Of a stretch of DNA of 64,000 bases, positions 1 to 64,000 are shown one piece after another. Location: contig PUQB01000305.1 in assembly GCA_003024785.1 (NCBI GenBank), positions 124,001 through 188,000 of the forward strand, written 5' to 3'. How positions within the stretch are numbered: the stretch's first letter is position 1; every line of letters begins with the position of its first letter. This stretch comes from Selaginella tamariscina (Eukaryota; Streptophyta; Lycopodiopsida; Selaginellales; Selaginellaceae). The translations under genes were made by a program, and so were the position numbers. The notes beneath the pieces were generated by a model, which had not been told where the DNA came from, ran no database searches, and saw nothing but the letters and a program-made list of their open reading frames with translations.

Positions 1-180
1 AGAGTTTTACTTAACAACCCATCGACACTCAAGAGGGATTAGGTCAATTCTAGAGGTGTTTTTAACCATATCCAACATGAAAAATCAACCCAACTAAAAC
101 ACAAAAGAACAAGGTAAGATGGAAGTGTTAGTTTTGTTTAGAGTTTCTTGTTAGCTTTTCTTATTAGTTAAAATCTTCAT
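1..180 (-). repeat. Tail of a diverged long-LTR remnant (copy A)
   Basis: This stretch matches the tail of the diverged LTR at about 13280-13490 in copy B, including the shared stretches TTTACTTAACAACCCATCGA and GGTCAATTCTAGAGGTGT. The rest of the remnant lies left of the window. It marks the left edge of repeat unit A, and the same junction precedes units B and C. It is an old fossil. Confidence 0.6.
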
Positions 181-1850
181 CTTGAGTGTTATTTTTTTGT
201 CATCCTTATTTGTTTTGAATATAATCCGGTTTTCAGATGATCCTCTCATCTTAATCACCTATTTGGGAAATCAATCCATGCCCAACACAAAATTGAAACA
301 TATCATATTTAAGATAACTAAGTCTATCTTAATCTTACATATTATTTATATATGTATATAATTGCAAATAATGCTATATATATACAATTTTGCACATATC
401 CATATGCTCGTTTCTACATCCATTAATATATTTATAAACAATACATATTATATAAGTTTACTAGTTAATTGTATGTAATATTGTGTAAAACAACTAAATT
501 GTGAATAACTTCAAAAAAACATGTATAATAATAAAAACTAAAATATTTATGTCCTTAAATGTTTACATATTATATTTCCTCTACCTTTTACTAATCATTA
601 ACATTTTACAATTCTTCTTTTGTCACATCCATGTTTTCTTATTTATAAAATTATAATCATTCATATTTCATAATAAATGACATAAGTCTTTAATGAGTTT
701 ATACCTTTCTCTTAAACTTTTAATCTTAAAAACATCATCATGTTCTTTATAAATTCTATTGTTTTATTTAGTTAGCTTACAACTTTAATAATCAGTGTGT
801 AAGGTCCAAGTAAATACTATATATGCACGTTGTAACTAAAGTGGGCATGATACGTGAAAATGGGAGCTGATGGTCCAGATTCAAATCCAAAATCAATGGT
901 CCATATTTAGATCTATAATCGGTGGTCCATATCTAAGTTCAAGGTAAATCCTAATATGTTACACCCATATTTCTTTTATCAATGTTTCATCTTAAACCTT
1001 ATCACTTTTTATTTCCAATCTTAATTAAAACACAACCAACTTAATTAAACATTTGAAGCCTTTTTATGAACTAATATATCACTTCTCTTTTTAAAAAGCT
1101 TATTAAAAACAAAATAACATATGGAGCACATAGCTAATTAATTATGACAAGTTTGACAAATTTAATACATATGTATGAAATTTAAACTTAACGATTGTTT
1201 AACACATTAGTAAATCACATATCATCAATATGTAATATTCAAGGTAATATAATGTATAATCTTTAATAATTGAGGCACGAGAGCTTAAATATAAACCTAA
1301 TAAGATTTGTCTTAGAGAGAATAATAATATATGCATTAACCAAATTAATCAATTAACTAACTCATAATTATGAGTTTATTATGGGTCGAAGAGTCATTTA
1401 AATGTTTTATATCTTATACATTGATAAATATATTAGTATATTTCAATTGTGTAAATCATATTTTATTTGCAATTTCAAACTTAAAACAATATTATATCTT
1501 TTATTTATAAATTATGTAGATAAAGTTTTCATTTATATGTTTTAAAAACTATATACAATATAATATATTTATTAATTCATATCAATATATATTAAAAAAA
1601 CACATTATTAATTTTAAAATTAAAATATTATGCTTTACAGGAGTTTTTTTCATATAAAATTTATAAACTTAAACTTGAAACTATTGTGAATTTTGTGAAT
1701 TTCATAATGAATTTGTTGTAATATGTTTAACTTATTATTTTTTGGCTTAATCTATACACTAATAACTTTATTAAACGTGAACTCACTAAACACTTTATTT
1801 ATTTATTTCACTTTGGTTATGATACGTCCATCTATTGTCCTGACTTGGAT
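181..1850. repeat. AT-rich non-coding block of unit A
   Basis: About 1.6 kb of very AT-rich DNA without a credible gene. It aligns along nearly its whole length with 13490-15100 and 30440-32110, so it belongs to the duplicated unit. Differences are small indels plus one inserted segment at about 808-945 that the other two copies lack. I see no coding signal. Confidence 0.7.
823..945 (+). mobile_element. Single terminus of the 14-kb transposon family
   Basis: The segment starts ATGCACGTTGTAAC and continues with AAAGTGGGCATGATACGTG. It matches, for about 45 bp with one indel, the reverse complement of the right end of the large transposon at 39672-53951. Units B and C lack it at the aligned position. 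No opposite inverted end is visible nearby; instead GGTCCATAT occurs in short imperfect tandem copies. It is probably a truncated or internally deleted relative. The family link is clear, but the boundary at 945 is approximate. Confidence 0.6.
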
Positions 1851-2727
1851 TTTCTATTCCACTCAGAAAGGCAAAGAAATTGAGGGCGTGGACTTATCCC
1901 ATGTAGGTGAAGTCAGACGTCATTCCTGATGATGCTCATTTCATGCCCCATCGAGGCATCGTGCCAACGTTCTATATGGGCACTCGTGACTTAGGCAATG
2001 GTACGATGTACCCAGTGAAAAGCACTTTCAGGTGCTTCACAAGCTTCCTTAATACACACTTCTTTTTTATGGCATTCAAAGTTTTCAACAGAGCTTTGAC
2101 AAGATTTCCATTGAAAAATGTCTATGTATTTATGCTTTTAGTTTTATTTTGTTCTTGTTCACCGCAAGGACATTAATATATCATCCATGGACTTCTAAAA
2201 GCAGTCGATATACATGTTAATCAAAGGTAACCACACTGATGGGAACGTTCAGTCCCTTGTTATCGGGTCGCCTGAAAGGAGCCGAGGGGTGGAAAGCAAA
2301 GTGCCTTACTTCATCCAGCTTCAGTGTGGTAACCCTAGACGCAACTTCGCTAGATCATATCTTGGAGGCCGTGCTGGGATGGGTCGGCTCGCACCACATC
2401 CGTACTGCCACTGGAATCAGAAAGTGTAGTGCCCATAGCCACGGGTGAGGTATCCATTAACATCGAATCTTCCTTCTGTCGGAACAACAACTTCCCTCTG
2501 TTGTTGTTCTTCCGGCGTTCCAGATCCTTCATGACATCAGCGGGATGTGATTTATTAAAGGATTCAAACCCACTTACCACTTCAAGTGAGATGTCAAAGC
2601 TGAAATTGGCATGAAGACAACTTGATGGTCTGTTAGGTTATCCTATTAGGTTGCTCAAGCTCGACCGTTGATTACTAGTATCTAGACCGCTCTAGTTTTG
2701 ACGGCGGCGCTGGCGCCAACGCAAGCA
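1851..2727 (+). other. Leader region of NTPase copy A
   Basis: Base composition becomes balanced here. The sequence matches the leaders at 15100-16994 and 32110-33899 but lacks about 1.06 kb found there (the interval corresponding to roughly 15497-16553). Short open frames are not conserved between units and are not called as genes. It presumably held promoter and 5' untranslated sequence; no promoter element is firmly identified. Confidence 0.5.
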
Positions 2728-3222
2728 ATGGCGCAAGACGATGCGCCACTGACGGGAACCACGAAGCAGTTCCTATTGGGGATCGGCAACGCTAAAGATT
2801 TTGCCGAGGTGGTAGCTGCACTTTGCAAATTGGGGCCGCAGTGGCAAGCTGCATTCGCAAGATCAGGCCGCTTCGAAGAGGCTAGCTTTGCAACGCAGCT
2901 GATGGCCTGCACTACGTTGGAACTCTGCAGTTCGTCGCTCCGTCGAAGAATTTAGTCGGGCCTGCGGAGGAGCCGTCTAGAATTTTGGCAGCGGTCGATG
3001 CAGAAGCAGCAAAGGGCTTGGCGAATTCCATTCGTTTGGTCAGACCCGGTGAGCAGGTATTTCATAGGAACACTCCAACGTTATGCCCGCGAGTGGAAAC
3101 CGGAGGAATGGTACGCTCCGCTGTTCGCTTTGGTTCAGAGTAGTGGATGGGGCAAGTCCGGTCTCGTGGTATCTTCGTGGTCTACATTTCGTGCATGGGA
3201 TCAAAGCAGTCTGGCCATCCTG

Positions 3223-3399
3223 TGACAGAATAAAAGATCTTTAATCAGAAAAGAAAAGAAACAACTGTAATGCCTATTAGTTCACCCATAGCATATATAC
3301 AACTCTACATTGAAAATATCTCTGCAACTGTTAAGTCTTGAAAGTGGCCAGAGAAGCTGCTAGAAATTGAGGATGTCATCTCCTTGATTTCGCTCAACA
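3223..3399 (-). repeat. 3' LTR of the Copia element
   Basis: This is a direct repeat of 7618-7795, bounded by TG and CA. On the minus strand it is preceded by a purine-rich run, TTTAGGAGGAG, the expected polypurine tract. The flanking TCCTG target duplication abuts its left side. Confidence 0.9.
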
Positions 3400-4960
3400 C
3401 TCCTCCTAAACAAGGGTGATGACTGTTGCTGCGGCTACTTTGCATCTGTACTTTACCTCCTCCTCAGTCAAGGCCTTGCCACGACTCCAATTGTTGACTG
3501 ATGCTCAATAAATAATTCTTTGGCCAGTGGCTTTGTGAAAATGTCCGCAAGCTGCTGATGTGAAGAAATGTGTTCAACTTTTAACAATCTTGCTTTTACC
3601 AAATCTCGAACATAGTGATAATGCTTGGCAACATGTCGAAACTTCCAGTGTGTTACCTCACTGTTACACCAATCGATAGATGAAGCTTGATTGGTGATAT
3701 TTCCTGGCCAAAAGCTCCAAGGAAATCCTGAAACCAAAGAATTTCTCGTGAGGTAGCAGAGGCAGCAAGGTATTCTGCCTCTGTAGAAGAGAGAGCAACG
3801 TGAACTTGCTTCTTGCTGCTCCATAGAATTAGACTACTTGGTAGTTAACGTGAACGTCTTGCTAGGTTGGTATAACACTCCATAACAAGCGTCTACTTTA
3901 CATAACGCATCACCAAGTTAGCCATGTCCCAGTGCTTTCTACCTGGATTAGCGGAAAACTGGCTGAGAGCAATGACCACGTAGGCTAAATCAGGGCGGCT
4001 ACACACCATAGCATACATTAGACTTCCAAGTAGATTTCGAAATGGTACCTTTTGCATGGCCTGTTGCTCCCTCCTTGCTAGAAGGACATTCAGCCTTGGT
4101 TAAGAACTTGATGTTACCAGGTTCCATAGGTATAAGAGATGGATTGTAATCAGCATAGCCATACGTCTCAAGTACTTTGGTCAAGTACTGTTGTTGAGAT
4201 ACATGAAGTAGATGTCGTTTCCTATCACAAAAAATCTCCAGTCCTAGAAAATACCGTGCTTCCCTAAGATCCTCCATAGCAAAAACCTTTCCAAGTTTTG
4301 CCTTAACACACTTCAAATAATCAATGCTATTGCAAATCAAAAGTGAATCATCTACATAAAGAGCAACTATAAGTAAAAACTTTCCTTCCCTTTTAATGTA
4401 GATGTTGGATTCTGGAGAAATGGGTGTGAAACCGTCCGCTTTGAAAAATGCATCAATTTTCTACCACCAAGCTTGCGATGCTTGCTTAAGCCCATAAAGA
4501 GCTTTCTTGAGTTTCCATACAAGGTGCTCCTTTCTAGGAACAACATAACCTTCAGGCTATTAGAGATAAACTTCTTCTAGTAAATCTCCATTTAAAAATG
4601 TTGTTTTAATGTCAGTATGATGAATCTCAAGATCAAAATGAGCAGCAAAAGAAAGTAAAATTCGAATGCTTATCATTTTTACCACCGGAGAGTAAGTCTC
4701 AAGATAGTCAATGCCATACTGTTGTTTGAAACCCTGTGCCACAAGCCGTGCTTTGTGACAATTGATGGAGCCATTTGCATTCAACTTAGTCTTATAGACC
4801 CAGCGGCAGCCAAGAGCTGAAGCTCCCTTTGGTAAAACTGTTATCTCAAAGGTTCCCATGCGAGTGATAGAGTCAATCTCCCTATCCATCGCTTCCTTCC
4901 AGTGAACATTATCCGAGCTAGCCATAGCCTCTTTAAAAGAGATTGGCTCTAGCACATAGG
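3400..4960 (-). CDS. Copia reverse transcriptase and RNase H region (fossil)
   Basis: Minus-strand reading shows Copia polymerase signatures: [53 protein letters not shown] and KTTFLNGDL. Further on are YFLGLEI and an RNase H tail with [20 protein letters not shown]. In an active relative these would copy element RNA into DNA inside cytoplasmic particles. The region is part of a fossil with several breaks and no longer encodes one protein. Confidence 0.85.
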
Positions 4961-5551
4961 CAGCTGCACAAATTCCAAGAGATTAGAGGTAAAAGCGTAT
5001 AAGCACTCTGCATTTTCAATGGCTTTCTTGCTTGGAATTTTCATCCGCTTTCCTCTTCCTAGCTCCTCAATTGCTGGTGTAGGATCAACTATCACTGGAG
5101 ATGAAGATGTGGATTCAGCTGGTTCATTATCAAATACATATTAGTGTGTGTGTATGTCATGCATATACACAACAGTGTCAAACAAGATATGCATTAGGCG
5201 GTGGATACAGAAATATGTATGTGCGCATGCGCATATATATATATATATATAAGCTCCTCCTTGATCAAGAGACTCTACAACAGGATAATCATTCCAAACA
5301 TCTGCATCAAGAATGTTGTCATCCCAGAGCCACTCACGTGGAAACGTCACAAAATCAAGGTCAGGAATAGAAACTGTCTCAAAATAAGAAGTTTCCTCAA
5401 AAAATTGTACCTCTTCCTGCCTACAGATGTGAACAGTGCTAGTCAATGGATCCATCAAGTGGTAAGCATGAGGACTTGTCTCTGACATGCCTACAAACAT
5501 TAGTCGTTGTCTAGAAGGTTCAAATTTTGAACGTAGATCTCAGGGAATATG

Positions 5552-6720
5552 TCAATAAGCAGTACACCCAAAAATACGTAGATTAGCCACGTCAGGCTTA
5601 ATTCTCGTAAACCGTTCTTCAGGAGTTTTCCCTCTAATTGCAACAGTGGGACGATGGTTAAGAAGAAAAACTGCATACCTTACGGCTTCTACCCAAAATT
5701 TCTTAGGAGCATTTGCATGTGCAAGAAGACATCTTGCTATATCCACGATAGAAACGATTCTTTCTTTCTGCGACCCCATTATGTTGAGGTGTATATGGTT
5801 CGGTGAGTTGGCGTTGAATCCCAGAAGTGGAACATAGCTGATTGAAACTGCGATTCACAAATTCACCGCCATTATCAGTCCTCAGCTTTTTGATTTGGCA
5901 ACCAGTTTGGTTCTCTACCAATGCTTTCCATTCTATAAAGCAATCCAAAACTTCAGATTTAGTTTTCAAGAAATAAACCCAAGTTTTTCGACTAAGATCA
6001 TCTGTAAAGGTTAGAAAATACTTAGCCTTGCTAAAAGATGGAATACGGATTGGGCCACAGACGTCACTATGGACAAGCTCCAACAGTTCATGTGCCCTAC
6101 TCCCGATTGTTTTGAATGGTTGGTGATGATGCTTGCCAAGAGCACATGCCTCACATGGAGAAAGAGTCAAATCGTTAGATACATTCAAACCATTTACCAT
6201 TGGTCTCAAACTTTCAATCCCAGAAATTGAGCAATGACCTAGTCGCTTGTGCCAAAGGTAACAACTACCTTTGCCAAATAAAGCAAGAATTAAGGAATTG
6301 GTTGACACCTTGTCCTTAAGATGGTACAAATTTCCTTTCCTGGGTGTTACGGCAACCACGTTGTTAGAATACTTTCTTTGGATAATACAAGTTGTATCGT
6401 TAAAAACGACCATATTACCCATATCAGTTATTTTAGCAACAGAAAGTAAATCTTTGCGTAAGGAAGGAGCAAACATTACCCAGCGAGTGTGAGATCCCCT
6501 TCAGATGTGTGAATGCTAATATCACTGATTCCATGCATGTGATGCTCACTATTGTCTCCCAGTTGAACTGCATGTTGGCCAAGACAGTCACGATACTTAA
6601 CATAATGATCCTTATGCCAAGTTAGGTGAGTAGTAGCACCAAAATCTATTACAAAAGAGCCTTTTACTGTTGTGTTGTTGCAAGCTTCAGTTTTGATCTC
6701 AGTAAACAAGCCTCCTCAAG
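5552..6720 (-). CDS. Copia integrase and protease region (fossil)
   Basis: The minus strand shows an integrase zinc-binding region with LWHKRLGHCSISGIESL and CEACALGKHHHQPF. The catalytic core follows, with LLELVHSDVCGPIRIPSFSK, FTDDLSRKTWVYFLK, LRTDNGGEFVN and YTPQHNGVAERKNR. Upstream at 6476-6709 is a protease-like stretch around VIDFGATTHLT. Integrase normally joins the element cDNA to host DNA. The region belongs to a fossil element. Confidence 0.85.
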
Positions 6721-6759
6721 TAGGCGTCCATAGTTAGGTGATGTCTTCCTAGACTTGAT

Positions 6760-7605
6760 CTCCTCCAATTGCTTTTAAAGATATTTCACCTTCAATCTGC
6801 ATTCACTCTCATCATGGTTAGCTTTGTTACAGTAACCACAATTTTTTTTTTTTCTTATCCTTCCCATTCTCCTTCAGCTTGGACGTGTTCAACTCTCCTT
6901 CTGATTTTCCCTTGTTCTTTTTCTTCCTTGCAATTTGCTTAGAAGTTTCTGCAAATAAGGCTTGATCAGAATTTGAGCTGCCAATTCCCACATCCTTCCA
7001 CATGATTATCTCCTCCTTAACGGCAAGTATTGCACGGCTAAGTTGAAGCTTCTCAACCTGCATCAAGTTACTTCGAAGGGAGTGAAAAGAGTTGGGTAAA
7101 GAACGAAGAAAGAAGTAATTTTGGAGGGAAGGAGGAAGCTTGTTGTCTTTGTTGGACTCCTCAATTTGCCTGTACGTGTTCTTCATGTTGTCCACGAACT
7201 GGTCAAAGTTCTCAGATTCGGACCACCGCATATTGACCATCTTTGTGTAGAGGTGTCCAATCTGCACATGAGTCTGCAACTTGTGCTTGTCAGAGCTTCT
7301 TCCACAGATCTTTGCTGGTGTAGTTCTCCTTGAGATTGAGATCATCTAACACACTCTCCGTCCCAGCTAATCCAATCGTTGCCGTGCCTTTATCCTCTTG
7401 CCGGCTCCAGGTGTCCAGCTTTTGGTATCCAGCATTGGCTCTTGGTTTGAGCTCGTCTCCATTGACCACGCCCCAAACTCCCTTGCCTTTGAGGATGAGT
7501 TCCATTCGGCGTCTCCAGCTTGAGAAATTTCCAGAACCATCAAAAATGGTAATGGAACGGCCGTTGGAGAATGTGACGGTAGCAACATCTCCATCTTCTG
7601 ACCCT
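6760..7605 (-). CDS. Copia gag region with zinc knuckle (fossil)
   Basis: The minus strand encodes a UBN2-like gag with HVQIGHLYTKMVNMRWSES, FVDNMKNTYRQIEES and LPNSFHSLRSNLMQ. A lysine-rich linker follows, then a knuckle CGYCNKANHDESEC of the CX2CX4HX4C type. Its place next to the primer-binding site is as expected. It is fossil sequence. Confidence 0.8.
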
Positions 7606-7617
7606 GCTCTGATACCA
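7606..7617 (-). promoter_or_regulatory. Copia primer-binding site
   Basis: The minus-strand sequence TGGTATCAGAGC directly follows the 5' LTR. It is the usual plant Copia site complementary to the initiator-methionine tRNA 3' end, and it fixes the element's orientation. Confidence 0.9.
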
Positions 7618-7795
7618 TGACAAAATGAAAGATCTTTAATCAGAAAAGAAAAGAAACAACTGTAATGCCTATTAGTTCACGCATAGCCTATATACAACTC
7701 TACGTTGAAAATATCTCGGTGACGGTTAAGTCTTGAAAGCGGCCGGAGAAGCTGCCGGAGATTGAGGCTGTCATCTCCTTGATTTCAGCTCAACA
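7618..7795 (-). repeat. 5' LTR of the Copia element
   Basis: Direct repeat partner of 3223-3399, bounded by TGACA and CAACA. It is followed on the right by the second TCCTG copy, after which NTPase homology resumes. Confidence 0.9.
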
Positions 7796-8946
7796 TCCTG
7801 CACGAATGGAGCATCTGGCCAACATCATTGAGAGCGATTGGAGCAGAGAGTCTGATATTGTGGCTCTGGCCGCATTGTCTACTTTGAACAGCAGTGGGTA
7901 CTGTCCCAAAGAATGGAGAGACCGGCAAAATCTGGAGGCTTGTGTGGCGACATTCACAGAGAATACCTGTGGTTGAAGGACATAGTTGCTGCAGGTGCAC
8001 TTGAGCAGCCATGCGATTTGAAGGTGGTCACCGACGCAATCTTGACCGATTACTACGGCAAATGTGCAAGCTGGTATGGAGGAAAGTATAAGGTGGAGCT
8101 TGACAAGGTTCCAGAAGGAAAGATGATTCTCCTGTGTGTGGACAAGGCTGGGGAGCTCAAGAGTTAGGCATTTTCAAGATTTCGCAGGGCTCTCACGTAC
8201 GTTCCTGCTACTGCTACTACCATGGGTGCTACTGCTACGGGCAAGTTTATGAGTATGGTGCTTGGGACGGACAGGAAGGTTGCCGATTTGGCAAGCTCAT
8301 GTGATGAAGACCCCAGTGCCCGAGTGTGGAACCTTAGCCAGATGAACAAGCTCTTCAACCCTATATGCCTCATTGGAGAAAGTGACATTCTAGTCAACAG
8401 GGGCAGTTGTAGCAGCAATACTGGCGACAGGGCAGCGCGGGTTTTGCGATATGGCAGGCCGTTGTGGCGGCATATTATGATTCTGTTGAATCTGCGGACA
8501 AGGTTACGGCCACTATCAACTTGGCCAGGAAGAAGCTGCTTGGTGGAGAAGTAGAGATGGTGTCCAGGAAGGAGCTGCTTGATGAAGAAGTGCCAGTATG
8601 GGTGACAAGGGATGTTGCAGTGTCAGTTTTTGCGGCACTCGTTGGAGTGGATGTGGTAGCCTGAGGGACACTTCCGCAGGAGCTGGTAGCTCGACACATG
8701 AGGTCTATTATCAGGATTTCACCCGACAGGAAGCGGGTTTTCACGGTGGCTGCAATGGAACCGGCACTCGCTGCTGCTTGTGCGTAGCTCCACTGGGACA
8801 ATGATGCTTACCTCGATCACTTCCTGCGCAAGCTGATTGGAGTCTGTGTGGACGGGTTGGTGCTGGAGGGCATACAAGGAGATGGTTGCCCGGATTGTAC
8901 TCGTCTTGGCAATGCATCAGCTGACCAAGGACAAGAACATCAAGCC

Positions 8947-9229
8947 CATAGTTACCAATTAACGCATTCGGGTGAAAATTTGCCGTTAGTAATGCGTTTG
9001 TAACGTCACGTTCGTAACACACATTTGGGTTTGAGTCACGTCTCTTTTAGATTTCGAATTTAAATTCATCTTTCCGTTAGGTTCATCCATTATTCTTCCA
9101 CTTTCTTTAGAGTTTTTCAACGTTCGGTTGGTCTAAAACCAAACTTTGTGTTCGAATGAAAATTTGCCGTTCGTAACGCCGTTTGTAACACGTACGTATG
9201 CAACGTTCGGAAGTTTGGCGGTAACTATG
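8947..9229. mobile_element. hAT-like MITE in NTPase copy A
   Basis: A 283-bp insertion absent from copies B and C. Its ends are inverted: CATAGTTACC on the left and GGTAACTATG on the right, with further imperfect inverted similarity inside. It is flanked by perfect 8-bp direct repeats ATCAAGCC (8939-8946 and 9230-9237), and copy B has a single ATCAAGCC at the site. An 8-bp duplication with CA/TG ends is typical of hAT elements. It encodes nothing and would depend on a transposase supplied elsewhere. GAAAATTTGCCGTT occurs near both ends in the same orientation. Confidence 0.9.
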
Positions 9230-9878
9230 ATCAAGCCTGTCAGCATGGAGGACTTCTTGTCCAAATTGTTTGGAGATGAGATCGTGAGGCAGCTCAAGGA
9301 CAACTGCTGCAGCCTGGACGTGGAGCTGTTCTTCAACTGTTTTTTGCCAACCACGCTGCCACCCACATCCAAGAAGCTGGACGAGTATTTTGACAGGTGT
9401 GCTGCCATGGTGAACAGGAGAAATGAGACGGTGGTCGACTTGTTCTTGCCCGGCAAGGCTTGTATCTCAGGTTCAACTCCGAGGAGGATCAATCCCCCAC
9501 GAGAGGCAAAGAAGCCTAGGATTTACGACACGGAGTATACAGTTCAGATGAGCTTGCCGGGCCAAGTGAAGAACAGGAAGAATGATGGATGTGTCACCAA
9601 AGTAGTCGAGATGCTCGATGCAGATGACAGGTTCCACCAGGCGGCTAGTGTGCTGTTTCAGATTGGATCTCCCGAAGCATGGTGGAAGTAAGAGACACAG
9701 TGGTGGTTGTGCATGGGTTGGACTTTGCTGTCCGCTTCCTTGGGGAGGGGGGGTGACTCGGTTGAAGCAGCTTGCCTTAACTCATGTAGACGTCTTAAAG
9801 GGTTCCTAAGCTGGAAAGGGCCGTTGTTAAACGTTGCTTCCACTTGCTTACGTGGATGATGGGGAGGAAGCAGCTTAG

Positions 9879-10090
9879 ATATAGAGCATTAGAAAGTGAA
9901 TCAGAAATTTAAATCTACTTTCGAAGTTCTACCTGGAACTTGGCAGTTTAAAAGACATCTACCAGCGTGTAGCTGGCTCATGGTTTAAATTTTTGTCAAT
10001 ATCTACGTTGCTTAAGCGTCTCTCTGGGCATATCCCTTGCCGCGACAATTGCAAGGAACGGACATGATTTCTTCACGAGAGCGCAGACGT
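9879..10090 (+). repeat. 3' flank of NTPase copy A
   Basis: This matches 19420-19660 and 36260-36550, the sequence directly downstream of copies B and C. Similarity to those units fades near 10090, which is taken as the right edge of unit A. Confidence 0.65.
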
Positions 10091-12151
10091 CGTTGGGTGG
10101 TATTGTGATCCCACGGCAATGAAGTTTTTTTACTTTGCACCAGCAGCACAAGGCAATCGACACGGAATGTGCTGGTATGCACAGGCATTTGTTGCTGCCA
10201 TGGCTTGATGATGATGTTGATGACACAATGTGTACATCTCATTTTGAAAAGTGCAATCTTGTCCTTGATTGTTTTACTTTGATTTCAGTTCCGTGAGACA
10301 AATTTTGTTGACAGGAGGTGACCTTGGAGAGTTTTGCTTTGGCATTGGAGATGTTCTTTCCATGCCACAACTGTTATCTGCAAGGAGGAAGTGGAAAAGA
10401 TTGTCTCATATTTTAGTACAGATAGAGAAACTGTTGGGCGTTTCATCATTTTTAAAAAGATTCATTCTCCTTGGCAGCAGCAATGGTGACCAAAGGTGAA
10501 ATTTGAGTCTAAGTTTATTTTTATTATTTTGAATTTTGATGAAGCTAAATATTTCAATTTGTAATTTGCCGTGTTTTCACTACAGTTCCCATTCAGCGAT
10601 CTTGATCGTCTCGTCATGTCTCATCACCGGCTAAAAGGAGATAATCAGGAAAAAATACATTAGGTGAATGAAATGGGAGAAGGAAATTCAAGAAAGATTA
10701 TACCCTTCATGGAAGAACATGTCTAGTTTGAGCATTCCATTGTATTGTGCAGCATAGCTTAGCAAGGCTATGATAGTGCACAACCTTGCTACTCAACTAT
10801 TTGAATGTTATTGTTCTTTGGTACTAATGAAACGAGAATTAAAAAATTACCATGATTTCTTGGTTGTTGTGCTAAAGCTCAATTGTTACATATTGAACTT
10901 AGTGAGTTCATTACATCCAAATTAAAAGTGACATAACCCATAGCGGAATCCCATTAACACATAGAAACACAATCGCAAACACTCATGCAATCACTAACGA
11001 AAATCACACATGGTGGTACAACCAAGAATCTTATATTCTTATGAGGGAAAAGGTGCATTGAGTTCCTCCTTTAATTAATTAAAGATGCATTTCTTTAAGT
11101 GCACAGTGAGGCCTATGACTGCAAGTCTCACAAATGCATCACCCATAAATATGTTACAAAATTTAATGCAAAATCTATTATAAAATTCATTACACATAGG
11201 ATCTTTTCATAAAAATCATTGAGAAATCTGTAAGAAATGCTCAGTCAAGCTGGATGCAATTCAAATGATAATGATTTAGTATTTATACAATTGACAGAAA
11301 TAGAAAAAAGAAAATAATTAATGCACAAAGTTTATGTTTGTGATTGGGTTGGCATTTTATACAAAATTATATTTTTGTACAAAAATGCAATCACTCTAAT
11401 GAAAATTACACAACCAAGAATCTTATATTCTTCTAAGGAGATTTAAGGTGCAACTTCATCACACTCATAGGATTCCATAGGATTTATCCTTTAATTCTGA
11501 TGGATTCTTGAGTACACAATGTGCTTATTAGGCTTGATCTTAAAGTCAAATATATCATTAATAAATACAGTATTTAGATGTCAAAAAAGGAAATGTTCAT
11601 AGCTTCTTTTGTGGTGACAAAGTAACCCTAATTTTCTGAAGTGGAAAAGAATGTTTTCACAATTTGGGACAAACAATATTTAAAAACATTACTAAAATAT
11701 AATTATACAACTAATACACATGCCACTATTAGAAACCAAGCCGTGGAACAAGAGATTGGAACTAATACACATGCCACTGTTATGAACCAAGCTGTGGAAC
11801 AAGAAAATAAAACTTGATTATCACAAGTCAGAACAATGTAGAACATAAGACTTAGCTTCTAATTAGTGTTGAATTGGAATGATATGCCTAACTATGAATA
11901 CCCTTAATATTAGCTTGGTGGCGAGCCTAATATGAACTTTGGGCCAAAGTTGATGACTAATCCAAAATTGGCTTCATTTATCTTGGAGCCAACTTAGTCG
12001 TATACATATTTGTAGTCGTATATGCAAACCTATAATGGAACTTGTGTGGTGATTTGGACACGAACTCTGACTCTCCTTGGACTTGGACTAGAGTTCATGT
12101 TGTCACGGTGGTGCCTCAAGTGTGATGACTTGAGCCCCAGTCCAAGTCCGA
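10091..12151. other. Unclassified AT-rich stretch with short repeats
   Basis: No gene is recognised. Exon-like fragments at 10130-10500 have no family I can name. A segment containing CAACCAAGAATCTTATATTC occurs twice (about 11020 and 11410), each time preceded by ATGCAATCACT. A 51-bp unit is duplicated in tandem at 11710-11809. The block does not occur in units B or C. Confidence 0.5.
11710..11809 (+). repeat. Two-copy tandem repeat, 51-bp unit
   Basis: The unit starting ACTAATACACATGCCACT and containing GTGGAACAAGA is present twice in a row with a few differences. No coding sense. Confidence 0.8.
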
Positions 12152-13490
12152 TGTCATAGTTTTTACCCCAAGGGCTAACATGTGGCAACACCTAACTACC
12201 AAGTGGCCATCTAACGTTAATGCCATGTATGAGCAACACTAAATTTTTCAAGACAACCTTGAGAGTCTAACTAAGATGCCCAAATAGGCATGAGACTTAG
12301 AGTTAAACTCTAAGTCCCCTATAATGATTATCCCTCCAAACTTAGAGGGTGTCTTCCTTTAAAACATCCCTTGAGGAATCACCCTCATATAGAAGTATAA
12401 CCCTTTTAGGGCAACAAGAGAACCTTGACCCACGACTAACCTCTAAGGGTCTAAGTGGTTAGGTCATACCCTAAACTTAGGATTAATACTTAGTGAGGAC
12501 ACGAGTGTGCATTACAGGTGGACACAAATGTTTTGCTGTTAGATTTGGATAACCCTAAGTACTCAACCTCGCAAATGCTTCGTGAAAGGGCTCTTTGTTA
12601 ATGAGTTTAGATTGTTTAACCCTTGAATCATAAGGAGTACACCCCCTAGTTGAGTGTGCCAATAACACATTTGGTTACGAGACCTAACTCTTCCCTTAAG
12701 TGGACACCCAAGGCTTAACACCCTAATTCGAGCACAAGCATGTTTACTTGTTATAGTATTTAATCCCTCATTGTTAAATCGTGCCTCGGGCATAATGTCA
12801 CATGTTTATGTGACAAAGATATGGGCAATCTTGCCATAGCCCCTCAGAGCCAAGATCTACATTTGATGCTATGTTTGTGGCTTGCAAATACTAACTTAGA
12901 ACTCCTCTTTATAAACCTTTAAGAACATGGTAAAGAGAACATGTTAACCAAGATCTCACGTCCACAGTTGGACAAGAACATGAATATGTTTTGCTTAGCT
13001 GTGAGTACTACTTTTGATGTGGAGGAAGAGATTAGAGACAAGCCTCAACCTCTGAAACTTGGAACGTGCTCTCCAACAAGATCTTTTAAGTATGAATTTG
13101 TCAATGTTAAGGGTAAGTTACTCCAAAGGTTAGATGTACCCCTATCATTTAAAAATTAAAGCGGCACAATAAAGGGTTGTGTTTTAACGACACAAGCTAA
13201 AGCTTATACCAATAAAAGAATAACAAACTCATTTTATAAAGTGGATTAGCATGGAGTATCATTTCTAATGAGAATATATTTGGTGAGTTTTACTTAACAA
13301 CCCATCGACCTCTAAACCCGGTTTGGGGCGTGGGATTAGGTCAATTCTAGAGGTGTTTCTAATCATATCCAATACGATGCACTCACCAGAATCAATCAGA
13401 AACCTAATTGAAACACAAAAAAACAAAGTAAGAGTTTTCTAAATAGAAGTGTTAGCTTTGTTTAGAGTTTCTTATTAACTTTTTTATTAA
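12152..13490 (-). mobile_element. Diverged long LTR remnant heading unit B
   Basis: It begins TGTCATAGTTTTTACCCCAA and aligns throughout with the younger solo LTRs at 28695-30437 and 58624-60252. Shared blocks include CTTGAGGAATCACCCTCAT, GGGCAACAAG and CTTAGTGAGGACACGAGTG. It is much more diverged than those copies, so it is an old member of the family. Its right part is shared with unit A (1-180) and unit C (28055-28694, then 30438 onward). Confidence 0.8.
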
Positions 13491-15100
13491 TTAGTATCTT
13501 CATATTGAACATTATTTTTTTGTCATCCTTCTTTGTTTTAAATATAATCCGATTGTCTCCTCTCATCTTAATCACATATTTGTGAAATCAATCCATGCCC
13601 AACACAAAGTTGAAACATATCATATCTAAGACAACTAAGTCTAGCTTAGTCTTACATATTATTTACGTATATATATAATTACAAATAATAATGTTTATAT
13701 ATATACAAATTTGTACATATCCATATGCTTGTTTCTAAATCCATTTGTATATTTATAAACAATACATATTTTTAAAGTTATTCACAATTTAATTGTTTTA
13801 CACAATATTACATACAATTAACTAGTTAACTTATATAAAACATGTATAATAATAAAAATTAAAATATTTATGCCCTTAAATCTTTACATATTATATTCCC
13901 TTTACCCTTTACACCCTCATATTTGTATTTTCTTTACTAATCATTATTTTTACAATTCTTCTTTTGTCACATCCATGTTTTCTTATTTATAAATTTATAA
14001 TTGTTCATATTTCATAATAAATGACATAAGCCTTTAATGAGTTTATACCTTTTTCTTAAACTTTTAATCTTAAAAACATTATCATGTTTTTTATAAATTC
14101 TATTGTTTTATTTAGTTAGCCTACAACTTTAATAATCAATGTGTAAGGTCCTTTTATGCCAAGGTAAATCTTAATATGTTACACCCATAATTTTCTTTTA
14201 TCAATGTTTGATTAAGACCATCTTAAACCTTATCATTTTTTAATTATTATCTTAATTAAAACATAACCCAACTTAATTAAAACACATTTGAAGCCTTTTT
14301 TATAAACTAATATATCAGTTCTCTTTTTTTAAAACTTATTAAAATAAAATAACATATAGTTATTTGGAGCACAAAGCTAATTAATTATGACAAGTTTGAC
14401 AATTTAACACATATGTATGAAATTTAAACTTTACAAAAATAATAAACATTATGTACAATTGTTAACACACTAGTAAATCACACACCATCGATATGTAATA
14501 TTCAAGGTAATATAATGTATAATCTTTATTAATAATTGAGACATGAGAGCTTAAATATAAACCTAATAAGATTTATTTTGTGTCTTAGAGAGAATAATAA
14601 TATATGCATTAACCAAATTAATCAATTAACTAACTCATAATTATGAGTTTATTATGGGTCGAAGAGTCGTTTAAATGCTTTATATCTTATACATTAATAA
14701 ATATTTTAATTTCAACTGTATGAATCATATTTTATTTGCAATTTCAAACTTAAAACAATATTATATCTTTTTATTTATGAATTATATACATAAAGTTTTC
14801 ATTTATATGTTTTAAAAACTATATACAATATAATATATTTATTAATTCCTATCAATATATATTAAAAACACATTATTAATTTTAAAATTAAAAGATTATG
14901 CTTTACAGTGGGATTTTTATTTTCATATAAATATTTATAAACTTACATTTAAAACTTGAAACTATTGTGAATTTTGTATATTTCATAATGAATTTGTTGT
15001 AATCTGTTTAACTTATTATTTTTTGTCTTAATCTATACACTTATTAAACGTGAACTCGCTAACACTTTATTTATTTATTTCACTTTGGTTGTGTGATACC
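13491..15100. repeat. AT-rich non-coding block of unit B
   Basis: About 1.6 kb, very AT-rich, matching 181-1850 and 30440-32110. No credible gene. It may act as upstream spacer for the NTPase gene; no specific element can be supported. Confidence 0.7.
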
Positions 15101-16994
15101 TCGATCTATTGTCCTGACTTAGATTCTCTATTCCACTCAGAAAGGCAAAGGCGTGGACTTATCCCATGTGGGTGGAAGTCAGAATCGACGCATCGTGTCA
15201 ACGTTCTATATGGGCACTCGTGACTTGGGCAATGGTACGATGTACCCAATGAAAGACAATTTCAGGTGCTTCACACCTTCCTTAATAGACACTTCTTTTG
15301 TATGGCATTCAAATTTTTCAACAGGAGCTTCGACAAGATTTCCATTGAAAAATGTCTATGTATTTATGCTTTTAGTTTTATTTTGTTCTTGTTCACCGCA
15401 AGGACATTAATACATCGTATATTGATAAAGTTTTACATTCGTTCGAATAAATACTCCATGGACTTAGTCGATATACATGTCAATCAAAGGTATATTATGC
15501 ATATTGTTGTTAATTTGGCACATGGTGTTGGCATGTATAATACAGATGCAGGAGTCAAAGAATGTCTTGCAGACGATACTCCACCAAACCCTGCGCTTAG
15601 CATCCTGATACCGCCTCCGTGTACGTAAGTGGTACGCACACAAGTGACTATGTGAAACCTTGAACGCATAAATTCACATTTAAAATATAATTCTTAAATA
15701 GATATGTAGTTTTTCATCAGTGTCATTGCGTCCTTAAAATGTGTACACTTTTTGTTTGTGAAAAAGAGACAATTAGCTGAAAAGAAGTTGTATCTGGAAG
15801 TTTTCTCAGATCTTCTATAAATAAAATTAATAGAAGCTTAATTAATGTTTGAGCCCTCAATTTTAAACTCACGGTCTCTATTGCTTTATGACTATGTATG
15901 GTGGATTTTAAGGCTGGGGCGGACGTATAATACAATAATAATAGCATATGTGTGTGTGTGTTTAGAAGAGAGGGAGTGTGTGTGAACAGCTACATATACT
16001 GCATGCATACATATGCATGCATACATCTTGTAATAATTGCTGTTTAAAGTGTGTGTGTGTGTGTGTTATTTCCATTTAAAGTATTTATATATGTATTGTC
16101 TTTTATCTGCAAGAACAAAAGTGAAAGCACCTTGAAGATATGAGCCGCTTTATACTTTTATACTTGTGGAATGATCTAAGAAATCTAAGCCCGTGTGTGC
16201 GTGTTGAGAGGTCTGCATATGGTCTCCAGCTAGGATACACAAGCTCGATTTTGGACTTGAAGAATCTCCAAAGAGAATATTTACTGAAAAAGAATACACA
16301 CACATATGCCCCACGCGCTTTGGCATATATAAAGTCCAAAGCAAGTATATATTGGATATCTGTACAGTGGTTTCAACAACCATTTGGTATTTTTAGGCCA
16401 CTTCCCCACATTTATGTGCTACTCTAATATGATAAACTGGGTTATGATGCTGTATTTTATAGTCATACAGTAGATATATACACAAATTAGCGAATGTATG
16501 TGTACTAACGTGATGTAAGTTTACAAACAAACTGTGTGAATCTATCTTCTCCTAAACCACACTGATGGGAACGTTCAGTCCCTTGTTATCGGGTCGCCTG
16601 AAAGGAGCCGAGGGGTGGAAAGCAGAGTGCCTTGCTTGTTCCAGCTTCAGTGTGGTAACCCTAGACGCAACTTCGCTAGATCATATCCCGGAACCGGCCG
16701 TACTGGGGTGGGTTGGCTCGCACCACATCCGTATTGCCACTGGAATCGGACTGAAACAGAAGTGTAGTGCCCATAGCCACGGGTGAGGTATCCATTAACA
16801 TCGAATCTTCCTTCTGAGGACCGTCCAGTGCCATCGGAACAACAACTTCCCTCTGTTGTTGTGATTTATTAAACCCACTTACCGAAGACAGATCATCCTA
16901 TTAAGTTGCTCAAGCTCGACCGTTGATTAATCCAAATAATCTAGACCGCTCGCTGCCGCCATTTGCGACGGCGAAATTAGGGCCAGCGCAAGCA
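15101..16994 (+). other. Leader and possible promoter region of NTPase copy B
   Basis: The GC content rises at about 15100 and stays moderate up to the NTPase start. Copy C matches closely; copy A matches except for the interval of about 15497-16553. Two overlapping short frames (15153-15410 and 15266-15628) are kept almost unchanged in C but not in A, so they are not called as genes. GT-rich microsatellites lie at 15950-15962 and 16051-16066. Several TATATA stretches exist, but none can be assigned as the TATA box. Confidence 0.45.
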
Positions 16995-19376
16995 ATGGCG
17001 CAAGGGCTGTTCCTGATGAAGCAGTTCCTGTTGGGGCTCGGCAACAGAGAAGATTTTGCCAGGGAGGTAGCTGCCCTTTGCAATTTGGGGCCGCAGTGGC
17101 AAGCTGCATTCGCAAGATCAGGCCGCTTCGAAGAGGCTAGCTTTGCAACGCAGCTGATGGCCTGCACTACGTGGGAACAGTTTCGGCAGTTCGTCGCTCC
17201 GTCGAAGAATTTAGTCGGGCCTGCGGAGGAGCCGTCTAGAATTTCGGCAGCGGTCGATGCGGAAGCAGCAAGAAGGGCTTGGCGAATTCCATTCGTTTGG
17301 TCGGACCCGGTGAGCAGGTATTTCATAGGAACACTCCAACGTTATGCCCGCGAGTGGAAACCGGAGGAATGGTACGCTCCGCTGTTTGCTTTGGTTCAGA
17401 GTAGTGGATGGGGCAAGTCCAGGCTGATTAACGAGCTTTGGTCTCATGGTATCTTCGTGGTCTACATTTCGTGCATGGGATCAAAGCAGTCTGGCCATCC
17501 TGCGCGAACGGAGCATCTGGCCGACATCATTGAGAGCGATTGGAGCAGAGAGTCCGATATTGTGGCTCTAGTGCTGGCCGCATTGTCTACACTGAACAGC
17601 AGTGGGTACTGTCCCAAAGAATGGAGAGAGCGGCAAGAATCTGGAGGCTTGTGTGGCGACATTCACAGAGAATACCTGCGGCTGAAGGACGTGGTTGCTG
17701 CAGGTGCACCTGAGCAGCCATGCGATTTGAAGGTGGTCACCGACGCAATCTTGACCGACTACTACGGAAAATGTGCAAGCTGGTATGGAGGAAAGTATAA
17801 GGTGGAGCTTGACAAGGTTCCAGAAGGAAAGATGATTCTCCTGTGTGTGGACGAGGCTGGGGAGCTAAAGAGTCAGGCATTCTCAAGATTTCGCAGGGCT
17901 CTCACCTACGTTCCTGCTACTGCTACTACTACGGGTGCTACTGCTACGGGCAAGTTTATGAGTATGGTGCTTGGGACGGACAGGAAGGTTGCCGATTTGG
18001 CAAGCTCGTATGATGAAGACCCCAGTGCCCGAGTGCGGAACCTTAGCCAGATGAACAAGCTCTTCAACCCTATATGCCTCATTGGAGAAAGTGACATTCT
18101 GGTCAACAGGGGCAATTGTAGCAGCAGCAGTGGCGACAGGGCAGCGCGGGTTTTGCGATATGGCAGGCCGTTGTGGGCGGCATATTATGATTCTGTTGAG
18201 TCTGCGGACAAGGTTACGGCCACTATCAACTTGGCCAGGAAGAAGCTCCTTGGTGGAGAAGTAGACATGGTGTCCAGGGAGGAGCTGCTTGGTGGAGAAG
18301 TAGAGATGGTGTCTGAAGAAGCAGAGATGGTGTCCAGGAAGAATGAAGAAGTGCCAGCATGGTTGACAAGGGATGTTGCAGTGTCAGTTTTTGCGGCACT
18401 CATTGGAGTGGATGTGGTAGCCTGGGGGACACTTCCGCAGGAGCTGGCAGCTCGACACATGAGGTCTATCATCAGGATTTCACCCGACAGGAAGCGGGTT
18501 TTCACGGTGGCTGCAGCGGAACCCGCACTTGCTGCTGCTGCTGCGCAGCTCCTCCACTGGGACAATGATGCTTACCTGGATCACTTCCTGCGCAAGCTGA
18601 TTGGAGTCTGTGTGGACGGGTTGGTGCTGGAGGGCATACGAGGAGAGATGGTTGCCCGGATTGTACTCATCTTGGCAATGCATCAGCTGACCAAGGACGA
18701 GAACTACATCAAGCCTGTCAGCATGGAGGACTTCTTGTCCAAATTGTTTGGAGATGAGATCGTGATGCAGCTCAAGGACAACTGCTGCAGCCTGGATGTG
18801 GAGCTGTTCTTCAACTGCTTTTTGCCAACCACGGTGCCACCCACATCCAAGAAGCTGGACGAGTATTTTGACAGGTGTGCTGCCATGGTGAACAGGAGAA
18901 ATGAGAGGGTGGTCGACTTGTGCTTGCCCGGCAAGGCTTGTATCTCAGGTTCAACTCTGACAAGGATCAATCCCCCACGAGAGGCGAAGAAGCCTAGGAT
19001 TTACGACACGGAGTATACGGTTCAGATGAGCTTGCCGGGCCAAGTGAAGAACAGGAAGAATGATGGATGTGTCACCAAAGCAGTCGAGATGCTCGATGCA
19101 GATGACAGGTTCCACCAGGCGGCTAGTGTGCTGTTTCAGATTGGATCTCCCGAAAGCATGGTGGAAGTAAGAGACACAGTGGTGGTTGTGCATGGGTTGG
19201 ACTTTGCTGTCCGCTTCCTTGGGGAGGGGGTGGTGACTCGGTTGAAGCAGCTTGCCTTAACTCATGTAGACGTCTTAAAGGGTTCATCTAAGCTGGAAAG
19301 GGCCGTTGTTAAACGTATGCTTCCACTTGCTTACGCGGATGATGGGAGGAGGAAGAAGCTTAGATTCGGTTCATGA
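16995..19376 (+). CDS. P-loop NTPase-like protein, intact copy B
   Basis: A single uninterrupted 793-codon frame without introns. The ATG at 16995 (MAQGLF) is chosen because copies A and C keep the same ATG and upstream in-frame codons lack a conserved ATG. A Walker A-like loop QSSGWGKS lies at residues 135-142 and a Walker B-like strand ILLCVDEAGEL at about 281-291, so ATP or GTP binding and hydrolysis are likely. The spacing and the SSGxGKSRL/DEA style recall NTPase modules of RHS and Crinkler-type proteins, but that is a resemblance only. Residues about 310-322 are Thr/Ala-rich, residues 415-453 form an acidic tandem repeat, and the C-terminus is basic (GRRKKLRFGS). No signal peptide or membrane segment is evident. 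Cellular role unknown. Two broken copies flank it. Confidence 0.8.
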   Translation: MAQGLFLMKQFLLGLGNREDFAREVAALCNLGPQWQAAFARSGRFEEASFATQLMACTTWEQFRQFVAPSKNLVGPAEEPSRISAAVDAEAARRAWRIPFVWSDPVSRYFIGTLQRYAREWKPEEWYAPLFALVQSSGWGKSRLINELWSHGIFVVYISCMGSKQSGHPARTEHLADIIESDWSRESDIVALVLAALSTLNSSGYCPKEWRERQESGGLCGDIHREYLRLKDVVAAGAPEQPCDLKVVTDAILTDYYGKCASWYGGKYKVELDKVPEGKMILLCVDEAGELKSQAFSRFRRALTYVPATATTTGATATGKFMSMVLGTDRKVADLASSYDEDPSARVRNLSQMNKLFNPICLIGESDILVNRGNCSSSSGDRAARVLRYGRPLWAAYYDSVESADKVTATINLARKKLLGGEVDMVSREELLGGEVEMVSEEAEMVSRKNEEVPAWLTRDVAVSVFAALIGVDVVAWGTLPQELAARHMRSIIRISPDRKRVFTVAAAEPALAAAAAQLLHWDNDAYLDHFLRKLIGVCVDGLVLEGIRGEMVARIVLILAMHQLTKDENYIKPVSMEDFLSKLFGDEIVMQLKDNCCSLDVELFFNCFLPTTVPPTSKKLDEYFDRCAAMVNRRNERVVDLCLPGKACISGSTLTRINPPREAKKPRIYDTEYTVQMSLPGQVKNRKNDGCVTKAVEMLDADDRFHQAASVLFQIGSPESMVEVRDTVVVVHGLDFAVRFLGEGVVTRLKQLALTHVDVLKGSSKLERAVVKRMLPLAYADDGRRKKLRFGS
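18238..18352 (+). repeat. In-frame acidic tandem repeat in NTPase copy B
   Basis: The codons for LLGGEV and EMVS recur, giving blocks LLGGEVDMVS, LLGGEVEMVS and EEAEMVS. Copies A and C carry a shorter form of this stretch. The expansion is in frame and lengthens a Glu-rich linker between the NTPase part and the C-terminal half. Confidence 0.8.
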
Positions 19377-19840
19377 ATAGATCTTGTGTGTTTGTGTGTT
19401 AAATCTCTATTATGTATTAGGAAGTGAATCAGAAATTAAAATCTACATTCGAAGTTCTACTTGGAACTTGGCAGTTTAAAAGACATCTACTAACGGAAGT
19501 GAATTTTTGTGGATATCTACGTTGCTTAAGCATCTCTCTGGGCATATCCCTTTTCCGGGCATATCCCTTTGCCGCCGACAATTGCGAGGAACGGACACGA
19601 TTTCTTTACAAGAGCTCCATTTTGGGCAACCATGCCAGGAAGGAAAGGTTTGAGAGAGAACGGACACGATTTCTTTATGAGAGCTTCATTTTCGGGAAGG
19701 AAAGGTTGGTCTCTCTCAAAGGAAGTTTTTCAAGCTTGAATTCGGACCCATGGAGCCAATATCAATCTTCTTGGGAAGGATGAAGTTGATTCTCTCTTAG
19801 CTCACAGCTTTGGGTGAGAAAATCTCCGATGTTGACAAAT
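19377..19840 (+). other. 3' flank of NTPase copy B
   Basis: After the TGA the sequence matches the downstream flank of copies A and C. It contains a short imperfect duplication around GGACACGATTTCTTTA and GAGAGCTTCATTTTCGG. No firm polyadenylation signal is seen. Copia homology begins near its right end. Confidence 0.5.
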
Positions 19841-22800
19841 CAACAGGCCAGATCAAGTATGACCCTGGAGAATAATCCAGGCCTGTCATATGCAGAGATT
19901 CAAGCCGCAGTAATAACTCACGATCCATATCCGCAAGGAGAGGCCAGTGGTACTGAAGGTCATTCCAGCTTTGTTTCCACAAATTTTGTACATTTCGAGT
20001 CAAGTGGAGCAGAGAAGCTACTTCAATCCACAATCAATGAGAAGTGGGAGCAGTGCTTACGACTTTAAGAGCAGCAATGCCAACAAGGGCTCCATTCCAC
20101 TGTTAAAGTTTGGACCATGTAACTATTGCAAGAAGATGGGGCACTTGAACAAGACCTGCCCAAACAAGGCAGCAGGAATGCCACAAGCAAGCGAGTTGAA
20201 GAACAAGGGCAATAACTGAATGGTCCTCATGGTGATGATTAATATGAGCTCTTCAGAGGAAGAAAATGTTTTTTGGTTGGACAATTGTGCCAATGTCCAT
20301 TGTACCCAGTATTTGCCACTTTCAAGACTTACCAACCAGTTCCAGAGGGAGAAGGGGTTTTCACAGGAGATCGACGACCCCTCAGCATTGCTGGAGTTGG
20401 CACAGTGAAGATTCGCCTATGCAATGGTGAGATTGTGGAGCTTTGACAAGTACACTTTGTTCCCACACTTGGTGAAACACTTCTTTTAGCAAATGCTGGT
20501 TGGAAAGGGGATGAGATTATCTACACCAACAAGAGAGGAGTCAGGATAGCATGAGGCCAGAGGTATGCTGGCAACTATAGACTCGACGCAACATTGGTAG
20601 TACCCAAGAAATAGATTTTTTTGACACGCCATGAGACTCTTCAATGGTACCAGTGACTTGGTCATGCACACGAGGCAGCAATCCATGAAGTGGCTCGTGA
20701 TCAAGCTCATCTTCTAGAGATTCAAGTGATGGGAGAGAGCCTCCAGTTTTGTGAGGCTTGTAGCTTCGGATGGCAACATCTATAGCCATTTCCCAGGTAA
20801 GGGCATTTGCTGTAAGACCACTCAACCTCTAGAATTGGTGCACACAGATGTGTGTGGACCGATGCATGTTCAGTCATTGAGTAGAAAGAAGTATTTTGTG
20901 ACATTTATAAATGATTATACTCGTTATCCAGAAATCTGAGGTGGCAAAGAACTTTTGACTCTACAAGAATATAGTAGAAATCGTGTGGCAAGGCCTCAAG
21001 ATCTGTACACTCAGGAGTGACCGAGGAGGCGAGTACCAAGTTGGCACACTTAGGAAGCTGTGTGAGGAGTTTGGGATCCAGCAGTAGTACACAGCTCCAT
21101 ACTCGGCTCAACAAAATGGCGTTGCCGAGAGAATGAATCGCACCTTGGTCGAGACAACAAGATGCATGCTCATGCATGCAGGAACACTGCTCAGCTATTG
21201 GGCAGAGGCCTTGAACACGGCCACCTACATCCGTAATCGACTTCCAGCGAGGAGCATTAGTGGAGAAGTTCCCTTCACCATGTGGACAAGTTGGAGAGCC
21301 AATCTGAAGCATCTTCGAGTTTTTGGGTGTTTGGCATATGCACATGTTCCAGATTCACTTCAACACAAGCTAGAGGCAAAGAGTCGAGTGTGCATCATGG
21401 TAGGATATTGCCAGGAGAGCAAGGCATACAAGCTTTACGATCTGGTTCACTAGGAAATTATTGTGAGCTGTGATGTTCGGTTTAATGAAGTTTTTTTTAC
21501 AAGGATCAATTTAAGGTGCAGGTTTATCTAGGGGCATATGTTCTACTCAAAGAGGAACTGCCGGTGGTTTCTCAGGGCCAGAGGACAACTACACCCCCAC
21601 CTCCCCAACCCCAAGACACTTCAGAACAAGAGTTTAGCACCGAGCTTCACTGACATCCTCAGTAACTAAGGAGGAGCTCGAGAGCGAGGAGGAGATTCCT
21701 CCTCTTGAGCAGGTTCTAGAGGAGAAGCTGCAAGCACCTCCACAGGTCCCTGATCCAGCTCGGTCGATCAACACCATCACCAGAAGTGGGAGGATCAGCT
21801 ACAAGTCCCTGAAAGCAAGAGAAGTTGATGATCACATAATCTTGTTTTTCACCTCAAAGTACTCTCAGGAGCCATGAACAGTGCATGAGGCTTTAGCTTC
21901 ACATGAGGCAGCAGATTGGAAGGCTACCATGGAGGAGGAGTATAGTTCTCTCCTCAAGAACCAAGTTTGGGATTTGGTAACTCTTTCCCCAGGTCAGAGA
22001 GCTATGACTACAAAGTGGCTCTTCAAGCGCAAGCTGGATGCTTAGAGAGAGGTTCTCATGTATAAAGCTCGTTTTGTAGCATAGGGATTCTCACATATTG
22101 CTGGAGTGGATTTTTATAAAACTTATTCACCAATGGTGAAGATGGCCTCCATTCGTCTCATTCTTTGGATAACAGCTCAAATGGATTTGGAAGTTCATCT
22201 TTTCTGTATGGAGAGTTGGGGGAAGAATACACCACTCAGCCTGAAGGTTTCAAGAAGAAAGGCCAAGACCACAAAGTTTGCAGTCTTTGGAAGGCTCTTT
22301 ACGGTCTCAAGAAATCTCCCCTTGCATGGTATAACCATGTGGATTGGTTTCTCACCTCCATCTAGTTTTGGAAGTCTTTAGTCGATGGAAATGTGTACGT
22401 GTTTTGCCACGGACGAGATTTTGCTTACTTTGCATTGTATGTGGACGATAATATCATGGCTTCTAGTCAACTTCATTCTTCAAATAGAAGTTTCAATCTC
22501 AGTTTGAGATCTCATCAGCAAGTGACCTGTGTTATTGTCTTGGGATACAAGTTTTTAGAGATAGAGCAACATGCGTAATGCAACTCTCCCAAGCCCATTA
22601 TGTTCATGAAGTTCTTGAGAAGTTCAACATGGAGGACAGCAAGTCAGCCAGTACCCCCATGGATGTGAAAGCTCAGCTCACTAATGCTTAGAAGCCGACA
22701 TTTGAGGAGGAGAAGCGAGCCATGGCCTAGGTTCCCTATCGTCAAGCAGTTGGTTGTCTTCTGTACCTAGCCATTTCAACAGATCCAGATTTGGCTTTTG

Positions 22801-23230
22801 TAGTGGGAGCTGTTTCCCGCTTTGTGGCAAATCCAGGTGAGGCTCATTGGACAGTAGTGAAAAGGATCTTGAGGTACTTGCGAGGAACAAGCAAGTACTG
22901 CATCACATATAGAGGGAGTGGGAGGTCCACAGGTTCCACATGTTGCAAGCTGGAGTTAGTTGGTTATATTAACTCCAACTGGGCAGGGAACATTGAAGAC
23001 ATGAAGTCTACTTCAGGTTTCTTGTTTTTCATGGATGGGCTAGTCAGTTGGAAGAATAGGCTACAAATGGTGATCACTCCTTCCTTGATGGAGGCAGAGT
23101 ATGTAATAGCAACCGAAATGGCCAAGAAAGCAACTTGGTTAATGCACTTACTAGAAGACATGGAACTTGAAATTCCAAGGCCGATCACAGCATATTGTGA
23201 TAGTACAAGCTCCATTGCAAGTTCAGCAAA
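19840..23230 (+). mobile_element. Ty1/Copia fossil downstream of NTPase copy B
   Basis: Plus-strand order is gag zinc knuckle (CNYCKKMGHLNKTC, near 20120), protease-like (FWLDNCANVHCTQY), integrase (LVHTDVCGPMHVQSLSRKKY, YSAQQNGVAERMNR in its twin), reverse transcriptase (SPMVKMASIRLIL, KKSPLAWYNHVDWF) and RNase H (YCDSTSSIASSANS). No terminal LTRs were recognised. It is a different Copia family from 3223-7795. It is heavily broken with many breaks, so it is an old fossil. The same fossil sits beside copy C. Confidence 0.85.
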
Positions 23231-23451
23231 CTCCAAGCATCAAAGACACCCATATTGGTGCGATGTTGCTTGAAGAGATCTCTGCTCAAAGGCTTCGTAA
23301 CAGCATCTGCTATCATTTCTGTTGTTGATATGTACTGAAGCCTAATCTTCTTCCTCTGCACCTCTTGTCGAATAAAGTGATACTTGAGTCAATGTGTTTC
23401 ACTCTGGCAAGACTCTCACGTTTGAGTGAGAGTGTTGTGGAATCCAGCATG
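23231..23451 (-). mobile_element. Inverted Copia RNase H tail
   Basis: On the minus strand this reads as the end of a Copia polyprotein: ARVKHID, then YISTTEMIADAVTKPL and RDLFKQHRTNMGVF. It lies tail to tail with the plus-strand Copia fossil and abuts a Gypsy LTR. The same arrangement occurs at 54330-54546, so it predates the segmental duplication. Fossil. Confidence 0.7.
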
Positions 23452-24059
23452 TGGTCGTCGGGGACTCTGCAGGCCAAATGTGGTGCTTCTCAGGAAGCTG
23501 CAATGGTTGCCAAGACGCTGTTGAGAGCGTCCAACCCTGGGGGTTCGGCCGGCAAGCCGGGCCTTACCTCAGGAGTAATGGAAGGTATTGGATGGCCACT
23601 ACCCGGATGCCGCAAGGGCCTGTGTACAGGTAAGGGAAAGTTCTACTGAGATGATTGGGCAAAGAGTGTTGCGGGGCCCAGGAGTCGGGTAAGCGGGGAA
23701 TGCCCGCTTGTAAAGTGAATGGAAGGAAAATGGATATATATATATATATATTGCCTGTCTGAGTACAAACTATCTCCGACAGTGGAGCAAGATATATGAC
23801 GCAGACCTGACTCCCAAAAGACCCCGACTCCCAAAAGACCCCGACCCACTACCCGCCTTCCGACTTATATAGTGGGTTACCTACCGCTAGACCCTAGGTG
23901 CATGTAGCACCTTCCCACTAGTCTGCCGCCTGGTGATAGAGTCCTGCCTGCCACATTTATGCGCCTCCCCACGCGTGCTGTCCTTCATACCCTAAGTAGT
24001 TGGTTCAGACGATCGGATCTACGCCTGGTTACGCTGCCGCCTAACATTGGTCACCATCA
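23452..24059 (-). mobile_element. Gypsy-family LTR, block B
   Basis: A roughly 608-bp repeat with TG/CA ends that matches 54547-55115 and 61804-62383. The last two belong to a minus-strand Gypsy family, which sets the orientation. It contains a (TA)n run at 23734-23750. It is a fossil LTR; in block B no body of that Gypsy family follows it. Confidence 0.75.
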
Positions 24060-24177
24060 GTTTGTACCTGAAGTGTCAAGCCACGATCCAAGAATAAGGA
24101 AGATAGCAGAATTTTGAGAACAAGGAGGCTTGACTCAGGAGCCGGACAAGGAGCAGGATAAGAACTGGAGCAGGATA

Positions 24178-24486
24178 ATGGATATATATATATATTGCCT
24201 GTCTGAGTACAAACTATGTCCGACAGTGGAGCAAGATATATGACGCAGACCTGACTCCCAAAAGACCCCGACCCACTACCCGCCTTCCGGCTTATATAGT
24301 GGGTTACCTGCCGCTAGACCCTAGGTGCAAGTAGCACCTTCCCACTAGTCTGCCACCTAGTGATAGAGTCTTGCCTGCCACATTTATGCGCCTCCCCACG
24401 CGTGTTGTCCTTCATACCCTGAGTAGTTGGTTCGGACGATCGGATCTACGCCTGGTTACACTTCCGCTTGACATTGGTCGTCATCA
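24178..24486 (-). mobile_element. Partial second copy of the Gypsy LTR
   Basis: This repeats the right half of 23452-24059, from the ATGGATATATATA run to CGTCATCA. The about 118 bp between the two copies recur after it and lead into a minisatellite, so LTR half plus flank were duplicated in tandem. Confidence 0.8.
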
Positions 24487-24559
24487 GTTCGTACCTGAAG
24501 TGTCAAGCCATGATCCAGGAACAAGGAAGATAGCAGGATTTTGAGAACAAGGAGGCTTG

Positions 24560-25115
24560 ACTCAGGAGTCGGACAAGGAGCAGGATAAGAACTGGAGCAG
24601 GATAACGGGACAAGGAGCAGGATAGGAACTGGAACAGGATAGCATGACAAGGAGCAGGATAGAAAATGGAGCAGGATAGCAAGACAAGGAGCAAGATAAG
24701 AACTGGAGCAGGATAGCAAACAAGGAGCAGGATAGGAAATGGAGCAAGATAGTAGGACAAGGAGTTGAATAGGAACTAGAATAGGATAACAAGACAAGGA
24801 GCAGAACAGGAACTAGGAACTCAAGAGTAAGACGAGGCACAGGACAGGAACCAAGAACTCAGGAGTCATGAGTCGAACAGGATCCAAGGAGCAAGATAGG
24901 AGCAGGACATGATCTAGGAGCGAGACAGGAGCAGGAGAAGATCCAGGAGCAAGACAGGAACATGATAGGATCCGGGAGTAGAATAGGATCCGAGAGCAAG
25001 ACAAGAGCAGGACAGGAAAGCGCAGGACAGGATCCAGAAGCAAGACAGGAACAGGACAGGATCCAAGAGCAAGACAAGAGCAGGAGGCAAGGAGCAAGAC
25101 ACGAACAAGATAAGA
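24560..25115. repeat. Minisatellite of AGGAGCAGGATAG-type units
   Basis: Short imperfect units around ACAAGGAGCAGGATAGGAAC repeat for over 500 bp, first at about 30-bp spacing and later more irregular (GATCCAGGAGCAAGACAGGA). Long open frames on the minus strand here are by-products of the repeat (Leu/Ser/Cys/Pro-rich) and are not genes. Confidence 0.9.
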
Positions 25116-25254
25116 ACAAGAATGATCGTAGAATGACTGGTGTTGATAGTAACTGCTTGTACAACAAATAGGTCGGAGCTTTTATGCTCACAACTCCAAG
25201 CTAATCTGGTCATGAGTCTAATCTAGTCATGAGCTAAAAATAGTGACCCTTATC

Positions 25255-25400
25255 CTCTAGGCATATCCTATAGCATATCCTATAGGAATATCCTGTAGGT
25301 ATATCCTGTAGGCATATCATGTAGGTATATCCTATAGGCATCTTGTAGGTATATCCTATAGGCATATCTTGTAACCCGTATCCTGCATCCTATATCATGT
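25255..25400. repeat. Short tandem repeat TATCCTATAGGCA-type
   Basis: About a dozen copies of a 12- to 14-bp unit, alternating TATCCTATAGGCA and TATCCTGTAGGTA. No coding sense. Confidence 0.9.
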
Positions 25401-25419
25401 ATCGGGTCGTGATAGCACC

Positions 25420-25650
25420 TCCTCCCTAAGGACGAGTTTCACGAGTCTTGGGACCGGGTTTAGCAGGATAACGCCGATGGAAAGCAGCAACTTTGAAAGA
25501 AGCATGGAGTAAGTTGGATGCAGGTTCCCAAGTGCGATCAGTAGACAAATAACCTTTCCAATCCACCAAGTATTGAAGTTGGCGGCGATGAAAACGAGAA
25601 TCAAGAATGGCTGAAACTTTGTACTCAGGTTCATTGTCATTGACCACAGG
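25420..25650 (-). CDS. Chromodomain of the chromovirus relic (fossil)
   Basis: The minus strand reads EPEYKVSAILDSRFH, then LQYLVDWKGYLSTDRTWEP and ASNLLHASFKVAAFHRRYP. The WKGY core followed by the WEP motif is the chromodomain signature found at the C-terminus of chromovirus integrases, where it reads histone marks. Fossil sequence. Confidence 0.85.
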
Positions 25651-25989
25651 AGGGGGAGGAGAAGAAGCACGACCAGGAAGAGAAGAAGGAGGAGAAGGAG
25701 AAGGAGATTGAAAAAACAGGGGAGTTAAATACAGGAAAAGTAGAAGAGGACGTAGGAGTTACTTGGAAGGCAAAAAGATAAAAAGGAGCAGATTAGTGGC
25801 AAGTTCATGCATGGTAATGGTAAGAACTCGGAGAGGAGAAGGAGGGAGCTGTGACTAAAAAAGAGGAAGGATCTTGGGGGTGGAACATAAGTAAAGTAAC
25901 GAAAAGAGGCAGGATTGGGAGAAACATGTGTGAATGTTGACAAGTGTACAGGATTGAAAGAATCATGTACAGAAGTCCATGGATGCACA

Positions 25990-26660
25990 GGAGTGAAGAG
26001 AGCTTGTGAGCAAGCTGACGAACCAACAAGAGGTGGATCCTATTGAGGAGGAACCTTCAACACTGATATAAGATTGGAAGAACCCTGTACAGGAATCCGC
26101 AAACTTACAGGAGTGGAGAGAGCCTACGAATGTACTGAGGAACTGACATAAGGTGAATCCTGTCGAGGAGGAATCTTTGGAACCGCGAACTGAGGAGAGC
26201 CTGAGAATGTGCTGAGGAACTAACAAGAGGTGGATCCTGTCGAGGAGGAGTCTTCAACACTAATACATGATTGGAAGAACCCTGTACAGGAAACCGCGAA
26301 CTAAGGAGAGCCTGAGAATGTGTTGACAAACTGACAAGAGGTGGATCCCGTCGAGGAGGAACCTTTGGAAATCGCAAACTGAGGAGAGCCTGAGAATGTG
26401 TTGACGAACTGACATGAGGTGGATCCTGTCGAGGAGGAGTCTTCAACATTGATACAGGATTGGAAGAACCCGGTACAGGAAACCACGAACTAAGGAGAGC
26501 CTGAGAACGTGTTGACAAACTGATAGGAGGTGGATCCTGTCGAGGAGGAACCTTTGGAAACCGCGAATTGAGGAGAGCCTGAGAATGTGCTGAGGAACTG
26601 ACATGAGGTGTTTCCTATCGAGGAGGAATCTTCAACTTTGATACAGGAACATGCATGGTC
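25990..26660. repeat. Minisatellite inside the chromovirus relic
   Basis: Units containing GAGGTGGATCCTGTCGAGGAG and GAGGAGAGCCTGAGAATGTG alternate at about 75- to 120-bp spacing, with larger paired periods near 200 bp. The minus-strand translation is repetitive (STGSTSCQFVNTFSGSP) and could be a decayed proline/serine-rich linker of the relic or a later expansion. Confidence 0.85.
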
Positions 26661-26662
26661 AA

Positions 26663-27990
26663 TCATGAAGCTTGTACTGCATCAAACACTAAGGACGTAT
26701 CTTGCACGCAGGAAGGTACAAGATTGATCCTGGCTACCGGAGAGGAAAACGTAAGCATCCTAGACCTCCAGTCGATTTGAGGATTTGCAACCACGCACCA
26801 TGGCATGCCCAAAACGATGGGAGTCGACCGAGTCTTGATCAAGTTAAAGGAAATCGAACAGTTAAATGCGCCATGACTGCAAGAGAGAGATGTGGTAGCA
26901 TGAGTAACTACGCCTGAAGCAATTAGACAACCATCGGCCACCTCTACAGGAACTGCACGCTTCAACTTCACCACCGGAATGCCATGCTGAGTTGCAAAAG
27001 TGTCATCCATGAAGCATGCATTTGCACCAGTGTTTAACAGGGCAAATTCCTTGAGCTCTCGATCGTTGAGGTGAATGTGTACAGGAAACTTGAGTGATGG
27101 AATGGTATGAGCAACACCAATGGAGCCTGCACCTACGTCCAACTTCACGGCTCCTAGACGGAGTGGACATTGAACTTCGGCTTCAACTTCGCACGTCTTG
27201 AACTTCCTGGCTTTAGCAGGACATTCCGCCACCTTGTGTCCTGCTTCACCACAATATAAGCATAAGTTCTCACTGCGACAGCGTTGCTTTTTCGCAGTTG
27301 AAAGTGGACCACGCTTGTGTTTCTCAACCTCCACATGGACTACTTCAGAAGGTGTCGCAGGAACATGTGCCACAGCTGCAGGATTGGCTTGCAGGAACTG
27401 TTGATGGGATTTTTCCTGACAACGCTCGAACAAACGGTTGTCGCAGTGAACGGCTTGTTGCATGATCTCCGTTAATGTTTGAGCATCCGGTAACGTAAGG
27501 AGAAGGTCCTTCACGTCATCCCTCAACCCCAAATGGAAGTGTTCGATCAATGCAGTCTCGTCCCATGGAATGTTCGTGCAAAGTTGCTAAAATGCGGATG
27601 CATAAACGAAAACTGGTTGGGATCCTTGTGTGAGCTTCCGCAACTTTGTGCATGTAGAACGGTACTTATTAGGATCTCCAAAACAGGCTTCAAAGGCAAC
27701 CACAAATCCTTCAAAGTCGTCCATCAATGGGTCGTCACGCTCCAGTAAAGGAGCAACCCAAGCCCGTGGAGACCCAACCAGTAAGTATGTCAAAAGGCCA
27801 ACCTTTTATGCATTAGTCGAGTAGGGGCATGGTTGTATGCGGATCAAGAGCCGAATCTGATTTAGGAAACCTTGAAAATCGGCATAATTGCCACTGAACT
27901 TTTCTGGCATGCTGATCTTTGGCTCTGAAGAAGAGTTTGATGGAGAGGAAACCATGGATGCTTGAGAGAGAGCTTGCGCAGCAGCCTTGG
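26663..27990 (-). CDS. Chromovirus gag and protease region (fossil)
   Basis: The minus strand reads a gag with FEACFGDPNKYRSTCTKLRK, then MIEHFHLGLRDDVKDLLLTL. A zinc knuckle CLYCGEAGHKVAEC follows. A retropepsin-like stretch shows EFALLNTGANACFMDD and IVLGMPWCVVANPQIDW. Gag would form the particle and the protease would cut the polyprotein. Fossil with breaks. Confidence 0.8.
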
Positions 27991-28054
27991 AGGATGCATC
28001 AGCAGCTACATGCGCTGCGTTGATGGAACCTTATAGATCGGAGACCACTTGTGA

Positions 28055-28694
28055 CCATAATGTCACATGTTTATGTGACAAAGATGTGGGCAATCTCGCC
28101 ATAGCCCCTCAGAGCCAAGATCTACATTTGATGCCATGTTTGTGGCTCGCAAATACTAGCTTAGAACTCCTCTTTATAAACCTTTAAGAACATGGTAAAG
28201 AGAACATGTTAACCAAGATCCCACGTCCACAGTTGGACAAGGACATGGATATGTTCTGCTTAGCTGTGAGTACTACTTTTAGGTTGATGTGAAGGAGGAG
28301 ATTAGAGACAAGCCTCAACCTCTGAAACTTGGAATGTGCTCTCCGACAAGATCTTTTAAGCATGAATTTTTTAATGTTAAGGGTAAGTTACCCCAAAGAT
28401 GAGATGTACCCCTATCGTTTAAAAATTAAGGCGGCACAATAAAGGATTGTGTTTTAACGACACAAGCTAGAGCTTGTACCAATAGAAGAATAACAAACTC
28501 ATTTTGTAAAGTGGGCTAGCACGGAGTATCATTTCTAATGAGAATATATTTGGTGAGTTTTACTTAACAACCCATCGACCTCTAAACCCGGTTTGGGGCA
28601 TGGGATTAGGTCAATTCTAGAGGTGTTTCTAACCATATCCAACACGATGCACTCACCAGAATCAACCAAGAACCTAATTGAAACATGAAAAAAC
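28055..28694 (-). mobile_element. Diverged long LTR remnant heading unit C
   Basis: This matches 12791-13425 in block B and continues after the inserted younger LTR at about 30438-30530. A young LTR has thus landed inside an old LTR of its own family. Fossil. Confidence 0.75.
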
Positions 28695-30437
28695 TGTCAG
28701 AGTTTTAACCCAAAGGGCCAACACGTGGCAACACATGGCTGCCAGGTAGCCATTCGGCGTCATCACTCTGTGTGAGCAACGCTAAGTTTCCCAGAACAAC
28801 CTTAACGACCCCTAGGGTTAGACTCTAATGCCCAAGTGGACAGGAGACTTAGGGTTTAGCCTAAGTCTCCCTAGAATCTCTACCCCCAAAACCCTTGAGG
28901 GATAACCCTAATTGGACTTAGGGTCTTGCCCTAGAAGACCTAGACAGGCTCATGCCCTAACCCCCATCAAGGAGACGTGTGTTCCACACATACCCCCGTG
29001 ACAGAGCTAAGGCATCGTCACTTACCCCTTGAGGAATCACCCTCATCCGGGAGTACAACCCCTTTAGGGCAACAAGGGGTACCCTGAACCACGACTAACC
29101 CCTAAGGGTTTGAGTGGCCAAGTCATACCCTAGACCTAGGGTTAGTACTTAGTGAGGACACGAGTGTGCGCCGTAGACGGACATGAGTGTTCTGCTAAGC
29201 AAACTCCCTAAGGCTAGGTTTGGGATAACCCTAAGCACATGACCTTGCGAGTGCCTCACGAAAGGGCTCTTGCTAACATGTTTAGGTTGTTCAACCCTTG
29301 AATTCCAAGGAGAACACTCCCCTAGCCAAGTGTGCCAAAGCACACCTAGTTATGAGACCCAACCTCCCTTGAGCGGATGCCCAAGGCTTAGCACTCTAAT
29401 GCAAGCACAAGCATGTCTGTTTGCTAGAGTATCCAACCCCTTAGCAACAAGCCCATGACATAACCCCAAAGGGGCGTGCCCCAGGCATTGTACCATGTGA
29501 CGTTTAGCCTAGTGTCACATCTCTATGTGACACTGCCTTCCCCGATGTGGGCTATCATGCGATAGCCCTTAGATTCAAGAGTTGCACCAAGTGCCACAAA
29601 TGTGGCTCTTAAATGCCAACTTTAGAACCCCTCAATTATCCCTCAAGACTCGGTAAGGAAACCATGTCAATCAAGAACCCACACCCACAGTTGACAAGGA
29701 CACGAACGTGCCCTGGTTAGCTGTGAGTGCTGCTCCTAGCTTGACATGGAGGAGGAGGCTGGAGACAAGCCTCAACCTCTGCTTCTTGGAACGTGCATCC
29801 GGACAAGTCCTCCCAGGCATGGATTCACCAACGTTAAGGGTAAGCTACTCCGAAGGTGGGACGTACCCCTGTAGTTTGGAAGTTAGGGCGGTATAACAGA
29901 GGGTTGTACCTTAACGACACAAGCTGAAGCTTGCACCGGCAGAAGAGCAACGAACTCAGTCATGAACCTAGGAGCTCTCCTACATATACTCTACCTTATT
30001 TATGTGACAGAGCCCCCCCCTCTTTTCCTATATGTGTTAGTGGGTTGGCACTAAATGCCAGCCCCTTAGTTAATGAGATGAGTTTGCACACTAACCCCTA
30101 CCCCTAAACCCTAACCAAGGGGGGTGGGGTTTTAGGGCGTGGGTTAGGGCAACCCTGGGGTTAGGTCAACCCTAGGGGTGTTCTTAACCCTATTAACATG
30201 CCAAACTCATCTTAATTAGGACGTCAAAATCGGGGGTGGGTTTTCTAGAAGGTAAGTGCTACCTTCGCTTAGAGTTTCTCGCGACATCTAAAGATAGCCG
30301 GCCGGACTACCCTTAAACACCTAAGTGCACTAAGCGGGACTGTTTCTCACTACATCTAGGGTCTGTTAACATAGTACAGTAGGTAACCACAGTCAACGTC
30401 CAAAGTAAAGGGTCGAGTCATAGTAAAAACTATGACA
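28695..30437 (-). mobile_element. Solo LTR, long-LTR family, unit C
   Basis: A 1743-bp LTR with TGTCAG and ATGACA ends. The flanks AAAAC and AAAAA are a 5-bp target duplication with one mismatch when compared with the empty site in block B. The LTR is rich in CCCTAA-like stretches (CCCCTAAACCCTAACC near 30105), which are part of the LTR and not a telomere. No internal region is present, as expected after recombination between two LTRs. Fossil; younger than the block B/C duplication. Confidence 0.9.
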
Positions 30438-30439
30438 AA

Positions 30440-32110
30440 AAAAAAGTAAGAGTTTTCTAAATAGAAATGTTAGCTTTGCTTAGAGTTTTCTATTAGCTTT
30501 TTTTATTAATTAGTATCTTCATATTGAACATTATTTTTTTGTCGCCATTCTTTGTTTTGAATATAATCCGATTGTCACATGATCCTCTCATCTTAATCAC
30601 ATATTTGTGAAATCAATCCATGCCCAACACAAAGTTGAAACATATCATATCTAAGACAACTAAGTCTAGCTTAGTCTTACATATTATTTACGTATATATA
30701 TATTTACAAATAATAATGTTTTATATATACAAATTTGTACATATCCATATGCTTGTTTCTAAATCCATTCATATATTTATAAACAATACATATTTTTGAA
30801 GTTATTCACAATTTAATTGTTTTACACAATATTACATACAATTAACTAGTTAACTTATATAAAACATGTATAATAATAAAAATAAAATTTATGCCCTTAA
30901 GTCTTTACATATTATATTCCCTTTACTCTTTACACCCTCGTATCCGTATTTTCTTTACTAATCATTATTTTTACAATTCTTCTTTTGTCACATTCATGTT
31001 TTCTTATTTATAAATTTATAATTGTTCATATTTCATAATAAATGATATAAGCCTTTAATGAGTTTATACCTTTCTCTTAAACTTTTAATCTTAAAAACAT
31101 CATCATGTTCTTTATAAATTCTATTATTTTATTTAGTTAGCCTACAACTTTAATAATCAGTGTGTAAGGTCCTTTTGTGCCAAGGTAAATCCCAATATGT
31201 TACACCCATAATTTTCTTTTATCAATGTTCGATTAAGACCATCTTAAATCTTATCATTTTTTAATTACTATCTTAATTAAAACACAACCCAACTTAATTA
31301 AAACACATTTGAAGCCTTTTTTATGAACTAATATATCACTTCTCTTTTTAAAAAACTTGTTAAAATAAAATAACATATAGTTATTTGGAGCACAAAGTTA
31401 ATTAATTATGACAAGTTTGACAATTTTAACACATACGTATGAACTTTACAAAAAGAATAAACATTATGTACAATTGTGTAACACACTAGTAAATCACACA
31501 CCATCGATATGTAATATTCAAGGTAATATAATGTATAATCTTTATTAATAATTGAGACATGAGAGCTTAAATATAAACCTAATAAGATTTATTTGTGTCT
31601 TAGAGAGAATAATAATATATGCATTAACCAAAATCAATTAAACTAACTCATAATTATGAGTTTATTATGGGTCGAAGAGTCGTTTAAATGCTTTATATCT
31701 TATACATTAATAAATATTTTAGTATATTTCAACTGTATGAATCATATTTTATTGCAATTTCAAACTTAAAACAATATTATATCTTTTTATTTATGAATTA
31801 TATACATAAAGTTTTCATTTATATGTTTTAAAAACTATATACAATATAATATATTTATTAATTCCTATCAATATATATTAAAAGACACATTATTAATTTT
31901 AAAATTAAAAGATTATGCTTTACAGTGGGATTTTTATTTTCATATAAAATTTATAAACTTACATTTAAAACTTGAAACTATTGTGAATTTTGTATATTTC
32001 ATAATGAATTTGTTGTAATCTGTTTAACTTATTATTTTTTGTCTTAATCTATACACTTATTAAACGTGAACTCGCTAACACTTTATTTATTTATTTCACT
32101 TTGGTTGTGT
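30440..32110. repeat. AT-rich non-coding block of unit C
   Basis: Matches 13490-15100 closely and 181-1850 less closely. No credible gene. Confidence 0.7.
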
Positions 32111-33899
32111 GATACCTCGATCTATTGTCCTGACTTAGATTCTCTATTCCACTCAGAAAGGCAAAGGCGTGGACTTATCCCATGTGGGTGGAAGTCAGAA
32201 TCGACGCATCGTGTCAACGTTCTATATGGGCACTCGTGACTTGGGCAATGGTACGATGTACCCAATGAAAGACAATTTCAGGTGCTTCACACCTTCCTTA
32301 ATAGACACTTCTTTTGTATGGCATTCAAATTTTTCAACAGGAGCTTCGACAAGATTTCCATTGAAAAATGTCTATGTATTTATGCTTTTAGTTTTATTTT
32401 GTTCTTGTTCACCGCAAGGACATTAATACATCGTATATTGATAAAGTTTTACATTCGTTCGAATAAATACTCCATGGACTTAGTCGATATACATGTCAAT
32501 CAAAGGTATATTATGCATATTGTTGTTAATTTGGCACATGGTGTTGGCATGTATAATACACATGCAGGAGTCAAAGAATGTCTTGCAGACGATACTCCAC
32601 CAAACCCTGCGCTTAGCATCCTGATACCGCCTCCGTGTACGTAAGTGGTACGCACACAAGTGACTATGTGAAACCTTGAACGCATAAATTCACATTTAAA
32701 ATATAATTCTTAAATAGATATGTAGTTTTGTCATCAGTGTCATTGCGTCCTTAAAATGTGTACACTTTTTGTTTGTGAAAAAGAGACAATTAGCTGAAAA
32801 GAAGTTGTATCTGGAAGTTTTCTCAGATCTTCTATAAATAAAATTAATAGAAGCTTAATTAATGTTTGAGCCCTCAATTTTAAACTCACGGTCATGACTA
32901 TGTATGGTACGAGTATTTGGAGGCGGACGTATAATACAATAACATAATAGCATATGTGTGTGTGTGTTTAGAAGAGAGGGTGTGTGGTGTGTGTGTGAGA
33001 AAGAGTGAACAGCTACCATATACTGCATGCATATAACATCTTGTAATAATTGCTGTTTAAAGTGTGTGTGTATTATTTCCATTTAAAGTATTTATATATG
33101 TATTGTCTTTTATCTGCAAGAACAAAAGTGAAAGCAGCTTGAAGATATGAGCCGCTTTATACTTTTATACTTGTGGAATGATCTAAGAAATCTAAGCCCG
33201 TGTGTGCATGTTGAGAGGTCTGCATATGGTCTCCAGCTAGGATTTTGGACTTGAAGAATCTCCAAAGAGAATATTTACTGAAAAAAATACACACACATAT
33301 CTTTGGCATATATAAAGTCCAAAGCAAGTATATATTGGATATCTGTACAGTGGTCAACAACCATTTGGTACTTGTAGGCCACCTCCCCACATTTATGTGC
33401 TACTCTAATATGATAAACTGGGTTATGATGCTAGTCATACAGTAGATATATACACAAATTAGCGAATGTATGTGTACTAACGTGATGTAAGTTTACAAAC
33501 AAACTGTGTGAATCTATCTTCTCCTAAACCACACTGATGGGAACGTTCAGTCCCTTGTTATCGGGTCGCCTGAAAGGAGCCGAGGGGTGGAAAGCAGAGT
33601 GCCTTGCTTCATCCAGCTTCAGTGTGGTAACCCTAGACGCAACTTCGCTAGATCATATCCCGGAACCGGCCGTACTGGGGTGGGTTGGCTCGCACCACAT
33701 CCGCACTGCCACTGGAATCGGACTGAAACAGAAGTGTAGTGCGGGTGAGGTATCCATTAACATCGAATCTTCCTTCTGAGGACCGTCCAGTGCCATCGGA
33801 ACAACAACTTCCCTCTGTTGTTGTGATTTATTAGATCATGATTAATCCAAATAATCTAGACCGCTCGCTGCCACGGCGAAATTAGGGCCAGCGCAAGCA
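32111..33899 (+). other. Leader region of NTPase copy C
   Basis: Nearly identical to 15101-16994, with small differences mainly in the GT-rich microsatellites (about 32955-33075) and a shortened stretch near 33240. No firm promoter element. Confidence 0.45.
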
Positions 33900-36222
33900 A
33901 TGGCGCAAGGGCTGTTCCTGTTGGCGAAGCAGTTCCTCTTGGGGCTCGGCAACAGAGAAGATTTTGCCAGGGAGGTAGCTGCTTTTTGCAATTTGGGGCC
34001 GCAGTGGCAAGCTGCATTCGCAAGATCAGGCCGCTTCGAAGAGGCTAGCTTTGCAACGCAGCTGATGGCCTGCACTACGTGGGAACAGTTTCGGCAGTTC
34101 GTCGCTCCGTCGAAGAATTTAGTCGGGCCTGCGGAGGAGCCGTCTAGAATTTCGGCAGCGGTCGATGCGGAAGCAGCAAGAAGGGCTTGGCGAATTCCAT
34201 TCGTTTGGTCGGACCCGGTGAGCAGGTATTTCATAGGAACACTCCAACGTTATGCCCGCGAGTGGAAACCGGAGGAATGGTACGCTCCGCTGTTTGCTTT
34301 GGTTCAGAGTAGTGGATGGGGCAAGTCCAGGCTGATTAACGAGCTTTGGTCTCATGGTATCTTCGTGGTCTACATTTCGTGCATGGGATCAAAGCAGTCT
34401 GGCCATCCTGCGCGAACGGAGCATCTGGCCGACATCATTGAGAGCGATTGGAGCAGAGAGTCCGATATTGTGGCTCTAGTGCTGGCCGCATTGTCTACTT
34501 TGAACAGCAGTGGGTACTGTCCCAAAGAATGGAGAGACCGGCAAGAATCTGGAGGCTTGTGTGGCGACATTCACAGAGAATACCTGCGGCTGAAGGACGT
34601 GGTTGCTGCAGGTGCACCTGAGCAGCCATGCGATTTGAAGGTGGTCACCGACGCAATCTTGACCGACTACTACGGCAAATGTGCAAGCTGGTAGGAGGAA
34701 AGTATAAGGTGGAGCTTGACAAGGTTCCAGAAGGAAAGATGATTCTCCTGTGTGTGGACGAGGCTGGGGAGCTCAAGAGTCAGGCATTCTCAAGATTTCG
34801 CAGGGCTCTCACGTACGTTCCTGCTACTGCTACTACGACGGGTGCTACTGCTACGGGCAAGTTTATGAGTATGGTGCTTGGGACGGACAGGAAGGTTGCC
34901 GATTTGGCAAGCTCGTATGATGAAGACCCCAGTGCCGTGTGCGGAACCTTAGCCAGATGAACAAGCTCTTCAACCCTATATGCCTCATTGGAGAAAGTGA
35001 CATTCTGGTCAACAGGGGCAATTGTAGCAGCAGCAGTGGCGACAGGGCAGCGGGTTTTGCGATATGGCAGGCCGTTGTGGGCGGCATATTATGATTCTGT
35101 TGAATCTGCGACAAGTTACGGCCACTATCAACTTGGCCAGGAAGAAGCTGCTTGGTGGAGAAGTAGAGATGGTGTCCAGCAAGGAGCTGCTTGATGAAGA
35201 AGTGCCTATGGGTGACAAGGGATGTTGCAGTGTCAGTTTTTGCGGCACTCATTGGAGTGGATGTGGTAGCCTGGGGGACACTTCCGCAGGAGCTGGCAGC
35301 TCGACACATGAGGTCTATCATCAGGATTTCACCCGACAGGAAGCGGGTTTTCACGGTGGCTGCAGCAGAACCGGCACTCGCTGCTGCTGCTGCGCAGCTC
35401 CTCCACTGGGACAATGATGCTTACCTCGATCACTTCCTGCGCAAGCTGATTGGAGTCTGTGTGGACGGGTTGGTGCTGGAGGGCATACGAGGAGAGATGG
35501 TTGCCCGGATTGTACTCATCTTGGCAATGCATCAGCTGACCAAGGATGAAAACTACATCAAGCCTGTCAGCATGGAGGACTTCTTGTCCAAATTGTTTGG
35601 AATGAGATCGTGAGGCAGCTCAAGGACAACTGCTGCAGCCTGGACGTGGAGCTGTTCTTCAACTGCTTTTTGCCAACCACGCTGCCACCCACATCCAAGA
35701 AGCTGGACGAGTATTTTGACAGGTGTGCTGCCATGGTGAACAGGAGAAATGAGACGGTGGTGACTTGTGCTTGCCCGGCAAGGCTTGTATCTCAGGTTCA
35801 ACTCCGACAAGGATCAATCCCCCACGAGAGGCGAAGAAGCCTAGGATTTACGACACGGAGTATACGGTTCAGATGAGCTTGCCGGGCCAAGTGAAGAACA
35901 GGAAGAATGATGATGTGTCACCAAAGCAGTCGAGATGCTCGATGCAGATGACAAGTTCCACCAGGCGGCTAGTGTGCTGTTCAGATTGGATCTCCCGAAA
36001 GCATGGTGGAAGTAAGAGACACAGTGGTGGTTGTGCATGGGTTGGACTTTGCTCTCCGCTTTCTTGGGGAGGGGGTGGTGACTCGGTTGAAGCAGCTTGC
36101 CTTAACTCATGTAGACGTCTTAAAGGGTTCATCTAAGCTGGAAAGGGCCGTTGTTAAACGTATGCTTCCACTTGCTTATGCGGATGATTGGGAGGAGGAA
36201 GCAGCTTAGATTCGGTTCATGA
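33900..36222 (+). pseudogene. P-loop NTPase-like gene, copy C, broken
   Basis: A close copy of the open gene at 16995-19376, starting at the same MAQ methionine. The first 264 codons stay open and include the Walker A-like QSSGWGKSRL. Further along the reading frame is disrupted by several small breaks, so no full-length protein is expected. The acidic linker is in the shorter form shared with copy A. Nucleotide identity to copy B is high, so inactivation is recent. Confidence 0.85.
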
Positions 36223-36261
36223 ATAGATCTGGTGTGTTTGTGTGTTAAATCTCTATTATGT

Positions 36262-36395
36262 ATTAGGAAGTGAATCAGAAATTAAAATCTACATTCGAAG
36301 TTCTACCTGGAGTAGATTTTAATTTCTGATTCACTTCCTAATAGATGTCTTTTAAACTAAGTTCTATCTGGAACTTGGCAGTTTAAAAGACATCT
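36262..36395. repeat. Compound inverted repeat downstream of NTPase copy C
   Basis: A perfect 31-bp inverted repeat (36262-36292 with 36312-36342, 19-nt loop) begins ATTAGGAAGTGAATCAG. A second stem follows with AGATGTCTTTTAAACT near 36343-36358 and AGTTTAAAAGACATCT near 36379-36395. Copies A and B have only the single-orientation sequence, so the fold-back is new in C, as template switching would produce. Confidence 0.9.
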
Positions 36396-36660
36396 ACCAA
36401 CGGAAGTGTAAGCTCTTCTTTGTTTAAATTTTGGTCGATATCTACGTTGCTTAAGCATCTCTCTGGGCATATCCCTTTGCCGCCGAGGAACGGACACGAT
36501 TTCTTTACAAGAGCTCTATTTTCAGTAACCATGCCAGAGAACGGACACGATTTCTTTACGAGAGCTTCATTTTCGGCAATCATGCCAGGTCTGTGGTCTC
36601 TCTCAAAGGAAATTTTTCGAGCTTGAATTCAACGGTTCTTTTCGGAGCTTTTACTAGGCC
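36396..36660 (+). other. 3' flank of NTPase copy C
   Basis: This matches 19470-19800. It contains the short duplicated stretch around AACGGACACGATTTCTTTAC (36490 and 36540). Nothing else is recognised. Confidence 0.5.
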
Positions 36661-39600
36661 AGATAAGTAAATTTGAAGATGACCCTGGAGAATAATCCAG
36701 GCCTGTCATATGCAGATATTCAAGCTCTAGTAATAACTCATGATCCATATCCGCAAGGAGAGGCCAGTGGTACTGAAGGTCATTCCAGCTTTGTTCCTCC
36801 ACAAATTTTGTACATTTCGAGTCAAGTGAAGCAGAGAAGCTACTTCAATCCACAATAATTTGAAGTGGGAGCAGTGCTTACAACTTTAAGAGCAGCAGCA
36901 ATGCCAACAAGGGCTCCATTTCACTGTCAAAGTTTGGACCATGTAACTATTGCAAGAAGATGGGGCATTTGAACAAAACCTGCCCAAACAAGGCAGCAGG
37001 AATGCCACAAGCAAGCGAGTTGAAGAACAAGGGTAATAACTGAATGATCCTCATGGTGATGACTAATATGAACTCTTGGGAGGAAGAAAATGTTTTCTGG
37101 TTGGACAGTTGTGCCAATGTTCATTGCACCCTAGTATTTGCCACTTTCAAAAGACTTACCAACTAGTTCCAGAGGGAGAAGGGGTTTTCATAGGAGATTG
37201 ACGACCCTTCAGCATTGTTGGAGTTGGCACAATGAAGATTCGCTTATGCAATGGTGAGATTGTGGAGCTTTGACAAGTACACTTTGTTCTCACACTTGGT
37301 GAAACACTTTTTTTAGCAAATGCTGGTTGGAAAGGGGGATGAGATTATCTACACCAACAAGAGAGGAGTCAGGATAGCATGAGGCCAGAGGTATGCTGGC
37401 AACTATAGACTCGACGCAACATTGATAGTATCCAAGAAATAGATTTTTTTGACACGCCATGAGACTCTTCAATGGTACTAGTGACTTGGTCATGCACACG
37501 AGGTAGCGATCCATGAAGTGGCTCGTGATCAAGCTCATCTTCTAGAGCTTCAAGTGATGGGAGAGAGCCTCTAGTTTTGTGAGGCTTGTAGCTTCAGACG
37601 GCAACATCCATAGCCATTTCTCAGTAAGGGCATTTGCTATAAGACCACTCAACCTCTAGAATTGGTGCACACAGATGTGTGTGGACCGATGCATGTTCAT
37701 CATTGAGTAGAAAGAAGTATTTTTGACATTTATAAATCGTTATCTAGAAATCTAAGGTGGCGAAGAACTTTTGACTCTACAAGATTATAGCAGAAATCGT
37801 GTGGCAAGGCCTCAAGATCTATACACTCAAGAGTGACCGAGGAGGCGAGTACCAAGTTGGCACACTTAGGAAGCTGTGCGAGGAGTTTGGGATCCAACAG
37901 CAGTACACAGCTCCATACTCGGCTCAACAAAATGGCGTTGCCGAGAGAATGAATCGCACCTTAGTCGAGACAACAAGATGCATGCTCATGCATGCAGGAA
38001 CACCGCTCAGCTATTGGGCAGAGGCCTTGAACACAACCACCTACATCCGTAATCGACTTCCAGCGAGGAGCATTAGTGGAGAAGTTCCCTTCACCATGTG
38101 GACAAGTTGGAGAGCCAATTTGAAGCATCTTCGAGTTTTTGGGTGTTTGGCATATGCACATGTTCCAGATTCACTTCAACACAAGCTAGAGGCAAAGAGT
38201 CGAGTGTGCATCATGGTAGGATATTGCCATGAGAGCAAGGCATACAAGCTTTACGATCCGATTCACCAGGAAATTATTGTGAACTGTGATGTTCGGTTTA
38301 ATGAAGTTGTTTTTTACAAGGATCGATTTAAGGTGTAGGTTTATCTAGGGGCATATGTTCTACTCAAAGAGGAACTGCTGGTGGTTTCTCAGGGCCAGAG
38401 GACAGCTACACCCCCACCTCCCCCAACCCCAAGACACTTCAGAACAAGAGTTTAGCACCGGGCTTCACTGACATCCTCAGCAACTAAGGAGGAGCTCGAG
38501 AGCGAGGAGGAGATTCCTCCTCTTGAGCAGGTTCCAAAGGAGGAGCTGCAAGCACCTCCACAAGTCCCTAATCCAACTCGGTCGATCAACACCATCACCA
38601 GAAGTGGGAGGATCAACTACAAGTCCTTGAAAGCAAGAGAAGTTGATGATCACATAATCTTGTTTTTCACCTCAAAGTACTCTCGGGAGCCATGAACAGT
38701 GCATGAGGCTTTAGCTTCACATGAGGCAGCAGATTGAAAGGCTACCATGGAGGAGTATACTTCTCTCCTCAAGAACCGAGTCTGGGATTTGGTAACTCTT
38801 TCCCCAGGTCAGAGAGCTGTGACTACAAAGTGGCTCTTCAAGCGCAAGCTAAATGCTTAGGGAGAGGTTCTCAGGTATAAAGCTCGTTTTGTAGCACAGG
38901 GATTCTCACATATTGCTGGAGTGGATTTTTATGAAACTTATTCACCAATGGTGAAGATGGCCTCCATTCGTCTCATTCTTCAGATAACAGCTCAAATGGA
39001 TTTGGAGGTTCATCTTTTTGTTGGAGGGGGAAGAATACACCACTCAGCCTGAAGGTTTCATGAAGAAAGGCCAAGAACACAAAGTTTGCAGTCTTTGGAA
39101 GGGCTCTTTACGGTCTCAAGAAATCTCCCCTTGCATGGTATAACCATGTGGACTGGTTTTTCACCTCCATCTAGTTTTGGAAGTCTTCAGTCGATGGAAA
39201 TGTGTACGTGTTTTGCCATGGAAGAGATTTTGCTTACTTTGCATTGTATATGGACGATAATATCATGGCTTCTAGTCAACTTCATTCTTCGAATAGAAGT
39301 TTCGATCTCAGTTTGAGATCTCAGTAGCAGGTGACCTGTGTTATTGTCTTGGGATACAAGTTTTTAGAGATAGAGCAACATGCGTAATGCAACTCTCCCA
39401 AGCCCATTATGTTCATGAATTTCTTAACAAGTTCAACATGGAGGACAGCAAGTTGGCCAGTACCCCATGGACGTGAAAGCTCAGCTCACTAATGCTCAAA
39501 AGCCGACATCTGAGGAGGAGAAGCGAGCCATGGCCTAGGTTCCCTATCGTCAAGCAGTTGGTTGTCTTCTATACCTAGCCATTTCAACAGATCCATATTT

Positions 39601-39671
39601 GGCTTTTGTAGTGGGAGTTGTTTCCCACTTTGTGGCAAATCCAAGTGAGGCTCATTGGATAGTAGTGAAAA
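36661..39671 (+). mobile_element. Ty1/Copia fossil beside copy C, left part
   Basis: Counterpart of 19840-22871, with gag zinc knuckle (CNYCKKMGHLNKTC), integrase (LKSDRGGEYQVGTLRKLCEE and YSAQQNGVAERMNRTLVE) and reverse transcriptase parts on the plus strand. A 14.28-kb DNA transposon interrupts it, and the rest continues at 53956. It is broken, with many breaks. Confidence 0.85.
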
Positions 39672-39698
39672 ATGCAAGTTGTAACTAAAATGGGCATG
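39672..39698 (+). repeat. Left terminal inverted repeat
   Basis: It starts ATGCAAGTTGTAAC and ends TGGGCATG, pairing with 53925-53951. It is also similar to 823-850. Confidence 0.88.
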
Positions 39699-40169
39699 GC
39701 TATAATCCCATTTCCTAATAATTAGCAATTTTAGTTATTTAATTAACATTTTCTAATATTAAAGAATATTCTTTAGAATATATGTTTGAAAAGAATATTC
39801 TTTAGAATATTCTATTTTGTATTCGACCCTTTAATAAATTATAGCATTCATTGAACAAAAATTAATAACATTATAAAAGTAGAAATTATATAATATATTG
39901 CCTAATATAACAATTAAGGAAGAGCATAAGAGGTACATTATATAAATATTGATGTTGTTATTAAAATATTAATATTTAAATATAACATTATTAATTAAAA
40001 ATTTGTAGTAGTAATAATATATATATATAAAATCCTATAATAATATAGTCAATCTTCCATATCATTTTTTAAATTTATATAGTTAAGTAAACAATTTGGT
40101 ACTATTATTAAAGAGTTTATAATAATTATGAATATTAAATATATGATATTTTATAATTTTGTAATTGCT
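39699..40169. other. AT-rich subterminal stretch of the transposon
   Basis: Very AT-rich, with GAATATTCTTTAGAATAT repeated near 39765-39812. No gene is seen. Confidence 0.6.
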
Positions 40170-43045
40170 TTAAGCTTCAGAAAACATACATTCCCTTGCA
40201 GTTTTGTTAATCGTGACTTTATCAACGCTTCTTGACATCCACCCATATCGAATGGATTTAACATTTATAAAACATGCTGGGTCTTTTTGATTGGGAGACC
40301 ATGTTTTCTCTAGGCATCCATTATATCTTTCGCTCTCCTTCTCGTGTCGCCTTTTTTGTGGTTTGAACCATGCAACCTTAACAATACTATTTTTTGTGAT
40401 TACTTCAGGTGTGTCGATAATTTGACCCATCCAAATAGGCTGATTATATGACGCATCTGGAGTAATGAGAACCATCATTAGTTTTTGAAGATCCTGGCAG
40501 CAATCAAAGTATGCTTTAGGTTTTTGGTTCCTTTGTCCAACAAAGTGTGGGGTTTGCACTTCCACATCACTACTGGCTTCTATGTCGTCTGTGCTCAGTG
40601 ATGTCATTTCAATCTCCTCTCGCCACCTTGTTTTAGGCCAAAAAGGGTGTTGCAATTCTGTACTTGTGACAGTAGGCCCTTCCAACTCTCGAACAACAGT
40701 CTCCCAATAGTCGACCACATGCTTATATAGTTCTGAGTAACCAGTTGCCTTATCAGAATTCTTTGGCATCGATTTTTGAACCCATGCCACATATTTTTTG
40801 ATGCCATCAATAATAACCTCTTGTTCCTTGAGCTGGGCACTCAATGGAATAGGGTCTGGTTGTCCTTCTGGGAGAAGTGGCTTTCCATTCTCTCCACTTT
40901 TGAAGAGCATTAACCCCTCTTTCGGTAACCACTCCTGCTCTGATGGCCGTAACTTGTACTGCATAATAGGTATACCATCTCGTATGGAGAAAAAGAATTG
41001 TAGCGGCACAAGGTGACCAACTAAAGAATCACTTCTTTTATATACTCCTTGAGAAATTTTTTGAAGTCTGGCACCTCAGTCACAAGCAAAGCACAACTTT
41101 TTTTGGAGATGCAATTTTCAAAAAGATTCATCATATGCGGTAAGGTAAGTGCACTTGTCCTTTTTGTAGAGTTGGAGACCTTGCTGAAGAACGCATCAAT
41201 ATCTTCATGAGTGTGACCAACCATAAGAAAACTGAGCGTGATTGTTTCAAACACACCTTTGGCAACAAGCATTGACAAGTATGCTAGCACATATCTAGAA
41301 AATAAAAGTAAGTATGAGCTTGAGAAACCCTTAAGTAAAATGATTTACCTATTTTTGTTCTCGCCTGCACAATTATCCATCTGTAAAAGCAAATGACGAG
41401 GAAGCTTATTTGATGTTGAGGACACATGTACACTATTTGAGCTAGATCCCTCCACTGAACCTGAACTCTCAACAGGGCCATCTGTTTTTTGTGCAGGTTG
41501 CTGACAATGCCTCTCATATTCCCAAGTAGCCTCAAGTGCAGACGTGTTCATGAGAGCATTATGTAAAGGTTGAAGGTGTTGTTTCTTCACTTTGAGATCA
41601 CTGATAGGACTTGTCTGTGAGTGGGCTTCAAGGTTTCTGAAACACATGGCAACGACCCAATAGTGAAATTGGAGTCGCTAGACCAATGTGGAAGTGAAAA
41701 GTGTCCATATGACTCACAACCGTGTCCATGTGTTAGCACACCTGTCAATGAAATCGGAAGTTTCATGACATTTCCAAGGCACTTTGGTGTTGCAAGAGCT
41801 TTGGAATGCTGGTCTTTGAATGATCCATCTTGTCATGGATCAAGCACAGGTACTCTGATGGGCGTGACACAGAAAGCATGCGGTGTGCATAGTACTGAGA
41901 CCGGCAAGTTTGTTGTGCAATCATGTGGGCCTCCATCTTCTTTTGAATGGAGTGATCTCCACCAAGGTTTTTGCACAAGCCTCTGCAGCCTTCAATGATG
42001 TACAAGTGTCACACTTAAAAAGCTAGAGTGTTTTGCAATCTCCACATCCTTAAAATGAGTATGTTGAAGGTACCAGTGCAGATTGCTTGAGCCCCATCTG
42101 AGGCACTTGTTCACATGTTCACACAGCTTCAATTGAGTGTAGATTGAAGGCAAAACCTTGAGATTTTCCCTGACCCCTGCATTTGTGGTTCGGCATTTGT
42201 GAGGCATCCTGTCTGCATTTGCTTCCACAAAAGCCTTGAGTATCTCTATGGCTGCCATAATGTGAGAGCGGGTTTTGACCAAGCGAGTGTTCCCATGTAC
42301 TGAGGTTCGCGCTCCATCTAGCCACTCATCCCTCCGACGGTAGAACGTGGTCTTTGGGATCCCGTATATACTGTACCAAGCTTTGAAGCAGATGGCCACC
42401 TTATTAAATACCATGGATGTACTCTGATAATGTCCGAGGCCATTCCATCAATACACCCAGTTAGTGCAGCATATACAAACTCATGCCTTTGCTTTTGGGT
42501 GAGCATACGAAAGACATGTCTACATTGGGTAATTTCATTCCGGTCTGCCATCTGACAACACTTCTTCTTGCAGCAGTCAATCGTGGAAATGCTCGTAACA
42601 CTTTCGGAAGATGTAGGATCCATCTTACCCTCTTGCTGAAACTTGCAGGGGAAGATCTACAACCCATGAATCGCCTTTTTCTTACAATAGGACCAATGCA
42701 AGGAACCTCTTCAAATATGAGTTGTTCTTCCGGGTTGTTATTATTGAAATCCAACCCAGAATATGTTGAACCATCTTGCCGTCTTAATTCAGATGTTCGC
42801 CACCTCAAGGGATCCAGGATGCCATTAGGTGAAACCTCTGTCACAACTACACCCACGAAGTCGGACCCTAGTTTCTCTTCTGACACTGCTTCCATTGGAT
42901 TTATAGCTGTGATGATGCCTCTCCCAACCTCAATCTCATGAAGAAAGAGAATCACCTCATCCATCAGCAGGCAAGCCATCATCTGGAAAACTCGTGCTAC
43001 TGTTTGTTTGTGACTCTGTATATTCTGTGTCAGCCTTGACTTCAT
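40170..43045 (-). CDS. DUF7869-type transposase-like gene
   Basis: The minus strand, read over several exons or frames, shows the order of DUF7869 proteins. First comes a Cys-rich N-terminal part (CCKKKCCQMADRNEITQC, 42540-42600), then a helix-turn-helix-like stretch (WYSIYGIPKTTFYRRRDEW) with HGNTR. The core motifs are LIHDKMDHSKTSIPKL (41832-41834 encodes the Asp), QMDNCAGENKN (41351-41380) and VGHTHEDIDAFFS (41195-41218). These D, D and H/E/D motifs look like an RNase H-fold catalytic core; the transposase role is inferred from position beside the inverted repeats. A 54-bp GT-AG intron (41348-41295) joins NKN to YVLAYLS. At least one frame change near 41020 suggests decay. Confidence 0.7.
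41295..41348 (-). other. 54-bp spliceosomal intron in the DUF7869-type gene
   Basis: On the minus strand GGTAAATCA opens and TTTTCTAG closes it. Removing it puts GENKN in frame with RYVLAYLSMLVAK, which is the conserved continuation in this family. Confidence 0.8.
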
Positions 43046-43091
43046 CCAAATTTCACAATACAGGAGAACCCTCCTAAAATTCCATTTCCGG

Positions 43092-44919
43092 TGTCATAGT
43101 TTTTACTATGACTTAACCCTTTACTTTGGATGTTGACTGTTGTTACCTACTGTACTATGTTGATGGACCTTAGATGTAGTAGGAAATAGGCTCGCTTAGT
43201 GCACTTGGGTATTTGGTGATGGTCCGGCCGGGTGTTATTAGGTATTTGCAGGAAACTCTAAGCGAAGCTAGAACTTACCTTCTAGAAACCCACCCCTAAT
43301 TTTGATGTCTCAAATAGGCTGATTGGTCTTTGCAGATGAGTTCGACGTGTTAAGTAGGGTTAGGAACACCCCTAGGGTTGACCTAACCTTAGGGTTTCCC
43401 TAACCCACGCCCTAAAACCCCCACCCCCTTGGGTAGGTTTAGGGGTAGGAGTAAGGGTGAGTTATAGGCTCATATTGTTAATTTATCTAAGGGGCTAAAA
43501 TTCAGTGCCATCCCACTTACACATATAGGAAAAGAGAGGGGGGGGGGCTCCGTCACATAAATAAGGTAAAGTATATGTAAGAGAGCTCCTGGGTTCATGA
43601 CTGAGTTCGTTGCTCTTCTGTTGGTGCAAGCTTTAGCTTGTGTCATTAAGGTACAACCCTCTGTTGTGCCGCCCTAACTTCCAGATGCCAGGGGTACGTC
43701 CCACCTTTGGGGTAGCTTACCCTTAACGTTGACGAATCCATGCCTGGGAGGTCTTGTCGGAATGCACGTTCCAAGAGGCAAAGGTTGAGGCTTGTCTCCA
43801 GCCTACTCCTCCACATCAAGCTAGGTATAGCACTCATAGCCAAGCAAGGCACATTCGTGTCCTTGTCCAACTGTGGGCGTGAGATCTTTTTTGACAGGTT
43901 CACGTTACCTGGTTCCTGAGGATTCATTGAGGGATTCTAGAGTTGGCATTTAGGAGCCACGTTTGTGGCACTTGGTGCAACTCTTGAATCTAAGGGCTAT
44001 AGCATGATAGCCCACATCGGGGAAGGCAGTGTCACATGGAGATGTGACACTGGGCTAAACGTCACATGGTGCAACGCCTGAGGCACGCCCTTTGGCGTTA
44101 TGTCATGGGCTTGTTGCCAAGGGGTTGGATACTTTAGCAAACAGACATGCTTGTGCTTGCACTAGGGTGCTAAGCCTTGGGCATCCGCTCAAGGGAGGTT
44201 AGGTCTCATAACTAGGTGTGCATTGGCACACTTGGCTAAGGGAGTGTTTCTCCCTAAAATTCAAGGGTTGAACAACCTAAACATGTTAGCAGGAGCCCTT
44301 TCATGAGGCACTCGCAAGGTCATGTGCTTAGGATTATCCCAAACCTAACCTTAAGGAGTTTGCTTAGCAGAACACCCGTGTCCGCTTACGGCACACACTC
44401 GTGTCCTCACTAAGTACTAGCCCTAGGTCTAGGGTATAACTTGGCCACTCAAACCCTTAGGGGTTAGTCGTGGTTTAGGGTACCCCTTGTCGCCCTAAAA
44501 GGTTGTACTCCCGGATGAGGGTGATTCCTCAAGGGGTAAGTGACAATGCCTTAGCTCTGTCCAGGGTATGTGGAACACACGTCTCCTTGATGGGGGTTAG
44601 GGCATGAGCCTGTCTAGGTCTTCTAGGGCAAGACCCTAAGTCAACTAGGGTTATCCCTTAAGGGTTTTGGAGGTAGACACTCTAGGGAGACTTAGGCTAA
44701 ACCCTAAGTCAACTAGGGTTATCCCTTAAGGGTTTTGGGGGCAGACATTCTAGGGAGACTTAGGCTAAACCCTAAGTCTCCTGTCCACTTGGGCATTAGA
44801 GTCTAACCTTAGGGGTCATTGAGGTTATTCTGGAAAACTTAGCGTTGTTCACATAAAGTGATGACGCCGAATGGCCACCTGGTAGCCACGTGTTGGCCCT
44901 TTAGGTTAAAACTCTGACA
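43092..44919 (+). mobile_element. Long-family LTR inserted in the transposon
   Basis: An 1828-bp LTR running TGTCATAG to CTCTGACA. It belongs to the family of 28695-30437 and 58624-60252, in opposite orientation. It contains an internal duplication of a stretch with CTAAGTCAACTAGGGTTATC (about 44636 and 44702). A primer-binding site follows, so this is a 5' LTR with at least some leader; no partner LTR was found before 53951. Fossil, inserted after the transposon formed. Confidence 0.85.
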
Positions 44920-44934
44920 ATTGGTATCGGAGCC
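44920..44934 (+). promoter_or_regulatory. Primer-binding site of the long-LTR family
   Basis: TTGGTATCGGAGCC directly after the LTR resembles the plant site TGGTATCAGAGC for initiator-methionine tRNA. It sets the family's orientation as plus here. Confidence 0.8.
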
Positions 44935-47386
44935 ATTCTCTGTGGTCAGCAGGACTGTCTAAAGTTGTAGTGTGTTTCATGGTTTAGTTAGTTTTAAATT
45001 TTTGAAGTACTTTATCACTTTCGGCTAACGTCTGAATTTTGCGCGAAGAGTTGGTCCTGAGATCTATAACTCTTCAAAGAACATCTACTTAATAAGTGAG
45101 TGTGGGTTATGGACTCCAATGTCAAAGGTAGCACTCGGGGGCAACTTCCAAGTTGCATGCCAGGTTACGTTTTCTCTAGGTTACTTTACCTTATGAATGT
45201 TCAGGTTTTTTACCATATACTTTCACAAGATGTGGCGTGTTAGTTTGTTCTAACTTACAAACTAAGTCTTGTGAAGTGGATCATGTGATATGCTAAGTTT
45301 ACACATTATTGAAATTTTTTATTTTTTTTAAGGTGTCTGAATTTGGGATAACACATGATTTGAAAACATATAGTATCTATTGAGTTTTGGCTTAGGTTAA
45401 GATTCAATATCATTTCCAGCAATAGTGTTCAAATGGGGAAAGACTTATGTTCAAATGTGCGTCTTTGACTTCGGAAAAATGGGGCATATTCAAACATAAG
45501 AGGAAACATTACATTCTGACAGAAGTTGTAAAATAAGCTCTCATTATAGTGCATGTTTTCCAGAGTGTAACTCCAGAAGCAGACTATGGTGATGAACTAT
45601 AATATAATGGAATGTTGGATATTGACATATGATAAATATGTTAAGCAATGGGTTTGAAGAGCTAATGAAGTCATAGTGTGTATATTAATATCATTTTCTT
45701 AATTACTTGAGTAATTAATCTTCTTTATATTAATGCGATATTCTTTATTATTTTCTTATTATTCCAAGAATATTTCAATATTAAACATGATTATCATAAT
45801 TAATTTAGTTAATATTTCAGTACTTGATCTACATTTGTATATATTAATGGGATTTTCTCAATTAATTTCTTTTTATTTCAAGAATATTTAGTGTTAAACC
45901 TTATTATCAATATTAAATTAATATATATTATTAAAACTATATATGGCTATATATTAAATAAAATCATATATTATTATGTATAATTTAAAATATGTTCATA
46001 TTGTGTTTATTAATATTATTTTCTTAATTATTCGATGTTTGTTTTGCACACATATATAAACACAATCCATTCATTGATATATTACCATGCACACGCATTA
46101 GAAGCACTTACAGAGACATATATACACACACATGCACATTGCCCTAAACTAAACTTGAGAAATTATATGTTGCTTCTTTATTGAAAAACATTATGTTCAA
46201 CGCATGTATGATCTATATGTACTCAGTCTGTGTGTATGTAACACATTGAATTTACACATGTAATATATATGTATGTCTGTGTGTATACATGTGTGTATGT
46301 ATATATGTGTACTAATATATGCAATGTGTACGATTTTCATTTGTTAACACTCTCTCTCTTCTCTCATACATACATAGTGTCACCATGCATATCCCTTCTC
46401 TTATACATACACACCATGCATGATCATGATCCATAATATGTAGCCTGTCTCTTCTCTCATACATATACATCATGCATGATCCATAATATGTATTGATTTA
46501 TTATGTAATATGTATAATGTATATCTGTGTATAATATGTGTATGTATATATGTGTACTAATATATTCAATGCGTACAAAATTAATTTTTTAACACTCACT
46601 CCTTTCATACATACACACCATGCATGATCCATCCTAACCCTAAACCCTATGTAACACATTGAATTTACACATGTAATATGTATGTATGTTTATGTGTATA
46701 CATGTGTGTATGTATATGTGTGTACTAATATATGCAATGTGTATGAATTTAATTTGTTAACACTCTCTCTCTTCTCTCAAACATATACACCATGCATAAT
46801 CCATAATATGTATTGTCTCTCTTCTCTCATACATACACAACGCATGATCCATAATATGTATTCTGTCTCTCTAATATTAATATGTATTAATATGTATGTA
46901 TGTCTATGTATATAATACTATGTGTGTATATATGTATTGCTGCACGTGAAACTTTAACACTCTCATGTACACACACATGTTAAACCCCTGCATGATTTTT
47001 ATTCTTGGGGTGTATGTGATACACCCATGCACACGCACACGCTGATAATATAATAAAAGAATATTCGTTTAGGGCGAATCTATAGTTTATTCTTTTTAAT
47101 ATTCTTAAAAGGAATATTCAATTAGGGTTAATATATATTCTATTCCTTTTAGGGTTTAGGTATATTCCTAGGGTTTCAAGAAGTAAGGCGGCAGAGGCAG
47201 CGGCTGTGAGATCAGATCCTCTCTCACACACAGGTGAGATCTCTCTCTCTCTCTCACACGCACACTCCTGAGTTTATTTATTTATTTTTATTCACATATA
47301 TATTTATATGTGTGTGTATTTTAATAATATAATTTAGATCTCTATCTCTCGCACACACACTCACACTCGTATACATATACACACAC

Positions 47387-47387
<1 letters not shown>

Positions 47388-47431
<44 letters not shown>
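47388..47431. repeat. (TA)n microsatellite
   Basis: An uninterrupted TA dinucleotide run of about 40 bp. Length is liable to assembly error. Confidence 0.9.
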
Positions 47432-47434
<3 letters not shown>

Positions 47435-47535
47435 ATATACATATAATATACATACATATATTATGTGTACCAGTATCTGTATAATTCTATTTATTTATTT
47501 ATCTCTCACACACACACGCACACTCCTATACATAC

Positions 47536-47620
<85 letters not shown>
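47536..47620. repeat. Long (TA)n microsatellite
   Basis: A TA dinucleotide run of about 80 bp with one CA interruption near its start, flanked by CA-rich runs on both sides. Confidence 0.92.
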
Positions 47621-47624
<4 letters not shown>

Positions 47625-47814
47625 TACACACACACACACAAATATATATGTGTGTGTGTGTATCTGTATAATTTTTTTAGCACACACATATGATAACATA
47701 TACATATGCATATGTGTGTGTGTATCAGTATAATTTTATCTGATTTGTTTATCTCTGGCACACACACGCACTCTCCTACACACATATATACATATAGATA
47801 TATATGTGTGTGTA

Positions 47815-48832
47815 GCGGCGGGATTAATCCCGTCGCTATATGGTTAGACCCTCGGCGGCGAGATTAATCCCGCCGCCTTCAGGCAGGCTATTTGGTTAGC
47901 CTCATGAGTGGCAAGATTAATCCCGCCTGCCATGGCCTGTGTGCTGGCCTAGGCGGCGGGATTAATCCTGCCGCATATGCATGCCCTGCGCGAATCTGGC
48001 GGATTTATCCCACCGCCATGGCCTGTCCGAAGGGCCTAGGCGGCGGGATTAATCCCGCCGATTCCGCACAGGGCATGGCGTCCGGGGGATTAATCCCGCC
48101 GCATGGCTGCGTGTGGGCCTAGGCGGGATTAATCCGCCGCGTACACATGCCCTGCCGGAATCGGGCGGGATTTATCCCGCGCCAAAGGCCTTCTGAAGGG
48201 CCTAGGCGGCGGGATTAATCCCGCGATTTGCACAGGGCATTGGCGTTCCGGCGGGATTAATCCCGCCGCCCAGGGCGTGCTGGGCCTGGGGCGGATTAAT
48301 CCGCCGCGTACGCATGCCCTGCCGAATCGGGCGGGATTTATCCCGCCAAAGGCCTGCCTAAGGCCTAGGCGGCGGGATTAATCCCGCCCGATTCGCAGGG
48401 AATTGGCGTCCGGCGGGATTAATCCCGCCGCATAGGGACCGAGTGAAGGCCGGGCGGATTAATCCCGAGCCTTCAATGCTTTGGAGGAATGAATCCCGCC
48501 ACCCTTCCTTTTTCTCCATTGGTGAGTCGGACCAATCCCAAACGTTTCTGTCTGAGACGTAGAAGGTTTACAACATACCAATGGAGGACTGGGAAGGGGG
48601 CGAGATTCATTTAACCATCCCTTACATGGTGGGCGAGATTAATCCCGCCGCCTTTCTGGAGTCACTGAAGGGGTGTGCCAAATAAATCCTGCCAGTTCTC
48701 TCTGAGACCGAGAAGGGTGGCAAGATTAATTCCGCACTCCCGTTCAAGGCCTCCAGAAAGGTGGCGAGATTAATCCCGCCCACTCTTTCAGGAGGCATTG
48801 AAGGGGTGGCGAGATTAATCCCGCCGCACCTT
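47815..48832. repeat. Array of about twenty 18-bp palindromes
   Basis: The palindrome GGCGGGATTAATCCCGCC, exact or with one to three changes, recurs about every 40 bp. In the middle of the array four subunits form a higher-order unit of about 165 bp (comparable starts near 48039, 48205 and 48368). Spacers recur too, for example GGGCCTAGGC and GCATGCCCTGC. The array is strongly GC-rich inside AT-rich DNA and lies between the microsatellites and the ParB-like gene. Left and right thirds are more diverged. Variants change both halves in a way that often keeps the dyad (GGCGGATTAATCCGCC), as if symmetry were under selection or a conversion process maintained it. Confidence 0.92.
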
Positions 48833-48939
48833 CCATGTGAATATATATGTGTATTAGTATATATAAGTTGCATATCTCATTTTATTTACTTTTATCATCT
48901 TATCATAATATTTCGAGTAAAAGCTAGGAATCTATGTAA

Positions 48940-49026
48940 AACTGTCCAGAGCTCACATTTGTGGTGGTTCTAAAACGAAATGTTATCTTTCTTTTGCACT
49001 AGCACAAATGTGAGCTTTGGACAGTT
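48940..49026. repeat. 24-bp stem inverted repeat upstream of the ParB-like gene
   Basis: Arms AACTGTCCAGAGCTCACATT (48940 onward, 24 bp) and its near-perfect reverse complement at 49003-49026 are separated by 39 nt. There is one mismatch in 24. It could fold as an RNA hairpin or be the remnant of a small inverted-repeat element. Confidence 0.88.
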
Positions 49027-49169
49027 AATTCGTCTACTTCTCTCTGTGTATTATTTTTGTATATTCGGGTTTATACAAGTGTGTGTGCGTTTTTATATGA
49101 TTTGTATTCATAGTGTATTATTTTGCAGAAGGACGATTTAATTAAACAAGGAGATCGAGTCATTAGTAT

Positions 49170-52016
49170 GGAGTCGTCGTCAAATTCTGGGTAAGAATTA
49201 AAATAAAATCTGTTATACTCGGATATTGCTTGAACTAATCATTTTTGTATTCAGATGTGGAATTGAGGTGACATTAAGAGAGAGCAGGAGAAGAGATGGG
49301 CAGGGGGATTCTGGAATCAACTTGGCCATATTTCAAAAAACGGGAAGCGCATTGGAACAACCATGGTTGCTGTCAAACTAACCTCTGTCACATCGCATGG
49401 ACAAGCAAAACAATGGAAAGTGGGTGTGCTAGTCAAGCATCCGAAAGCATGCTGCGAACCCAGATTGAACGATGCTCGACACATATGCCTTGTTCCATCC
49501 AATGTCACGTTCTCGGATCCAGAGGTCGCCAGTTACAACATTAATTTCGGGTGGTTTTGTCGACTTGTGGATAATGACGTTCACGTGTTCACTAATGATG
49601 TTGACCTGGAGTTCTTCTTCAACTCAACGAAAGCCCATCTATGGAGGGGATCCAACTGGATGTCTACTTCGAAGATCTTCAGACTCATCGAGTAGGTGTA
49701 TTCTCAGAGATTTGCTTCACAATACAGAAAATCACAAGTGGAGCAATCGTCCCTCTTCACATTGAAGAAGAACACAGCGACATCATAAGGAGATTGAGAG
49801 GGTGGCTTGGTCTCAGGTTCTTTACAGATCACGTTCAATTTGCTTAGAAATTTCGGGAGCTGGAAGAGTGTGCCGAGAACATTAGAACAGCATCAATCGG
49901 GGATCACACATGTTGATTGGATCGTAGAAGAAAATCATCATCGTTTTGTCAGCTGCACCTGTGGCATCCCATGCTGCAATAAGCCACAAGGAAATGATGT
50001 TGGATGATAATTTATGAGTGTAGGGTTAAATTGCAGCGTCAACCCAAACTTCAATTACAGGCCACTCAACAGGAACGTGTAGCTGAGCTCATGGAGAAGA
50101 TGAAGGACGACAATTCTTACACCGTTCCACATAATGTGTTTTGTGCGCATACTATGAGAGAAACAAAGGCGCTGACAAAGTGTGGATCACAACACCGAAC
50201 AAATGAGGAAGGTTCAGACGGAGAATAGAAAATCATCAAGTACTACATCATTAGTGGCCAGCACACAATAACGGCAGCCCAACGACTTCTCGACGAACAC
50301 AACAAAGGAACGATGGCAACAAAACTTTCCGAGCATACCCGTGAGAAGCTGACGAAAAGATCGGCGTTTTTAGCGAAGCCGAATCTCACAATCGAGCAGT
50401 ACCATAAGTTATCGGCGGAATGGGACGCTGCAGACACCAACCACTACAACAGCAAAATATGGGAGAAGTTCAAACACACGCGAGCCGTGTGGGAATCTCT
50501 TCAGCGACCACAAAGAGCTACCGCAGGAATACACAATCTGCGGACTACCGGGTAAGCAAATTGTTTGGGCGGGATTTATCTCGCCGGTATATTAATCTGT
50601 CTTTTTTTCAGAGAGTTGAAGAAATTGTAGCAGTTGATTTTGCCCAGGTGGGCGGGAAGGAAACATCCTTTTGATGATGTTGATTTCTTGTCCCGAGGAT
50701 AGGATCTTTGCCAAATGGTTGGGGATTATGGAATCCTTTGCAAAAGGAACACTGAAGAAGAAGCAGACAAGTGAAGGGAGCCCTCAGAGAAGTCTGCAAA
50801 GAAACCCAGTAAGACGCCGAAGGCTAAGTCTGTTCAATCTATAAAGGATGTAGACAACGATTTCAAGCTCACATGGTTGAAGCCTTTAAATGGAACAACG
50901 ATGGAGGAGATGGAAGTCTTGGCTGATTTGGTGATTGATGGCAAATTACAGATTAACAACAGCAGCCCCACCTCTCCTTTTCATCTCAAGGCAATGGAGT
51001 TGAAGACGGTCAGGCACTTCAAGGAGTGGTTGGGAATACACTGCCACAAACTGGGTTGGACCTCGGCTTCAACATACGAAGAGGTCAGCAAATATTTGCA
51101 TGTGACAAACGATGATATGCTTGTCGAATGGGTGAATCAATCGGAAGATCTGGGCAAGAATCTATTGCACGCCAACGCCAAAAGGAGAACATTGCGATGA
51201 CGCCTTCTCTTATGGCAGTCCTTCAGCAGCGGAGAACCGAGTTGAACCTTATAAAGGAGGATGCTACGAATCACGACAAGCCCTACAGATGTTTGTTGTT
51301 GGATTCGGAGACTTTATGGGGTACCATCACTGCTTGTAGGAAACCGTTTCAATTGTTCGTGATGGATCGGCGGGTGTCAAAAAATCCTTCGACAGACAGG
51401 ACATAGAGGATTGGTGGAGAAACTTAGCCGTGCAAGCATGTACAAAGAAGGTATTTATTATTGAATTCATACTTGCACTCTTGACTGATATCTACTTTTC
51501 AGGTATTTATTTCTTGATTCTTGCTCATGTCACCGATACCTTTGCCTTCCCTTTGCCAAGAGGAATAAACATCGTTGGACAGGATTTTATATGAATGATG
51601 CTGATCCGAAGTGCATTGATTCGGTTGTTCACTTGGTTGTTAGGAATGCGCCAAACATTTCAAACTTCCAAATGACTGGCCAGGCATCTGTTTGCACTCC
51701 AACGGCCCTGAACCTCCATCCGATACACCGATAGGTAGAGTGACGTATTCGGCAATGTACGTTATCCAAACATTACAAGTCAAGCGGCACGGAGCATCGT
51801 CAACTTGATCAGGGGTCCTCACAGTGATGCGTGGGTTTTTGACTACTGCACTAGGGGGTCCGTCTTGAAGGAGTGTTACCTTCGGCATACATGTGTGTTT
51901 GCCGTTGAAAAGGATAAGACCATGGTTGAGGACCTGAACAAGTGGATAGATAGGTTCTCAACTGACTACCCCAACGAATCCATAAAGGAGTATTTGAGAA
52001 AGTTCCCTCCATAAGT
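49170..52016 (+). CDS. ParB-like / DNA-methyltransferase-like gene, decayed
   Basis: The plus-strand coding signal runs through several frames, so either introns or decay (probably both) are present. The N-terminal part has ARHICLVPSNVTFSDPEVAS and ITSGAIVPLHIEEEHSDI, family unknown. At 50241-50280 is KYYIISGQHTITAAQRLLDE, which resembles the ParB/sulfiredoxin-fold signature (G-H-R/T-A-A). Further on are RCLLLDSETLWG and FQLFVMD, then a C-terminal AWVFDYCTRGSVLKECYLR with CVFAVEKDK. That last part is shaped like the S-adenosylmethionine-binding motif of amino-DNA methyltransferases (VxDxxxGxGSV, then xxVExD). ParB-methyltransferase fusions are known from phages and bacteria. A role in methylating element DNA is inference. 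Confidence 0.5.
50563..50586. repeat. Isolated copy of the array palindrome
   Basis: GGGCGGGATTTATCTCGCC matches the GGATTTATCC-type subunit of the array at 47815-48832. It sits alone inside the ParB/methyltransferase-like gene, probably in an intron or gap between coding blocks (a GGTAAGC donor-like site lies just upstream and TTTTTTCAG just downstream). Confidence 0.7.
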
Positions 52017-52490
52017 GCGATAGCTCTGAAGACGAATCTGGTTCAATGTCGGAGTCTGAGGACGAACTTCAATCAGATATTAGACCGGAAGTTATCTCGA
52101 GGAGTACAGAACATTCACACACTCCATTACCCATGGAAACATCAATAGAAGATAGAAGATCTTGAACCATCTCACAAGCGGCTTAGACCTTCTTCGCCTC
52201 ACTCAGAAGGTAATAGCGAAGAAGAATTGTTAATGAGTTCTTAGAGTGACGAATAGTTGTAAATGAGTGTAACATAAGGCATTTTTGTATATTTCGTTTA
52301 TATTTGTACAGAAAATAAATTCTCAAGGATTAACTTTTAGTTCAAACATGGGTCACACATTAACAAGGTAAATAATATACCTTGATAATTTTAAGGTCAG
52401 CTAATTATCATTTTGCAGATGTAATGAAACATTGAGAACATGGATTTTCAGCATTGCATGAGGTAAGAGAGGGGTTTGGCGACAATTTCT
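52017..52490. other. Spacer between the two plus-strand transposon genes
   Basis: It begins with Ser/Glu-rich codons that may be the tail of the upstream gene (SEDESGSMSESEDELQSD), then becomes AT-rich. No independent gene is seen. Confidence 0.4.
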
Positions 52491-53470
52491 TGTGCCACAT
52501 GTCAGAATGACAGAGTTCATGCAGGAAATGGATAATAATGCAGCTCAAAACATCGTTACCATGGGGGCCACTTCAGTTTTTTCATCATTTTTATTGGCTT
52601 CAGTTCCGAAATCAATTTCTTCAGCGCATGCAATATCTGAATCTTGTAAGGATGATGTACAATTAAATGATGAAGGGATAGGCAACGAGATAGTGGCAAC
52701 GGATAAATGTGAAAGGGAGCAAACAAGTGATTTGCAAAGTATTCAAGAGGCAACGCTATCCATGTTACTCATGGCCATATTGTGTTGTTGGATGTCAATG
52801 GTGTTCTGCTTCATCGACAAAGGCCCGAGGATAGGAAAAAAGAAATCAAACAAGGAGATTTCATTCCTTGTCATGGTAAATTTCGATATGATATTATTTT
52901 TCGTCCAGGGTTGGATCGTCTCTTTCAAAAGCTTAAGGAGATGGGTGCGCTTGTGGGGATTTGGTCATGCATGCAGATTCATAACTTAACACCGCTGTTG
53001 AATTTGCTTAAGAAACATTGTAGTGTTGCAGAAGAGGTGATTCGTAAAGATTGGATTTTTGACCAGCGAATGTTATAAACCTCTCGAATTTCACAATATA
53101 AAAAGGAAAGCAAGCCATACTTCTTCAAGAATGAAAGAATAATTGGGACTCATGGGGAGATCAGTCGCTTAAGGATAATGAAGAACACATATTTAGTGTA
53201 GACGACTCTCCTCAGAAGGCTATGCTCAACCAAAACATTGCTTGTATTCATCCAATCACTTTCGATCCATATTCTGATACCGATATCATGGATGAGCTAG
53301 TGAACTACTTGGATACGTGCCTCAGAAAGAAGAATCTCGAAAATTTTGTGAGCAGTATCCACCGTATCAACATTTCCTGAAGCTTTTCTTTCTCGTGATT
53401 TTGAATTTTATAAAATGAAGGATAGCAACCGGGCGCTTTATAATATTATTCTTAAGGAACGTCATTTTTA
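52491..53470 (+). CDS. FCP1/SCP-like HAD phosphatase domain, decayed
   Basis: The plus strand has the HAD motif I-like VLLDVNGVLLHR (Asp at 52791), then FRPGLDRLFQKLKEMGA and VGIWSCM, as in FCP1-homology domains (RPGL...WS). The motif III/IV-like VDDSPQKAML is at 53208-53230, followed by NIACIHPITFDPYSDTD. FCP1/SCP enzymes remove phosphate from serine residues, for example on the RNA polymerase II tail. An N-terminal extension at 52492-52770 is acidic and of unknown family. The blocks lie in more than one frame without clear introns, so the copy is probably decayed. It may be a captured host gene. The motif-I sequence DVNGV departs from the usual DxDxT. Confidence 0.65.
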
Positions 53471-53924
53471 GATGAGCCTTTATGCAGACCTTCTTATCAC
53501 ATCTTATGTATTAACAAGGATGGCAACTCCCAATTGCATTCGTGAGAGTGTTAGGTGGTGGCAACAACATCAAGATATTGACCAAAATGATTTGATTAAT
53601 CCGGAGAGTGATGATTTAGACAAAATGAAAATTTCTCTGTATGATAGGAAGAAAGTATTTATAAAAAATTAACATGTTGATAAGAAAATGATTTCATTTG
53701 TAATTATGTTTGATAGTATTTCTTCATTATTGTAAACTATTTTTAGAATAATATGAATATTCTAAGATATTTTAGGAATATTCCTTACTAAGTAAGGTTA
53801 TTGAAGGATTAATTAATTAATTAATTAATATTTAAGGCTTAATTACATATTAATTAAATGATTAATTAATAATTAAAACTTAAGTATTAATTAGTAATTT
53901 ATTTTATATTCCCATTTTCACGTA
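53471..53924. other. AT-rich right subterminal stretch
   Basis: A short open stretch at 53472-53672 may continue the preceding gene (VLTRMATPNCIRESVRWWQQ). After 53690 the DNA is AT-rich with TTAATTAATTAAT runs and no gene. Confidence 0.5.
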
Positions 53925-53951
53925 TCATGCCCACTTTAGTACAACGTGCAT
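53925..53951 (-). repeat. Right terminal inverted repeat
   Basis: It reads CATGCCCACTTTAG and ends ACAACGTGCAT, the inverse of 39672-39698. The AAAA at 53952-53955 is the second target-duplication copy. Confidence 0.88.
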
Positions 53952-53955
53952 AAAA

Positions 53956-54329
53956 GGATCTTGAGGTACTTATGAGGAACAAGTAGGTACTGCCTCACAT
54001 ATAGAGGGAGTGGGAGGTCCATAGGTTCCACATGTTGCAAAGATGGAGTTAGTTGGTTATACTAACTCCAACTGGCAGGGAACATTGAAGACATGAAGTC
54101 TACTTTAGGTTTCTTGTTTTTCATGGATGGAGGGCTAGTTAGTTGGAAGAGTAGGCTACAAATGGTGATCACTCCTTCCTCGATGGAGGCAGAGTAATGT
54201 AGTAGCAACCAAATGGCCAAGGAAGCAACTTGGTTAATGCACTTACTAGAAGACATGGAACTTGAAATTCCAAGGCCAATCACAGCATATTGTGATAGTA
54301 CAAGCTCAATTGCAAGTTCAGCAAACTCC
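53956..54329 (+). mobile_element. Ty1/Copia fossil beside copy C, right part
   Basis: Copia homology resumes at AGGATCTTGAGGTACTT exactly where it stopped at 39671 and matches 22872-23230 (RNase H region). Fossil. Confidence 0.88.
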
Positions 54330-54546
54330 AAGCATCAAAGACACCCATACTGGTGCGATGTTGCTTGAAGAGATCTTTGCTCAAAGGCTTCGTAAGAGCA
54401 TCTGCTATCATTTCTGTTGTTGATATGTACTGAAGCCTAATCTTCTTCCTCTGCACCTCTTGTCAAATAAAGTGATACTTGAGTCAATGTGTTTCACTCT
54501 GGCAAGACTCTCACGTTTGAGTGAGAATGTTGTGGAATCCAGCGTG
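54330..54546 (-). mobile_element. Inverted Copia RNase H tail, block C
   Basis: Counterpart of 23231-23451, tail to tail with the plus-strand Copia fossil and abutting a Gypsy LTR. Fossil. Confidence 0.7.
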
Positions 54547-55115
54547 TAGTCGTTGGGACTCCGAAGGCCAGATGTGGTGCTTCTCGCAGTGGTCGCCAAG
54601 ACGCTGTTGAGAGCGTCCAACCCCGGGGTTCAGTCAGCAAGCCAGGCCTTACCTCAGGAGTAATGGAAGGTATTGGATGGCCACTACCCGGACGCCACGA
54701 GGGCCTGTGTACAGGTAAGGGGGAGTTCTATTGAGATGACTGGGCAGAGAGTGTTGCGGGGCCTAGGAGTCGGGCAAGTGGGGAACGCTCGCTTGTAAGG
54801 TAAATAAAAGGAAAATGGATATATATATATATATTGCCTGTTTGAGTACAAACTATCTCCGACAGTGGAGCAAGATATAAGACGTAGACCTGACTCCCGA
54901 CCCACTACTCGCCTTCCGGCTTATATAGTGGGTTACCTACCGCTAGACTCTAGGTGCAGGTGGCCCTTCCCACTGGTCTGCCGCCTGGGTGACAGAGTCC
55001 TGCCTGCCACATTTATGTGCCTCCCCACGCGTGTTGTCCTTTGTACCTTGAGTAGTTGGTCTGGATGATCGGATCTACGCCTGGTTACGCCACTACCTAA
55101 CATTGGTCGCCATCA
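54547..55115 (-). mobile_element. Gypsy LTR, left (3') copy
   Basis: Matches 23452-24059 and 61804-62383. With the minus-strand body to its right it is the 3' LTR of the Gypsy element at 54547-62383. Fossil. Confidence 0.8.
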
Positions 55116-55129
55116 ATTTGTACCTAAAG

Positions 55130-57060
55130 TACCTCCCTTATCCGGCGCTTCGTCCCATCACTTGTCCCCGCTGGTGGATGTCCCGCTAGCTGGCCGTTGA
55201 CGGTGTCGCCACTGTCAACCAGATGCTTGGACTTATTCGTTGGCACATCCTCGGCCATGTGCCCTAGGTATCTGCCCCTTGGAGCTCCCGGTACATGGCG
55301 ATTTTGTCTCTGTTGCAGCTAGCGTGGTCTTAATGTGGTGATGGTCGCTTCCCGTAGCGTGATCACCCTTCAGAGCTTTGCCTTGGACCCTACCTGTTGC
55401 TCCCGAACCTGCTTGAGTTGACCCTCTAGGCTGTGCCCGTTCTTGCGAGTGTTAGCTCTTGTTCCCTTGCCACGAGGAGTTGGGCTTGTAGCTGCTTCTA
55501 GCTCCCTGATGGTCCGTGCCGAGTCCTGTGGTTCTTCGATTGGTTGGCGCTTCGCGAGTGGGGAGACGGTCACCAAAGCTCTATATGACTCGGGCGTGGG
55601 TCTCTCTGAGGAAGATGGGGGGATGATTTCGAGCTAGTGGTGGCTCGGTGCAGCTCTTCTTTGGCCGCAACCAGCTCTGGTGAACCCGGCTAAGCTCTGC
55701 TTCGCTCTACTCAAGTGTGGATCCTAGCTCAAAACCTGTCGCTCCTCCACCGTGACCTGCTCAAACTCCCATCCTAGTTGGTCGTGGAGCTTTTGGATGT
55801 GGTCATACTTGATTTGTAATTGATCCAAGTTGTCGGTTAACTGTTGACACGTCTCCTCTACTTGCTTCCTCCCGGCTTCCGTGATGTCCAAAGTTGGATT
55901 CCCTTGATGAGCTGGTCCGAGTACTCTCGGGCCTCCTTTTGAGCGGTTCAGTAGTTATCTGTGAGCTCCTGTATTATTGTGTCATGCTCCGCAGTAACCC
56001 CTTGAGATCCACCCATTGTCACCATTATGGATTTTCATATTTGGCCGAAGGCCTTGGACAGATCCATGTGCACTGTAGAGGTCCATAGCCCCTTCGCGTT
56101 GAAGTATTTGTACGTCCCCTTTAGCACGTTGCATGTGTCTTCCTCGTTGTTCACTTTGTTGGCTTGTGAGGGGCTGGCGGGGCCCTCCCCGTGTTCCGTA
56201 GGCCTTGGGTTGGTGGCCTCTACTCCTGAAGCTGCTGGTGGGACACCATGGTGGAGGCCCTCCGATCCTGTCCCCATGGTCCTCTTCCCCTGGCTTGCTC
56301 GCAAGGGAGTCTTCTCTCGCACGTTTTCGCGAAGACTCTGAAGTGTCCGGTTGTTTTCCCTTCTTTGGTTTGGCTGGGGCCTGCTTGTTCTCCTGCCCCA
56401 ATTCCCCGATGGTGCCTGAGTAGAACTGCTTCGGTAGGAGAATCAGAGTTTCGGTTGACTATCTAGGTGATCATCATGCTGAGGTGGCCCGCCGTTTGAG
56501 CCTTTGTCCAGTTCCCTTCCGGATCCCATTGATGTCGCGGGTCAGGGCTGGTATCATGTAGTGCATGAGGCAGTCTGCCCAATTCACTGTGACTCCTTCC
56601 CAGGCGTTGCAAGGGCGCTCGCCAATCGCGTGGCGACCCGCCTCTCTATCCTTCCTGTGAACATAAACACCGTAAGCGCCAGGAACTCATCCAGTTTGTC
56701 CCTTCATGTATGGAGTCGGGACATTGCGATTTCATCCCGGTTGGTGGGAACCATTGGCGTTTGGGTTCCCCAGGTCGTCTAGGAGTATGCCGTTTTCGAT
56801 AGATAGAACATTGCGGCTAGATCGTTGAGATTGATGTAGAAGCTCGCAAAGCCGCCCTAACCTGAATCGTAGCTCCTCTCGCTTGGTTTTTCCTGTCTCC
56901 AGGCTGGCCCATGCTGCAAATCCGGGCTTCTCTACTTCTCCCCAAGGGGCATCGAAAAGTCCGAGTAGTCGCATCTGCTTTGCACCCTCCGCACGTTGGG
57001 TCTGTTGATCAACTTTTGAAATCTAGAGAACCTGGGGCTACAAGCGCCACACTCCTATCC
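55130..57060 (-). CDS. Extra post-integrase region of the Gypsy element (fossil)
   Basis: Minus-strand reading includes LRFRLGRLCELLHQSQRSSR and NVLSIENGILLDDLGNPNA, then a charged linker with KPKKGKQPDTSESSRKRARE. EEDTCNVLKGTYKYFNAKGL and DLSKAFGQI follow, and finally a helical Glu/Arg-rich stretch (AQKEAREYSD, RTIRELEAA). Its position between integrase and the 3' LTR is that of additional reading frames known in some plant Gypsy lineages. No named family is recognised. Fossil. Confidence 0.6.
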
Positions 57061-57439
57061 TAGCCTTCGTACTGCACCAGATGGTCACCGGCTTGTTCTG
57101 CGTGGTCCACTCCATCATCTTTGATGCTGGGAATGGTCGATCTTCTTTGAAAAGTGGCATCCTTGGCTCACCCTTGTTGTCTTTCTGAAGATGGTGCCTA
57201 CATGGCGGCTACCTCGCTGGATACGGCCAGCATGTCCTTCCATGCGCCATAATCAGGGCATTCATGGTACCACCTGCCATTATTGCCCTGTTTTTATGTG
57301 CTCACGCGTGGTCCACCCTCTGAACCATGTGACCCCTGTGAGTTGCCCACTTGTGTGGGACTGGAGTCCCTGCTCCCCCGTGGGTGCCCCTTCCCTGGTT
57401 CTTAATGCTGCTACTTCGGCTGTGCCTTCGCCTCAAAGG

Positions 57440-58623
57440 CCCATGGGGTTACCTCTCTCTCTTGTTCCCTCCAAGCAAGTGTTCTTGTTGGGTGAACGTA
57501 TGGCTTGAGATGGTTGCCATTAACCTTTTGTTGCAATGGCTGCCCATTGGCCCCTAGGAACGTGCCATTGTTGAAGGTTTTTAGCACCTATATGGTCCTT
57601 TCCACCCTAGTCGAAATTTGCCTTTTCGGAATGCTTGTGGTTTCTTGAACCACCATACCCACTGCCCTGGTTTATATTCTTGGAGTTTCTTTTTCCTGTC
57701 TCTAGCTTGTTTAGTCTGCTGTTGTTGATTTCTCTCGTTAGCTGTGCTAGAAATCTTACTTCTTCCAGTTGCTCCAACTGTTCCAGTCTTTTCCGTGCAG
57801 CTGCCGGTTCGTCCGTGATCCTGTGGTCTAGGCTCGTCTGTAAGTTGGTATGGTGAACTCCCATGCATGATGGCCTCCAGACCATAAGCTAGCTGGAAGG
57901 GTGTTGTTCCTGTTGTAGATTTGAACGTTGTCCAACGCCCATAGCACCAATGGTAGCATTTCTTCCCAACGCCTAAGTTCTATGTGGTAGAGCTTTCTCA
58001 AGATGGTGACCAGCACCTTGTTTTGTGGACTCAGCCTGTCCATTCCCCTGTGGATAGTAGGCTATTGACGTGCGATGCTTGATGACAAATGCCTTGACCA
58101 TTCTCAGACTGTCTCGTTAATGAAGTGGCTCCCTTGGTTGGACACACTCTAGTGGGCATCCGAACCATGTCAAATGTTTGTATAAATGAACCTTGCTGTC
58201 TGTCCTGCCATTGCGTCCTTGAGTGCCTTCACCTCTACCCATTTTGTGGCGTGGTCCATTGCCACTACTATGTACCTAGAGTGTGTTGTTGGCCTTTGGG
58301 TTGATAGGTCTACAAAGTCCAGGCCCCACTTCTCAAATGCCACCATTCCTGCTGAGGGGTGGTACTCCATGCCTTGTCCTGCCGTGGGTTTGCCTATTCG
58401 TTGACAATTGGTACAGCTCCTTGCTACCTTGGTGGCGTCTCGGAAGATTGTTGGCCACTAGAGTCCAGTATGTAGGATCTTCCTAGCCGTTTTGTCTCCC
58501 CCGAAGTGTCCGCCCCCGGTCCTGCGTGAGCTGCCTCGACAATCTCGGGGATTTCCCAAGTTAGTGGGCATCTCCAAAGTATGTCATCCCTCCCTCGCTT
58601 GAGAGTAGAGTTGATCCCGATCA
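57440..58623 (-). CDS. Gypsy integrase region (fossil)
   Basis: The minus strand shows RCPLTWEIPEIVEAAHAGPG, CTNCQRIGKPTAGQGMEYHP, then FEKWGLDFVDLSTQRP and RYIVVAMDHATKWVEVKAL. It continues through WEEMLPLVLWALDNVQIYNR and ends with FRLGWKGPYRC and VNGNHLKPYVHP. These are the zinc-binding part, catalytic core and C-terminal part of a Gypsy integrase. Fossil. Confidence 0.85.
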
Positions 58624-60252
58624 TGTCAGAGTTTTTAACCCAAAGGGCCAACACGTGGCTGCCAGGTGGCCATTCGGTGTCATCACCTATGTGAGCAACG
58701 CTAAGTTTCCCAGAACAACCCCAATGACCCCTAAGGTTAGACTCTAATGCCCAAGTGGACAGGAGACTTAGGGTTTAGCCTAAGTCTCCCTAAGAGTGTT
58801 ACCCCCAAAACGCTTGATGGATAACCCTAGTTGACTTAGGGTCTTTGCCCTAGAAGACCTAGACAGGCTTATGCCCTAACCCCCATTAAGGAGACGTGTG
58901 TTCCACACATACCCCTAGACAAAGCTAAGGCATCGTCACTTACCCCTTGAGGAATCACCCTCATCTGGGAATACAACCCCTTTAGGGCGACAAGGGGTAC
59001 CTTGAACCACGACTAACCCCTAAGGGTTTGAGTGGCCAAGTTATACCCTAGACCTATAGCTAGTACTTAGTGAGGACACGAGTGTGCGCCGTAGGCGGAC
59101 ACGAGTGTTCTGCTAAGCAAACTCCCTAAGGCTAGGTTTGGGATAACCCTAAGCACATGACCTTGCGAGTGCCTCACAAAAGGGCTCCTGCTAACACGCT
59201 TAGGTTGTTCAACCCTTGAATTCCAAGGAGAACACTCCCCTAGCCAAGTGTGTCAAAGACACCTAGTTATGAGACCTAACCTCCCTTGAGCGGATGCCCA
59301 AGGCTTAGCACCCTAGTGCAAGCACAAGCATGTCTGTTTGCTAAAGTATCCAACCCTCGGTGACAAGTCCATGACATAACCCCAAAGGGCGTGCCTCAGG
59401 CGTTGTACCTTGTGACGTTTAGCCCAGTGTCACATCTCCATGTGACACTGCTTTCCTCAATGTGGGCTATCATGTCATAGCCCTTAGATTCAAGAGTTGC
59501 ACCAAGTGCCACAAACGTGGCTCCTAAATGCCAACTCTAGAACCCCTCAATTATCCTCAAGACTCGGTAAGGAAACCCTGTCAATCAAGAACCCACGCCC
59601 ACAGTTGGACAAGGACATGAACGTGCCCTGGTTAGCTGTGAGTGTTGCTCCTAGCTTGACGTGGAGGAGGAGGGCTGGAGACAAGCCTCAACCAGTCCTC
59701 CCAGGCATGGATTCGCCAACGTTAAGGGTAAGCTACCCGAAGGTGGGATTACCCATGTCGTCTGGAAGTTAGGGCGGTACAACAAAGGTTGTACCTTAAC
59801 GACACAAGCTGAAGCTTGCACCGGCAGAAGAGCAACGAACTCAGTCATGAACCCAGGAGCTCTCCTACGTATACTCTACCTTATTATGTGACGGAGCCCC
59901 CTCCCCTCTTTTCCTATATGTGTTAGTGGGCTGGCACTAAATGCCAGCCCCTTAGTTAATGAGATGAGTTTGCACACTAACCCTACCCCTAAACCCTAAC
60001 CAAGGGGGGGTACATGCCAAACTCATCTTAACTAGGACGTCAAAATCGGGGGTGGGTTTTCTAGAAGGTAAGTGCTACCTTCGCTTAGAGTTTCTCGCAC
60101 ATCTAAAGATAGCCGGCCGGACTACCCTTAAACACCTAAGTGCACTAAGCGGGGCTGTTTCTCACTACATCTAGGGTCCGTCAACATAGTACAGTAGGTA
60201 ACCACAGTCAACGTCCAAAGTAAAGGGTCGAGTCATAGTAAAAACTATGACA
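58624..60252 (-). mobile_element. Solo LTR with perfect GATCA duplication
   Basis: A 1629-bp LTR of the long-LTR family (TGTCAGAG to ACTATGACA) inserted into the Gypsy element. GATCA flanks both sides (58619-58623 and 60253-60257). The intact duplication and clean ends make it one of the younger events in the window. No internal region remains. Confidence 0.93.
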
Positions 60253-60257
60253 GATCA

Positions 60258-61700
60258 GCTGGAACGGTAAACACCTCTGAGCCAGGCTCTGTCAATGTGT
60301 CACTGATGTGCTGGAGAGGCTATGTAATCCGCTGATGAGGTAGTGCTGTATTGGCCGTTGCCACTCTAGGACGTCCAGGCCAGTCCTTGGTTCGGTGGTT
60401 TTGTGGTACTGTGCCTTGGTCAACAGTTGTCCCAAAAGGTTGCTGAGTAGTTGCGTTCAACTGGCATCATGAGTCGATTTCCGTATGCTATGGGTCAGAG
60501 CATGCTCTCGTCGTCCTCCTGAGACAGGACTGCACCTGCCGTTATGCTTGAGCCATCCGTCTGCAAGTGGAACTGGCGATTCCAATCCGGTGGAATGAGG
60601 ATGGGCGCTTCCACCAGTTGGCACTTTATGTCTTCAAAGGCTGCCTGCCGGTGGATGGTCCATTCGTATGGAGCTCCCTTGGTGAGTAATTCAGTCATTG
60701 GTTGGGCCCTATCAGCATACTTCCGGATAAACTTACAATAGAACCTTGCTTTCCCCAAGAATCTTCGGAGTTTTGTAACGTTCTGTGGAGGAGGCATTTC
60801 GGCCAATGCTCGTATTGAACCTGGTCCACGTGATGCCTTCCTTGGAAACAATGGCCTTAGCAACTTCCCCGTGGTCATGCCAAATACGCACTTTGAGGGG
60901 TTAAGAGATATCCCATATTCTTGGCTACGCCAGAATACCCATTCCATGCGCGTCACATGGTCTTCTACTGGTCCGTAAGCTGTGAAGTCGTCCATGAATG
61001 CTCGGACAAAATCTGTGAGGTTGTCCAGGAACACCCGCTGGACCAACCTTTGAAACATGGCTGGAGCGTTCCAGAGTCCGAATGGCATAACTTTGAAGGC
61101 GTAAGCTCCCCAATCCGTGATGAATGCAGTTTTGGCTTGGTCGTTTGCTGCGATCATCACCTGATTGTATCCACTGAAGCCGTCCATGAACGAGTACATC
61201 TCGTGGCCCTCCATGTCTTCTAGAATAGCCTCTATGAATGGAATAGGGAACGGGTCCTTCTCCGTGGCGGCATTCAGCCTTCGATAATCTATGCAGATCC
61301 TCAGCTGACCGTCTTTCTTTGGCACGATCACAATTGGTGACATCCATTCCGGATTCTCGATGGGATAGATGAAGTCCACTTCGAGCCACTTGTCGATCTC
61401 TTGTTTGGCTTTTCGGGCGTAGTTCGGGTTGATGCGATAGCGTTGTTGTTAGTTGGGTCGAGTGTCGGGTTTTAGTTTAATTTGGTGCTGGCACAATTCC
61501 GGCAGTACCCCCCTTAGGTCGTGATAGGTCCAGGCAAATATCTCTCTGTATCTTTGGAGACAGTAGGTAATATGCTCTCCTAGCTGTGCGCTCCAATGTG
61601 AGCGTTAATATTTACTAGTTGGGGGTTTTTTGTCGGTGCCTATGTTGACCTACTTGACCACTGCTTCGGGAGTTATGTTCCACCCATACATTGGTTTGCT
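60258..61700 (-). CDS. Gypsy reverse transcriptase region (fossil)
   Basis: The minus strand reads NPEWMSPIVIVPKKDGQLRI, CIDYRRLNAATEKDPFPIPF, then MDGFSGYNQVMIAANDQAKT, VMPFGLWNAPAMFQRLVQRV and the catalytic-box stretch AFMDDFTAYG. It continues into LRRFLGKARFYCKFIRKYAD and the RNase H start HLQTDGSSITAGAVLSQE. This is a Gypsy polymerase with the usual finger, palm and connection order. Fossil. Confidence 0.9.
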
Positions 61701-61803
61701 ACGGTACTCTTCCTAGGCCGAGGGGGCTAGACTCCTCATTTCCTTCCATAGAACAGGCCACTTTGGGATTTGTGCTTCTGGAGTGTCTACACCGATTTCT
61801 AAC

Positions 61804-62383
61804 TGGTCGTCGGGGACTCCACAGGCTAGATGTGGTGCTTCTCAGGAAGCTACGGTGGTTGCCAGGATGCTGTTGAGGACGTCCAACCCCCGGTGGTTCA
61901 GCCGGCAAGCCAGGCCTTACCTCAGGAGTAATGGAAGGTATTGGATGGCCTCTACCCAGACGTCGTGAGGGTCCGTGTATAGGAAAGGGGAAGTCCTACT
62001 AAGATGACTGGGCAGAGAGTGTTGCAAGGCCCAGGAGTCGAGCAAGCGGGGATCTCCCTCTTGGAGGTGAATAGAAGGGAAATGGATATATATTGCCTAT
62101 CTAAGTACAAACTATCTCCGACAGTGGAGCAAGATATAAGACACAGACCTAACTCCAAAAGACCCCGACCCACTACCCGCCTTCCAGCTTATATAGTGAG
62201 TTACCTACCGCTAGACCCTAGCTACAGGTGGCGCTCTCCCACTGGTCTGCCGCCTGGTGATAGAGTCCTGCCTGTCACATTTATGCGCCTCCCCACACGT
62301 GCTGTCCTTCATACCCTGGGTAGTTGGTCCGGACGATCGGATCTATGCCTAGTTACGCCGCCGCTTGACAACGATTGCCATTA
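61804..62383 (-). mobile_element. Gypsy LTR shared by two adjoining copies
   Basis: Matches 54547-55115. On its left is the polymerase part of one copy; on its right is the post-integrase region of another copy in the same orientation. This is the layout expected of tandem elements sharing an LTR. Fossil. Confidence 0.75.
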
Positions 62384-64000
62384 GTCCATACCTGAAGTAC
62401 CTCCCTTGTCCGGCGCTTCGTCCAATTGCTCGTCCGAGCCAGTGGGCATCCCATTGGCTGGCCACAATGACGAGCCACCGTCAACCAGATGCCCGGACTT
62501 ATTCGTTGGCACGTCCTTGGGCCATGTGCCCTAGTTATCTACCCCTTGGAGCTCCCGATACATGGCGATTTCGCTCTCTGTTGCCGCTAGCATGGTCTTT
62601 AATGTGGTGATGGTCGCCTCTAGTAGTGTGATCACCCTTCAAAGCTTTACCTTAGACCCCGCCTATTGCTCCCAAACCTGCTTGAGCTGGCCCTCCAGGT
62701 CCTGCACTCGTTCTGGCGAGTGTTGCAGCTCCTGTCCCTTGCTGCAAGGAGTTGAGCCTTTAGCTGGGTGTGTACCTCTAGCTCCCTGATGGTCCATGCC
62801 AAGTCCTGTGGTTCTTCGATTGGTTGGCGCTCCGCGAGGGGAGGGACGGTCACCAGAGCCCTGCACGATTCGGGCGTGGGTCTCTCAGAGAAAGATGCGG
62901 GGATGATTTCAAGTTGGGTGGTGGCCCGGTGCAGCTCTTCCTTGGTCGTGGCCAGCTCTTGGTGAACCCGGCTGAGCTCTGCTTTGCGTTGCTCAAGTGT
63001 GGATCCTAGCTCAAAAACCTGTCGCTCTTTCTCCACCGTGACCTACTCGAACTCTCGTCCTAGTTGATCGTGGAGTTTCTAGATGTGGTCATACTTGATT
63101 GTAGCTGATCCAAGTTGTCGGTCAGCTGTTGACATATCTCCTCTACTTGCTTCCTCCCGGCCTCCGCAATGTCCCAAAGTTGGGTTTCCTTGATGAGCTA
63201 GTTCGAGTACTCTCGGGCCTCCTTTTGAGCAGCGCGGTAGTGATCCCTGAGCTCCTGTATTATTGCGTCGTGCTCCACCGTAACTCCCTTGAGATCCAAC
63301 CCATTGTACACCGCTACGGACTTTCGGACTTGGCCGAAGGCTTTGGACAGATCCATATGCACTGTAGAGGTCCATAGCCCCTTCGCATTGAAGTGTTTGT
63401 ACATCCCCCTCAGCACGTTGCTTGTGTCCTCCTCAATGTTCACTTCGTTCGCTTGTGAGGGGCCGGTAGGGCCCTCCTCCGTGTTCCGCAGGCCTTGGGC
63501 TGGTGGGGCCTCTGCTTTTGGAGCTGCCGGTGGGGATACCGTGGTGGAGGCCCTCCGATCCTTTCCCTGCAGTCCTCTTCTTCTAGCTTGCTCCGCATGG
63601 GAGTCTTCTCTCACCTGTTTCCGTGAAACTCCGAAGCATCCAACTGTTTCCCTTCTTCGGTTTGACTAGGGCCCACCTATTCTCTTGTCCCCGATTCCCT
63701 GATGGTGCTTGAGTAGAACTAATCCGGTAGGAGAATTAGGGTTCGGTTAACTATCCAGGCAATCATCATGCTGAGGTGGCCCGCGTTGTGAGCCTTTGTC
63801 TGGTTCCCTTCGAATCCTGTTGATGCCGCGGGTTAGGGCTGGTATCATGTAGTGCCTGAGGCAGTCCGCCCAATCCACTGCGACTCCTTCCCAGGCGCTG
63901 CAGAGGGCGATCGCCAGTCGTGTGGCGACCCGCCTCTCTGTCTTCCGGTGAACATAAACACAAGAGCCAGGAACTCGTCCACTTCGTCCCTTCCTGTATG
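62384..64000 (-). mobile_element. Second Gypsy copy, post-integrase region, cut by window edge
   Basis: It aligns with 55116-56740. Minus-strand reading shows a coiled-coil stretch (KERQVFELGSTLEQRKAELS, ATTKEELHRATTQLEII) and EEDTSNVLRGMYKHFNAKGL with DLSKAFGQVRKSV. The frame is better kept than in the left copy. It continues beyond 64000. Fossil with breaks. Confidence 0.75.

What the first reader, a model, noticed from the sequence alone, without database searches (positions are those of the whole stretch)
39672..53951. Large gene-carrying DNA transposon with a DUF7869-type transposase
Inverted ends, an AAAA duplication checked against the empty site in block B, and at least three protein-coding regions plus a palindrome array make a 14-kb composite element of an unusual kind. 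DUF7869 proteins are mostly annotated as uncharacterised; here one sits at the end of a defined mobile unit, which argues that the family is a transposase. The cargo (ParB/methyltransferase-like and FCP1-like phosphatase genes) is not standard for known plant DNA transposons.
Basis: partly seen in the sequence, partly recalled or inferred. Interest (0 to 1): 0.88.

Follow-up and report, generated by a model that had tools for sequence, protein, structure and literature searches.

The report
Large, gene-carrying jumping DNA family
This stretch is one damaged copy of a large cut-and-paste jumping element that has recently spread to more than a thousand copies in its host genome; complete copies carry a transposase, two extra genes and arrays of a short palindrome, which makes the element unusual although it resembles a known class of DNA transposons.

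Summary
Confirmed to the base: 39672-53951 (14,280 bp) is one insertion with 27/26-bp inverted ends and an AAAA duplication; the empty site is at 22860-22863. The host assembly (300.7 Mb) was searchable. The family's left end occurs 888 times exactly, its right end 1,081 times (controls 0). Of 77 left ends examined, 32 pair with a right end within 20 kb, 25 of them at 13.65-15.09 kb. A 4-bp duplication is exact in 15 of 29 pairs (6 of 812 mismatched controls); 14 lack it. Of 16 full-length pairs, 16 hold the right-hand gene's marker and 13 the DUF7869 marker. A DUF7869 relative is predicted to have an RNase H-like fold like integrases and Mos1, with three invariant aspartates: very probably a DDD transposase. 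Sola membership is likely, not proved. The ParB/methyltransferase label has no profile support, yet that gene is under purifying selection; the phosphatase label is supported. Arrays of an 18-bp palindrome (27,128 exact genome copies) lie upstream of the two divergent units. The window copy was damaged by a nested LTR retrotransposon. A real, recent, abundant, gene-rich transposon: a new variant of a known kind.

The parts
39668..39671 (.). Left target-site duplication AAAA
   Evidence: Direct reading against the empty site 22860-22863
39672..39698 (+). Left terminal inverted repeat, 27 bp
   Evidence: the same 27 bases stand at the left end of 10 of 10 fetched copies, which were chosen by left-end similarity
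40170..43091 (-). DUF7869 (DDD transposase) gene, frameshifted in this assembly and without its 5' end; contains the DNC..ENKN and GHTHEDID motifs and a probable intron near 41285-41347
   Evidence: homologues; longer 5' part seen in other copies
43092..44919 (+). LTR (TGTCA...TGACA) of a nested retrotransposon, not part of the transposon
   Evidence: Related to 28695-30437 and 58624-60252 in inverse orientation; the same LTR is inserted at another place in copy C638
44920..45670 (+). Primer-binding-like site (TTGGTATCGGAGCC) and truncated internal region of the nested retrotransposon
45671..47816 (.). AT-rich and dinucleotide-rich central region between the two divergent gene units
   Evidence: Alignment to other copies
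47817..48830 (.). Palindrome array, GGCGGGATTAATCCCGCC and variants, upstream of the right-hand genes; 8 of the 15 spacings in this copy are 40-45 bp
   Evidence: exact 18-mer occurs 27,128 times in the genome
49169..52250 (+). Gene for an about 930-960-aa protein of unknown family (ParB-like and methyltransferase-like motifs by eye only), with probable introns
   Evidence: purifying selection; 34-mer marker found 1,717 times
50568..50585 (.). Single palindrome variant inside a probable intron of that gene, at a constant distance in the 7 full-length copies compared
   Evidence: last spacing 1,747-1,776 bp in 7 of 7
52462..53669 (+). NLI-interacting-factor/FCP1-like phosphatase gene (PF03031), frameshifted in this assembly; motif LLDVNGVLL
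   Evidence: marker 34-mer found 1,212 times
53926..53951 (-). Right terminal inverted repeat, 26 bp (one base shorter than in other copies)
   Evidence: the 27-bp form of other copies is found 1,081 times
53952..53955 (.). Right target-site duplication AAAA
22860..22863 (.). Empty target site (AAAA) in a second copy of the flanking repeat

Best explanation
A large cut-and-paste DNA transposon, 13.7-15.1 kb when complete. Its DUF7869 protein, an RNase H-like transposase with an Asp-Asp-Asp active site, recognises the 27-bp inverted ends (and perhaps subterminal repeats), cuts the element out and joins it to a target with a 4-bp stagger, giving 4-bp duplications. A complete copy holds two divergent units: the transposase on the left (minus strand), and on the right (plus strand) a protein of unknown family followed by an FCP1/NIF-like phosphatase. 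An array of the palindrome GGCGGGATTAATCCCGCC lies upstream of each unit, with sites often about four helical turns apart. Shown: the ends, duplications, near-constant gene content, copy number, youth, predicted fold and conserved acids of the transposase family, and purifying selection on the transposase and the unknown protein. Inferred: that the DUF7869 protein performs the cutting; that the palindromes bind an element-encoded protein (transposase or unknown protein) to control the two divergent units or protect them from silencing; that the right-hand genes help the element spread. The closest named class is Sola.
Confidence: 0.85

Rival explanations
1. The same transposon, but the phosphatase and unknown genes are passively captured passengers with no role in movement (differs from the best explanation only in the role of the cargo).
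For: Sola2 elements with extra (Fanzor) genes and 4-bp AT-rich duplications are described (PMC3627910, passages). Phosphatase: private changes are neutral (2 to 17) and shared ones too few (2 to 4) to show constraint.
Against: The unknown gene is under significant purifying selection between subfamilies, and its marker is present in 16 of 16 full-length pairs, as expected of a gene the element needs.
Confidence: 0.3
2. Two elements fused: a second transposon carrying the right-hand genes and palindromes once inserted into a smaller DUF7869 element, and the composite then amplified.
For: The right-hand genes are in opposite orientation and separated from the transposase by a repeat-rich centre.
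Against: A palindrome array also lies just upstream of the DUF7869 gene in 6 of 7 full-length copies (not in the window, where the nested LTR stands), so the palindromes are not confined to the right half. No internal ends were noticed, but no search for them was made.
Confidence: 0.12
3. An endogenised virus or Polinton-like element rather than a transposon.
For: Size of about 14 kb, several genes, inverted ends.
Against: No polymerase, capsid or packaging domain in the 18 of 38 window ORFs scanned against Pfam, nor in the read-through proteins; 4-bp rather than 6-bp duplications (6 bp is recalled for Polintons); a pattern scan of 2.9 million viral contigs for DUF7869 gave 154 candidate stretches and no confirmed relative.
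Confidence: 0.02
4. Apparent abundance is an assembly artefact (duplicated or mis-joined repeats).
For: Private indel columns outnumber private substitutions 127 to 37, the mark of unpolished long reads; 14 of 29 pairs lack duplications.
Against: Distinct flanks with matching 4-bp duplications in 15 pairs, two diverged subfamilies with 89 fixed differences, and an independent empty site.
Confidence: 0.03

Closest known systems
Sola superfamily of DNA transposons (Sola1/2/3)
   Same: DDD transposase, 4-bp duplications, inverted ends of 11 bp or more, sizes mostly 2-9 kb with some over 15 kb, known in the moss Physcomitrella (PMC10741241, passages); AT-rich 4-bp duplications and an extra gene in some Sola2 elements (PMC3627910, passages)
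   Different: No Sola sequence was available to compare; here two extra genes, palindrome arrays and more than a thousand copies of an about 14.6-kb unit or its derivatives
Pfam DUF7869 (PF25273) proteins
   Same: The left-hand protein is a member; Physcomitrium, mollusc and echinoderm relatives exist
   Different: Family is annotated as of unknown function; here a member sits inside a defined mobile unit. No paper of the held library contains the word DUF7869
TET/JBP-carrying fungal DNA transposons and DNMT-carrying retrotransposons
   Same: Mobile elements that stably carry an extra enzyme gene (PMC12730594, passages; PMC5890265, abstract and outline)
   Different: Those enzymes are identified; here one companion protein has no recognised domain and the other is phosphatase-like
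CACTA (En/Spm) elements
   Same: Repeated short binding-site motifs inside the element and an extra regulatory protein (recalled)
   Different: CACTA termini and 2-3-bp duplications (recalled) are absent; ends here start ATGCAAG and duplications are 4 bp

Membership tests
Cut-and-paste DNA transposon with terminal inverted repeats | Inverted ends and fixed-length target duplication at unrelated sites | tested here: met
   15 of 29 pairs with exact 4-bp duplication versus 6 of 812 controls, 5 of 8; ends; the pairs without duplication are told in the report
Cut-and-paste DNA transposon with terminal inverted repeats | Encodes an RNase H-like DDE/D transposase | tested here: met
Sola superfamily | 4-bp target duplications | tested here: met
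Sola superfamily | DDD (not DDE) catalytic triad | tested here: met
   Third acid D395 invariant in 64 aligned sequences; catalysis itself not tested
Sola superfamily | Sequence relationship to a Sola transposase | not testable with these tools
   No Sola sequence at hand; the defining paper (PMC2727372) is not held
CACTA (En/Spm) | CACTA/G termini and 2-3-bp duplications (recalled) | tested here: not met
   Ends ATGCAAG..., duplications 4 bp
Polinton/Maverick or endogenous virus | Protein-primed DNA polymerase, capsid and packaging genes | tested here: not met
   No such domain in the 18 of 38 window ORFs of 80 aa or more that were scanned, nor in the read-through proteins; the other ORFs, many in overlapping frames, were not scanned
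FCP1/SCP (NIF) phosphatases | NIF domain | tested here: met
   PF03031 E 1.7e-7 for the window ORF, 2.4e-12 for the read-through protein
FCP1/SCP (NIF) phosphatases | Catalytic DxDx(T/V) motif (recalled) | tested here: not met
   The motif reads DVNGV: first Asp present, Asn at the second, so activity is uncertain
ParB / N6-N4 DNA methyltransferase | Significant profile match | tested here: inconclusive
   No ParB or methyltransferase profile in Pfam, NCBIfam, PHROGs or PADLOC up to E 10 (Pfam to E 1); the only hits were a coiled-coil model (HOOK, E 0.006, under its cut-off), Cys_rich_VLP (E 0.2) and a phage family of unknown function (E 0.028); model unusable, pLDDT 34.5; resemblance by eye only

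The most novel reading that the evidence does not exclude
DUF7869 elements form a transposon class that carries its own DNA-binding or DNA-marking system: the unknown right-hand protein (ParB-like and methyltransferase-like by motif) acts on the palindrome arrays upstream of the two divergent units, marking the element against silencing or coordinating copies, with the phosphatase adjusting host transcription; this system is why a 14-15-kb transposon could reach more than a thousand copies. A lead from outside the host: a 4.3-kb contig with an intact DUF7869 ORF also has five near-palindromes of another sequence, three before and two after the gene (L087; up to four mismatches allowed, no chance control for this count).
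Probability: 0.2. Interest if true: 0.88.

Novelty: new variant of a known kind. Interest (0 to 1): 0.68.

Why it matters
It turns an anonymous protein family (DUF7869, found in a moss, molluscs, echinoderms and many environmental sequences) into a testable transposase, and shows a DNA transposon succeeding at more than twice the size (6 kb of cargo) at which transposition is said to fall off (PMC6431247, passage). Exact 34-mers of two of its genes occur 1,666 and 1,717 times; if every such copy were full length the family would be about 8% of the assembly, or about 4% counting exact left ends only (arithmetic). A conserved companion protein of no known family and 27,128 copies of one perfect 18-bp palindrome open the question of how a transposon controls or hides itself to direct experiment.

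Tried and rejected
Protein-database searches with the unknown protein (6,234 word-sharing candidates, none at E 1e-3 or better) and the phosphatase (1,367 candidates, none) found no homologue; both used read-through sequences and need shared exact words, so they do not show absence. tblastn of the unknown protein against phages to E 10 and a pattern scan of viral contigs found nothing. PDB sequence searches gave nothing usable: best E 0.063 for the phosphatase and 0.39 for the ParB-like piece; for the methyltransferase-like piece the only hits were two designed repeat proteins (E 1.2e-8 and 0.0068), the first a sum over nine identical weak repeats, none significant alone. A single-sequence model of part of the unknown protein was useless. 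DUF7869 in viral contigs: 154 candidate stretches, no confirmed relative. In bacterial and archaeal genomes: 45 candidate stretches, 3 loci, all in MAGs; contamination by eukaryotic DNA is likely, so no bacterial origin is claimed. Rfam on the window at gathering threshold: no match. I considered that frameshifts mean dead copies; the excess of private indels over substitutions (127 to 37) makes assembly error the better general reading, so frameshifts are not used to call copies dead. Papers: no hit for DUF7869; listings of searches for moss/ParB/methyltransferase transposons, Sola elements and gene-carrying plant transposons showed no title describing this element. PMC2727372 was not held.
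Full report
WHAT IS THERE. The window holds a single 14,280-bp insertion at 39672-53951. Its ends are ATGCAAGTTGTAACTAAAATGGGCATG (left) and a near-reverse-complement at the right; AAAA is duplicated at 39668-39671 and 53952-53955. A second copy of the flanking repeat in the same window has the unoccupied site with one AAAA at 22860-22863: self-BLAST aligns 19859-22863 to 36679-39671 and 22860-24074 to 53952-55130.

GENES IN THIS COPY. On the minus strand, 40170-43091 encodes a DUF7869 protein (PF25273, E 7.7e-27 and 3.2e-6 for two ORFs). On the plus strand, 49169-52250 encodes a long protein of unknown family and 52462-53669 a NIF/FCP1-like phosphatase (PF03031, E 1.7e-7; 2.4e-12 for the read-through protein). 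The piece 43092 to about 45670 is foreign: an LTR (TGTCA...TGACA, 43092-44919) with a primer-binding-like site after it, inverted relative to LTR copies at 28695-30437 and 58624-60252, and seen again as an insertion in the phosphatase gene of another copy, C638. Where it stands, the window lacks the 5' end of the DUF7869 gene and roughly 1.4-2.2 kb that other copies have.

OTHER COPIES. The host assembly was searchable (300,702,823 bases, 1,391 contigs, no name). Exact counts: left end 34-mer 888, right end 27-mer 1,081, DUF7869 34-mer 1,666, unknown-gene 34-mer 1,717, phosphatase 34-mer 1,212; the reversed control was 0 in all five. The two end patterns are those of the other copies; the window's own ends differ by one base each and are not counted. 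Only the first 100 places of each are listed. Of the 77 listed left ends on contigs C1-C213, 32 have a listed right end in the right orientation within 20 kb, and 25 of the 32 lie at 13.65-15.09 kb (two of the 25 share one right end); 2 wrong-orientation pairs fall at 12-17 kb; 45 left ends had no exact partner within 20 kb. Of 16 full-length pairs on contigs C1-C113, 16 hold the exact unknown-gene marker 1,962-2,088 bp from the right end and 13 hold the exact DUF7869 marker 1,511-1,543 bp from the left end; a shorter pair, C42 (10.2 kb), has no unknown-gene marker. Of 55 left ends on contigs C1-C145, 40 have the DUF7869 marker within 4 kb inside in the right orientation. The exact phosphatase marker lies inside 48 of 86 right ends on contigs up to C182 and in 7 of 19 full-length pairs; the constant spacing between unknown gene and right end suggests that the region is present and the 34-mer altered in the others, but this was not read. 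Ten copies, chosen from the best left-end matches, were fetched: C1242, C1202, C904, C786, C468 and C202 hold all three genes between the ends; C638 holds them up to its LTR insertion; C460 is a 4.2-kb deletion derivative; C641 and C620 are rearranged.

TARGET DUPLICATIONS. In one search, 5 of 8 copies with both ends match exactly over 4 bp (window AAAA, CTAG, AGAT, AAGT, ATGT), C202 matches with a one-base offset, and C1242 and C1202 do not match. In one search, 15 of 29 further pairs match exactly over 4 bp and never longer, against 6 of 812 when flanks of different copies are compared; 3 of the 32 pairs were left out (two left ends 283 bp apart facing one right end, and C202, already seen). 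The 15 are AT-rich (47 of 60 bases) without a fixed motif. The 14 failures are real negatives; mis-joins or recombination between near-identical copies are likely, since C128 and C46 share a left flank and only C46 has the duplication.

SELECTION AND AGE. Eight copies fall in two subfamilies (C904, C786, C468, C202, C638; window, C1242, C1202) with 89 fixed substitutions in 3,372 alignment columns of the unknown-gene region; within the first subfamily identity is 99.67-99.94%, so the spread is recent; I give no date. Differences shared by at least two copies were scored against a neutral expectation and tested: DUF7869 18 synonymous to 10 non-synonymous (p 1.4e-4); unknown gene 55 to 46 (p 2.5e-8), of which its C-terminal part alone 7 to 15 (p 0.26); phosphatase 2 to 4 (uninformative). 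Private differences look neutral (7 to 14, 8 to 18 and 2 to 17). The p-values treat sites as independent. Private indel columns (127) far exceed private substitutions (37), so many frameshifts are probably assembly errors.

PALINDROMES. Seven full-length copies have 11-46 sites within two mismatches of GGCGGGATTAATCCCGCC. C1242, C1202, C904, C468 and C202 have an array just upstream of the DUF7869 gene and another upstream of the right-hand genes; C786 has the left array and a single site left of the right one; the window has only the right one. One further site stands at a constant place in a probable intron in 7 of 7. The perfect 18-mer occurs 27,128 times in the genome, control 0. Of the first 100 listed, all on contig C1, 99 are within 14 kb of an exact element marker, an area of about 14% of that stretch, and 37 of 71 spacings under 200 bp are 40-47 bp. 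This fits arrays of binding sites on one face of the helix; no binding was tested.

WHAT IT IS MOST LIKE. Sola transposons are described as DDD-transposase elements with 4-bp duplications, mostly 2-9 kb but some over 15 kb, present in Physcomitrella (PMC10741241, passages; PMC9033089, passages); some Sola2 elements carry an extra Fanzor gene and have AT-rich 4-bp duplications (PMC3627910, passages). This element works like a Sola transposon; membership by sequence could not be tested.

VERDICT. A real, abundant, young, gene-rich transposon family whose transposase gives a function to a DUF family. The kind is known; the size at this copy number, the companion genes and the palindrome arrays were not met in the listings, which cover one open-access library only.

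Noticed in passing
window 13419-22863, 30437-39671 and 53952-55130: The flanks are repeated blocks about 17 kb apart (about 90-95% identity) with a Copia-like reverse transcriptase reading frame near 39400-39660 (by eye, not searched); they supplied the empty site.
   Followed up: partly
window 28695-30437, 43092-44919, 58624-60252: Copies of one LTR beginning TGTCA and ending TGACA; the middle one is inverted relative to the others and nested in the transposon with a primer-binding-like site after it.
   Followed up: partly
L087:34-4091: A 4.3-kb contig from a cyanobacterial MAG holds an intact 947-aa DUF7869 ORF with five near-palindromes (TTTAGCTCGA.TCGAGCTAAA) on both sides of it; probably eukaryotic contamination.
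   Followed up: partly
L009-L028 and window 49126-52450: Private indel columns are over three times as frequent as private substitutions between 8 copies, suggesting an unpolished long-read assembly.
   Followed up: yes
G000:C128:23307 and G000:C46:48861: Two copies share the same left flank but have different right flanks, and only C46 has a target duplication: recombination or mis-assembly.
   Followed up: no
window 39760-39775 and near 53740-53790: AT-rich GAATATTC-type short palindromes lie close inside both ends and may be subterminal binding sites.
   Followed up: no
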